From Ehretia macrophylla (taxonomy: Eukaryota > Streptophyta > Magnoliopsida > Boraginales > Ehretiaceae): 64,000 nucleotides of DNA. Position 1 is the first letter of the stretch; each line of letters begins with the position of its first letter. The position numbers and the translations under genes are program-made. A model generated the notes under the pieces. That model was not told the DNA's origin. It saw only the letters and a list, made by a program, of their open reading frames with translations, and ran no database searches. Of this stretch, positions 1 to 64,000 are shown one piece after another. The stretch covers positions 19,050,840 to 19,114,839 of the forward strand of contig CM075767.1 of NCBI GenBank assembly GCA_037974665.1, given 5' to 3'.

Positions 1-2460
1 CATGTAAGAATTGTGTGGACGCAATTAGTTTTAAGGGGGAGAGGATGTGACGCCCGAGATTTAGCCATGCATTCAATTACTGCTGCATCCCTTGTTGCGC
101 ATTTTCTTCTGTGCTTTACTAACTGCCTTCTTTAGCTACTATTCACTCCGTTTTCAAACTACATTCTATTAGTGAATTAACATTTTTATTAAATCATATT
201 AATTGTTAGAGTAGTGCGAAAAATGTGCAATTGAGCTAGAGGCGATAGGAGAGCTCGTTTAGAAAGTGGTTTTAGTAGTTAAATGAATAGTGTTACGTAA
301 TAAACTTAGAGATTTAAATAACTAACATTACATTTCACCTTAGACTCGTTTTTAAGTCAATAACGCGCATTCTAGTGACCTTTTAAATATCCAAACTTGA
401 CCCCACCCAATTATGCACCATATATTATACACCTTAGCTCATAACTAGCAAAGAACAAAACAAAAAAATGCTGAAAAGCACTGTGCAACAGCCGAGAGCA
501 GCTAGGAGATGAGAAAATTGATTTTTTGCTCTTCAACTCTTCACTTCAAGCCAAGCCAAGCCTAGAGCAAGTAGTTTAAGGTGTGTGCAAGCTTCCTAGG
601 TGCTCCTACACACATTGGTGAGGGATTTCACAGCATATTCTCGCATTTTAAAATAGTTGTCAATTTCTTGATTTGTTGAAAATGTGACCAAATGCTATTG
701 TATTGATTATCTATGCTATTATACCTTGTATATGAGTGCTAGAGAACATATTTGAGTGATTATTTCGCTTTTTAAACGGTTAGAATCGTTAGTTTGATTT
801 ATGAGGTAAATAGTGACGTTTTTCTAGGGTTTTGTGTAATTGCACATATTATCTTGATTCAACACTCCTAATAGATGCCTTATGTGCTAATGATGGTAGT
901 CTAATAGCCTCGTACACTTGAATTGCTCTAAAAACGCATAAAACGTGAAATAGCCAACTTTAACAAAGGGGTTTCGGGGTTAATGTGAATCTGGGTAGAT
1001 TTGGGCTTCACTTTTAGAATCCTTAGGCTACCTAGGTACTATAGAAGGTTTGCTAACCTTTGTTTGAAGCCCGGCTGAGGTATGTGTAGTTTAAAGCTAT
1101 AAGAGGGAATTTGGGGCTTTCGGGGAAATTGCGGGCATTTGAATAAGTTTGAGGGTTGAAAGGGTTCCTTGAGGGTTAGTTAGAAGGTTGGTATAGCTTC
1201 CCTTTGAATTTGAATCATTAACTTTGGTTTGGAAGAGAAATAGCTTGAATAACAAAGGAGTTTAGGTACAATTTCGGTTGTCTCACGCTTCTAAGTCCAT
1301 GGCATGACTTCTTAAGTGTTTAAATATGGTTTCAAGTTGATTTGGAGCTTTCGGTATGATTCTATACTTATCTTGTATATGTCCCTTTGTAAAACTGCTT
1401 AATTGCTTGTATAATTGCTTCAATTCTAACTACATTGAGGTCAACCTACTTTGTTGATCCTCCTACGTGTTATTGCTTATATTATTGATATTAACTTGCC
1501 ATTGTAAAGTGCATTGCATAGTAGTTGCGCAACCATAGTGTCAATGGCGGATGTGTTGAATATCGGCTAGGCGGCAGAGGGCTTGCCAGTGGATATTCAA
1601 ACTCCGTGCTCTATTCCCTCACTTGCCTGGTCCGGAGATTGCCAGGGGGTGTTGGGTTGTAGGATTATTAGGGTACATCCGGAGTACACCCACTGGAGTG
1701 TTTGGGATTATGCCGGCTTATCGTTATCGTGATCGTGTTCGTGGTTCGTGGATTGAAGATTTGGTGTTAGGGTAAAGTGAAGTGTATCCTTTTTAATGTG
1801 TGGTTATTTAAGCTATCGTTACTTCTTAAATTGTTTTATTACTATTGTTGATTAACTGTTTTAATTGTTGCATTGCACGCCCTGGGAGACTTTATCCCTC
1901 ACTAGGCAACAGTGGTTGCTCATACCTCGATATATGTTTCAGGATGTGCTGAGGGTGATCCCCAGCTAGTTGAGGTGATAGTAGAAGAGGAAGAAGTCCA
2001 GACTGATCCTTTACCTTAGTTGCTGTGCCTGTTAGCTTGAGGTGGTTTATGTTCTTGCTGCTATGTGGAAGACTCATTTGTTATCTTATGTTCTATTTAG
2101 TAGCCTAAGGGCTATGTATATGCTTGTTGTGCAAAGTTGAAAAATAGTTGGTTGTGGTGTAGATTTGGAAGCCTATATATTGTAATAACTTATGTTACTG
2201 TTTTAATTACCTTGCATGCTTGGAAGTGAATGTTGTAACTCTAGCCACTAGCATGCTTGTGTGTTTTGGGACTATTGTATGCTTCAAGGCTCGGATGGCC
2301 TTGAACCTTTGTTGTTTAATTATGAAAATCTCGTCTTATCTTGTTGAGGCTTGATTTGAGTGTTTACAGGTTTTCAGAATGTCTACGGTACAGGGGAGAC
2401 TCTGTCCGTGTGTCGAGTCCGAACTTAACCTTTAGCTTGGGGTGAGGTCGGGGCATTACA
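1..2460 (+). mobile_element. Ty3/gypsy 3' LTR with internal tail
   Basis: Bases 1-45 look like the last internal bases of an LTR retrotransposon, ending in a purine-rich tract (AAGGGGGAGAGGA). An LTR then runs from TGTGACGCCCGAG (46) to GGGGCATTACA (2460), about 2.4 kb, with TGT...ACA ends. This length and these ends are typical of large plant Ty3/gypsy LTRs. The body of the element would lie to the left, outside the window. The next base on the right is already inside a copia gag, so the element inserted into an older copia; GTGGC at 2461-2465 may be the right target duplication. No coding is visible in the LTR. Treated as a fossil; its age cannot be judged because the partner LTR is not in the window. 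Confidence 0.8.
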
Positions 2461-3608
2461 GTGGCATCAGGGGAAGGAGAAATATGAGAGACCTCAAGCT
2501 GTTTTTCTTCTTGGAGAACGAGAGCATAGGTCTTATTAATGTTGGGTAGAGGAGACATCAAGAGGATTTGGCCACGGACAGCAGAGTAGGAATCATGAAG
2601 ACCTATTAAAAATTGGATTACCCGTTCTTCCTGGTCGCGATCGATGATAGATTTTATCGCACCACAAGAACAGGAAGGGATTGGATGGTATGAGGCCAAT
2701 TCGTCCCATAAAGCTTTGAGTTTATTAAAGTAAGCAGCAACAGACAGTTGTTGCTGTTGCATAGAAGAGATATCACGACGGATTTGGAAGATTCGAGGAT
2801 AATTGCTGTGAGAAAATCTCTCTTGAAGATCAAGCCAAACAGCGGAAGCACTATCCATATAGATAATGCTATCGGCTATGTCAGGATCGATAGAATTCAA
2901 GAGCCAAGAGATAACCATGTCGTTGCAACGTTGCCATAAGGCGTAGTCAGTTTGGTGGCTTTTTGCATCTGGGCATGGCAGAGTGTCATTGATGAAGCTT
3001 AATTTGTTTTTGGCGGATAGGGCCATGCGCATAGCCCTGCTCCAGGTAGAATAGTTATCACCTGTTAAGAGATGAGAGACCAAGATAGTTCCAGGATTGT
3101 CAGAATTATGAAGGTAGTAAGGGTGGGAAGATTCGTTGGTGGACATTTCGAAAGATGGTGTAGTGACGGGTTTTGGTGCTGTATGAGATAGGTCTGCCAT
3201 GTTACTCTTTTTTTTTGTGGTTGGTTTTTGTGATTCGGAAAAGAACGAAAAGGACAGAAGAAGAAAGAGATAGTAAAGGCTTTGGGTGATTGATTAAGGT
3301 GCGGACATGAACCAAGAAGGAAGAAAGAAAAGATTAGAAAAAGAAATTGTTGATGAGCAACGTGCAGACTATGGAACAATGCAGCGCAGGAATGTTTTTT
3401 AGAAACACCTTGTCTAATACCATGTAAATAATATCCCAGGAAAAGTTATGTTTCATTGATCGTATAATACAAAGATATAGAAGATTACAACATATGTCCT
3501 AATTCTATAAAGGAAATAATTTTACAATTTTGGTAAAACGAAAAACTTGGGGCTAAAGAAAAGCTTTGACTAAAATAATTTCTTGCCTATTGACAAGGGT
3601 CATCAACA
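2461..3608 (-). mobile_element. Ty1/copia 5' part (LTR, PBS, gag), interrupted
   Basis: Read on the minus strand this is the 5' end of a copia element. A short LTR (3423-3608, about 186 bp, TGTTGATGACC...TTTACA) is followed by a primer-binding site (TGGTATTAGACA, about 3411-3422). A gag reading frame then starts at 3200 and resembles the plant UBN2/Retrotran_gag_3 family (LTGDNYSTWSRAM near residue 47). The frame ends where the Ty3 LTR begins at 2460, so the rest of this element lies beyond the Ty3 insertion or is lost. It is a broken fossil and older than the Ty3 element that interrupts it. Confidence 0.75.
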
Positions 3609-5030
3609 GACAGTTACAGTGAATTAAAGTGTCAAGTGTATAATATCTTTTGTGTGATGTTTTTTTAAGGGCTTCCATATAAAGCATATAATATATAATA
3701 TCACTTTGAAAGCATGTATATTAAGGTATTCTAATTTTAAATCAAGTACTTGAGTATTATTTTAAGTGGATTATTCCATAATACATAAAAGGAAGACAAA
3801 CCTCACATTCCTGATATTGGCTATCTAATACTAATGTTGCTGACAAATTTCATAGTCAATTGATTGAATGGTTATATTATTTAATTTTTATCAAATTTAA
3901 GGGTTTCATGAAAGAACACTATTCTAGAACTCTTTCATGATAAAAGTGAAATATGTTGATGACGTATTTTAGTAGTGCATGATTTTGCAATTATAATTAT
4001 TAAGGGAGAAAGTTCATTGATATTTACATCTCAATCAGGTGTGGTATATAGTTTCACTTGTGTGATACAAGTCTAATGACAAAAAAGAAATAAAGTTTAA
4101 AATATCAAGTGAACTTTAAGCTTAGTGGTTGTAATATATCTGTCTGATTATGTGCTCACACATGTAAACATATGTATTTTTGTTGAGAAGGTTATAAAGA
4201 ATCATGCTTGAAATGCATTTTATTGGCATTTATATATGTGACAGTTTGAGTGTGAGCATGATGTATATGAAATAAATCTCCCTTAAAGATATGAGATAAA
4301 CCAATGATATAAAGTTTATTGTCTCCTAAAGTAAAGTCCTTTAAGGTTGGGGATCTATAAAGGGATTGAAATGCTTTAATAGCATTTGATTGATGAGAAT
4401 TTTTCTATTCCTTACATGCTCATATTCTTAAATTGTGTTTTTATATAGAGATGAAATTAATGAAATCTTTCTCTTATGTAAGTTGAAAATTCAATAGTTC
4501 TAAACTTGAATATGTTGATGGGTTATAAAGGCATAAGCTATGAATATTTATTGCCAATAAGTGTTTAAGGTAAAGTTGTGTATTTGGTATGCTTATGCAA
4601 GTGTAAGCAGGTTATACACTTAGATTAATGCTTCAATTGAAATGCTTTAGGTTAGAAGCGTAAAGTGTAAGGGTATAGTTTATTTTTAGTAATTTACAGT
4701 ATATTAAAGTTTTGTTCCTATCATATTTATGTTGTGATCACTATTTTATGTATACGTAGATAAAGTTATTATGAGCTCACGCAGGTTCAAAATTTTATAT
4801 CTCTAGATATACAGTTACAGATTTCATTATTGAAGTGGCTTTGAATTAGAAGCACTAAAGGGGGTTTGCCCAAATAAAGTTTAACGACTATTATGGTTCG
4901 ATATTGATGTACTTGTTGGACTGAATTTTGGATTGAGATGTTTATTTTGTGGCCACCAAAGTTGTTTTCAACTCCAGAGTATTTTCGTGAAATAAAATAA
5001 TTTCAAACTATAAAATCAATCAGTGTTGCC
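3609..5030. other. Non-coding stretch, possible eroded LTR-element interior
   Basis: No reading frame, splice-consistent exon or RNA gene can be recognised. The stretch ends in a purine tract and an LTR-like sequence (see 5031-5461), so it may be the decayed interior of a non-coding LTR element, but nothing inside it proves this. Confidence 0.3.
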
Positions 5031-5461
5031 CAAGTGGGAGACTGTTTGAATTTTTTAAATTATGGGTTACTACTGATTGGGTATTTTTTTATTTTCGAAA
5101 AACGGGTTGAGGTTGATCGGTAAAGCCCAAAGCATAATTTATAGTGATCTACTCCAGTTGGCCTAGGTCCGACTCTTGAATATTATTTTATTTAGTGGTA
5201 TGGTATGTAATGTGCAGAGCCTGTTTTAATATTAAGGTATCTTGATAGAAGATGTAATACAGTTTTTAGGCTAGGCCCTTTCTCCCAACCAGAATACTGA
5301 TAATCTATAAATAATAGGCTATCAGGGTTGGCATGCCCCATTGAGAGCCACCATATAGAAGTTGGAGGGGAGAGGGATTACCTAGTCTAGGCATGTCTAC
5401 CATAACACGTCGCTCAAGTTTTCATGCAGGATTATGGTTTCTTTAGGAAATTCCTGCAACA
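5031..5461 (+). mobile_element. Probable copia-type 3' LTR remnant with PPT
   Basis: A purine tract (AAGTGGGAGAC) is followed at 5043 by TGTTTGAA, the usual arrangement at the 3' end of plant copia elements. A TATA-like box (CTATAAATAA) lies near 5305-5316, as expected in an LTR promoter. The sequence can be read as an LTR ending at ...CCTGCAACA (5461). No matching 5' LTR is present, so the right border is a guess. Fossil. Confidence 0.45.
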
Positions 5462-5628
5462 AATAAATGTGCATGACATGGATTAACGATATGTTTCAAA
5501 TCTCAAGATTGATATGTAGTTTCAATGGCTTCATATAAAGGTACAGTTTCGATTTAATCAACTTAATTATATTAATTGCAGTAGTGTTTTATTTTATGAT
5601 ATTAGATTCTTTAATTTTAACAGTAAAT

Positions 5629-6570
5629 GCATTCTCTATTTATATCTTTCCATGCATTCGTAACTCGTTTGCAAAACTCCAATAGAGCATCTTCCTTTAA
5701 GGTACCATACTCGTTCATGTAACTTTTAACAGCTAATGCCACATGTCCTCTCTCTGTCTCAAACTGCATATTATATTAGATCAGTATGTGACAATCAGTG
5801 GCAAAATGGTAAAATTGACTGGTGAAACTTAGTGGTAATCTCTTCTTGTTTGAAAAGATTATCAAGAACTAAGCCCTTGTGTTTCTTCAAACCATCTTAA
5901 CTATCATTCCCTTACTTTTAATTAGAGAGTGTTGTAAGCTTATCCAAATAGAGAGGTAGAGACATTATTTGGAATAGAGTAAACGACTTAACATCACATG
6001 TGTTTTGTCAAAAGTGTATAATATTCTCTTATGTTTTTATAAATAAGTTGATTACTCTCCTGTGTTTTAAAAATGAAGTTGAATATCCCACTGTGTTCAA
6101 GCTGATTATCCCCTTGTGTTTTATAAACATAGATGAATATCCTTTGCATTTTTACTAACGAAGCTGAATGCCCGCTTCTGTTAGAAAAATCATTCATTTT
6201 AATAGAGGTATTCAATTACGCTTTTAAAACATAGGGGTATTAGATCAGCTATATTTTTAAAACACAGTGGGGTAATCATCTTATTTATATAAAACATGAG
6301 GGTATTGTGCACTTTTAACAAGACAAATAAGGATGTTAAGTCATTTACTCTTTGGATTAAAATCAACTTCTTTCTTCTTGGTAAAAGAATAGAGGACGTG
6401 TCTTGTTATTTTAAAACATAGATTTTTAATCACATATAAGAGAATAATCAAACCATATGTCGTATCATAGGAGATAATAGAATTCTTATTAAACTATTTC
6501 ATGTTCAACTTTTTTTTTTTCATTTAGCATATCATTACCGGTAATTGAATTAGTATGTTCTTCTGTTTTA
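5629..6570 (-). pseudogene. Terpene synthase fragment (last exon + intron 6)
   Basis: Bases 5629-5763 match the start of the last exon of the intact TPS gene (8490-12453) closely. They read ERGHVALAVKSYMNEYG and then [12 protein letters not shown] on the minus strand, without a stop. The homology continues through the whole of intron 6 and stops at 6570, right at the position of the exon 6 splice donor in the intact gene. Exons 1-6 and the 3' half of exon 7 are missing. A 374-bp MITE (5977-6350) lies inside. Relative to the intact copy, about 600 bp of intron (the part holding another MITE) is absent. It is a non-functional segmental duplication in the same orientation, 3 kb from the parent-like gene. 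Confidence 0.85.
5977..6350. mobile_element. MITE, Mutator-like (9-bp TSD, ~80-bp TIRs)
   Basis: The ends are inverted repeats: GAGTAAACGACTTAACATC at the left, and the reverse complement of the right end reads GAGTAAATGACTTAACATC. The similarity extends about 80 bp inward. The flanks are TTTGGAATA (5968-5976) and TTTGGATTA (6351-6359), a 9-bp duplication with one mismatch. The paralogous intron of the intact TPS gene has a single TTTCGATTA at 8990-8998 and no element, which confirms the insertion. The 9-bp duplication suits the Mutator superfamily. No coding capacity. Confidence 0.85.
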
Positions 6571-8447
6571 GAAACCCTTTCAATAAGTAATTACCATGCA
6601 TTCAATTCCTTCTATCTAAATCATACCGATTGAGCTAGAGTGATGGATATGGTCGTCAAACTCTATTACTCAATCATATATTCAAATCTATTTAATTAGT
6701 AATTTATGAATAATTCGTGGAACAACTTCCACTATTCTTGGCCAAAGATTTCCAGTTACTTGATTAGTAGATCGCATAGGATGCTTAATTGATAGATTCC
6801 GTATCTTTACACACTTATCTCTATGTCGGAATAGATCGTAACCACTGAGTATAATATCTAATCCTTGATTAGGACTAGCTTAATTATACTAGCAAATTAC
6901 GGTATTCCTAACACAGGATAATTGTGGTGTCTCACGTCTAAGGGTTAATCACACTATTACATTGTGCAATGAGTTTTTGACTAATCCATGTAATTCGTTG
7001 TACCAACGGTCATGTTTAGTCACTTGTTCTCAACAACCATTTATACATCTAGTTTTACAATATGAGACTAATCATCCAAATCAATATCTCCTATTATTTG
7101 GATAGTATACTATAATTCAATCTAATCGGATAAACTAACACCCAATTAATTTATTCTACAATGGGGGACTACTTTTATATTATATTTATGAATATTAATT
7201 GTGTCACTCATATTCTTACTTTTAAGAATATAATATATAAATATTATTCTATGAACTTTTATTTAAATTAATTGTATTAATAATAATAATTTAAATAAAC
7301 TGCCTACATTAAATAAATTATACAATCTAACAATGCACAAAATAACATATTAAGGATACGTCTAGATTCACGAGGATAAGGATAATATAGAAAATCAAAG
7401 GATTAAAACCCGGATATATCTGCCCCCGTTCCTGACTATATTGATAGTATGTGCCATTATACAAGACTATGAGGTGGTGAAGCATCTTATCAAGACTTCA
7501 AAAATAGAGTATTAATACATGAGCCACAATCTATAGTCAGACTCCGTCAACTGAATTTTCATGTTAGGAAAACAATTTCACATTAGCTATGCATAATTGT
7601 AACTCATGGCGACATTGATAAATATCTCGATTCCTTAGTCCGAATTGGTAATTAATCAATTGCTCATGGTCATAGCTATTGCATGTATTGAACTGAGAAA
7701 ACCATATTAACAAGAGGTAAAAAGAATTACTTCACTCTTGTTCCGCTAGTGGTCAAACAAAACCTAAAAATGTTCATGGGAAAAAGATGATGATCATTAG
7801 AGGGCATGGACATTTTGGACCCGTTCACTGTAAATTGATAATTGGTTGATAATTGTCATCTTCACGAAATACTAGTTTGATTAATAATCAACTCTAGCTT
7901 CGATCAAGGTCTTAGTTTTTCAGATAATGAATTAGATTTGAATCAACTTAAGTCCATGTGACAACAGGATTAACTTAAAACACAAAATCAAAAGATTTCT
8001 ACAAATAATCTTTCATTAGCCTTGCAAAAGAAAAAAATAACTCTAATAACTCACACACCTTGGTTATATGATCTTTGTACTCTACTACTTTCTTTACCTT
8101 CTCTACCTTATCTATTCTAGTCCTTTTCCAATGTCTCCATCGTCAATTCTCTCTCCAGCATCAAAGTTTTATTGTACAACTGAACTACTAACACTAGTAA
8201 TACAATTTAATTTTTGGTTTTCGATAGATGATATCAAAGAGTACCTAATTTTTATTCGATTTGCACGATAATTGAAATACATCCAACATATAATTGCCAA
8301 GTGCATACTAACTTGCGCGATATAAAAACTGAGATAAGTAATATGTTAAAATTTTATTCAATTTTCTTGAGCTTATGAAATAAAAGAGGTCCAAATTTTT
8401 ATTTGGAATACTTAAAATACATTGTCACAACGTACACTACATTATGC
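6571..8447. other. Intergenic, nothing recognised
   Basis: AT-rich DNA with no exon-like, RNA-like or terminal-repeat structure that I can support. Short open frames here (for example 8068-8271) have no recognisable motifs. Confidence 0.4.
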
Positions 8448-8453
8448 TTTATT
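8448..8453 (-). terminator. Poly(A) signal of the TPS gene
   Basis: AATAAA on the minus strand, about 37-42 nt after the stop codon of the intact terpene synthase gene. This is a plausible near-upstream element for plant polyadenylation. Confidence 0.45.
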
Positions 8454-8489
8454 GGCATACAAATATGATAATGAACCAAGGAGTATAAA

Positions 8490-11400
8490 TCATTCATTCA
8501 CAGGGTTGACAAGAACCAGGTAAATGATTTTTTCAAGCCTGGTCTTGGAATGAGTATACCCATCGTTATCTTTATATATGGTATTTAATACTCGAGTCAA
8601 ATAGTCAATTCGCGTGAGGAATTGCATTTGTACAACAATGGGGTCAAGGCATTCTCTGTTTATATCTTTCCATGCATTTGTAACTTGCTTGTGAAGCTCT
8701 ACGAGAGCATCTTCCTTTGAGGTACAATATTCATTCATATAAATTTCAACTGCTGATGCCACATGTCCTCTTTCTTGCTCAAACTGCATATTATACTAGA
8801 TCAGTATGTGACAATCAGTGACAAAATGGTAAAATTAACTCCTGAAACTTTAGTGGTAATCTCTTCTTCTTTGAAAAGATAATCAAGAACGAAGCCCTTG
8901 TGTTTCTTGAAGCCATCTTAACTATCCTTCCTTTAGTTTTCGTTGGAGAGTGTAATAAGCTTATCAAAATAAAGAGTAGAGGCACTATATTTCGATTAAA
9001 ATTGACTTCTTTCTTCTTGGTTAAAGAATGGAAAACATGAATTTTTATTTAAAACATAGATTTTAAATCACATAAGAGAATAATCAAACTATATCTCATA
9101 TCATACGAGATAATGGAATTCTTATTAAAATCTTTCATGTTCAACTTTTACATTTATGTGAGCTAACTTATAATTGTTATCATTTATTATTCTTCAGTAA
9201 ACCTATAATTCCTATGTCATGCAGTAAATAAATATAACTTGTACCAAGATAATATAGGATTAATATCACTTTTGGTCCCTTATCTTTAACCCTATTGACG
9301 ATGTGATTCTTTATCTTCAAAAGTGATAGATTTCAGTCTCTTATCTTTTCAAATTGGGACACTAGACAAATGCGTTTGCCGTCAAATTTTTAATGGATTC
9401 ACATAAAAGGACTAACGATGTCCCAACTTTAAAAGATAAGTGACTGAATATATCACTTTTGAATATAAGAGATCATATTGTCAATGAGGTTAAAGATAAG
9501 GGACCAAAAGTGGTATTAATCCTAAATTAAATTTAATTAGGATGCACCAAAATTGGATGATAATAATGACAAAGAATAAGCAGGAATTAATAATTTCAAA
9601 TTAAGTGATAGAAAATGATTGTGGCGGACGTAATTAAGTACTTACTAAATGCTTTTTGGACTATAAGTGAAATTTTCCCCAAATAGGCTACTTAACTTTA
9701 ATTTTCATTTGGATGCCAATGAAAACAACATATGGTACCGAAAAAACATTTCAAATATTTCATTTAGTATATTGTTACCGGTAATTGTATTAGCATGTTC
9801 ATCTGTTTTACCTCGTGGCTTTCCATGTCATTCATTAATCTGGCAATTACTGATGAAGCTCGAATAATTAGAGGTTCACTTGATACCCATTCGAAGACCT
9901 CTTGAGTTAGTATGTCTCCCATTCCAACAAATGAAGTTGTTGCAAACACCATGTAAGCCGCTGATACAAGTGCAACCTTCATATACTCCTCGAATTTCGG
10001 AACATAGTTCGTATGATACCATTTAGCCTCTTCAAAATATGCTCTAGTTAATTTCTTCATCTGAAAATTAATTGAAATAAATGGGAATCAAATATAGTTC
10101 ATTGCTAATTTATGGAAGAGGCTGATTTATAAAAAGGATGCAATATTATAATCCTAACCTCTTCTATTGCATAGTATGTGGCGTATGATTTGCCTTGCTT
10201 GGCCAATTCTTGGTCTATGTCAGTGTAAACATCAAGTAGCGCAAGATAACAATGTCTCATGTATGACGGCAGTTGATGTGTGGCGGAAATATTCCAACTG
10301 CAAATCAAGTTGAAAATGATAAGAGATTTGAATTAAGCTCAATTGGTAAAAATCTTGGGGGTGTAACTAAAGGTCGTCAGTTTGAGTCCTCTCAAGGTCG
10401 CTGGAGGTTTACTCGGTAGTTAACTTTAGGGTTCCATAAGATTAGTCGAGCAAAACTCGGATACCTATAGATTTTTTTTTTTTTAAAGAAAGAAGGGATT
10501 TGAATTAACCTCTCAATCGCATCTGTAAAAAGTTGAAGTTCGTCAAATGCTCCGTATATATCGTAAATGTCATCAATAATGGAAGTCATACCCATTACTT
10601 TGGTCAATATTCTCCTACCAACACAATATTGAGGCTCAAAATAAGCTTCTATTATCCAATAGTATAATTCTACCAATTTGTCTCTTGCGAAAGGGAAACT
10701 TTTGGGGACATCCAAATCTTTCCACCACCTAAAAATTATAAAAGTGTTATTGAATATACAACTAAAATACTTTATTCAACTCAAAGTTTATTACTGGTCA
10801 AGAAATTTAATTACCTTGTAATACGACTTAGTTCTTTTTGGTGCATCTGTTGCAATATGTTGAAGTCCAATTTGGCAAACTTAAGTAATACATTGTTATG
10901 TAGTTCATCTTCTTGGTATATTAATATGTACTCTCTCGCTCCAAGTCTTGGCATCGTCAATCTAATTGGAGTCTTAAGAGCTATAATGACTTGTGCTGCA
11001 AGAAAATTGCTCAAGTTGGACACCGTGGACTCAAGGTGAGTGGTGGTGAATGTTAGTGCTTCCTCAAGAATATCTTCTCCATGGACTATAAGATGAGCTG
11101 CCTCATACAAGCTTAGAATTCCTCGAACGTTGCTTGATAGAGCTTCATCGAATTTTCCCTTCGTGTCCTTGAATTTGTTGAACACGTCTGATTCAAAACC
11201 AAAAACTTGATTTGAGATAAGAAAGGGGCCATGCATGAAAAATATTTAAGGGAACAAACTAATATACCTCCATAATTTTGGTTACGCACGGTGCACATAT
11301 CAATGTGGCTCCACATGCAAGTTGCGTCAAGTATTTAGAAACGTCTATATATGCGTCAAGTATTTAGAAACGTCTATATATAAACTCGTTGTCTAATAAA

Positions 11401-12453
11401 CCTCAATGTACTCTTATCTATTACCTTTTAAGCATAAGATAACTAGATTCATTTAAAAGAGAAAATGCTGTGGCCAGCCCAAAGAGCCAGAGAATAAATG
11501 GGTCTCAACACATATGTGTTGAACTCAATTATTGACCCAAAAGTTTAAACTATTGGATCTTGAGTCTACACATGTTTATTAATAACTCATTATTCTCTTA
11601 ATCTTTCTATGTGGAAAAAATCATTATCTTACTCTCTAGTTTACGATGTGAAACTCTTAACATAACCTTTTTTTTTCTGGTCAAATGCTTCATGTCTTGA
11701 ATCATGATGAGAAGACAAATTCAGGTTTTCTATGGACAAGGATCTAAGTGATTCCTTGCACAGATATACTTGTATTGATAATGTTTTACGTTATCTCTTT
11801 ACCCCTTGTTTGTAAGTATGATAAGGGGTTATATATTTTATTTCAAACAGTTCACATATACAATAAAAGCACTGTTATATAAGGGACGCGTGAAATATTG
11901 ATATATTGTAATGCTGTGAATAATTGCTTACCACAAGTAATAGGATGGCCCTGTTGCCTAAGTAATCGGAATCGAAGCGCAATAGCATAAATGTCATTAC
12001 CATCTTCTTCAAAGCATTCATGATAGAAATCATAAATGTATTTTAATGAGGCATCAATCTCGCTTCCGAAATGGTAAGACACCCCTAGGCGTTGGATGGC
12101 ATCAATCAACTCTAGCTTTTGCAAGGACTTAACTGGAGCTGCCAATAGCATTTTCCTCATCTCTTCTTTTAGTGGTTCATGTTCACTTTCTTCATGAGAA
12201 CCATATTCCTGTAACACGAACTTTACATATTTAATAGGGTAAACTGCGTTACGGGCTACTAAATTTGCATGAAGTTCGAGAACTTAATGAAAATGAATAA
12301 ATAACTAATATTCTTTACCGTGGGGCTAGAATCATATGAAAGGAATAAATCTCCCCAGATGCTTGGATGAAAATTTGCGGAACGTCGAGCAACCTCATGA
12401 CCAGAATTTTGATAAGAGAGAGGAACAGCTGAGGCAGGAAATTGAGCGTTCAT
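8490..12453 (-). CDS. TPS-a terpene (probably sesquiterpene) synthase, 7 exons, intact frame
   Basis: The exons, in transcript order, are 12319-12453, 11932-12208, 10815-11187, 10510-10728, 10159-10297, 9812-10060 and 8490-8783 (135, 277, 373, 219, 139, 249 and 294 nt). All have GT/AG borders, and they join into 561 codons with no stop. The protein has RR(x8)W at residues 23-33 and no plastid transit peptide ahead of it. DDIYD lies at 314-318, and the NSE/DTE metal site (N458, D459, S462, E466) is split by the last intron. These are the Mg2+ sites that bind the diphosphate of a prenyl substrate, so a cytosolic enzyme using farnesyl diphosphate is expected. The usual RDR loop reads R277-D-K279, and the residue before W336 is Ser instead of the common Arg. 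Length and exon sizes are typical of TPS-a. The product cannot be predicted. Confidence 0.9.
9256..9523. mobile_element. MITE with ~36-bp TIRs in TPS intron 6
   Basis: The left end, AGGATTAATATCACTTTTGG, is mirrored by the right end, whose reverse complement is AGGATTAATACCACTTTTGG. The inverted repeats run about 36 bp, and weaker pairing extends further in. The element is about 268 bp and non-coding. It lies in the last intron of the intact TPS gene and is absent from the duplicated intron at 5764-6570. A clear target duplication could not be fixed in the AT-rich flanks. A relative occurs at 50323-50838. Confidence 0.8.
10338..10496 (+). mobile_element. tRNA-derived SINE in TPS intron 4
   Basis: The sequence starts GCTCAATTGGTAAAAAT (A-box region) and has a B-box-like AGTTTGAGTCCTC about 40 bp later. 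It continues with the GGAGGTTTACTCGGTAG body seen in plant SINEs and ends near a T-rich tail. It is bounded by a perfect 12-bp duplication, GATTTGAATTAA, at 10326-10337 and 10497-10508. It is opposite in orientation to the TPS gene. The right-hand duplication abuts the exon 4 splice donor, so the insertion lies a few bases inside the intron. Confidence 0.82.
11323..11380. repeat. 29-bp tandem duplication in TPS intron 2
   Basis: Two adjacent copies (11323-11351 and 11352-11380) of a unit that starts TGCGTCAAGTATTTAG. It lies inside intron 2 with no visible effect on splice sites. Confidence 0.85.
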
Positions 12454-12527
12454 GTTTTAGTTGGCAGTTGAATACACTGAAAGTAAGTTACTTGGATATT
12501 CTACACATTTCGCTTGAGCGAATGCTA

Positions 12528-12535
12528 TATTTATA
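12528..12535 (-). promoter_or_regulatory. TATA box of the TPS gene
   Basis: TATAAATA on the minus strand, about 75 nt upstream of the ATG at 12453. This would give a 5' leader of roughly 45 nt, a normal spacing for a plant TPS promoter. A long-TIR transposon begins about 180 bp further upstream. Confidence 0.55.
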
Positions 12536-12717
12536 CTACGATTTTATGTCTAGGGTGGTTTCCGTCATCTTTATCTTCATAAAGGAGTTCTCTAGGGTGG
12601 ATTTTGAATTTTTCTTTTTTTGTCAATAAAAAATAGGAATTTCACTCATTAAAAAATTGGGGTCAAACACATAAATAGTCCCTAAAGTGTTAAAGTTTTA
12701 TTTTTTTATTTTAAAAT

Positions 12718-13580
12718 AATGCTATATACTATTTTAATTTTCTCTCCCTTATTTTTTTTCTCTATTTCTTATTAACGTTTTTTGTCAACATTTCTTATCA
12801 TCGTTTTCTCTCTCTTACAAATGTTTTCTTTTTATTAACACTTACCAAAAATCCCAAACAAAGTTTATTATTCTCTTCTATCGGTAATCATGTCCCTTTA
12901 CATCTCTTGGAAGTAATGGACTTAGTCCTGTCTATTATGAGACCATGCATCTGTGTATTTTTTTATTTATTTAATATCATTGGAAAAATCTTTCTCATAT
13001 CTGACAAAGTTTTATTTTTCATGCTTTTAAATTCTCAGTAACGAGAAATAGTTTCCTTTGAGGATGTGAATGCAAATGGTGATTGTAATTTGATTGGACA
13101 TATATATGTTTATATATTCTTGTCAAACTGCGATAATATATTTTGTAAAGTGTTTCAATTGATAAAAGAATAAATATATGTATGTAATAGTAGTGCAATT
13201 TAGCAGAAGAATATGCAGATGAACGGTAAAGATAATGTACCAATGTTAACAATCTCATTCATCTTTTACAACACTAATTCGTCAAAAAAAAGGGAATAAA
13301 TCAGAGAGGATGTAACAGTGAACAATAGAAGAGAATAATAAACTTTTTTTTGCTGAATTGGTTTGGGAATTTTTGGTTAGGGTTAGTAAGAAGAAAACAT
13401 TTGTAAGAGAGAGAAAACGATAGTAAGAAATGCTGACAAAAATTGTTAATAAGAGAGAGAAAAATAAATAAATAAAATAAGGGAGAGAAAAAAAGTTAAT
13501 TTGCCAACTTGGCATGCCATGTCAATATGTCAACTAAGAAGTGGTATAAAAGTGTGAAAAGTAAAGTGTTATATAGCATT
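12718..13580. mobile_element. Non-autonomous long-TIR (foldback/MULE-like) element
   Basis: The left part (12718-about 12890) and the right part (about 13310-13580) are inverted copies of each other. Shared landmarks are AATGCTATATA at the outer ends, TTCTCTCCCTTATT, TCGTTTTCTCTCTCTTACAA and AAGTTTATTATTCTCTTCTA. The left arm lacks about 60 bp present in the right arm. The roughly 420 bp between the arms has no coding. The outer borders are placed by the end of the inverted similarity; a target duplication is not clear. The element lies directly upstream of the TPS promoter. Confidence 0.75.
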
Positions 13581-13944
13581 ACTGTTTATTTTATTAACCT
13601 CACACCGCACTAACCCCACTACCATAGATGCAAATACTGATCTTCCAACTACCAAAAAAATTAACTCACTACTAGATAGAATCTCTCATAAACTGTTTAA
13701 AGTTATTCTCATAAGATTATAAATTTTCATCTTGGGACTTCAAGATCCTAGATTTTTTTTTTTTTTTTACTTTTACATGCCCTAGACTTTAGGGTCCTAG
13801 AGTTTCATAAGCATACAAATTCAATTTTTAGATGACGTTCCGTTAATCTCTCAATACAAATTTGACTTAGATGGTTTGATATTGCATGATCTTTATAAAA
13901 GAAGAGAGAGAGAGACAGAGAGAGAGTGTGTGTGTGAAGTGACT

Positions 13945-14378
13945 AAGGCTCTGTTTGTTTGTCGTAAAATATTTTTTCAAAAAATATTTTTTGAATTTTA
14001 CGGTGTTTGGTAACACCAGAAAATTAGTCAACTGTAAAATATTTTACTATAAAAAATTAAGGCTTCTTTTTTTAAGTTTTAGGTGTTTGGTAACACCGTA
14101 AAATATTTTTTGGTCAACAATTGCGGCTAGTACAAAATTTTATAAAATATTTTACGGGACTTTAGGAGAAAAAAATATTTTACGAAATTTACGATACATC
14201 TAAACACCAAAAAATATTTTCCAATAATCTATTTTCCGAAAAAATATTTTTCCCTAATAAGTTATTTTACGACAAATAAACCAAGTCCTGTAAAATATTT
14301 TATTTTTCAAGAAAAATATTTTTTGCAAAAAATATTTTACACAAACAAATTATTTTACGGCAAACAAACGGAACCTTA
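13945..14378. mobile_element. hAT-like MITE
   Basis: The left end AAGGCTCTGTTTGTTTG is matched by the inverted right end TAAGGTTCCGTTTGTTTG. The interior is built of repeated TAAAATATTTT and TTTTACGG words in both orientations, so it can fold back. The flanks AAGTGACT (13937-13944) and AAGTGAGA (14379-14386) agree at 6 of 8 positions, which fits an aged 8-bp hAT duplication. Non-coding. Confidence 0.75.
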
Positions 14379-14386
14379 AAGTGAGA

Positions 14387-15817
14387 GAGAGACTTCCATA
14401 AATGATCACATCTTGTACTCTTATTAAAATATAGGGTGTAAAAATTTTATATGAAAGTTTACCCACTAAACTAAATAAATTAGATAATATAGAGATTACT
14501 TGGGTAACTAAGCGTGAGATTTTTATGATTATATTATTTTCTCTTAGCAAAAAATTTGGCATCGTGTACGTTATGACCCAAGAAAGTTGGAGTCAATAAC
14601 ATTTTCTGAAAAAAAAAAATTTGAATCTAAATCATGATAGAAAATTGATTCGAAATAAGGAAAAAAAAAGAAAATCATGTATGATCAACCTTCTCGTTAT
14701 TAAACAACGGGTTATAAATCTTAAATTTTATCATGCAAGATGATTTCAATACTATGATAGTCCAAAAGAAAATTTCCAGATGATAGACTCAATCTTACGG
14801 TAGATTGATTAACAAGTAACAACTAATGAATATCTTCCAAATGCATGTTCGCATATTAACTTGACTCCATTAGCTATTTTAGATATCTAAATGGTCTACA
14901 GCATCTCAATTTTTAGATGGTCCCCAACTGTATTGATCAAAATTGGTAAGCCTATTATGTTCACAAATTGGTAAGCACATCATGTTGACTCTTGTTGCAT
15001 TATGAGTAGATATAAATTTGGCAAATAATCTTGGAGTGAAAAGTCACCAAATGTCTCCCACACGCTATCGGTGGACGGAGACCAATATCTACAGGTGTAC
15101 AAAAGCCAATGGATACTGTAGCAATTAATTGTTAATCGTTAGTTGCGTTTAACAACTGTTGATAAGGACACAAGTACACAACAACGGACAATACCACCTA
15201 AAAAGTCTGCATAACGACAGTCTAGTTGGGTCCATCAGTAATTTTCCTTGAAAACGTGCCCTGTTTTGAAAAGTTTTCAAACGTCAAAACGTGGATCATT
15301 GTACGTTTGTCACGTAGCAATATATATAAAATATGACAGAATTTGGTCTTCAATGCAAAAAATTTATTTAATTTATATTTTAGCTTCAATTATGAAAGAA
15401 GACCAAAAAGCCCTTCTATCAAACTTGATTATTATTTTTATATAATGCGAGAAGTTATTTTTCTTTTATTTTTTCAAATATTTCTCTCCATATTTTTTTA
15501 AAGTCTAATATTACACTCAAAATTTTTAAAAACTTAATGTTGCTCAACATAAACTAAACAGTCAACGACTTTTGTTTGACAACACTTCTAATAAAAACTA
15601 TACTTTAAAAGCTTTGCAATTCAAAAATTAAAATTTTACAATTAGACCAAATAGAGCTTTAATCTCGTGGTTCTTCTCCAAGAAATGTACGATCAATTTG
15701 AAATATTGTATGTCATTTGAACTTATTGAAGAAACAAATATAGTACCAATTTTATTGAAGAGGCGAAATATAATCAATTTGAATTCGGGACCGCTATTTG
15801 AAATCTTAGTGAAACAC
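14387..15817. other. Intergenic, nothing recognised
   Basis: AT-rich, with scattered homopolymers. No exon, RNA gene or element terminus can be supported. Confidence 0.4.
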
Positions 15818-15899
15818 TGGGAATTACACTTACTTATTTTTTAGTACAAGTAACTACAGGGTTTGCTATGAGCTTTTACTATCGTCCAACCGTTACTGA
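15818..15899 (+). pseudogene. petB: Plastid-derived scrap (petB fragment, NUPT)
   Basis: On the plus strand the stretch translates as [20 protein letters not shown] followed by RPTVTE. This matches the highly conserved chloroplast cytochrome b6 segment ([20 protein letters not shown], then RPTVTE). Only about 80 bp are homologous; both flanks are unrelated AT-rich nuclear DNA, and the frame does not continue. It is a short plastid-to-nucleus transfer with no function expected. Confidence 0.8.
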
Positions 15900-18800
15900 A
15901 CACTTAATTGGATTGAGCTTTGGTATGGAAACCTTGCATTTAAGATGCTAAATTAAAATTTTAATTTAAGCCAAAGGCTCGTAATAGCACTTAAAAGTCC
16001 AACATCACTATATATATAGAGATGGATCGGATCAAAATCATAAATTCAGAAATTTCTATTTTGTTGTCAGATTTTTATATGTGTTGACCTCGTAAATCAA
16101 ACCAAACTTGACGTGTAAAAGAAGAAAGGATTTGTGTAACATAGTACTTTACTTTAATTGTTGTTTAATGTAAGCAAAGGCATATGTAGCACGCGAGAGT
16201 CTAACTTTAATTGTTGCAATCTTTGGTTGAAGAATCTTTTGTAGATAATTCTGCCTGCTCTTCTTTCTCACTGATCTGCAAGCAATAGGCTGGTTCTTCT
16301 AATAACCTGATTTCTATTTCTCCGGAAGCTTTTCCGTAGAGTATGATAATGGCTGATGCCAGATTGGCGAGGGAATCCGCCTCTTCCTCTTATTCTTTTT
16401 TCTTTTTCGGTTGTTCTGTTTGGAGTCGTTCTTCAAAACGATTTCAAAATTGTGACGGCTGGTCCTTAAAATTTTTTATAATTGCATAATCGACCCCTAA
16501 GCTTTCATCAATAACCCAACCATCATTTAAGTGAAATAATTAGATTACAAAAATACCCTTCGGTACATCTTCCCAAGTCTGACTTTTCAGATTCCCTAAG
16601 CACCATGCCACATACTCTCCCCTCGCGTCACTTCACACTCTTCTTTTCCCCTCTCCCTCTCTCAATCACACTCTACTTTTTCTCTTGTTATGCAGACCAT
16701 GGCTATTTCAACTCTCAGTCCTTCTTCTTCCGCTTCCATCTCTTATTCTTCCTCTGTTGGTTTTCTTCCTCATCTCACTCTCTCTTGTTTCTCATAAAAT
16801 TGATCTCTGATTCACCTTTCTCGGGAACCATCATTCTCTGTTCATCAGAGAACAACCACGATTCGTTTCATCAGCAATGTAGACAATAAAAGTGAGTGTA
16901 TTTCTTTATATTTGTATTATATTTTTTCTTTGTTTATACCTAATTTATCTCCTAGATTTTTAATGAACCGTGTGTTTTTCACTTTGCAACTCCTCACTTT
17001 ATCTCATTCCTCACTAAACACCGATTCATTTGTGTCATTAACAAGTTGCTGGAAATGTGAGTTTTTTGTAATTTTTCTATATTTTATATTTTATTTGTGT
17101 TTTTAAACCATTTTATTTATTTTGATAATGAGCTAACTATTTAGTGTTCTTTTTCTTTCTTGTTCCTCTAAAAACACCAACGAATCAATGGATCCAGTGA
17201 ACTTTTGTTAGATCAAATTTTGATTGTTCATGTGCTCAGATTTCGACTATTAGTCTCATTAGATTTTGACGGTACAAATTGTAAATTTATTTATAATTTT
17301 GTATTTGTTTCATATATTTAATTTCTGATTTTTATTTTATACATCATGCCATATGAAAATGTTTATTGTCTTTGTGATTAGATTATCATAGCCATCGTGG
17401 GTGCCCAGATAGATGGGTTTGTTTGACTATGCTTTATATGTGTGCATGATGATGATGATGAAGCTTGGGAAAACCGCATTAAACCACAGGTGAATTTGAG
17501 CAACCCTGCATCTACAATCAAGTTGGGTTGAGACAAAATCTGTTTTTTGTTAATGGATTTTCCATGTTTGTTGATGATTGGTGGGATGTATTAAGATGAA
17601 AATTTTCATTTGTTACTACTGCTAGTGTAAAATTTGCGGATATTTGCTACATGCTTGAGGTGTTGGTATTTGCTGGTATTTTCTATAAAAACCCAATGGC
17701 CTTATTTTTATGTTGCACCTCGTTTTTAAGATCTAATGAAGAGATTTTTGCATTTTGCCTAGTTTTACGTAGCATTTCAAGTATCATGCTTGAGGTGTAA
17801 AATGCAACTTATAACGCTATGCAACTCGTGAAAAAAACTAATTATTCGCCTAAGTAAAGAAACTAATGTTAGCTACGTAAAGGAACATGACAAACAATTT
17901 AATTTTGCTAAGTCAAGAAGCTAAAAATTATTGCAAAAAATATTCACAAAGAATCTTCTTTGTGGTTTTATGTTGCACTTCTAGGCCATGTGTCTAAATT
18001 CAACAAGTAAAGGAAAATATGCTTGCAAGGCCAAATGAGAATTGGTTAGTACTTGTACATGGTTTTATGTTGTACTTCTGGACCTTATTTCGTAGAGGCA
18101 TTAAGGTTAGAATTGGTTAGTAGTTGGACAAATTTTTTGCATAGCCAAATTACCAAATTGATGAATTACCATAAAGCTCAAGTTCTTGGTGCCAACAAAC
18201 ATGATCAGTTAAAATGGAAAACAAAGCTCAAGTTCTGTGTGCCAACATCACACATGGATAATAACCATTGCATTCACATTATATTAGATTACATAATTAG
18301 TTTGGTTTTTGGTGTTAAACTTCATTTGAAGATCAACCCACAACCAAGGTAATGAATGACATTCAAAATAACATGAAAAAAATCTCATAATATCCACTCC
18401 ATTTCAACATTACGGCCCTTGTTTTTCATGGGATATTCAATTGTCTTCTTCTTGACTTCTTCTTTCAACACCATAAGGAACGTCCACAAGCCAGCGAACT
18501 TTAGCCAACAAAAATAAATAAATAAATAACTTAAAGAGATACAAACTTCAAGCATGAGCAGCAGTTTATATATAAAAAAATTACATAAAACAAAATTGGG
18601 AAGGGGTAAAAACAAAAGGTGGTGTGAAATAGGCATCACAACTAACAAAAAATGTAATATAGGTGAGCTAACAAAAAAAAAAAAAGTAGTTTGTGTATGT
18701 TACAACCAACAAAAACAGAAAAAGGAGGAGAAGAGGACCAAAAGTAACACATGTATTAAAAAACTAACGATAGAAAATAAATAGGAAAGGCAAAGAGCCT

Positions 18801-19549
18801 TACCTTGCATAAAGTGTTAATGAGAGATGGTGTTGTGTTGTATAGATTAAAAATTAAAAGTGGTAAAAATGTTATTGGTTAGTGGTATTTATAGATAGAT
18901 TTTGAAATTAGATGAATGAACTTAAAATTTTAGGATCGGAAAGTTCTCATGCATGAAGGTGTAAACCCATGAAGAAATATAATGGCAAAAGGAAAAAATG
19001 AAATATACCACAAAAAATTTCACCAAAATACTGGAAAACATAGCTGAAATATAGTGAAATATGCACAAACAACAAAAAAAAACATCTCAAATACATCAAA
19101 TATTGTAAACCCATGAAGGTGTAAACATAACATACCTCAAATACATAAAAGTAATACAAATATTTAAGAATCAGAAAGTTTTTATTCATGAAGGTGTAAA
19201 CATATGAAGAAATATAAGGGCAAAAGCAAAAAGGAAAAAGCCTTACTTAAAATATATAATATGTACTTATTAAATAGCAACATTCACCTTGCTTAGATTG
19301 TCTCTTTAATTGTGAAAATAAAAATGCAAATATCTAAAAAAGCTGTGGTTTAGAAGTATTTATAGATGGGTTTTGAGTTAAAAGAGGGAACATGAAAAAT
19401 TTGGAGGGAACTCGAAAATTTTGAAATAAGTTATTCTTGAAATTTTGGGGGGAAATTGAAATTTCGGGACACATAAATTTTGTACCATTTATTGTAAATT
19501 GTCTGCATAGATTTGTAAATTGCATATCATACCGCATAAATTAGTACAC
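15900..19549. other. Intergenic with short diffuse repeats
   Basis: No convincing gene. Open frames at 16605-16889 and 18053-18352 are low-complexity or repeat-derived. Weak local duplications occur: a phrase like TTTTATGTTGCACTTCT at about 17970 and again at about 18062, and a roughly 70-bp unit (GTTCTCATGCATGAAGGTGT / GTTTTTATTCATGAAGGTGT) at about 18940 and 19180. The part near 19000-19549 may be the 3' region of the FAR1-like pseudogene next to it. Confidence 0.4.
16159..16203 (+). repeat. 45-bp repeat, copy 1 of 2
   Basis: TTGTTTAATGTAAGCAAAGG and the following bases through GAGAGTCTA recur at 23157-23201 in the same orientation with about four to five differences. This copy is itself flanked on both sides by ACTTTAATTGTTG (16151 and 16204). 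Confidence 0.75.
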
Positions 19550-21258
19550 CTAAAAACGAAAAAGGTTATTTGTAACATGATAGGATGAACTCGAAGACTC
19601 GTTATCATTTTGGGAGCTGAAAATTTGGCCGATTCTGCTAGTTCCAATGAATCCATATCCCATACTACCAATAGTATTGTCATAGCCTACACCACTGCCA
19701 TTAACATTTCCATACGCAGTACCTTCAAAGGAAAAATTTTGGTTCGTTTGGCTATAATTATTTGAGCCATTAAAAAGGTTAGACGTATCATACGTTCGAG
19801 GATTGCGTTGTTTTTGACATGTGTTAGCTTGACGTCCAATTCTCCTACAATGTTTTAGCAATAATTAGTAAAACTCATAAATATATATACTTTTTTGGTG
19901 CAATGTGCCTTAAAATAATTTAATTGATGAATTATGTACCGGCATTTCGAACAATGTCTCGGTGCTTATTTGATCTAGGACTTCATCCTTCCTTTAGGCC
20001 ATGCAATTTGGGGATTTTTCTCATCAAATTGGGAAGATTGTGACAAATCGAGCTCGGTATTGTTTTCGTTCAACTCCATCATCCACAATTCCTTGGCACG
20101 AGTCGTTAGTTTTAAAACACCTTCATTCACCTCTTTATAACCTTGCTTCGTCTTTTTTCCATAAAAATTCATTTGAGTTGACTTCAATGTAAGGTCCCTG
20201 TGCCTTGCAATCTCAACTTCGTTGGTGGAAGAAGTTTTCAAACTTTTTTCGCGAAGGTCTTTACTTACCTCCGTGGACCAACGTTTATTTATGCAAGTTG
20301 ATGGGATCTCACCAAGGCCTTTGCATTTCATCACATATATCAAGTGCTTGCATGGTATCCCAGTAGACTCAAATATCAAACAATCACATGCGATGTCTAA
20401 AGTAACTGTGTTAAATGTCACAAAATGTAACAAACCTTGTAAGTGGCATCGAATATTAAAACATCGCCAAATACTTCAAACTCTTCCCTCAACTGCCCGT
20501 CGGTCCTGAACAACTTGTCCAATCGATTATTCTCGTCAACTGTGTACTGAAAATAGAAGAACGGATTAGAATCCATTTTACCATGCAAATACCCTAATAC
20601 AACATTGGCATCACCTATGGTAATTTCTGCTCGCTTGTCATGATCCATCATATTGTAAAGATCTTTCCTAGCGAATCCAACGCCATCATACCTACCTGCC
20701 TTTTGTGTGAATAGATCATACGTTCGACTGGAGCTTATTCCCACACGATTAAGAGAATGAGCTTGATCCCTATGACCATCATCTACACGTCGATGAGAAC
20801 GGAGCATTGGGACGCCGTAGCTAGGATCTAATTCATGATTGTGTTCCTTCACAAATTTGGTCACCTTGTAACAACTACGGATTCTATTCAACTTGATCCG
20901 AATTTGTGCTTTACAATCACATTTTGTCAAGCCCCTATGTTCCCGTTGTCGGTTTCACCTCTATGAACTCCTTCCTTCGCAAACTGGCACAAGAGCATGT
21001 GAACAATCTGACCACTATTTGATCACTGTTGTCTTTTTTATCGTCCACCTTCTAATGCTAAAACCATGCATGCGGGCATATTGATTGTAGAATAAATATG
21101 CTTCATTTTTCGGACTGAAAAATACGAGTAATGATGTCTTCTTCACTTAAATCCTTTAAATTCTCTACCTCATCATCATCAAGTGCTGGAATATTATCAT
21201 CACTGTCTGATTCTGTATTTTCGTGTATAGGCTCGTTGGTGTTCAGTTTTCCAAATGC
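19550..21258 (-). pseudogene. FAR1/FHY3-related (MULE-derived) gene, core deleted
   Basis: Minus-strand pieces appear in the order of a FAR1-type protein. First comes an acidic leader (about 21258-21110) and a disrupted FAR1 DNA-binding domain start. Next is the zinc-binding part CDCKAQIRIKLN...VKEHNHEL (20925-20830), then the first strand of the MULE DDE domain (DVLIFDATYK, about 20440). A SWIM zinc finger (CDCLIF...GIPCKHL, about 20385-20320) follows. Last is a Cys-rich C-terminus (RHCSKCR, then an intron, then RRIGRQANTC, 19945-19800). The transposase core between DATYK and the SWIM finger, normally a few hundred residues, is missing. Frames shift near 21080, 20930 and 19975. It is either a decayed FAR1-family host gene or a dead MULE; no terminal inverted repeats were found. 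Confidence 0.8.
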
Positions 21259-21417
21259 TAAAAATATATAAGATATGTATTATTTTAATCAAAAATATAT
21301 GTGTTTTACGGCTCAACATTTCCTATTTACGAAATTTTAACCATCGAATTATTAGAAAAAGACAATTTGAGAACTTGTAAAATCACTATAAATTACAATG
21401 ACATTTTCATATTTTGT

Positions 21418-22140
21418 GATACTAAACTTCAATAAATCAGTACTATTAATAAACATACGAAATATATCAGTATTTGCATGAAAAATACGTAAAATAATTT
21501 ATGGTGAAATTTTTATGTTTTATGATACTAAACTTCCATAAATGAATACTACTAATAAACATACGAAATATATCAGTATTCGTATGAAAAATACGTAAAA
21601 TAATTTACAGTGAAATTTTTATGTTTTATGATACTAAACTTCAATAAATCAATACTACTAATAAACATACGAAATATATAAGCATTTGTATGCAAAATAT
21701 GTAAAATGATTTACGATGAAGGTTTTATGTTTTATGATACTAAACTTCAATAAATCAATACTAATAAACATATAAAATATATCAGTGTTTGTATGAAAAA
21801 TACGTAAAATAATTTATGGTGAAGTTTTTATGTTTTCTGATACTAAACTTCAATATATCAATATTACTAATAAACATATGAAATATATAAGCATTTGTAT
21901 GTAAAATACGTAAAATGCTTTTACGATGAAATTTTTATGTTTTGTGATACTAAACTTTAATAAATTAATTCTATTAATAAACATATGAAATATATCAGTG
22001 TTTCTATGAAAAATACGTAAAATACTGTACGGTGAAGTTTTTATGTTTTGTGATATTAAACTTCAATAAATCAATACTATTAATAAACATACGAAATATA
22101 TCAATGTTTGTATGCAAAATATGTACAATACTTCTCTACT
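21418..22140. repeat. 106-bp tandem array (~7 copies)
   Basis: The phrase ACTAAACTTCAATAAAT recurs at 21421, 21527, 21633, 21739, 21842, 21949 and 22054, giving periods of 106, 106, 106, 103, 107 and 105 bp. Each unit carries a CGAAATATATCAG...GAAAAATACGTAAAAT segment. The array stands just 5' of the FAR1-like pseudogene on its strand. Copies differ at several positions, so it is not very recent. Confidence 0.92.
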
Positions 22141-22424
22141 TAAAATGAATAATATCAATGATAGATAAATAATATATACAAGAAGAGATTAATTTAACAT
22201 ACCGATTTTTACCTCAAGTAATAAGCTTTTGCACTCGGGAAACAAAAGATAAGTTTTGGATACTTTTTTTTTTCTTGACTATGTGCAAGCTTTTTTCTAC
22301 TTCTTCTACCTTTCAATATTTAACTATGCATTTTGATTTATATCATTAGATTTCAGATTGCATAGTATTGTCACATTTATTATTAGTGGTTATATTTCTT
22401 TTCAGATTAATTGTCTATTTCATA

Positions 22425-22970
22425 TCGAATTAAATGCAACTTTTTATCCTAGTATAGCTATTATCAATTACTTCTTCAAATTGAATTAAATGCAACTTTT
22501 ATCCTAATATAAGTATTTGTAGTTACTTTTTTTTGATTTAATCAAATAAAAAAAAATTATATAAAAACATAGCTGAAATACGTAATAGTGGGAAATTTTG
22601 TTTATTAACATCGACTTCAACATGTTAAACGTTATATTTACATCACATGACACCTATTTTATAACAAATAACCAAAAATATATCATGTATAGTACTGATT
22701 ATACTACTACTTATACACAATTTAATAAACTAATAAAAAAATAGACAAATCAGCCAAATGTGTCTTGAAAATCCGCACAAATTCAAATATCATAGCACTT
22801 TTATAGTCATCATTATATTTATATAAAATGACAACCATTCTATAACAAAAAAATAAAAAAGATATCATGTATGGTATATATTATATTGCTTTGTATACAA
22901 CTTTTTCATAAAATAAAAAAATAATAAAAGTCAAATCATGGCCTAGGGAATCTGCGCACAAAATCAAATC
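22425..22970. repeat. Two local tandem duplications
   Basis: A roughly 65-bp unit with GAATTAAATGCAACTTTT and ATCCTA(G/A)TATA is present twice at about 22425-22510. A roughly 180-bp unit with ATTCTATAACAAA...ATATCATGTATGGTAT follows twice at about 22640-22970, with moderate divergence. Neither has coding potential. Confidence 0.6.
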
Positions 22971-23156
22971 AGCTAGCCTTTGGTAGTTGTTGCATCAGAA
23001 GGGTAAATTCGTCCTTATCCCTATGTAGGATCGGAATGCAATTAACAAAAAATATTTGCATCAGTAATCCTAAAAACATCACATCGCCACATGTCATTAT
23101 TGGACTGGGACATTTCCCAACGTCCAAAGTACAAGGACGTTTGCAAGATTTTTCCT

Positions 23157-23201
23157 GTTGTTTAATGCAAGCGAAGGCATATGTAGGACGCGATAGTCTA
23201 T
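23157..23201 (+). repeat. 45-bp repeat, copy 2 of 2
   Basis: Second, same-orientation copy of the segment at 16159-16203, 7 kb away. It lies in otherwise unrecognised intergenic DNA; the span from 22971 to 24349 holds no gene I can support. Confidence 0.75.
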
Positions 23202-24349
23202 GTACTTTCCTTTTTTATTTGCAAATGCATAGGGTTTGTTTGGGTATAAGAAGTTTTACCAAGTGAACCAAAAGTGGAAGGAAAAAGAAAAAAGAAAAAA
23301 AAAAGTGAACCGAAAGTGCATGGAATATTAAAAGAAAAAACTGAAACCTGAACCAAAAGTGCTACTATCACAAGAGAAAAATGAGACGGCATCCAAAAGT
23401 ATAGTTACATATATATTTTACTTGAGAGACTTAATAAAAGAAAATCTCCAAGTGAGCAAAGTTAGTATTAAATACATTGTAAAATAAATATTAGAGTCTC
23501 TCTAACAATTTAAAATTATAGATGACCAGTCTCTTACAAAACGTACCAATTGCATGGAGGTGATGTACCAAGATATATCATAAAATGTTTCCAACACCCA
23601 AAAAACAAAATAAAATATAAAGCAAAGGTAAAAACAAAGGCCATTTATAACTATAACACACTTTCTTCCTATAGTAGATAGATGTTAGGAAGAGTGACTA
23701 AGGGTGGCTTCGATATTCAGCATTGTGTGTGAGTGTATGTAGACACCAAATGTTGATTGTGAAGAGTGTTTAGCCTGTAAAAGACAAAAAATTATTTAAA
23801 TTAGGCTAGGAATCTCTTCTTTTACAAAAGTATAACTTATTTTTACGTGATTTTCAAAAGGTGTATTTATAAACGTAAACCCAAATGAATCCTAGGTTGA
23901 GGCTAAATTTTTAAACCGACGTCAACGCGTGACATTTTGACAATTAGCTGAATAAAATATTCGATTAATATATATGATAGTTGAGTGTACACGAAAATTA
24001 CGTGTGAGCTCTTCCCTTAGTAACATTACAAAAGCTCATATAATTTGTATTCATTTGGGAGTATAGTAGCCTTTCAATTTTTCTTTTTTTTTACTCTCAT
24101 ATTTCTTTGATAACTTTAAGAAGTCAAAATGCGTACGTCTATATATGGATTCTCAAGTTTTAATCTTTCACAATAAAGAATGTTATCAATCATTTCTTTA
24201 ATACTTAATTTTGGGATTTTGTGTCACAATATATTCGTAAACACGTATATGTTTAACGAATATTCCAAAGTATTTTTTGATATGGGCAAAGAAAGGTAGC
24301 TAGATATATGATTCCATTAACGGATGTGGAGGTTTGAAACATTTATCAT

Positions 24350-25628
24350 TGTTGAAGATAGAAAATAATATAATAAATATTTTTTTAATATTTTAAATTT
24401 TTAGATATAGTAGTTACATAATATAGTATTAGAGTCTAAGTACCAAAATATTATGGGTTCAAAACTCATTGTTGCCAATTTAAACATTAAAATTATCCAA
24501 GTGCAAGACTAAAAAATTAACTTTGTTTGCACTTGTGAGAGCATATTGAACATAATAAATAATAGGATATTTTGACTTAGACCCCCTCTACTTTTATATA
24601 TATGAGACTTAAACCCCATCCTTTTTAAAAAATGAAACTTACACCCCTTCGTGCATTGAAAAAATAAGATTTACACCCCTTCATGTATTGAAAAAATGAG
24701 ACTTACACTCCATACTTGTCAAAAATCAATTAGCTTTTATGTTAAATACAATTTAATGACAATTCTACCATCTCCATCCCTAATATCCCTACTCGAAAAA
24801 CATTACTCAACACACACAGTTTTTTTGTCTTTTTGTTTTTTTTTTTTGTTTTTCCTTTATGTTGAACACAAGGTTCTTTGTGAATCAAAAAGAGAACACT
24901 CACAATTCTTTCACAAAAAAACCACATACATATATTTCACATCTAGACACATACACCACACTCACAATAGTAGACTCACCACACGCATCCCTACGGTATC
25001 TCATAGTATACATAGCAATGAACACGAAATATCTCTACGGTAACTCACACTCAGACACAAATGGCCTTCACACTTAGACATATACATCACACATACACAT
25101 ACACATACACATAGCAATAGACTCACGACACACATAGAGAAAATGACACTTTGATAGACTCACACATACGCACTTATTGGGATGGAAAGCATGGCATTAG
25201 TGGTGGCAATTATTGGGGTTGAGGGTTAGGGTTGGGATTTTGGGTGTTGAATTTCGAATTGTGGGAAGGGGGGATGAGCCTGCAAAATTTATTATGTTTT
25301 GGTATAAGGATGGTTGTGGTGATGTGAGGCGCAAGGGGTGTTTGGGGTATTTCAAAAAACGTTTCGCGTTGTTTTGGGGTAGGAATAGGATGGAATTGGT
25401 TAGGTTGTGTTAGGGATTGGTGAGGGTAGGGATGTCATTTTATGAGATTTTAACAAAAAAATTAACATATTTTTAATAGAAGGGTGTAAGTATCATTTTT
25501 GAAGAAGTATGGGATTCAAGTCTCATATATATGTAAAAGTGGAGAGGGTTTAGGTAAAAAATACTCATAAATAATATAATAAATCTCTTCTAATAGTTTA
25601 AACTTTTATATGAGGTACTAATTTAACA
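24350..25628 (+). mobile_element. TRIM (miniature LTR element) with nested insertion
   Basis: A 74-bp LTR-like end (24350-24423, TGTTGAAGATAG...) is followed by a primer-site-like TAGTATTAGAGTC (24424) and about 120 bp of non-coding interior. A second copy of the LTR starts at 24544. That copy is split by a 1-kb DNA transposon at 24564-25566 and resumes at 25576, ending near TTTAACA (25628). With the insertion and its duplication removed, the second LTR is 73 bp, which agrees with the first. The whole element would be only about 267 bp, typical of TRIMs. Fossil, moderately diverged LTRs. Confidence 0.65.
24564..25566. mobile_element. Mutator-like non-autonomous element (~1 kb)
   Basis: The two ends are inverted copies over roughly 100 bp. 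The left has GACTTAGACCCCCTCTAC...GAAACTTACACCCC. The right, read in reverse complement, has TACCTAAACCCTCTCCAC...GATACTTACACCC. It is flanked by a perfect 9-bp duplication, ATAAATAAT, at 24555-24563 and 25567-25575, the size made by Mutator-type transposases. The interior holds no transposase. The open frames inside (24696-25043, 25213-25413) have no recognisable domain. Confidence 0.75.
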
Positions 25629-26105
25629 ATCATTGCTCTTATTTTAGTTTCCTCTAGTATTTCGCTTGCCAATTCAATTCTTATCAATTTTTTTTTTTAA
25701 TTTTATTATTTGCTAAAACCTGGTTACCTAACTTCCAAAAAAAATCAAAGAGCTTCTATTATAGGGGAAATAAATGATTAATTATGTGTGGAAATAGCGG
25801 TTGTATGTAATAACTATGACCGCTCATAGTTTAGCCGAAAGAGCTATAGAGAGATGGACTCTCATCATATGAGACCTGGTTTGTTAGCCCAATTCGCTAG
25901 CCGAGATTATGGACTCAAAAAGCTACTTGATTAATTTTCGCATGTGATATCATTTAATATATGTTATAAGTAAAAAATAAACAAATAAAAATTGTAAAAT
26001 GTGTAAACACGTGCAACAAGATGCATTTCTCACATGAAAGTCAAAAGAATGTGTAGAGAATAAGACTCAATAAGAATACAATTCAAAACTATCGTGGGAT
26101 TGTTC
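25629..26105. other. Intergenic, nothing recognised
   Basis: AT-rich spacer between the TRIM and the 3' end of the CASP-like gene; no features supported. Confidence 0.4.
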
Positions 26106-26111
26106 TTTATT
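26106..26111 (-). terminator. Possible poly(A) signal of the CASPL gene
   Basis: AATAAA on the minus strand about 180 nt beyond the stop codon of the CASP-like gene, a common length for a plant 3' UTR. Confidence 0.35.
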
Positions 26112-26292
26112 AAAAGGCTCTCATTAATTTGAATACAATAGAATAAAATTCAATATTTTTCAAGAAAAATAGGTTTATATCTAGTTAAACACATAAGGAA
26201 CTTCGAGCCGGCCACTTGAAAGGAAATTAAACAAAATGAAAGTCTCATAATCATCTCAACATTTTGTTTCTTTCGGTTGGCCTTGAAACTGT

Positions 26293-29200
26293 TCACTTAT
26301 TTCGAGGCTTTGAAGTAAGTTTGGTGAGCACCGCCATGCAAACGAACGCTGCCAAAAGGATACCAGTCGCAACATTCCCCCTGTCCAAGAACTTGCGGGC
26401 CTTTGATCGGGCCTCATCTAATCCTGTTAGCTCCAAAAGTTGAAGGAGATCAAAGATGGCGTTGATAAATCTTTTAAATTCAAAACTCACACCAAAGCCG
26501 ACACCAACTCCTGTTGCCAAAAGGAAGCTGATAATCTGCCAAAAGAAACGTTGATTAAATACAATGGGTTATGAAGTAAGGGATCATGACATATATATTT
26601 GGAATATATTCTATTTTAAGCGAGCTAAAAAAGTACTATATTGTTTAATTTTCTGTACATGTGCCCTTTTGCTATGCTTTTTGTTAGACAAAGTAATAAA
26701 TGTTGATTGAATGTAATGCAATCCTGCCTATCTCCTCCCCCACCGGATTTGACCTTAATTGCTTCTGCAAATGAGTCAACGGATACTACTCAAAAATTAC
26801 CCATATAATATCATGAAAGGAAATGGGATATTTGAGAAAACGGGTTGGGAACCATTGAACGGCTAGCTACCTGACACTCTCATTTATAACGTTATGAGTT
26901 TATAAGAGAGATTGACGGTGGTAAGTGATAATACAATTTTTGATCTCCACTCTTAATGATGAAATGATATCTATTTAAAGGACTTCCATAGATATCTATT
27001 TAACCCAAAATTTGTTTTTAAGACATGTTACAATACAAAACTCCTCGATAACAATGTTTAAAATTAGGTCACAACTGTGATACACAATAATTGTCGTAAA
27101 TATTGCAAGAGATTAATTAGAGTAAGGATTTCCAAACCTTGTCTCCGTAGAAATCGAACTCTTGTGGAAACCGGCTATTACGAATCAACCTCTTCTCCTT
27201 CATTGCATGGTAGAAAGCGAAAGGAATTTGGACCAATGTGTACAAGAATCCAATGGCGGCAGTTGCGAGGACATACCTATAAACACATCAATGAAATTGA
27301 AAGATCCTTCAATTATCGTTTAAAAGACTAATATTACCTCCACTTAAAATAAATGATCAAATTTGTGCCACTGCTACCTCATTACCCATTTATACTTAAA
27401 GTCAAAATGATGCAGTTTTGTAGAAAAAAAAAAAAATTATCTAAAAATAAGATATATCACATCCACTTAATTTGTGACGATAATCTATAACTATTTCCAA
27501 AATTTCATTTTGTTCCATTAGTCTTGAATATTTTATGACAACCAAAATCACATTTTAAATAAAGCTAAGCTATTAGAGCTATTGCTGATGACAAAGACAA
27601 ACATGTTTAAGCGCCAATCAACACATTCGTTTATTGCAAAACGCCAAATAAATTCAAGTGTTCGTTATTATTAATTGTAGAACAACGTTTTAGCCCTTCA
27701 ACTTGTCGGGGCTGTTGGGTATCGGCATAGCGGAATGGTCGGGGACAAGCAGTATCACGCAACTAAAATATGAATGAGAACAGAGAAAGTAGAGACACAA
27801 GGTTTATGTGGAAAACCCTCAAACAAATCAAGGGAAAAACCACGGGAAAGTAATTGAGGATTTCACTATGATGTGGAGTATTTTACAATAACCTTCTCTC
27901 TAATATAAGGAGAGAACAATATCACTCTCTCAAATAATAGGAGAAACTAACTCCCACTCACAAATACAGAACAACAAAAGAGGAAGAAAACTACTCAAGA
28001 GAAAGCTTATGTTTTCTCTCTAATTTACTATGCTTGGATGATGCTAAATGGTAAGGAATGAGCTTCTATTTATAGGCTCATTCTATACCCAAAATCAAAG
28101 CAAAATAGTAGTGTGAAAATGATTTTTATGTGCCTAATTTTGCACCAAACTTTGATGCATAAATCTTCCTTTCCCATTGCCTTTTGTTTTCTTTTGACCA
28201 AATGCTCAAAGTGATCTTTAACTAACTCACATTCTCCCACTTAAAGCTTACTTTGGATGATCTTCAAATCTCTCCATACTTGTCAATTCCATGTTTCTTA
28301 CGTTTCTGCTAGGCCACAAGAGGATCTACTCCAAATAAACTTATCAACGTTGATTGGTTTTGTCATGACATCTGCTAGGTTCTCGTTGGTGTGAATCTTC
28401 TGCATATCTACACTCCCTTCTTCCTCTACTTCACGAACAAAGTGATATTGAACACCTATGTGTTTCGTCCTGGAATGAAAGGCTGGATTTCTTGCAATGT
28501 GCAGGCACTCTGACTGTCACAAAACAAGGAAATTTACTCTTGTTTGTGCCCGAGCTCCTCCATTAACCGTTTAATCCAGATTGCTTCTTTACAAGCTTGT
28601 GTAGCTGCCATGTATTCAGCCTCTATTGTAGATAGGGCCACAACAGTCTGTAATTTAGATATCCAGCTTACCACGCCGCCTGCAACTGTAAACACATAGC
28701 CTGTAGTGGACTTCCGTTTATCAGTATCACCTACAAAATCAGAATCAACAAAACCCTTGACAATAAATTCTGATCCATCAAAACATAATGCAACATCTGA
28801 GGTCCCTTTGATGTATCGTAGGATCCTCTTAACAGTATTCCAATGCTCTCTACCAAGATTTTCCATGAACCGACTGACCGCACCAACTGCTTGAGCAATA
28901 TCTGGTCTCGTACATATCATAGCGAACATGAGACTTCCCACTGCTGATGCATACGGTACTCGAGACATTTCTATCCTCTCCGCTTCAGTGCTAGGACACA
29001 TACTTGAGGATAATTTGTAATTGATAGGAAGCGGGGTCGAGATTTCCTTGCAATCTTGCATATTGAAGCGCCGCAAGATTTTCTTCAAGTAATTCTTCTG
29101 GGAAATCCATACCTTCCTGCCTTCTCTATCTCGGTGAATTTGCATCCCTAAAATCTTGTTTGCTGGTCCCAAATCCTTCATATCAAACTCCCCAGCCAAC

Positions 29201-32200
29201 TGTGCCTTCAGTTCTTGGACCCGATCTTTACTGGGACCTGCTACCAGCATGTCGTCCACGTACAACAGCAGAATGATAAAATCATTATCGCCAAACCTCT
29301 TGTAGTACGTACAATGGTCTGAATTGAGTCTGTTGTACCCAAGGCTAATCACGAAGGAATCAAATCTCTTGTACTAACACCTTGGCGCCTACTTTAAACC
29401 GTATAGAGATTTGGTCAACCTGCAAACCAAGTTTTCTTTTTCTTTCTCAACAAAACCTTCTGGTTGAAGCATGTAAATCTCTTCTTCAAGCTCACCATGA
29501 AGAAAAGCCGTCTTTACATCTAATTGTTCTAGATGTAAGTCTAACACAGCACACATGGCCAAGACTACTCTGATAGTTGTAAGTCTTACCACAGGAGAAA
29601 ATATCTTGTTTAAGTCAATTCCTTCTTTCTGAGCATATCCTTTCACCACCAGTCTTGCACGATATCACTCCACATGGTCATTACCATCTCGCTTGATCTT
29701 GTAGACCCATTTGTTACCAATGGCTTTCCGTCCAGGTGGTAGTGGAACAAGCTACCACATCTTGTTTCTATGTAGAGCTTCAATTTCTTCCTGCATTGCT
29801 GTCATCCACAGGGCAACATCGGGGCTTTTTATAGCCTCGTGAAAGGTAGATGGCTCTCCATCCTCCGTTAGAAGACAGTATGCAGCATTGCTTGCCATGA
29901 CAAAATCTGAATGCCAAGTTGGTCTTGTTGTCTAACGCAATGAACGTCGGACTTCTGTAACCTCCGCATTATCTGGTTCTTGTTCTTCGTGCTCCGGTGT
30001 AGCTTCAAAGGAAGCATTTTCTTGTTCTGACTTATCTTCAATTTGTATTGTAGTAGTCTCCTTTGAAGTGTTGCTGTCGTCTTCACTTTGCAGTTTATCT
30101 TCTGCAAATATGACATCTCTGCTGATGACAACCTTGTGGGTAGTGGAATCCCACAGGCGATACCCCTTAACACCATCAGCATTTCCCAAGAATACACATT
30201 TCCTGGATTTTGGATCCAGCTTTGTTCTTTCTTGGGAACCATACATCACATATGCCGGACACCCAAATACGTGCAAGGTAGAATAATCTACGGGTTTTCC
30301 GATCCACATTTCCATTGGTGTCTTCAACCCAATTGCAGTTGACGGTGACCGATTTATCACGTAACAGGCAGTTCTAGCTGCTTCTGCCCAAAATGATTTG
30401 GCTAGACCTGCAGTTTCCAACATAGCTCTCATTCTTTCAAGAAGAGTTCTGTTCATCCGCTTTGCTACACCATTTTGCTGAGGTGTATGTGCAACAGTAA
30501 ATTGCCTCTGAATACCCTCTTGCTTGCAAAATGCCAAGAAGCTCCCGTCAGTGTATTCTCCTTCGTTGTCCGTCCTCAAACACTTGATCCTTTTCCCGGA
30601 TTCAAGTTCCACCAGCGCTTTGAATGTTTTGAATATTGGAAACACATCTGACTTGTTCTTGATCGGATACACCCACAGTCTCCTAGAGTAATCATCAATA
30701 AATGATACAAAGTATTTGGCTCCTCCTAGGGACAAAACCGGTGATTCCCAAACGTCTGAATGGATCAAGTCTAGAATGTGTTTGCTTCTAGCAGTAAATC
30801 TCCCAAATTTCAATCTATGCTGCTTACTGGTAACACAATGCTCACAGAAAGGTAAGTTTACCGTCTTGAGCCCGGGTAAGAGATTACGTTCAGCGAGAAT
30901 CTTCAAGCCTTATTCTGTCATGTGGCCCAATCTGCGATGCCACATTATAGTTGATTCTTCTTGATCGGCTGATGCAACTGATACATCTGCCTCCTGCAAC
31001 ATATCTCCCAAAAGCATGTATAGATTTACCCCAATCTTTTCTGCCTTTATCACCACAAGCGTTCCTTTGACGACCTTCATGATCCCATCCTCGATATGGG
31101 TCTTGCAGCCAAGGTCATCCAATTGTCCAATGGACAATAGGTTCTTCTTCAAGCCCTTCATGTGTCGTACCCCTTGAATGGTGCGAATGGTACCATCATA
31201 CATTTTAATTTTGACGGTACCGATGCCAGCAATCTCCAAGGCATGATCATTACCCATGTACACAGATCCTCCAGAGACAGGTTCATAGGTGTGGAACCAT
31301 TCTCTACGAGAGGTCATATGCCATGTTGCTCTTGAATCCATTATCCAAGCATCAGTGAGCTCCTTTTTGCCTTTTGATACAGTTGCTGCTTCGCTGTATA
31401 AAATATCTCCATCATCTAGTGCAGTCGCCACACATCCCTGAGAATTTGTCACCTCGGAATTCTTTTTGTTACTCCGACAATCCTTCTTGAAGTGCCCTTT
31501 CTTGCCACAGTTGTAGCATTTGATATTTTTTCTACTCCTTGATTTTGATCTACCATGGTTGTCGCTCCCACTAGTGCCACGTTCCGTTGATCTACCTCTC
31601 AACATTGATAATGCCTCTGCTTGTTGTGAACTTTCGATTCTGTCTTCCTTACTTTTGCGCCTAGATTCCTCTTCCAGAACAGCGGCTGCAACATCATCAA
31701 AAATAACAGAATCTGAAAGAACATTGTTAGTGTAACTAATGATGAGTTGATCATACGAATCAGGTATACTTTGAAGTAGAATTTCTGCACGTTCAAGCTC
31801 CGCTATTTTATGCCCAATTGCAGTCAATTGAGAGAATAACGTATTTAAGGTATTGATGTGATCTGTCACCGATGTGGACTCACTCATCCGAAGGGTATAG
31901 AGTCTTCTCTTCAAGAAAATCTTGTTGTGAAGTGACTTGACCTCATATAGTTTGGTCAGCGCATCCCAAATTTCTTTTGCTGACTTCTTTTCCTCAACGC
32001 TTGACAATACCGAATCTGCCAATGCCAGGTGCAGATTAGCCATAGCGTTGTCATCCATCTCTTTCCACTTGTCGTCCGTCACCTCCGCTGGTCTGTCTCC
32101 AATTGCTGCCAAGCAATTCTCCTTTCTCAAGATTGCCTTCATCTTCAATTTTTCATAGGGAAAAATTTCTCCCGTTGAACTTCTCGATTTCAAAAATTTT

Positions 32201-33335
32201 GCCGTCATAGTATTAACGACGATCTGCTTCGTAACTTGAACCGACTCCCACTATTTCACGTATGCATGAATAGTAATCGTGAACAGTAACCCCGTATGAA
32301 TACCAGTGACCAGTGACCTGTAACCAATGGCTCTGATACCACTGTTGGGTATCGGCGCAGCGGAATGGTCGGGGACAAGCAGTATCACGCAACTAAAATA
32401 TGAATGAGAACAGAGAAAGTAGAGACACAAGATTTACGTGGAAAACCCTCAAACAAATCGAGGGAAAAATCACGGGCAAGTAATGGAGGATTTCACTATG
32501 ATGTGGAGTATTTTACAATAACCTTCTCTCTAATATAAGGAGAGAACAATATCACTCTCTCAAATAATAGGAGAAACTAACTCTCACTCACAAATATAGA
32601 ACAACAAAAGAGGAAGAAAACTACTCAAGAGAAAGCTTATGTTTTCTCTCTAATTTGCTATGCTTGGATGATGCTAAATGGTAAGGAATGAGCTTCTATT
32701 TATAGGCTCATTCTATACCCAAAATCAAAGCAAAATAGTAGTGTGAAAATGATTTTTATGTGCCTAATTTTGCACCAAACTTTGATGCATAAATCTTCCT
32801 TTCCCATTGCCTTTTGTTTTCTTTTGACCAAATGCTCAAAGTGATCTTTAACTAACTCACAGGGGCCAAATGGGGCATAAGAAATTCAAAATGAAAAATC
32901 GGCTGACTAGAGCAAACCAGCAAACAAATTGAATTTGAGAAAGATTACTAGTGTAAAACTTTCCAATTCCAATAGTTAACCTGGATTCGATGTAAACAAG
33001 CACTAATTGAAGAATTAGTGGGTAAAAACAGACTGATAATTGTGAGAATATAGGGACACTCTTGATCCGGATGGCGGAAGATTTCGGACCTCACATTGGG
33101 CACACACATGGAGCCCAGCTCATTGTGAGGTCCGAGCAATCCAAGCATTCAAATCCAAGTATTTTTCGAGAATATATTGTCACCTGTAAGCAATTAGATC
33201 CGTGAACTTCATTTTGGTTCCATCATTAAGCTTGTAGTTGTTTGTAGCTAGAAGCACTATGGAGGCAGCTAGCAGCAATAGAGTGAAGATCCTCACGACA
33301 AGAATTGAATTAATGCGAACATCCTTCGAAGCCAT
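26293..33335 (-). CDS. CASP-like membrane protein (CASPL4D-type), 3 exons, intact
   Basis: The exons are 33184-33335, 27138-27276 and 26293-26535 (152, 139 and 243 nt). All borders are GT/AG, and they join into 177 codons without a stop. Exon 1 starts MASKDVRINSILVVRIFTLL and gives helix 1, ending at TDLIAYR. Exon 2 continues YVLATAAIGFLYTLVQIPFAF (helix 2, with the last residue being the start of the loop) and ends EFDFYGDK. Exon 3 begins IISFLLATGVGVGFG (helix 3) and has a last helix at GILLAAFVCMAVLTKL. Four helices, the Arg in helix 1 and the FYGDK-SxLLATG junction are features of the plant CASP-like (DUF588/UPF0497, MARVEL-related) family, closest to CASPL4D. Such proteins form plasma-membrane scaffolds; the specific role of this one is unknown. 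Intron 1 (5.9 kb) holds a 5.1-kb copia element in the same orientation. Confidence 0.9.
27713..32861 (-). mobile_element. Ty1/copia element (Tork/Tnt1-like), near complete, in CASPL intron 1
   Basis: Two LTRs of 519 bp each (32343-32861 is 5', 27713-28231 is 3'; TGTTGGGTATCGG...ACTCACA) differ at only about 11 positions by eye, roughly 2 percent. This points to insertion about one to two million years ago under usual plant rates. The target duplication GGGGC is intact on both sides (27708-27712, 32862-32866). The primer site (TGGTATCAGAGCC, near 32341) and a polypurine tract (AAGTGGGAGAA, near 28240) are in place. Gag with a CCHC knuckle (CYNCGKKGHFKKDC), protease, integrase, reverse transcriptase (YVDDM) and RNase H occur in copia order from 32208 to 28534. 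The coding part is interrupted a few times (about three or four breaks), so it looks dead but young. Confidence 0.93.
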
Positions 33336-33387
33336 TTTTCACAAGCCGCTTGCAAATCTTCCTTGGAAACATATTCGAACAAAGAGG

Positions 33388-33396
33388 CTTTTATAG
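33388..33396 (-). promoter_or_regulatory. TATA box of the CASPL gene
   Basis: CTATAAAAG on the minus strand, about 53 nt upstream of the ATG at 33335, giving a leader of around 25 nt. Confidence 0.55.
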
Positions 33397-34031
33397 ACGA
33401 TAAAGAAACAAGCCTTTCTATTCCTCGTTAATGCCAATGCTTTTGTTTGCATGTCGGCAGGCTTGCGACAATTTTTAAGATAACATGCCAATGATTTCTG
33501 AGTATTATTAGAACATTTGCTAATAGAATCCTCAACTTAACCGTTTTAACCGATGACTGAAAAGGAACAAAGAAATAAATAAGTAAAATATATAAAGTAT
33601 AAAAGAGGAAGTGTAATAGCTTTTGGTTGAAGACACGTTTTATTTTAGGCCAAAACACCAAAATTATCCCCTAAATTTAGGTAATGCTTCAAACTAAACT
33701 TGTTTTTATTTCCAATCATCTATTAAAGACCAACAAAAATTATAGTGGAATTCGATTTTGTGGCTTCAGAATACAGTTATTGAGCCCAATCTGCACTAAC
33801 AAGGGTAGCTGGCATGGTTCGTATTATGGAACAAATATATTACTGTTGGGGTAGCTCCGTTTTCGCCAAGTTGTTCATCGCACAATCATATACATGTGAC
33901 ATATCTTTCTTCTAGTCACGCATTTCACGTAGCTACATCCTTAATCTTGGTTCTGATTCCTCGTCACTCATAGCTAATATTTCATTCAAAAAGCTACTTC
34001 TTCAAGTCAGGTCACATGTAGAGAGGAGGAG
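33397..34031. other. Upstream/intergenic region of the CASPL gene
   Basis: AT-rich. No further exon, RNA gene or element terminus is recognised. Confidence 0.4.
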
Positions 34032-34365
34032 TGTTAAAGGATATAATTCATCTCACATGAAAAAATCATAAACTCCAAATACTATGTAAAATATGTTGGT
34101 CCACTCCACGTAGTACTAGTTGATTTTTAGATGATATCCCATGATTATTAACATGGTATTAGACCTCTTTGATCCAGTCATATCCATCTCCGTGTGATGC
34201 ATATATCTCTCACCTTGTGGGCTTACTCACCTTATGTTTGCAGCTTACCTTGTTGATTCACTCACCTTAATATCACCCACATATTTAAAGTTGTTTCTTG
34301 AAAATCAGGAGTGTTACAAAATATACTTTTTCTACATAGAAAAATCACAAACGGATGCAAGAATT
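34032..34365 (+). mobile_element. TRIM-like element, 3' LTR cut by copia
   Basis: A 122-bp LTR (34032-34153, TGTTAAAGGATATAATTC...TTATTAACA) is followed directly by a primer site (TGGTATTAGACC). A non-coding interior of about 158 bp ends in TCAGGAG. A second LTR start, TGTTACAAAATATACTTT, begins at 34312. Only about 54 bp of that copy remain before a copia LTR starts at 34366. No coding capacity; typical TRIM architecture. Fossil, LTRs clearly diverged. Confidence 0.6.
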
Positions 34366-37300
34366 TGTTAGAAGATAAACTTGATTAGGATTAGGACTCT
34401 ATTAAATAAGTTCTTGTTAGTTTTACATTGGTTTTTGACTAGATAGTCTTTTCCTAGTGGGTAATGGTTTCCTAGAACCATATCCTAATTGACATAGGAT
34501 TTTTGTGAATCATAAATAGGGGGTCAGTTCTTTCAATTGTAGTCATATCAAATATTAGAGCAATAAAGATTTTGTTTAGAGTCTATATATTATTTTTCCT
34601 TCTTATTTCTCTCGACGATAAAATAGCATCTTCCATATTCCAACAAAATAGTATCAAGAACTAGGTAAAGATGGTAGGGAACGGAATGTTTCCTTTTCAA
34701 TGTTCTTGGCTCACTGAGGACAATTATGATAATTGGTCCATTCGTGTGAAATCTCTACTTAAAACCTAAAGAAGATGAAGTTTTGAGTCAAAATCAAAAT
34801 GACGCATTGATAAAGAATCGCAAGAAGGATCAACAAGCTCTCTTTATTATTCATCTATATTTGGATGAAACTATGTTTGAGAAAATCTCATACGCGACTA
34901 CTGCCAAACAAGTATGGGAAATTCTCCAAAAATCACAATAGGGGGTAGACAATTTGAAAAAGATTCGTCTACAAACTTGATGAGGTGAGTTTGAATCTCT
35001 CCATATGAATGATGGTGAATCTATTTCAGATTATATTTCGAGAGTTTTGGTGGGTTGTAACCAACTGAAAATTGGTGGGTTGTAACCAACTGAAAATATA
35101 TGGAGAAGATTTAAAAGATATTCGTATTGTAGAAAAGATTCTTCGTTCTTTGCATCCAAAATATGAATATACTGTTGTAGCCATTGAAGAATCAAAAGAG
35201 TTAGATGACATGTCCGTTGATGAACTCATGGGCTCATTACAAGCTTATGAAGAAAGACACAAGAAGAAGAACCAAGAAGTCTTGGAAAAAGTTATTCAAA
35301 GTAATCTTGCTTTGAAGAAAGAAGAAAATTTTGGCAATGATGGAAGTCAAAAATGACGTGGTCATGAACACGGACATGTTAGAGGCCAAGGCCAAAACCA
35401 AGGATAAGGACGAGGACATGGTAGAAGAGGAGGATTTAATCAAGAAGAGAAAAATCAAAATTCGCATAAACTTGAGAATCGAAGAGACAATTATTCAGGA
35501 TAAAGGTATGACAAATCGCAAGTTCAATGTTACAATTGTAAAAAATATGGTCATTATGCTAATGAATGTAGAACTAATCCTAAAGTTGTGGACGAAAAAA
35601 ATGAATTTTGCTGAAAGACAAGAAGGGGAAGAAGAAATTACCATGTTGATGACTCATCATGGCGAACAAGATGGAGGAGATAGTTCATGGCATCTTGATA
35701 CAGGTGCAAGTAATCATATGACTGGACAAAGGAGTATATATATTCACAGAACTCGATAAAACTGTCAAGGACAATGTTAAATTTGGAGATGCCTCTATGG
35801 TCTCAGTAGAAGGAAAATGTAAAATTTTAATCCGTTTGAAAGATGAAAGACATTGTTTTATTTCTAAAGTTTATTATGTGCCAAAATTAAAAACTAATAT
35901 TTTGAGTTTTGGTCAACTTCTTGAGAAAAATTACACAATTTTATTGGAAGATAAACATTGTGTAATAAAAAATGAAAATAATTTTTTTCATAACAAAAGT
36001 GTCAATGACAAGAAATATATTGTTTTTGTTAAATATTTAAACTGATGTTGCAAAATGTCTTAAATCTTGTGTAAAAGAAGTTTCTAGGTTATGGCACTTG
36101 AGATTTGGGCACATAAATTTTGAAAATCTTTCATTAATGTCAAGAAAAAATATAGTGCATGGATTGTCTTCCATCAATCATCCAGAACAAATTTGTGAGG
36201 AATGTCTTTTTGGAAAACAAACTAGGAAAAAAATTTCAAACGAAGCTACATCAAAAGCAACGAGACCACTAGAATTTGTCCATACTGATATTTGTGGGCC
36301 AATTAATCCTTGCTCATACGGTAAAAATAAATATTTTATCCTTTTTATTGATGATTATAGTCGCATGACTTAGGTTTATTTTTTAAAAGAAAAATCTGAA
36401 ACTTTTTACAAGTTCAAGAAATTTAAAGCTCTTGCTGAAAAAGAAAGTGGTTGGGAGATCAAAGCCTTGAAATCTGATAGAGGTGGAGAATTCACATCAA
36501 GAGAATGCAATAATTTTTGTGAAGAGAAAAGGATTCGACACCCTTTGACAGCTTCTCGATCACCTCAAAGCATGGAGTTGCTGACAGAAAAAATAAAGTG
36601 GTTCTTGAGATGGTTCGAAGCATGTTGAAGTCTAAAGGTATGCCTAAAGAATTTTGGGCTGAAGAAGTTGATTGTGCAATCTATATGTCGAATCATTGTG
36701 TCACAAAGAGTCTTTCTAATAAGACACCATTAGAAGCATAGAGTGGAAGAAAGCCAACAATCAAGCACTTAAGGGTTTTCGGAAGCATTGCTTATGCTCA
36801 TATTCCTGATCAAAATCGAATCAAGCTTGATAACAAAAGTCAAAAGCTAGTCTTCATTTGCTATAACAAGAGTTCCAAAGCATACAAGCTCTACAATCCT
36901 ACTGATGGAAGAATTATTGTGAGCAGAGATGTCCAATTTGATAAAGAAGCTGAATGGGATTGGAATGTCAAAGAGCAAAAAAAAAAAAAAAAATACAAAT
37001 TCTTACCCATACAAGAAAAATAAGTAGAAGTCAATGAAGACTCTATATCTTTAACTCCATCTCCAACTCCAACTCAAACTCCATCTCCATATCAAGCTCC
37101 AACTTCATCTCAAGGAAACATAATTTCAACAACTTTAAGTTCACATGAAAAGACCCCTCATTTCAGAAGCTTGGATGAAATTTATGAGGTAACTCGAAAT
37201 TTAAATAATGAACTGACTCTCTTTTGTCTGCTTGCTAATTGTGAACTAATAAGGTTTGAGAAAGCTAATGAGAATGAAAGATGAAGATAAGCCATAGATG

Positions 37301-37400
37301 AAAAAAATAAGGCAATAAAGAAGAATAACACTTGGGAGCTTGCAACTTTACCTAAATACCACAAAGCCATTGGAGTCGTTGCAACTTTCAACAATTAACT
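34366..37400 (+). mobile_element. Ty1/copia remnant, 3' truncated
   Basis: The LTR (34366-34645, TGTTAGAAGAT...TTCCAACA) is followed by a degenerate primer site and then by gag (WLTEDNYDNW near 34708). A protease region (WHLDTGASNHMT, about 35690) comes next, then the integrase zinc and core regions (36098-about 36990). The beginning of the reverse transcriptase domain (NNTWELATLP, about 37325) is the last part present. The rest of RT, RNase H and the 3' LTR are absent. It is a broken fossil with many interruptions, and older than the intronic copia at 27713-32861. Lineage not assigned. Confidence 0.85.
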
Positions 37401-38160
37401 TGTAGTCGTTGCAACTTTTTTATTTAATATCAATTTTTTTAAAAGTAGATATTGCAATTAAGATGAAACGGCTCGTTAATTACTATTTGAAATTTATATA
37501 TTTCTTTACTTCTTAAAATGTAGACTTGCAATTAATTTTTAATTCTAAAGTTAATGTTGGTTGTAGCTTATTGCAAACTTGTAATGATGCATTCTTACAT
37601 TGCTTAAACCTTAATGCATACTATTTCAAATTTTTTTAAATTGATAAGTGGACTCAAATTGTGCTGGGTTTGAGTTAGGTTTGTGCTGGGCCTATGTTCG
37701 AGTGGCTTGAGTTGGGCTAGACTAGTCTAATGAGAGTGAAAGATGAAGATAAGCCATAGATGAAAAAAATAAGGCAATAAAGAAGAATAACACTTGGGAT
37801 TTTGCAACTTTACCTAAATGCCACAAAGCCATTGGAGTCATTGCAACTTTTTTTTATTAAATATCAATTTTTTTAAAAGTAGATATTGCAATTAAGATGA
37901 AACGGCTCGTCAATTACTATTTGAAATTTATATATTTCTTTACTCCTTAAAGTGTAGACTTGCAATTAATTTTTAATTCTAAAGTTAATGTTAGTTGTAG
38001 CTTATTGCAAACTTGTAATGATGCATTCTTACATTGCTTAAACCTTAATGCATACTATTTCAATCTTTTTTAAATTGATAAGTGGACTCGAATTGTGTTG
38101 GGTACAAGTTAGGGTTGTGCTGGGCCTATGTTCGAGTGGCTTGAGTTGGGCTAGACTGGT
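37264..38160 (+). repeat. ~460-bp direct tandem duplication
   Basis: Copy 1 (37264-37727) and copy 2 (37728-38160) are highly similar, joined head to tail, with a period of 462 at AGATGAAGATAA. Copy 1 has about 30 extra bases. Each copy contains the broken reverse-transcriptase start of the neighbouring copia plus about 340 bp of downstream DNA, so the duplication happened after the copia lost its 3' end. Confidence 0.88.
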
Positions 38161-38651
38161 CATGTGTAGAAATGGGTCTAAGTTCAAATAGATTGGGTAA
38201 AAAATTATATTACCCAACTCGGTCCACTTACATGTGATGGGTTGAATTGAGTCGAGCCCATTTTTAACTAGGTTGGACTAGGTCCAAATTTTAGTGTACT
38301 AAATTGTACTGAGAGTATGTCAGTCTAGTCCAAATACCAACTCTAATTTCAAACAAAAGACCCCAAAAAATGTGAAACACATTCCAAGACCAAACATTGG
38401 GATTAGAAGTTGAGACACACAACCCAAGTCCGATGCCTAAGAAACATCAACTAACTCAACAAACCATGGGATAAAAAGAAAAACTAAAAACTAACACCCA
38501 AAGCCGAAAACAATGGGCTAAAAACTAGAAATTTGAAACAATCGATAGAAAAACCCTTCTACCATCTGTTAACAAGCCACCAACCTTAGAATTGACAAGA
38601 CACCATTCACAACTATCAAGACTAGCTCTACACTAACCACTTAGACTATAA
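38161..38651. other. Intergenic, nothing recognised
   Basis: Short spacer between the tandem duplication and the Harbinger element, ending in its TAA target site; no gene or repeat supported. Confidence 0.4.
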
Positions 38652-39025
38652 GAGCATCCTTAATAGGGGGCTTTAAATCAAGGTCTCTATCTCTATATTT
38701 AGAGTCCCTGCCAAATTTAGAGACTCTAATTAAAACTCAAGTGTTTTTTTGGGTCTCTAAAAAAGATTCATCCCTAGTGAGGGTCTCTATTTACTTGAGT
38801 CTCTATATTATCTTTAATTTAATTTTACATACTAATTTGATTATGTTTTATTTTTTGCATGTGTTAATTTTTTTTAATTTCAATTGTTATTTATATTTTC
38901 GCAACTTTTTTTTACGAACATTTCGAACAAAAAATAAACTAATTCCGACAATGATAGCATTTATCCACATGGATGTCGTTTAATTACATCCGATTACATT
39001 GTGTTTTTTTATTTTCAATATCATC

Positions 39026-39265
39026 CGTTCGTTTCTTATCTGAAACACACATCTCTTATCCGAATAAGGGTCATTGGATTGGATATTCCTTAGTCAATCT
39101 TATCCGTCTGTTTGCTATCATAAACTAAAATCTGTTATCCAAATAAAGGCCATTGGATTGGATTTTCCTTAGTCAATCTCATATGTTTGTTTGCTATCAT
39201 CAATTAAAATCTCTTATTTGAATAAGGGCCATTGGATTGGATTCTCTTCTCTCAATCTCATCCGT
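39026..39265 (+). repeat. 79-bp tandem repeat, 3 copies, in the Harbinger 5' region
   Basis: Units start at about 39026, 39105 and 39184. Each has a CATTGGATTGGAT core followed by TCAATCT(T/C)AT. They lie just upstream of the transposase frame and may be part of its promoter or subterminal binding region. Confidence 0.8.
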
Positions 39266-39369
39266 CCGTTTAAGTCATCTTATCCACTCATAAAATTATA
39301 TATATTACGTCCTCAGACCTTTCACAAGCACCATAATCAAATACTACAATCTATATCACTCTTTATACA

Positions 39370-40715
39370 ATGTCCCAACAAGGAGTCGATTCCTCTCCAG
39401 CCAATGACGGCATCCATGGCCACGCCAATGACTGCATCCATGGCCACGCCGGTAACAAAATCCATGGGCACACGATGATGATGATGATGTACGGACAATA
39501 TCAATCTATGATGCATATTGCACATCAGTTGAGTACGGAGGAACATGGAAACACATCTTCACATCGACAATCGATCGAAAGAGATCGGGTAGGTGCCCTT
39601 AATAGGCTTGTGAATGATTATTTTGTTGATCGTCCTCTGTATCCTGCTTCTGAATTCACAAGATGCTTTCGTATGAGACACGAATTTTTTCTCAAAATTA
39701 TGGGAGATATCGTGCAGTATGACAATTACTTTAAACAGAAACCATATGCAGTTGAAAAGTAGGGGTTGTCACCGCATGTCAAGATGACAACAACATTTCG
39801 TATGCTTGCGTACGGAAAGCTTGCAGATGCAAATGATGATTATTTGAAAATTACAAAGACTACATCTTTGAAGTCGATAAAGAAATTTTGTTGTGTTGTC
39901 AATGCACTATATGCAACGAGTATCTATGCCGTCCCAACAATGTGGACCTAGTTAGGCTTCTCAGCAAAGCTGACCAACGTGGATTTCCAAGAATGCTAGG
40001 TAGTTTGGACTGTAGGCATTGGGAATGGAAAAATGGCCCAACCGCATGGGCTGGAATATATGTTGGACACCATGGTGGACCAACCATAATACTTGAAGCA
40101 GTTGTGTCATATGACACTTGGATATGGCATTCATTCTTCGGAACACCAAGTGTGCGTAACGATCTCAATGTATGATATAGTTCACCTATTTTTTCGGATG
40201 TTCTTGAAGTTAGAGCTCCACACATTTGATATACACTCAATGGTAGACAATATAAGCAAGGATATTCTCTCGCTGATGGTATATATCCTCATTGGTTTAC
40301 CATTGTTCAGGCATATCCTGCGACACAAGATAGCGATAAGATGATATTTAATCAACTATAACAGGCATACCGTAAGGATGTTGAAAGAGCTTTTACAATA
40401 CTTCAAGCTCGATTTGAAATCATCAAAAGGTCATGTCGTTTTCGGCATGAGAAGGAGATTATGAAGACTTGTATAACTCTTCATAATATGATAGTGGAAG
40501 ACAACCGGGATGAAGAGGACGATGATTTCGATGACAATCCATCACGTTATCATGTGGAAAAGCCCCATGTTGAACTAAATCGAGACCCATTAACTATTAC
40601 TAAATATCTAAACAATGGTGCTCAAATAAGAGACGAAGTTGCTTACTATATGCTCCGAAATGATCTTGTTCAACACGTTTGGAATGAATATCGTACCGAA
40701 AATATCAATATGTAA
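39370..40715 (+). pseudogene. Harbinger DDE transposase, degenerate
   Basis: An ATG at 39370 opens a low-complexity leader (HGHANDCIHGHAG). The conserved Harbinger N-terminal region follows (RDRVGALNRLVNDYFVDRP, then FRMRHEFFLKIM). A TAG at 39760-39762 interrupts just before the usual GLSP motif. A frameshift lies near 39910. The catalytic segment resumes as RGFPRMLGSLDCRHWEWKNG (first D), TIILEAV, and WIWHSFFGT...NDLNV (second D). The region holding ADGIYPHW and DVERAFTILQARFEI (the E) follows with at least three more stops (about 40175, 40230, 40360). The C-terminus, HNMIVEDNRDEED onward to the stop at 40715, is open. The enzyme would cut and paste elements with GAGCATCC-like ends, but this copy cannot make a full protein. 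Confidence 0.88.
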
Positions 40716-40980
40716 TTGCTTGGACTGTATTAAGAAGACATTTCATTGTTAATCTTTTGTACGCGGATCTTTTTAAACGGTAGGACATTTAATTGTAATT
40801 ATCTTTGTTTATCGTATTTTTTTCGACCTAATTGTCAAACGGTAGGACATTTTTTCTATAATTAATCAAACAAACAAGTAATTGAAGTAAAACGTTAAGA
40901 CCAACTCATTAATTAAAACATGACATTGAAACAAGGAAATGAATTAAATGCTACAAATACAAATACGATTTTTGGGTAGC

Positions 40981-41905
40981 TTAAGGCATATCAGGCTCAT
41001 CGAACATATCGCGACGATATACATCATCTTTAAAGTTTATCGAATGGGGGGCCCTTTTTGCAATAATTGTTGTTTGTTGCTCGATCATCCACGCCCTTCT
41101 AGTCGGTGTTTCGATGGTGGAGGTCTTCATCGCCATAATATTGAAATTTGTAAAAGTCTCAAAATTCTCTTTGTATTCCTTCATCATTTTCTTCATATTT
41201 TTGCCTTGCTCCACGATATCCCTTGCAATGTCCTTGCGTTTTTAAAGCCTTTTGGCCTTCTTGTTTCTGATCGGTCCTGAGGACGAGGGTACAGTTGGGG
41301 TCTCGGGCATCGACTCATCTGGATCGTCATTTTCGAGAGAAACTGAAGTCTCAGACTGCGTCATACTGGCATTTGTGTCAGTCATCGATTCACTATGGGA
41401 GAATTCAACTTCGATAATTTTCCTCCACTTTTGACCATGCTGTAATATTGTCCAACAATGATCGAGGTTGAAATTTTTACCAGCAGCAGAGTATAAGCGT
41501 CTTGCGTCATCTATCTGTAAAACAAAAAGAATATTATTAGTAATTGTTAATTATTAAATATATACAAATGAATGTCACTAACTAATATTATGTGAAAAAA
41601 ATGAACGATGTCAGCGGCTTTTACTCCACTCCTCGGTCTCATATTGATTTGAGCAATACACTCCGTAAATTTTATGCACTTTTGGTTGATCGAAGTCAAT
41701 CGGGACTTAAAACTCTTTGATGTCCTCTTTTCAAGTGGATTGACACGGGGTGAAATTCTTCAAATTTTTCAGCAGTACGGTTCTAAATTGTCGCCAATGT
41801 TTGATTTCGGCCTAGTGGATCTTCACTTATAGCAATGTAAGCGCGAAACAAAGATATATCTAAAATTGCGACCCCTTGAACCTCTTTCACAATTCTCCAT
41901 ATCCT
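40981..41905 (-). pseudogene. Harbinger ORF2 (SANT/trihelix-like partner), degenerate
   Basis: Minus-strand pieces resemble the DNA-binding partner protein of plant PIF/Harbinger elements. A first exon (about 41905-41600) has AYIAISEDPLGRNQTLATI and, after a frame change, LKSRLTSINQKCIKF. A second exon starts near 41517 after an AG acceptor and has LDHCWTILQHGQKW. An acidic stretch and a basic KKAKR stretch follow. The exon ends in a coiled-coil-like tail (EQGKNMKKMMKEYKENFETF) with its stop at about 40981. Several stops and frame changes break it. In the family this protein helps the transposase bind the element ends and enter the nucleus. Confidence 0.72.
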
Positions 41906-41935
41906 AAAAAAAATCGATAGTTAGTAATTACAGAT

Positions 41936-42360
41936 AAATAAAAATAAAGTTAAATTAAACATAAAAAATAAAGTTATAATTAAAACCTGAAAAAATAATT
42001 ACAAAGTTAAAATAAAGAATTAAAAAATAAAGTTAAATTAAACATTAAAAAATAAAGTTATAATTGAGTGTTAAAAAAATAATTATAAATTTAAAATTAA
42101 GCATTAAAAAATAAAGTTATAATTGAGTGTTAAAAAAATAATTATAAATTTAAAATTAAGCATTAAAAAATAAAGTTAAATTAAACATTAAAAATAAAGT
42201 TATAATTGAGTGTTAAAAAAATAATTACAAACTTAAAATTAAGCATTAAAAAAATAAAGTTAAATTAAACATTAAAAAATAAAGTTATAATTGAGCATTA
42301 AAAAATAAAGTAAACTTAAGCATTAAAAATATAATTACAAAGTTAAAATTGAGTATTATA
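41936..42360. repeat. AT-rich tandem repeat inside Harbinger
   Basis: Units of about 60-75 bp are built from AAAAAATAAAGTTATAATTGAG and TAAAATTAAGCATTAAAAAA-type words (overlapping, variable), repeated roughly six times. Only A, T and rare G/C occur. No coding. Confidence 0.8.
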
Positions 42361-43113
42361 TAAATTAAAAAAAATTCATAAAAAATAAATTAAAAATAAA
42401 ATCATAAAAAATAAACAAAAATAAAATCTTTATATAAAACCCAACCCCTCATCCCTCCACCAACCCATTCCATTTATGCCGCCGCCATCCCCTTCCCTAT
42501 TCCCTCAACCCTAGACCACACCTCATCATTCCCTCACACCCAACTCTCCTATCACCCCTCCCCTTCCTTCTCCTCTCCCGTTACCCCTTTCCCCACCCCA
42601 TTCATTTCCCGTCAGCCATAGTAGAATGTTTCACATGGAAAAGTTTTTTTTTTAATTATATTTGTTGCTTAATTTTTTTTCAAATCTATTGCTTTTTTTT
42701 TTGTTTGTCATTGATGGTCTGATTGGTTGCATATATAGGGAATCAGACCATCGACGACTCTTTTAATTTTTTTTTAAAAATCCAATCTGATGATCTGAAG
42801 ATGTCAGATCGTCAGATCTGATATATCTCAACGGCTCTATTGAAAAGTTATTTTTTTTTTAAATCAGATCTGGATGTACTTTATGGGGAAAAAAAATAGA
42901 GACTCGTTTGTCTCTATTTGGAGTCTTTATATTCATCAACAAATTTGTTGATGAATTTAGAGACTCTCTACTTTTTTGGATTAAAATCTTTATTTTCTTG
43001 AGCCTGGGCTGTAAAAATATTTTAGAGACCTCCATTGTATGAATTTTTTTTCCCCAAGGTCTCTATTTTGTATAATAATTGCAGTTTACAGCCTCCCATT
43101 GAGGATGCTTTAA

Positions 43114-44504
43114 CAACCCACACAAATTCTACTGCAATAGTCATGACCATGACTATCAATTAACGAGAATGAATTCTTTCATTGGTTAGATCATCTCATG
43201 TTGAGATTATGGAAAATTTTGACTACTGATTAGCTCTGTCTTAATTTTGAGTTAACACGTGTCAAGATATGTGAACCTGAAGTGAGAGAGAAATAAAATG
43301 TAAGAGTAGGCCCAAAGATCTAGCCTATGAGAAGATTTGTTTTCTTAATTAACCCCCTCGATGCTTTATGACAGAGTCAACAGATGTTACCGCAAGCTTG
43401 GAAGAAAAATTGTATCATAGTTAATTTTCAAAGTGTGATGCGGATACACTAATTTTGTTCAACACATGGTCTAACATGTGAAACAAAGAGATTAATTAGG
43501 CGCTTTAGAGACCCCAACTAGGGCTTTTTTTTCTGATGATATGAAAATTCAATTAGCGGAGTTCGATCACCCTTTGGTAAATTCTCGAATGTAGAGATAC
43601 ATCCCAATACATACACTGATTCAATCAAGGTTACCTAGAGTAAGTTGTGTGAATCGAAACCAGCTAAGACTTTTTGGCTACTTAATGTTTTAAAAAATTT
43701 AGATATTAAGCTGCGTGGCTATAATAAAACCTAATTGTTGTCTTCTTTTGTTATGTTTGATGCATATTTACTGAGTGTATTTACATGATAAGAATGACAT
43801 ACCTTATCTTGAGCTTGGACATTGTTGTACTTAACTTAGTTAGTGTTCCGTCAAAATTAATCTTTTATGATATCGTGCCACCTATGTAACATGTCATTAA
43901 AGTTCAAAATTGACCTTATCGAGTAGATACAACTTCAATTTAGTAGCGAGATATGCTTAGCCTTAAAATTAATCAATAAAGATATCATTTAGCTAGTGCC
44001 AAGGTTAAATATTCTCAACATGCATAAAATTTCTCATATTGCCATAACTACTCAAATGGACGGCCAGACACTTCTTCCTATGGAAAAAATAGCACCAAAA
44101 CCATGCATAGAATGAAAAGGAAAAAAGAAGGAAGCATAAGAAGTTCGAATGACAATTTAGGGTACAAACTATATTTTACCAAAGCATGTTTGGCTTAACT
44201 AGTAGGTTAGAGAAAATTCCTACGAGCTTCTGCACGACGGATTTTTTTTCAAATTCTTAATCCAATTTTTTTTTCAAATTAGATATCCAAATTATAAGTT
44301 ATTTATTTATTCATTTTTATTTTCAAGTAATTTTAATATACTTAGTCATCTAAAATCACAAATTATTTATTCGTATTATCTATTCATCCATACTAATTAT
44401 CTAAGTTTAATTTTAAAATTGAATGGAACACATATGCATGTCAAAGTTTTAAAAGTAGAGCTCCAAGATATAGGGAAAGGAAAAGAATATCTATAATGAA
44501 TTTA
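43114..44504. other. Intergenic, nothing recognised
   Basis: Spacer between the Harbinger element and the truncated copia. I searched it for the missing exon 1 of the TPS pseudogene (an RRx8W segment on the plus strand) and did not see it. Confidence 0.4.
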
Positions 44505-47500
44505 TTTACAAATCAGATAGATAAGACTACCAACCAGCTGGCGATATAAAGATGCATCTGGAAGTGGTGTCCCATCCAGGGGGGTAAGGCGGACAGTAGC
44601 ATTAAGATGAGTAGATGCAATCTTGCTATCAGTAAGACCTGCACGAGCCTACAGATCAGAAGAATATTTGGCCTGAGAGAGATAGTAGCCAGCTGAATCA
44701 GATGAGACTTCAATCCCTAGAAAGTAACTTAAAGGACCAAGATCTTTCATCTCAAAGTGGTGACTGAGAAACTGCTTAAGATCAGAAATACCAGCCAAGT
44801 CATCCCCAGTGATAATCATATCATCCACATATAAGATCAACAGAATAATACCAGACTCAGAACGTCGAATAAACAATGCAGAATCATGATTACTCGGAGT
44901 GAAGCCGAAGTCAGTAATAACAGAACTGAATTTAGAAAACCAGGCACGTGGAACTTGCTTGAGACCATACAGAGCACGACGTAAATGACACACCTTATGA
45001 GGAGGATGAGAGTAGCCTGGAGGAGGCTTCATAAAAACTTCTTCAGTAAGGTCACCATTGAGGAAAGCATTTTTAACATCCATCTGGAACAACTTCCACT
45101 GTCTGGTAGCAGCAACAGCAACTAATGTCCGAACAGAGGTGAGACGAGCAACCGGGGCAAATGTCTCCTCATAATCAATCCCATACTCCTGAGTAAAGCC
45201 CTTAGCCACTAATCGAGCCTTATAGCGCTCTATAGAGCCATCAGAGTGAGTCTTGACCTTGTATATCCATTTGCAACCCATGACATTCTTTCCCGATGGT
45301 AGATCAACCAAATCCCAAGTGTGTTTAGCTTCCAAGGCCTGTAATTCATCTTGCATAGCTTGCTGCCAAAGAGGGTCAGAGCTTGCCTCACGATAAGTTT
45401 GACGCTCATGGAGAGAAAGAATGGTAGAAAAACAATGATAATCAAGAAGGTGATGAGCGATAGCTCTTACACGTGTAGACCGTCGGAGTGAGAGATCAGG
45501 AGAGTCATGGGGCTCAGCATCATGCACAGGACCATCAGATGGTGCAGTCTCTTCAGGATGAGGCACGTCAGGGGTAGCGCTGGTGCTTGTACTAGAACCT
45601 GTGTCATTGTCATCAGGAGGAAATAAGGGAAGAGAGGGATCTGTGAAGTCCGGGGTAGAGACAGCATGAGAAAGAGAGAATGACGAGAGTGATGAGAACA
45701 TTTTATTTTCCCAAAAGATCACGTGACGAGATATACGGAGACGTTTAGAAAGAGGATCCCAATACCGAAAACCCTTATGCTCAATACCGTAACCTAAGAA
45801 GCAACATAACCGAGCTCGAGGCTCAAGCTTTGTACGTTCATGTTGGGGAAGGGAGACAAAACATGCACAACCAAAGACCTTAAGATAATCATACTCTGGG
45901 GAACAACCATACAATCGTTTGAAAGGAGTGAGATTATCAATAGTGGGAGAGGGTAAACGGTTAATAACATGCACAACAGTGAGAACAGCTTCACCCCAGA
46001 AGTGCTCAGGACACGATGAAGAGATAAGGAATGTGCGAGTAGTATCAAGAATGTGTCTATGTTTTCGTTCAACACGCCCGTTTTGTTGTGAAGTGTAAGG
46101 GCAAGAGCGATGTGAGACAATGCCATGTTGACGCAAAAGAGCAAGTATAATGGACTCTTGATACTCCATAGTATTGTCAGCACGAAGGATCTTTATGCGC
46201 TGATTGAAATGAATGTGAATCATAGCAGTGAATTTAGAATATATGCGTGGCAAGTCAGATCGATGATGCATAAGATATATCCATGTAAAACGAGAATGAT
46301 CATCCACAAAAATGACAAAGTATCGAGATCTCCCCATGGTAGAAGTAGGGGAAGGGCCCCAAATATCAGAGTGAACTAAATCAAAACATGCAGAGGATAA
46401 GGAATCACTTTTATTAAATGGCAAAGCATACTGTTTTCCAAGTTGACAAGATAAACATTCAAAGTTGTGGACAACAAGTTTTCCTAACGAGCCTCTAGAA
46501 ACTAAAGATTGTAATTTGCCTAAAGAAGCATGACCTAAACGAGAATTCCATAGGTGAAGAGAGGTAGAGCCTGATAAAGTAGTACCGGAAGCGACAGTAG
46601 AGAGATGAGAGGGAAGATGTAGGCTGACAAGCTCGAACAAACGCCTAACCTTATGGCCGATCCCAAGAAGCTGTCCCGTCTAAGGGTCCTGTACACAACA
46701 ACCAGAAGAAAAAAAAATGACAGTCAGACCAAGGTCACATAGTTGACCAACAGAGATAAGGCTAAGAATAAGTTTTGGAACAAGATAAGTATCACGAAAT
46801 GAGGCATGAGATGTAGATACAGTGCCGATATGACTGATGGGCATGGATGTACCATCAGCGGTGTAAATGGCAAATGCAGATGAATTGACAACTTTATGGG
46901 TCAAGCTATGGGAGCCATAGGTCATGTGATTCAAATAAGCAGAATCAAAAAACCATGAGGACTTACCGGAAGTGACTGAGAAAGCAGTGGAAGAAGGAGA
47001 GCCACACTGGGCTAAAACCTGTTTAAGAATATCTTGAAGGTCGGCAACAGAGATAGAGGAGGTAGATGGATCATTGAGAGAAGCAGAGGAACCTTCAGTT
47101 ATGGCAGCAGAATGTGATAGCAGTATTGACGAATTGTGGGCCTTGGAAGAACCACCCTTGGGCCGATTACCCTGAGAATTCCTGTTGGGGTTGTGATAAC
47201 ACTCTTGTTGTTAATGACCAAGACCTGTTTTCTTGCAAAAAGAACATATCTGAGTGGAGCAGTGTAAGAGAAGATGACCAGGAAGATGACAATACTTGCA
47301 TTCAATTGAGGAGGCTGAATTTTTATTGGATGTAATGTTGGGAGTTGCAAGTACTACATCAGTTGAGCAAGATCTTCGAGATTGAAGACGGGTCTCTTCT
47401 GAAATAAGCTCTTGGACTGCTTGTTCAAGTGTAGGAAATTGACTACGATGAAGGAGAGAGGCATGAACAGGCTCGAAATCATCATGAAGGGCCATGAGAA

Positions 47501-48772
47501 ATTGGACAAGACGTCCACGATCACACCAAGTATTGAATTTGTTAGCATCTGCAGCACAATCCCAGGCAGGCTTGGAAGTCGTGAGTTGATCCCAAACTGC
47601 ATACATCTGAGATAAAAATGTGGTAATTGATTGACCGGCTTCTTGACGGATGTAATGAAGAGCAGTGGCAAGTTGATATTGATGTGCTCCATCAGCAGCG
47701 GTGTATCTCTGTGCTAGAAAGTCCCAAACTTGTTTTTTGTATCAAAACGCCCAAACTGTAGACTGATAGAGGTAACAGATGTGTTTCGCAGCCAAGTGAT
47801 AATTTGATGATTCTTGCTATCCCAATCCTCAAGGCGTTCGGCAAATTTTGCATCGGATTCATCAGATTTTTTTGTTGGTTCTTTGACATCCCCTGTTATG
47901 ATCCGCCATAATTTTCGACCCTTAAGAAAGCTAGTCATGGCCTGAGCCCATGGTATATAATTTCCACCATCAAGAAGCAAATAGATAGGTTGTGAAACAT
48001 CTGATCGTTCCATTATGATGGCCAAAAGTGATATTTAGAGTGAGAATTTGGAGAAACGGACTGCAAAAATGAACTCAGGACATCGAAAAACGTGGGGAAG
48101 GGTCTGGTCATTTTTTTTTTTTTTTGAAGTCCGCTGACGTGGCAGAAGGCTGAGCTGGCGAATGACTGGACGCAGACAGATGATGTCAGCGCTGACTGGA
48201 TGGCTGATGTGTGCAAGGCTAATGTCAGCTGATGTCAGCAAGGGGCTGTATGGTAGATAGAAAATAGAAAATCAAAAGACAGCGATGACGGAACTTCGGG
48301 AGGGGCGTGAGGGCGCGTCTGGTGTCCGTTTGCGGCGATTTTTGGACTGTTGGACTCCTTACGACGAGCTCTACGATATGATGTGGCGCGTGGCCCGAGG
48401 TAGTGAAAATAAAATATCAAAAAGACCCGAAACAGACCGACTGAATATGATTTTTACGATGTTTGATTGCAAAAATTTGCGACAAGAGAGAAGACACGAT
48501 GACAGTGGCACAGGCTACCAAGATGGTAGCTCTGATACCATGTCGAACGAGAAGAGAGACATGTTTACAAAAAACTGTATGTATTGATATTAAGAGAAAA
48601 GTGATACAACAATTACAATAGGTGGCTCAATAAATAGGGGTTAGACTACTTGCTTCCTAAGTTAGGCTAAATATGGTAAACCTAAATATGGTACACCTAG
48701 AATAAAAAAATAATTTACAATATATACGTTAACATATAGAGCGATTGTTATATTTATTTATTATATTCAACA
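44505..48772 (-). mobile_element. Ty1/copia element, 3' truncated
   Basis: The 5' LTR is at 48541-48772 (232 bp; on the minus strand TGTTGAATATAAT...CGTTCGACA), followed by a perfect primer site (TGGTATCAGAGC, 48529-48540). Gag starts at 48025, with a zinc-knuckle region near 47300. Protease-like sequence lies near 46930. A 663-codon frame (46640-44649) then covers integrase and most of reverse transcriptase (YVDDMI). The similarity ends at GSLIYL near 44510, so RNase H and the 3' LTR are absent. It is a broken fossil with a few interruptions and a long open pol section, so not very old. It lies about 330 bp upstream of the first surviving exon of the TPS pseudogene. Confidence 0.9.
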
Positions 48773-49542
48773 ACCCTCTTCGCTTGTAGGCAGGATTATT
48801 TTTTGAACCTTGTATGTGATATTTTTTAATGTTTTTAAAATGCATGCTGCTGGGGCTTCAAATTAAGACCATTTAGTAATATGGGCTCTGTACCATATAT
48901 ATTAAATGATTACTTCATCTAAGAATTTAATATATTAGAAAGATTATTATTATTGTTTGTTGTCTTCAATAGTTTCTATCCTGAATCAATAGGAGTTAGG
49001 TGTAATAACGTGAAAATTTATATATATCCTGTTTTGAAAGATTTTCTTTATTTAGAACAATTGAATTCTCCAATATCTAATGCGTCAAATTGTCCAATGC
49101 AGGAAATTGATCCCCGTGAAGAAAAAGAATGCGACGTACTAAAACATCAAGTGCGGGAAATGCTGCTGGCAGCTCCGGACAGGTCCTTGGAAAAGCTAGA
49201 GCTGATCAACACAATCCAACGCCTAGGCGTGTCTTACCATTTTGAAAACGAGATTGCCTCATCACTGCAGCATATGTATGATGCCTATCATGAATGCTTT
49301 GAAGCAGATGGTGATGATCTTTACAGAGTTGCTCTTCGTTTCTGACTACTTAGACAACAAGGGCACCCGCTATCCTGTGGTGAGCATGCAATTTTTTTGT
49401 TTCCAGGGTGAAACTATATGTCGAATATGCTAGTTATCCCTTATGTTTAAAACTTTTCTAGTTATCGACAAGTGCTTTTCCAACATGGATGAATTCAGCT
49501 TGTGGATGTTGCAGTCTGTACTTGTTCAATTGAAAGAAGAAT

Positions 49543-49796
49543 ACGTTCTTATAATTTTGAAATTATATATAAGTAGAATACCATCATCAATGCTTCCTAA
49601 TAAACTGAAAGACATCTTGAAAACAAAAGAAAGGATGAATATAGCCCGTACTTAGGAAAAAAAAAACGTACTCATATGATTTTAAAATTATGTATAAGCA
49701 AAATACCATCATTTTTATCTTCCTAATTAATTGAACGAAAACTCGAAAACAAAAGAAAGGGCCGATATATCCCATACTTAGAAAAAAAAAAAAAAA
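49543..49796 (+). repeat. 123-bp tandem duplication in TPS pseudogene intron 2
   Basis: Copy 1 (49543-49665) and copy 2 (49666-49796) share AATACCATCATC/AATACCATCATT and GAAAACAAAAGAAAGG, and each ends in a run of A. They are diverged by several substitutions and small indels. Confidence 0.85.
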
Positions 49797-50322
49797 ATCT
49801 AAATCCATCCCTGTGAACAAATTGCCGAATATGCATTTCACCTCCTCTGCGCTTCCTTTCGTGGTTTGATTTTCTCTGTTGAAACAGACGTGTTCAGAAA
49901 GTTCATCGATCAGAAAGGAAGATTCAATGAATCTTTGGTAAGCAATATTCAGGGCATGTTAAGCTTGTACGAGGCAGCTCATCTTAGAGTGCGTGGAGAA
50001 GAGATTCTAGACGAAGCAAATATGTTCACCACCACCCAGCTTGAGTCGATGATCCCCAACCTGAGCGATCCGCTTGCAGCACAAGTCTTCCGTGCCCTAC
50101 AAATGCGCCAATTCGAAGGACCTTAACAAGGCTTGGAGGGAGAGAGTTATTGTCAATTTACCAAAAAGACGAATTGCATAATGAAGTATTACTTAAGTTT
50201 GCGAAGCTGGACTTCAATATACTGCAGAAGATTCATCAAAGAGAGCTTAGTGATCTTACAAGGTAAATTCGTTGACCCTTTATTAATTTTGATTTCAGTT
50301 AAATCCGCTGGACTTCAATATA

Positions 50323-50838
50323 CCCTTTTTTTTTAATACATATTTTGGTCCTCTATCTTTGACCTGATTGACAAAGTGATGTTTTATCTTAAAAAATGAT
50401 ACATTTTAGTTCCTTATTTTTTGTTTGAGTGACACCGTTTGTCATTTTTAGAGATTACGTTAAAAGACGTCAAACACACATGATTAGCACGTTTCTCTTT
50501 TTTTTTTTCAAATTTCACGTGATTAGCATGTGCATGTTTTCGTTATTTTTCTTAACGAAATTATTAAAATATACTAACGGTGTTACTACTAACCGAAGTA
50601 GATCTCAAACCAGTGAAGAGTGAAAGTTGCACATCAACAGGTTCCGGCTCTCCGCTAAAGCCCTTTCTCTCAGCTTACTACGATTTTCGGATGGGAAGAC
50701 TAGAAGTACTAGTTCCCAGCAAAAGAGAATTTCTTTTGGACAAAAGATTATAAACTGAAATGTATAAGTTTTGAAGGTAAGTGACCACTTTGTAAATCAA
50801 GTCAAATTTAGAGGACTAAAATGGGTATTAACCCTTTT
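50323..50838. mobile_element. MITE in TPS pseudogene intron 3
   Basis: The left end AATACATATTTTGGTCCTCT pairs with the right end, whose reverse complement reads GGTTAATACCCATTTTAGTCC. The pairing continues through GACCTGATTGACAAAGTG. The element is about 515 bp and non-coding. Its termini resemble those of the MITE at 9256-9523 (GGATTAATACCACTTTTGGTCC), so the two probably belong to related families. Confidence 0.7.
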
Positions 50839-50904
50839 GAGTTTAGACAAATAATTATATTATTTTATCACCTTACCTGAAAGTTTAAACTATTAGAAAT
50901 GAAT

Positions 50905-51040
50905 TTGTTATTTTTTTTTATTGATTCATGATCACGCCCCCTCATATAAGGTGAGGTTATGGCCTTGCACGTTGAAATATTAATAGATAGCAATGAGACT
51001 TGAACCGACCATGATCTTTGGTAACCTGACTAAGTCTAAA
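50905..51040 (-). mobile_element. Probable tRNA-derived SINE
   Basis: On the minus strand TTAGTCAGGTTACCAAAGAT is followed by a B-box-like GGTCGGTTCAAGTCTC. A body and an A-rich tail (AATCAATAAAAAAAAATAAC) come next. The order A-box region, B-box and poly(A) fits a plant SINE. Its flanks are similar, but I cannot fix a clean target duplication. It lies in intron 3 of the TPS pseudogene next to a MITE. Confidence 0.5.
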
Positions 51041-53101
51041 TTGTAATAGAAGGGTTTATTATATTTATTTATTAACTCAACAAATTATATATGTAAATTC
51101 TGTGATTTTTTCTAACTTTTAGGTGGTGGAAAGCTTTGGATGTAGCAAAGAATTTTGCTTTTGCGAGAGACAGATTGGTAGAATGCTACTTTTGGATTTT
51201 GGGAGTATACTTTGAACCTGAATACTCTCTTGGTAGGAAGATAACAACCAAAATAATTGCTTTGGGTTCCATTATGGATGACATTTATGATGTATATGGA
51301 ACCATTGACGAGCTTCAACTCCTCACGGATGCGATCGAGAGGTTAAATTGAAACCTTATCACCGTAATTCTTTTTGTTTCTCTTTAATTTTGTCGAGCGT
51401 GTTTAAAATATTTTTTTACCCCTATCTCTCTAAGATTTGAATATTGGTCTTCTAACTATCATGAATCTCAAGCGTGTTCAAACGTGTGTGTGTGTTGCGT
51501 GTTTAAAACTTTTTATTAATGGTGTTTAAGTAGTTGTAAGAACTAAAATTAGAGAAAATGTAGACGCTAATTGGGGACAAAATGATTTGATAGACGACAA
51601 TAGATCTCTGAGTATTTTAAACCATTTTGCGAGTTCAATAGAGATTACACGTCTTGCAACCCAAAAAAAAAATCCGACCCTACTTATAGAACTATTGTTC
51701 AATTCAATACTCAAACTACAATGCTTAAGATGTATTGTATTGACGTACAGGTGGGAAATTTCTGCCATAGATCAACTGCCATCTTACATGAGACTATTAT
51801 CAGGCCCTTATAGATGTATATATAGAAATAGAAGAAGAGATGGCTAAGGAAGGCAGATCATATCGAACTCACTATGCCATAACTGAGGTCAACCTCAAAC
51901 TTAAAATCTCTTTTACAAGTCATCATCCTCATATATAAAGCCATCACTCAACTACATTTATTTAATCAATTTGGTGAATTTTTGCAGATGAAAAAGTTAA
52001 ACCAAGCGTATTTTCAAGAGGCTAAATGGTGTCATGAGAGCTATATTCCATCATTCGAGGAGTATATGAAAGTTGCACTTGTAACAGCGTCTTACATGAT
52101 GCTTGCAACAGCTTCATTTGTTGGCATGGGAGAGATAGTGACTAAAGAGGCCCTCGATTGGGTGTCGAATGAACCCTTAATTGTTATGGCTGTCTCAATA
52201 GCTTGTAGGTTAATGGACGACCCGGTCACACACGAGGTAAAAGTGATTTTTTTTTTTTTTTTATATTCTTCACTTCTTCTACAAAGAGCTAAAATAAGAC
52301 AAAAAAAAATAGCTAGAGCTGGATCTGCTGAACAAATATACAATGAAGTGTTATTGTGACTTAGATTCTTAAAGTTCTAATATGATAAAGAGGAAAAATG
52401 TTTGGAATGAAATGCAAACAAGTAGGGTAGATAGGGTCGATCCAAGATTTTTGTCAATTAAAACTAATAACAAATTAAAAAATTAATATTTTTTTACAAA
52501 TAATTTGTTCATACGGACTAAATTAATCTTTTACACTAAACATATCTTAAAGATACACATTTTTAGAAAATGAGGACACATATATTCTTTGTGTTGTAGG
52601 GCTTAACTCTTATCCTCATTGACCCCACAAATGCTTTAAAATACTTATGTTTTTAATTTAATCAATTAATTTATCTCCACTTAGCTCTAACATCTTCACT
52701 AAATTGAATTTCCAAACCTACTTAATCTTTTCGACAAAAAAAAATTCTAATTTTACATTTCCAATCAAAACAACATAAATATTTTTGATTTCTAACACTG
52801 ATTTCCCTCATGCAGTTTGAACAGGAAAGAGAACATGTGGCCTCGGCCGTCGAATGTTATATGAATCAATATGGTTCCTCGAAGGAATATGCATACATCG
52901 AGTTCAACGAACAAGTTACCAATGCTTGGAAAGACATAAATGCAGAATGCCTTTATCCCACTCCTGTCCCAATGCCGCTCATGACAAGAATTATCAATTT
53001 GGCTCGTGTAATAAATCTATTATATAAACACAGATTGGTATACTTATTCCAAAACCAAGACAAGTAACAACATTTCCTTAGTGCTCGTTAATCCTATATA
53101 A

Positions 53102-53385
53102 ATTATTTGTGCCCTTAGGAGCTTATCTAGATATCTTTGTTCCAATAAAGTGCAATTTGACCATCCAATTAAAGGATCAACATTCGCAAAAGTCATTGAT
53201 TTCGTAATTCTTGTGGATTTTGGATTAGCGAATAGCATAGGAAAGATAAGCAATGAGAAATTATTTTATATATAGTCCAGAAAAGGTTTTACATTATTCA
53301 ATGCTTGTAACAGTTGCATAACTGCTTAGGCCCCTAACGTATGGGTTACTATTAGGTCCGGTCGGCTGACCCAACAATACTCATG
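53102..53385. other. 3' flank of TPS pseudogene
   Basis: No gene. The first bases are the former 3' UTR of the TPS copy, and the CACTA element starts at 53386. Confidence 0.5.
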
Positions 53386-53934
53386 CACTACAAAAAAAAA
53401 AGTTATTAACGGCAGTTATAATTATTATTCGCCCGTTAAACCTTTCGCAGCGGTTTAGTGAACCACCACTTTCAAAGGCGTCGCTAAAATTATTCACGGC
53501 CGCTAAAATAAACCTTTCGTGGCGGTTTATAAACCGCCGTTAATACCTTTCGCGAAGGTTCATGAAACCGCCGGTAATACATTTCGCGTTGGTTCAAGGA
53601 ACCGCCGCTAATACCTTTTACAAAATTTTAAAAAAAATATATGTGTATAGGGCGACGTTTGGGAAACCGCCGCCCTGTAGCTCATGGGTTTAAAAAAATA
53701 AATAAATATTGTGTAGGCAACGATTTTCGTAACCAAAAAGGAATTGTTGTGGAAAAGAAATTAACCAAGCATTAATACAACATTCCAGGGCAACTCATCT
53801 TGTTACAATAACACTGAAGGATTTCAAAAACAAGTACAACCTCTTAAATTGTCAATCTCATGTGAAATTTAAAATACTAAGATGAGAAAAGTTGTTTGAA
53901 GGTTCAAACAAAATACAAAATGAGATTTTCTTAT

Positions 53935-54051
53935 CCTTCAATACATTCCAAAAGTCTAACAAGGACTCTATGCTGAAATTTAGTAATCAATATAACTTCA
54001 TTCCTGAACTCTTCAACATCTTGACTAGAATTTTTTAAGTCTTTTCACTGC
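53935..54051 (-). pseudogene. Captured receptor-like kinase fragment
   Basis: The minus strand reads AVKRL, then after a one-base frame slip KNSSQDVEEFRNEVILITK, then FQHRVLVRLLECIEG. This is the beta3-alphaC-beta4 part of a plant receptor-like kinase (cysteine-rich or S-domain type, usually AVKRLSKNSGQGVEEFKNEV, followed by LQHRNLVRLLG). It contains the ATP-binding Lys in AVK and the alphaC Glu. Nothing else of the kinase is present, so it is a captured exon piece without activity. Confidence 0.8.
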
Positions 54052-55664
54052 TCCCCTGCATATGTCATATACATAGTAAGATGAGATTTCAGGAAAGATT
54101 TTCTGGGCTTTAGAATCCTAATATCAAGTACAAGTAAAAACATAAAAGGATAACTACAAGTAGAAACATAAAAGGATAACAGAAAGCAAACTCATAAAGA
54201 ATAGGCCAGCAGAGAACCTTTGTAGATAAATTCTAGTTAAAGGAGTTCTGAATATTAGCAATTACCTCAAATTAAAGTCATAGGCAAAATTCTTGAAAGA
54301 CGAGAAATATATGTAACTAGTCTTCGAAAGATGGTAGCAGTTTTCACATTAGATGATTGAATTTTAACAAAATTACTAAACTCCAATTGTCTATAAAAAG
54401 TGATATACATTAGTAGAGAAGATACATTAGCAAGGGAGAAAGTTAATCATGTAAACATGCTTTTATCATTATACGATATATGGGTAAGAGATACCTTTTC
54501 CAGTTTTTGTTGCAAGGTTTTTCACCTCCACTTCTAACTTAGCCATTCCTTACAACAAAAATACACCCAAGAGTTCCAATGAGTACTTAAGTAGTAAAGG
54601 TTTTCAGTAGAAATGTGACAAACATGCATAGATGATACCAAATAGAACAACAAAGCAGAGGATAGTCAACCATAAGACATGGTACAATAATATGATAATG
54701 GAAGATGATTTTTCTTATGTCACACATCACTTTCCAGTATGCAAAAAGCTTTTAGTTCAGCATATAGTATCAAGGAACACATGGCCTTCAAGAGTGAGTT
54801 GGTTTGGCTGCACAATGATCTGAAAAGTTTATGGAGTTGAGGACCTTAGCAATGAAATCCATATTTTTGCGCTGTATCCACATGGCTAAATCTAAATCAC
54901 TGGGGGTATAAATGTACAAGAAGACACATAAGCCAAACTTGGAAGAATGATCACTATAAGTACTGCACAATGCTCAACCATGGTATCAATCAAAAGAATT
55001 AACAACCTACTCCCTGAAAAAAGAAAAAGAGAAGGAACTAAAACTTGTCCCAGCATAATACAACGAAAGAAAAAAAAAATTATTTCTTTCGTAACCCAAT
55101 ACTCCAACACAATTATTTTTCTACTAACAAACTCAATGATACACAATCTTAAAAGTCAAATGATCGGATTATACATGTAACCTATCACCATAATATTTTT
55201 CCCCTACAGTCAGAAAGTTTTCTTAGATTACGAGTTACATTTGCCTGTGCATATGCATGGGGTGAACCCAATGTATGTTAAAAAAAATATTGTATATGAA
55301 ATTATTAACTGAGATATACTTATATTGGTTGGAAGCTTTTTAATTGTAGTTACATTTTTAAATTAATTAGAAAAAAATGTATTAAAATTTAATACAATAA
55401 AAGTCAACCATTATTGATTTTCAACTTCCATTACAAGTTATAGCTAATTACCTCCAAAATCTGGTGATTTGATTAATAACAATGGGAATCAACATCCTAC
55501 ATTACCAATTTACCAAATGAACCATGACCGAGTGACCAAAATATAATGTTTAGGTAACTCTAAGTTAAAATGTCTACTAAACACTTGATAATGTCAAATG
55601 CAGAGGAGTAACAATTGATGTTAATGATAGGATAATATTGTGTGTACTCTTTAAACACTTAGTT
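54052..55664. other. CACTA interior, unassigned; exon-like bits
   Basis: No complete gene. Two minus-strand stretches look exon-like: about 54549-54490 (MAKLEVEVKNLATKTGK with a GT donor after it) and about 54910-54840 (DLDLAMWIQRKNMDFIAK between an AG and a GT). They may come from further captured genes; I cannot name them. Confidence 0.35.
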
Positions 55665-56452
55665 GAGTTATGGATGAGTCATACTCTTTAAAAGAGATGG
55701 ATTCTTCAATATGAACTCCTTCTATTCTTCTTGATCAATGCTTTCATCACCATTAGTATCTGCATCACTGAATGTCAAAGAGGAGAAGAGAAATGTTAAA
55801 CTAAGAAGCTTAGGCATGAAGTCACATGAGACAAAGTTGAGTCAATCTTTATATTATCAACAATCATTTGATCAACCATCTGACAAACCAAGATCTAATT
55901 CATGCAATAGTACTGATACCATCTTTTTCAACTATCCAAATGTAAAAAAAATTAGAACCATGAAACAAACAAAAACATAATATTGACAAGCAATAATCCC
56001 ATATTAGAGTCAATCTTGAGTATAAGAAGAAAAAATTCCACATAAAGAAAATAAAAAAGATAATAAAAAAGGAAAGAAGAACTGCATTTTAAAAATGGAA
56101 AAGGAAAAGGAAAAAAAAAAAAAGAATGGTTCCATGCCAAGAAAAAGTTGCAACTCTTACCTCTTCTCTCTCAATATATCCTATTTTTCTTCGATCATAC
56201 AATTTGAATGCAACTGTCAAGAGAACATCTCTAGTTAAGAGATAAAAGAACTAAAACAAATAATGATATCTTTCATCAAGTAATGATATAAATAGGATCC
56301 TAAACTACTTGGATTGGAACATATGAAGCCAAGTGTTCATTAAATGAAATTTCGTCTACTAATGGTGCATTTGGATGGAATACCCCCAACGAATGGACAA
56401 ATTCTCCAAATTCAATGACTCCATTCTGTTTGTAATCAAACAAATTGAAAAT
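55665..56452 (-). pseudogene. Captured calcineurin B-like (CBL) Ca2+ sensor fragment
   Basis: Four CBL exons follow in order on the minus strand. Exon at 56344-56452 reads [18 protein letters not shown], then [12 protein letters not shown] (EF-hand 2). Exon at 56161-56213 reads VAFKLYDRRKIGYIEREE; it is exactly 53 nt, between an AG and a GT. The piece at about 55925-55853 has MVSVLLHELDLGLSD and, after a frame slip, LIKMIVDN. The last piece, about 55790-55665, reads TFSDADTNGDESIDQEE (EF-hand 4), a stop in place of Trp, then KEFILKNPSLLKSMT. The 109 and 53 nt sizes match CBL genes as I know them. The N-terminal exons are missing. CBLs activate CIPK kinases; this copy is broken. A partial duplicate of the first exon edge recurs near 56567-56600. 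Confidence 0.87.
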
Positions 56453-56680
56453 CTGTATTAAATGTTAATGAGGATATGCATAATCAATAAGGATGATCAA
56501 CTCTGCAAATTTTGAAGTTGTTATATCTGTATTAAATATTAATGAGGATATGCAAAATCAATAATGACTCCATTCTGTTTGTAATCAAACCAATTGAATA
56601 TCTATATTAAATGTTAATGAGGATATGCAAAATCAATAAAGATGATCCACTCTGTAGATTATGAAGGGAAATGAAATGAT
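56450..56680 (+). repeat. Small tandem duplications next to the CBL fragment
   Basis: The phrase TTAATGAGGATATGCA(T/A)AATCAATAA occurs three times (about 56465, 56535 and 56612; overlapping variable copies). One copy carries along a piece of the CBL exon (CCATTCTGTTTGTAATCAAA). Confidence 0.75.
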
Positions 56681-56713
56681 GATAATAAGTCAAAGGCTTT
56701 AATTGTGTTACTT

Positions 56714-56863
56714 TTACATAATTCCACATTCCACGATAGTTCCTTCACAACCTTCTAAAGCAGCCACTGCATTCGAATCAGATTCTTGGTCACTAATATC
56801 TACCACAATATCTATTAGTCGTTGATTTATTTCTTGTATTTCTTCTACAAGTGCATTGTTAGC
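56714..56863 (-). pseudogene. Captured Mediator subunit MED15 fragment
   Basis: After an AG acceptor (TTGCAG) the minus strand reads ANNALVEEIQEINQRLIDIV, then VDISDQESDSNAVAALEGCE and GTIVECGIM, then a stop. This corresponds to the conserved C-terminal region of plant MED15a, which I recall as ANHALLEEIREINQRLIDTV, then VDISDEDVD, then EGGEGTIVKCSF. The family continues well beyond this point, so only one exon piece was taken. MED15 links activators to RNA polymerase II; the fragment has no evident function. Confidence 0.78.
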
Positions 56864-57249
56864 CTGCAACAGATTACACGTCATTTGGTCGCATTTTGGT
56901 GGCCAAATCGAAAAAAAAAATAAAAGATGGCGAAATCAACAACCTTCAATCTCTCTAAAAGTGCATTGTTATCCAAGAATTATAATATTTCAGTCTCTCT
57001 AAAAGATGGCAAAGTAGATAACTGAAAGATCCATAGTGACGCACAGAATGTTCTTTGCTAATTCATGAACCTTCTTTAGAATTACCATGACTTCACCACA
57101 TCACAACCTTCAAATGTGAAATTAACAAACCCCAAAACACATATAAAACACAGAGCCTTAAAGTTACAAGATTGACACCAACTCCCACAAATTTCAAAAC
57201 TTTAGCACAAAAATATACAATTCAATTATCATTGCATTCACGAATATAC

Positions 57250-58560
57250 CTTAGCTCCTTTATAGTTGAGTTCTCGTCAAGCTTTGTCATGTCATCGCTT
57301 ATTTTGGGGGAAGGGGGAAACCAATCCTCCTCGTCCTTATCGTCACATTCAATTACTTGAACCAATTTTACATTATCAACTTCCTTCACAACCTAAAACT
57401 CAAAACCCATCTCTATTTCAATCCAAACCAATCAATAACATTCACAAAAGTTCAAGAAAAATTTGAAAATCAAACACAAGAAAAGAAAAACTTTACATTA
57501 GAATCACTCATTTTCCGCTTCTTCAAAAAAAATACTGGAGAATCATCCAATGAATCATCTACAAAAACCCAAAGAAAAAGGAAAAAGAAACTTATGTGCT
57601 GGTCAATAACTTGAATATGGGGATGAAAACTAGCCAAGTATTAGCATAGATTACTAAAATATTATATCTCCAAGCATAGAAATTACATCTCAATATTACT
57701 AACTTCATGATCAATTAGAAGAATCATAAAAGAAAATGTCCATCTCAGCTAGCCTCCTAAACTTAACCTTAGATAAACCTCCTACTCAACTTTGACTAAA
57801 GCAGGTCTGCTTTTTAATTGTCTGATAGAGCTTTATCTTGACATAAAAACTAGCTGTGCAGATGCATCAGTTTTCAAAAAAGGGTAAAGCTCCGAGCCCA
57901 AACAGCTTACGAGCATCCAGCAAATATCTAATCAAAAACAAACATCTTGACATAGACTATATTCTATAGAAGATAAGCAAGAAAACAGGATAAGTATTCA
58001 TAATTCCTCTCAGAACTGCCACGTATTTATCTATTCTCTGAATTGACTACCTACAAGTAAGCCAATATCACTTTCAGCATTCGAGATAACTTAATCATTT
58101 TGTTCAATGACTTCTGAGCTACTTAGTCATCAAAAAATATGAACACAATAATTTATCTTCCCAATTCCATAAACAAAACCCATGTGCAATTTGGCATAAA
58201 CCAATAGAAAATGTACATTTTCTATTAATGAAGAATGCTAAGCATATAGACGCAAGTTATTCAGCATTTTATATGCCATTCCAAATATAGAATAAGAATT
58301 ACTGTAAGTGTAAGAACATCAAGAAAACTCACCTTGGCAGCAGAACCAGTGTCGTTCTCATCCGCATCAATTAGCTCATCTTTTGGCTCTCTCTTTACAT
58401 TTCCTTCATCAAACCCCCTAGCATTCCTTCCCTCATCAACCTCTATATCCTCATTCCTCACTTTACTATCCACAAACCTCCTCCGTTCCTTCCTCTCCTC
58501 TCAAGTCTCCTTCGCCTCACCATCCTCAAATCTACGTTTCTTTTTCTTCTCTTCTCTCGA
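57250..58560 (-). pseudogene. Captured exons of an unidentified nuclear-type protein
   Basis: Three minus-strand exon-like blocks appear. Block A (about 58560-58334) is very charged: REEKKKKRRFEDGEAKET, a stop, then VDEGRNARGFDEGNVKREPK and DELIDADENDTGSAAK, ending at a good donor (AAG|GTGAGT). Block B (57497-57558) reads DDSLDDSPVFFLKKRKMSDS between AG and GT. Block C (57250-57355) reads IECDDKDEEDWFPPSPKISD and ends STIKELR before GT. The blend of acidic, KKKRR and DEEDWxPP motifs looks like a plant nuclear protein that I cannot name. The three blocks may come from one gene. The frame of A is broken, so no product is expected. Confidence 0.6.
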
Positions 58561-60740
58561 CTTACCATTCTCTTCTTCACAATTATTAATTACATATATA
58601 GCTTATGCAAACACACACACACACACAACTAACACTCACACATATATGCATGGCTGGTTCACACACACGGCCATATAGCTTATGCAAACACACTCATACA
58701 CAAGTCAATTTTATTAGAAACATAAAATTTAACATGACAAACTATGAAACTATGTATCTCCAATGGGTTTCGGTTTAAGAGAATATACAAAGTATGCAAG
58801 TTAGGGTTTCCAATTGAGGGTTTCAATTACTTGAAATTCGAAACCCTCAAGGGTTTCCAATTTCGGGTAAACGAAACCCCCAATTTTGGGGTTTCGATTT
58901 GGAAGCCTATCTCTCCAACGGTTATTATTGACTGTTGGAGAGATGGTCATAATTAAAAAAAAAAACACATCACGGTAGCAATACCGTGGTGGTGGTGGTG
59001 AAGGTGTGTCGAGGTCGTGGTGATGGTGTTGTGGTTGTGGTGATGGTCATGATGGTGCGACGGTCGTGGTAATGGTGTCACGGTTGTAGTGATGGTGTCA
59101 ATTGAGAGAATTAGGGGAGGGGGTGATGGCTTAGAGAATTGGGGAAGGGGGGTGAGATATATTTTTAGGTTAAATTATATATGTATCTAAAGGTTAAAAG
59201 AGTTAAAAATTACATTAACTTATTATTTTTTCTAATTATAGTTTAGTTTTTAATTAATTTTAATTTTAGACTTATTAAATTTGTAAAATTATATTTAAAC
59301 CACGAGTTTTAATTACTTAATTTTAATTTTAAACTTATTAAATTTATAAAATTACATTTATAGTTTAGGTCCCTGAGTTTTTTTAATCTCTTTTGAGGCC
59401 CCTCACAGTTAAAAGTGTTTTTTTAAATAAAAAAAAAATACAGTAAATGCAAAGATCGGGTTGCATCGAAACTAGTCAATGATACTTCTCTCCCATTTTA
59501 CAACAAACTCAGCCATCCAGTCACCTGCCTCATTTCAAAGGATCCTACCTGCACCTGTTGGTCTCCGGTTCTCTTTAGTACATCCGTTAGTGTTTTATTT
59601 TCATCTACCTATCGGGTTCTCCCATCCAATTGATTTTTCAATTTTAATTTTATAGTCATTTCAATATTAGTAAAACAATAAATGAATCACTTTTATTATA
59701 AATATTCCAATATTAATAAAAAATAAAAAAATGTCCATATAAGCATTATATTTAGCGATTGTAAAAAGCATAATTAACTTAATTTAAAAACATAGATATA
59801 TATAAATATATAGTAGATAGGTTAATGAAAAATGTAAAAAAAATACATATAAATTAATGAAAGTTGTTATTAATAAATGAAATATAAAAATAAACAAAAT
59901 GGTTTATATATGGAAAAAATTTAAAATTATTATGATAATTGAGCTCGAACAAAAACTCAATATGAGTTTAAAATAAATCTAGCACAATCTATTTGTTATT
60001 ATTAGTTATTTTTTTTGTTCTAAATCAATCTACTTTCTATGAACATAGATACTTTGTCGCCCTTTTTTCGTAGGCTCAGGGCTATTTTCTTGTAGTGTTA
60101 CTAGAATTGAATAGAATTTAATTAAAAAAAATAGTGTGTAAGAGTTAAGGAAATTGTACTTAAAACACTAATTGAGATTGAATGAAGATAATATATGGGT
60201 TACTAATATTTATAACTATAGAAAATATATATAAATTTGAACAAATACTTAAAAGATAACTAATATGGTTTTAAACTCAACACTTTAATTGAAAGATCAC
60301 TATAATCATCATCACATAATAATTATACTGTTATATGTATTATATTTTAAGTTAAAATCATATTCAAGTATCTTGACTTTTTTATACTAGTTTATAGGAG
60401 GTGGTTTACTCTAAATCTTTTCTTTAATACTAGACATAAGTGGTAATTTTTGCAAGAAGTTGTCATTGAAAGTTTAGTGAAAAATATGAAAAAAACTTAA
60501 TTTTTATACTTGTCAAAAAACCTACTAAAATATATATATTTTTTTTTAAATCATCAATCACTTGTTAACCACTACCCATATTACGGTAGAAAAATAAAAA
60601 TATGTTTTATATTTCATATATATGATAGTAACAATAAAATGCATCTTAACTTATTCCTTACTGCTCCAGTAATTTTTATTTTTTTAAAAAAAGCATATTA
60701 GTTTCATTTTTAAATGAAAATAAATAAATTATAGTACTCC
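58561..60740. other. CACTA interior: CA-repeat, GTG minisatellite, AT-rich DNA
   Basis: A CA microsatellite and a duplicated CATATAGCTTATGCAAACAC phrase (58594 and 58672) are followed by a GGTGGTGATGGT-type minisatellite at about 58985-59101. An approximately 88-bp duplication lies near 59250-59370, and AT-rich DNA follows with no gene. TTTTCTTGTAGTG at 60086-60098 looks like an extra CACTA right end. The block could supply the promoter for a minus-strand chimeric transcript, but I see no clear TATA box tied to an exon. Confidence 0.4.
58985..59101 (+). repeat. GTG-rich minisatellite
   Basis: Imperfect repeats of GGTCGTGGTGATGGTG-like words over about 115 bp. No open frame of note runs through it. 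Confidence 0.8.
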
Positions 60741-61109
60741 TCATAGGCGGCGGTTTTTCTAAACCGCCGCCTATAGCCTAAAATTTAAGGTGGGACTTCA
60801 TCCCGCGTTGATTTAAATACTAGTACCATACTATTAGTGGTGGTTAATGGAAACTGCCACTAAAAGTGTAACACTTTTAGCGACGGTTTCTACCAACCGT
60901 CGCATATAAATGCCATTAGCGGCAGTTATAAGGAACCACCGCTAATAGTGTCCCACTTTTCGCGACGGTTCAACACAACCGTCGCCTATACCCAAGTATT
61001 AGCGGCGGTTTAACGAACTGCAGCAAAAAATGCTGAAAATGCACATTTCGCGGCAGTTCACAAAACCGTCGCAAAAGATGTGTTGCTAATAGAAACTTTT
61101 TTTGTAGTG

Positions 61110-61874
61110 ATAACAATTGGTGAGACCCGCATCAAGTAGGTCCTACTAGAAGAGAGTTATTTAGTTAGTCAGGTTCAAGAATTTTCCACTGAAAGTAAAC
61201 CTTGGTTTTTCAATTTCCAATCTTAGTAGATGCAGTTAAAAATCTCGTTATAGACCCCAATGAAATCTATATCCAAATGGCAGTTTGGCGCTAGAGATGG
61301 AGAAGCAATGCATGATAAATGTAAGCTAACTGAAACTGATCCTTTAAACTGTAAACAGCACTTGCAATAGCTCGAGAGGGATTAAGGTCCACTTTCCGAA
61401 AGAGAGATGAACTTTGAGTTTTCTAGAATTGAGAGTAAAACAAGGCTTTAAGATATTTAGCCGTACCCATTTCTCTAAGTAGCCTTCCGACAAATTTCAA
61501 ATATGAAGATAAACTAGCTGCCAAATCTAGAGCAAGATTGCTCGTCAATAATTATTTGGAAAGAGCTGCCAAATCAAATACTTGTTGGGTTTTTGGCAAG
61601 TTCCAAGCCCAAGTCATGGTGAATACAATTACAAATACAAGTTCAATGAGAGTAAAAATACTTATTCTAATCCTTGTAAGGTTCAAACTGTTAGGATTTG
61701 TCAAAAATAATTAACATATTTATAGTCCCTAATAACGTCAATAATTTTATAAATTTAATCCAAAAGAGACCTAAAACATGTTTCTATAAGTTCTTCAACA
61801 AATCCTAAATTAAACACATGTTACTACCTACTTCAATTCAAGAGAATAAGGAGATGTAGAAAGTAGAAGTGTAC
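61110..61874. other. Intergenic, nothing recognised
   Basis: Right flank of the CACTA element; no feature supported. Confidence 0.35.
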
Positions 61875-61958
61875 CTGAATCCATTTCCGAAGGTAGATGA
61901 ATGGGTAGTATTCTTCTAAATTGGTACGAAGTTTTGCCAAAGGTGTAGCCTCTTTTCT
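61875..61958 (-). other. Exon-like segment, unidentified
   Basis: Between an AG acceptor (ATCAACAG) and a GT donor (ATTCAG|GTACAC) the minus strand has 84 nt, exactly 28 sense codons. They read RKEATPLAKLRTNLEEYYPF, then IYLRKWIQ. The splice-like borders and the non-AT composition stand out from the surroundings. I do not recognise the family, and I find no companion exons within 2 kb. It may be an exon of a host gene running off the window, a captured piece or chance. Confidence 0.3.
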
Positions 61959-62207
61959 CTGTTGATGGGGATTCAGAAAAAAACAACGTACATACAATTT
62001 GAGGACCATAATCCTAATATAACTTATAAGTTTTAGATATTTCTAATTTGGTCTCTCATTAAATTAGAAATATCATTACTGTATTTACACATTAATTCCA
62101 TGACAATTATACCCATAAGCCTAAACTTAAATCTTAATTAGATCACTTTACTTAGGCTTAATTAATAACATAACACATTTAAATATTTACACGTGTGGTC
62201 CTACATG

Positions 62208-62593
62208 TTGAAATTTTTCAACACAAACTAGTTTTTTATAAATATGATTTTCGAACTTATGAGCAGTTGTCACATGCCACACACTATGGGTAGGTGTCAG
62301 CCTTAGAGGCTTTTTTCTATAGTCTTTCGCCCATCTAACAAGATTAACTTGTGAAGAGATTTTTTTGTTTCTTTTCTTGCAAAAGCCAATTGTTGAAGGG
62401 TACACAAATTTTATTGTATAAAACTAGTTGTAAGAAGGTTTCAGCTTTCTCCATATATAAGCCAAATCATTGTAACGTTACAAGTGGTTAACCATTAATT
62501 TATAAAGTGAAGGAGGTAAGTTCATCGACCCACGTTAAGAAATATTGTTTTGCTAGCTATCTTTGTGCATGATCCCCAACAAGTGGTATTAGA
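62208..62593 (+). mobile_element. Possible copia-type LTR plus primer site, remnant
   Basis: A segment starting TGTTGAAATTTTTC and ending CCCCAACA (62580) is followed by AGTGGTATTAGAGG, which looks like a degraded tRNA-Met primer site. A TATATAAG box lies near 62454. No gag follows. Borders are uncertain, and no second LTR is seen. Fossil, if real. Confidence 0.35.
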
Positions 62594-64000
62594 GGTTGTC
62601 ATTGAATATTCCTAGTCACACACGTTAAAACTCATTGAAGCTTGATTGGTTATTGCACTTAGATATGTTGGTTGTTACTATCACCAAATAAATTGTTTTC
62701 TTGCTGCTAAAGAAAAAGATTTCTAAGAAGAGGATGCTAGAGTGAGAGAGGTGCTCGCATTCAGTCCTGGTATTTTGTGCTCGGGTGAAAGACAAGAATG
62801 GATAGGGACCTGTTGGATGTTTGAGAAGAATTACTTGCATATCTCTATTGTCATGTTTTCTATTGCTGTGTCTTACCATTAGAAAAGGTAGGACTATTCA
62901 CTGTTACTGAAGACGTATTTTCATCGAAGTTGAAGAGATGTCAAATGTATTTTCACTTAATATATAGTGGAATAGTAATTGCATGTAAAATAGAAACATC
63001 TAATATCATATATACTATAGTTGTCGAATTGTGAATCGAAATGTCATTTTTTTGAATAGTTATTTTTTTGAATCGTGAATCGAATTGAATTGTGAATCGT
63101 ATTAATTCGATCACAAATTTAAAGCCAGATAATATTTGATAAATTATGTTTCCATTAACAATTTTTAGTTGAAATTCTTCATTTGAATGCATATTAATAT
63201 ATGTTTATGTTACTTTTCTAGGTGGTTCACTACTTCATTTATCTCTAGTAACCGAAACAATTAAATATTAGAAAATAATATTTAAACGTTAGTAGTTTAG
63301 TTTATAAAAAACTAATTGTAACTTAGTTATAAAGACAATAACATTAACAAACTCCAAAGTGGTCCAAGCCTTAAGAAGCATTAACAAAACTTCAAAGTCT
63401 CAAACAATTTTTTATGCCATATAATGTCAAATACCACCGTTTGACCAACAAATTAAACCAAACAAGACTCCAAAAGACCAAAAGCAAAGTCTAACCAACC
63501 TTAAACCAACAAGATTCCAAAAGATAAAAAAAAAACAAAATAATCAGCTAGCGTAGTACCTCAACAAAAAAAAAAAGATCAGCATACAAACTAATAAACA
63601 CACAGCTCACTAATTACAACTTACAAGCTATATTCTTCAGTTCTTCACACGACCAAGAAAATATCTCAAGTCTACCTCTCATCCGTGATCAGCTCACTTA
63701 TAGGCTACAGCTAAGTTCTCTCTCTCTATTTTAATAGTTAGGGCTTTCTATTTTGGGGATTTTGTAGTTGAAAATTGAAAACTTGATAATTAAGTGATAA
63801 ATGATAATATTAATGGGCCTTTTCTGATTTTATTTGTTAAAATTGGGCTGAATTTATTTTACTTTAAAAAATTTGAAGTGGACTTTTTTTTATTTCCTAA
63901 TTTTGAAATATTTTGAGTTTTTTTTTAATTATAGCCCGAATCGCGAACAATTCAGTGAATTGTACTATTCATAGGATTCGCTACAATATACATATACACG
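62594..64000. other. Intergenic to window end, nothing firm
   Basis: AT-rich. Repeated GTGAATCGAATTG-like words occur at 63017-63105, and a faintly inverted counterpart near 63930-63990 may belong to a TIR element running off the window. No gene is recognised. Confidence 0.35.

Follow-up and report, generated by a model that had tools for sequence, protein, structure and literature searches.

The window, i.e. the whole 64,000-nucleotide stretch of Ehretia macrophylla DNA analysed here (C4:19050840–19114839), contains a composite CACTA element of 7,724 bp (53386–61109), in which a member of one family, denoted A, encloses the remnant of a member of another, denoted B. It is delimited by its TIRs, by a twin copy and by empty sites. 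Positions marked EL are numbered from window position 53386, and genome-wide counts were taken over 1.58 Gb in 20 contigs. Terpene synthase exons (51883–53067; Pfam Terpene_synth_C) end about 320 bp to the left of the element, and sequence related to the flanks recurs over C4:18.0–18.9 Mb, perhaps a duplicated terpene synthase region. Elsewhere in the window, the minus strand has two LTR retrotransposon coding regions (28534–32250 and 44649–47741; 29935–30909 and 44652–46679 were scanned with Pfam), which we take to be Copia-like, and an ORF with a SWIM zinc finger (19975–20475), perhaps a FAR1- or MULE-like protein.

The left end of the element (at 53386) reads CACTACAAAAAAA and the right end, finishing at 61109, reads TTTTTTTGTAGTG; both termini carry CACTACAAAAAAA as TIRs starting with CACTA. 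The left TIR and its subterminal region (53386–53735, 7.7 CG per 100 bp) contain repeats of the GGCGGTTT type and a 34-bp array at 53512–53618, and the GC-rich motif has positions on the left and on the right side. The left part of the A core (53386–55229) is common, wholly or partly, to many A elements, while the right part (60098–61109) includes the subterminal repeats and the right TIR. Genome-wide there are 29 A-type right ends (≤3 mismatches; control 0). In the CACTA superfamily the target-site duplication is 3 bp long. The element is flanked by ATG (53383–53385) and ATA (61110–61112), and its joined flanks match two paralogous empty sites, C4:18496397–18496708 over the full length (91%) and C4:18012760–18012990 in part (85%). 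The window has CTC-ATG before the element and ATA after it, and both empty sites have CTC-ATA at this place, so the duplication is a 3-bp ATA, of which the left copy was later altered. Related elements show perfect 3-bp duplications: TTT for the twin on C11, TTA for an element on C18, AAA for a copy on C1 and TTT for a copy on C6 (C6:55). The CACTA ends and subterminal repeats described by the earlier note are therefore both present, and the insertion is backed by the two empty sites. That note had also described a fragment-carrying CACTA without visible transposase, and no transposase was seen here either: stop-to-stop frames reach at most 142 aa, and none of the nine frames scanned with Pfam, out of 25 element frames of at least 58 aa, matched a transposase. 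The element would presumably be mobilised in trans by an unseen transposase. Two A-family elements on C11 (~5885188–5906100 and ~6358419–6380500), about 21–22 kb long as judged from their coordinates, are transposase candidates.

Pieces of four genes lie inside the element, all on the minus strand, as the earlier note had stated. The first is a degenerate exon piece of a receptor-like kinase (53929–54051), which on its own gives a weak Pfam match (E 0.086) and has 76–79% DNA identity to a normal kinase exon at C9:27966337 (79% over 128 bp). A search with the kinase region, in which the best 40 of 58 candidates were scored, returned at least 45 rows, 42 of the 45 at 83–100% identity (including the window itself and one short piece on C9). 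It is the most widely shared cargo of family A, and probably the oldest. The MED15-like exon with its splice acceptor (56727–56884) matches a locus at C8:79823955 with 80% amino acid and 90% DNA identity; we take this gene to be MED15, and the Pfam and PDB searches gave the MED15-like protein no name or support.

The CBL-like piece (55230–56666) is a genomic segment that retains introns, with exons at about 55705–55785, 56164–56224 and 56340–56464, which when joined match CBL4 structures (E 3e-16). It is similar to loci on C17, C14 and C16 (87–95% DNA identity piecewise, 89–92% over the main 900 bp, introns included), which are collinear with one another across 2.3–2.5 kb. No A-core or A-end sequence was seen at these three loci; under looser scoring they match AT-rich B sequence weakly (60–68%). 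Their exon A has small gaps or changes, so the three loci may be related to the captured piece without being its parent. In the window copy, exon C (55705–55785) has an in-frame stop (TAG for TGG) and exon A (56340–56464) has lost its GTAAGT splice donor; the twin is intact at the former and retains the latter. Since a copy on C10 has at least 0.57 kb of extra CBL-locus sequence relative to the window copy, the piece as first captured probably extended further.

The fourth piece comes from a gene for a charged protein (57240–58579; exons 58332–58579, 57502–57560 and 57240–57392), to which the Pfam and PDB searches gave no name. EL 4203–5194 (57588–58579) matches C18:23832748–23834334 in three collinear main pieces (96, 92 and 94%), and the match extends into sequence beside the exon; the C18 locus has an ORF of 268 aa. 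For the exons at 57240–57560, the 17 rows of the genome search included no parent outside the composite elements and B-type places, one row being a 61-bp piece beside a B-type place on C6. Opposite the charged exons, a plus-strand frame (57091–57357) matches the Pfam model of a Tenuivirus movement protein (E 0.00035), but its 21.2 bits fall short of the curated threshold of 25, and the match is probably due to chance. Close genomic relatives of three donor loci could thus be found, as the check proposed with the earlier note had called for (CBL-like, MED15-like and charged exon 1), the kinase piece having a relative at 76–79% only.

Internally, the element contains a terminus that the earlier note overlooked. 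The stretch 56885–60097 is the remnant of a second CACTA element, of family B, whose right terminus (60053–60097) ends in CTCAGGGCTATTTTCTTGTAGTG and is directly followed by TTA (60098–60100), the sole surviving copy of what would be the target-site duplication of B. There are 303 B-type right ends genome-wide (≤3 mismatches; reversed control 0), which rules out a chance match. An end-to-end copy of B occurs at C6:36819146–36827018 (7,873 bp); both of its ends are of the B type, and the charged exons lie inside it. The window remnant corresponds to this copy in three segments: EL 3495–3540 to positions 111–155, EL 3585–6680 to positions 2580–5621, and EL 6668–6712 to the last 44 bases (7830–7873). 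Charged exons occur in further B-type places on C6, C2, C5, C11 and C16. Between 36.8 and 40.2 Mb on C6, at least seven copies of the B segment with the charged gene stand in the same orientation at intervals of 0.2–1.1 Mb, and were perhaps spread by segmental duplication instead of transposition.

The position of the B end was compared among 14 A elements. Eight are unbroken and read straight through TTTACTAA, four have the B right end immediately preceding TTACTA, and two are too diverged to judge. The B/A junction pattern likewise occurs four times in the genome (≤3 mismatches; control 0), in the window (C4) and on C11, C1 and C6, so that there are four copies of the composite, further copies having been among the checks that the earlier note proposed. 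The element on C18 has the kinase, CBL and MED15 pieces with no B sequence. The copy on C11 (C11:411822–419547) is a full-length twin spanning EL 1–7724, with 96% identity by BLAST. The main genome search scored the best 40 of 1363 first-look candidates, so repeat counts from such searches are lower bounds, and further copies or donors may exist. The left boundary of the B remnant differs between copies. In the window copy, the MED15-like sequence meets B within the subterminal repeats of the latter, at a shared 5-bp GTCAT, while the C1 and C6:55 copies have the same right junction but CBL sequence joined to B near position 2158, the C1 copy with an extra 35-bp piece of B ahead of this join. 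The simplest reading would be that a single nested ancestor gave rise to two deletion forms, both of which then moved to new sites, with outer duplications AAA (C1), TTT (C6) and TTT (C11).

The internal B end at 60097, the B copy on C6 and the eight unbroken sites among 14 indicate that the charged piece was not captured by A, and that it arrived inside a nested element of family B. The earlier note had attributed four captures to a single element; its fragment-carrying CACTA stands, but the charged piece has to be taken out of its count. That one CACTA family successively captured all four pieces through gap repair would account for their lying between one pair of ends with a proven target site, and in one orientation. 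This is nevertheless very unlikely, as the charged piece is flanked by a B terminus and B subterminal sequence, and is present in an end-to-end B copy elsewhere, while eight of 14 A elements are unbroken at the position of the B end; four independent captures by one family are ruled out by the internal B end together with the C6 copy. An alternative to nesting is the published model for Pack-CACTAs of Arabidopsis, in which related elements insert in tandem and then undergo complementary deletions at their ends (PMC13317346, PMC8903248). Here, however, the internal end is from a different family, and the A sequence is continuous over the site in the elements free of B (8/14), making this model extremely unlikely as the source of the composite, though it may explain the earlier captures of A itself. 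The composite Pack-CACTA was very probably made by nesting of B into A. Several observations go against this explanation: the left TTA copy of B has been lost, leaving its duplication visible on one side only, the end-to-end C6 copy is flanked by TCT and TAC, without a matching duplication, no source of a transposase turned up, and the matches to the charged exons at 57240–57560 include no parent beyond composites and B-type places.

Comparison of the window copy with its twin reveals an uneven divergence. The ends differ most (12.2% at 53386–53735 and 8.3% at 60726–61109), against 0.8–3.1% elsewhere. The element ends are CG-rich (6–8 CG per 100 bp), and methylation-driven mutation or exchange among family members could be behind their high divergence. 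Within the interior, a tally of plain site differences gives 18 among 999 for the predicted exons (1.80%) and 110 among 5304 for the other interior DNA (EL 351–6700; 2.07%), with Fisher p = 0.71; a slower change of the captured exons, as would mark an expressed chimeric gene, is therefore rejected.

These figures bear on the proposal of the earlier note that the cargo is transcribed from the right end of the element and that the chimeric transcripts were tolerated or favoured. Several splice sites are indeed intact in the window copy (the MED15 acceptor, the donor of charged exon 1 and the donor of CBL exon B), and a CACTA of soybean that holds five fragments gives rise to chimeric transcripts driven by the promoter of its host gene (PMC1947982). 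That some splice sites remain is as expected from the capture of genomic DNA. Exons and non-exons have diverged equally between the twins, the CBL piece of the window copy has a stop and has lost a splice donor, and a stop in a charged exon is common to the window and the twin. An expressed and selected chimeric gene is thus highly improbable, selection for chimeric transcripts is unsupported, and the cargo would appear to be neutral. Nor does the single orientation of the pieces, which had been taken as a signal, carry much weight: four pieces point the same way by chance with a probability of 2 × (1/2)^4 = 0.125 (1 in 8), and the orientation of the charged piece depends only on how B inserted. 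Orientation as a signal was rejected. The remark that two of the pieces come from signalling genes is unsupported, two being too few for a test and the kinase piece being old and family-wide.

With the composite read as B nested in A, the likely order of events is kinase, MED15, CBL, nested B and internal deletions. Family A, lacking a visible transposase, would first have acquired the kinase exon, next the MED15-like piece, and then, in the probable order, the CBL-like genomic piece. MED15 probably preceded CBL, because an A-type sequence at C11:6371k has MED15 but, where CBL sits elsewhere, about 458 bp of other sequence, 56 bp of which recur in three simple A elements; this order comes from a single place, whose outer ends are not joined. 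B, already holding the charged-gene piece, would then have inserted into A with the target duplication TTA, after which the left end of B and the adjoining part of A would have been lost by internal deletions, with the breakpoint of the window lineage at GTCAT. Gap repair is the presumed cause of both captures and deletions. Because the outer ends of A still worked, the merged unit would have moved as one element.

The case bears on the unsettled question of how Pack elements come to hold fragments from more than one gene. In the Ehretia genome, an element of the donor type survives along with the site both before and after insertion and with two deletion forms that arose later, so that the route of nesting followed by joint movement can be read at base level. 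Second-hand capture by cross-family nesting, end loss and joint spread is put forward tentatively as a route by which multi-gene Pack elements arise in general; if so, relic termini of other families are to be expected within many such elements. It follows in any case that fragment counts within one pair of ends can overstate the captures made by that family, and that a few pieces pointing the same way are no evidence of selection.

Multi-gene Pack-CACTAs are already known, and what is new here is that the passage of cargo from one family to another by nesting can be followed at base level; a literature search among open-licence papers found no example, documented at that level, of nesting having moved CACTA cargo. 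Captured fragments have been described in Chenopodium CACTAs (PMC8978399). Like Tgm-Express1 of soybean, a CACTA of 5.7 kb that contains five fragments of host genes (PMC1947982), the composite carries exon and intron pieces from several unrelated genes. Tgm-Express1 lies within an intron of its host gene, whose transcripts take it in by splicing, and the main text of its description does not use the word “nested” (PMC1947982); unlike it, the Ehretia element received one of its gene pieces via another CACTA family. With the Pack-CACTAs of Arabidopsis and maize it shares CACTA TIRs, target duplications and coding fragments of several loci (PMC8903248, PMC13317346), the most distinct loci being reported for those of maize (PMC8903248). 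The capture model in print for these, as described, is tandem insertion with complementary deletions (PMC13317346), i.e. of related elements, whereas here one piece came by cross-family nesting. A further parallel is found on wheat chromosome 3B, where the CACTA families Vincent and TAT hold the same captured gene, and a recent exchange of DNA between families was inferred by the authors (PMC4290129). No mechanism is given in the passages cited, whereas in Ehretia the unbroken site, the filled site, the internal terminus and the donor-type element are all visible.
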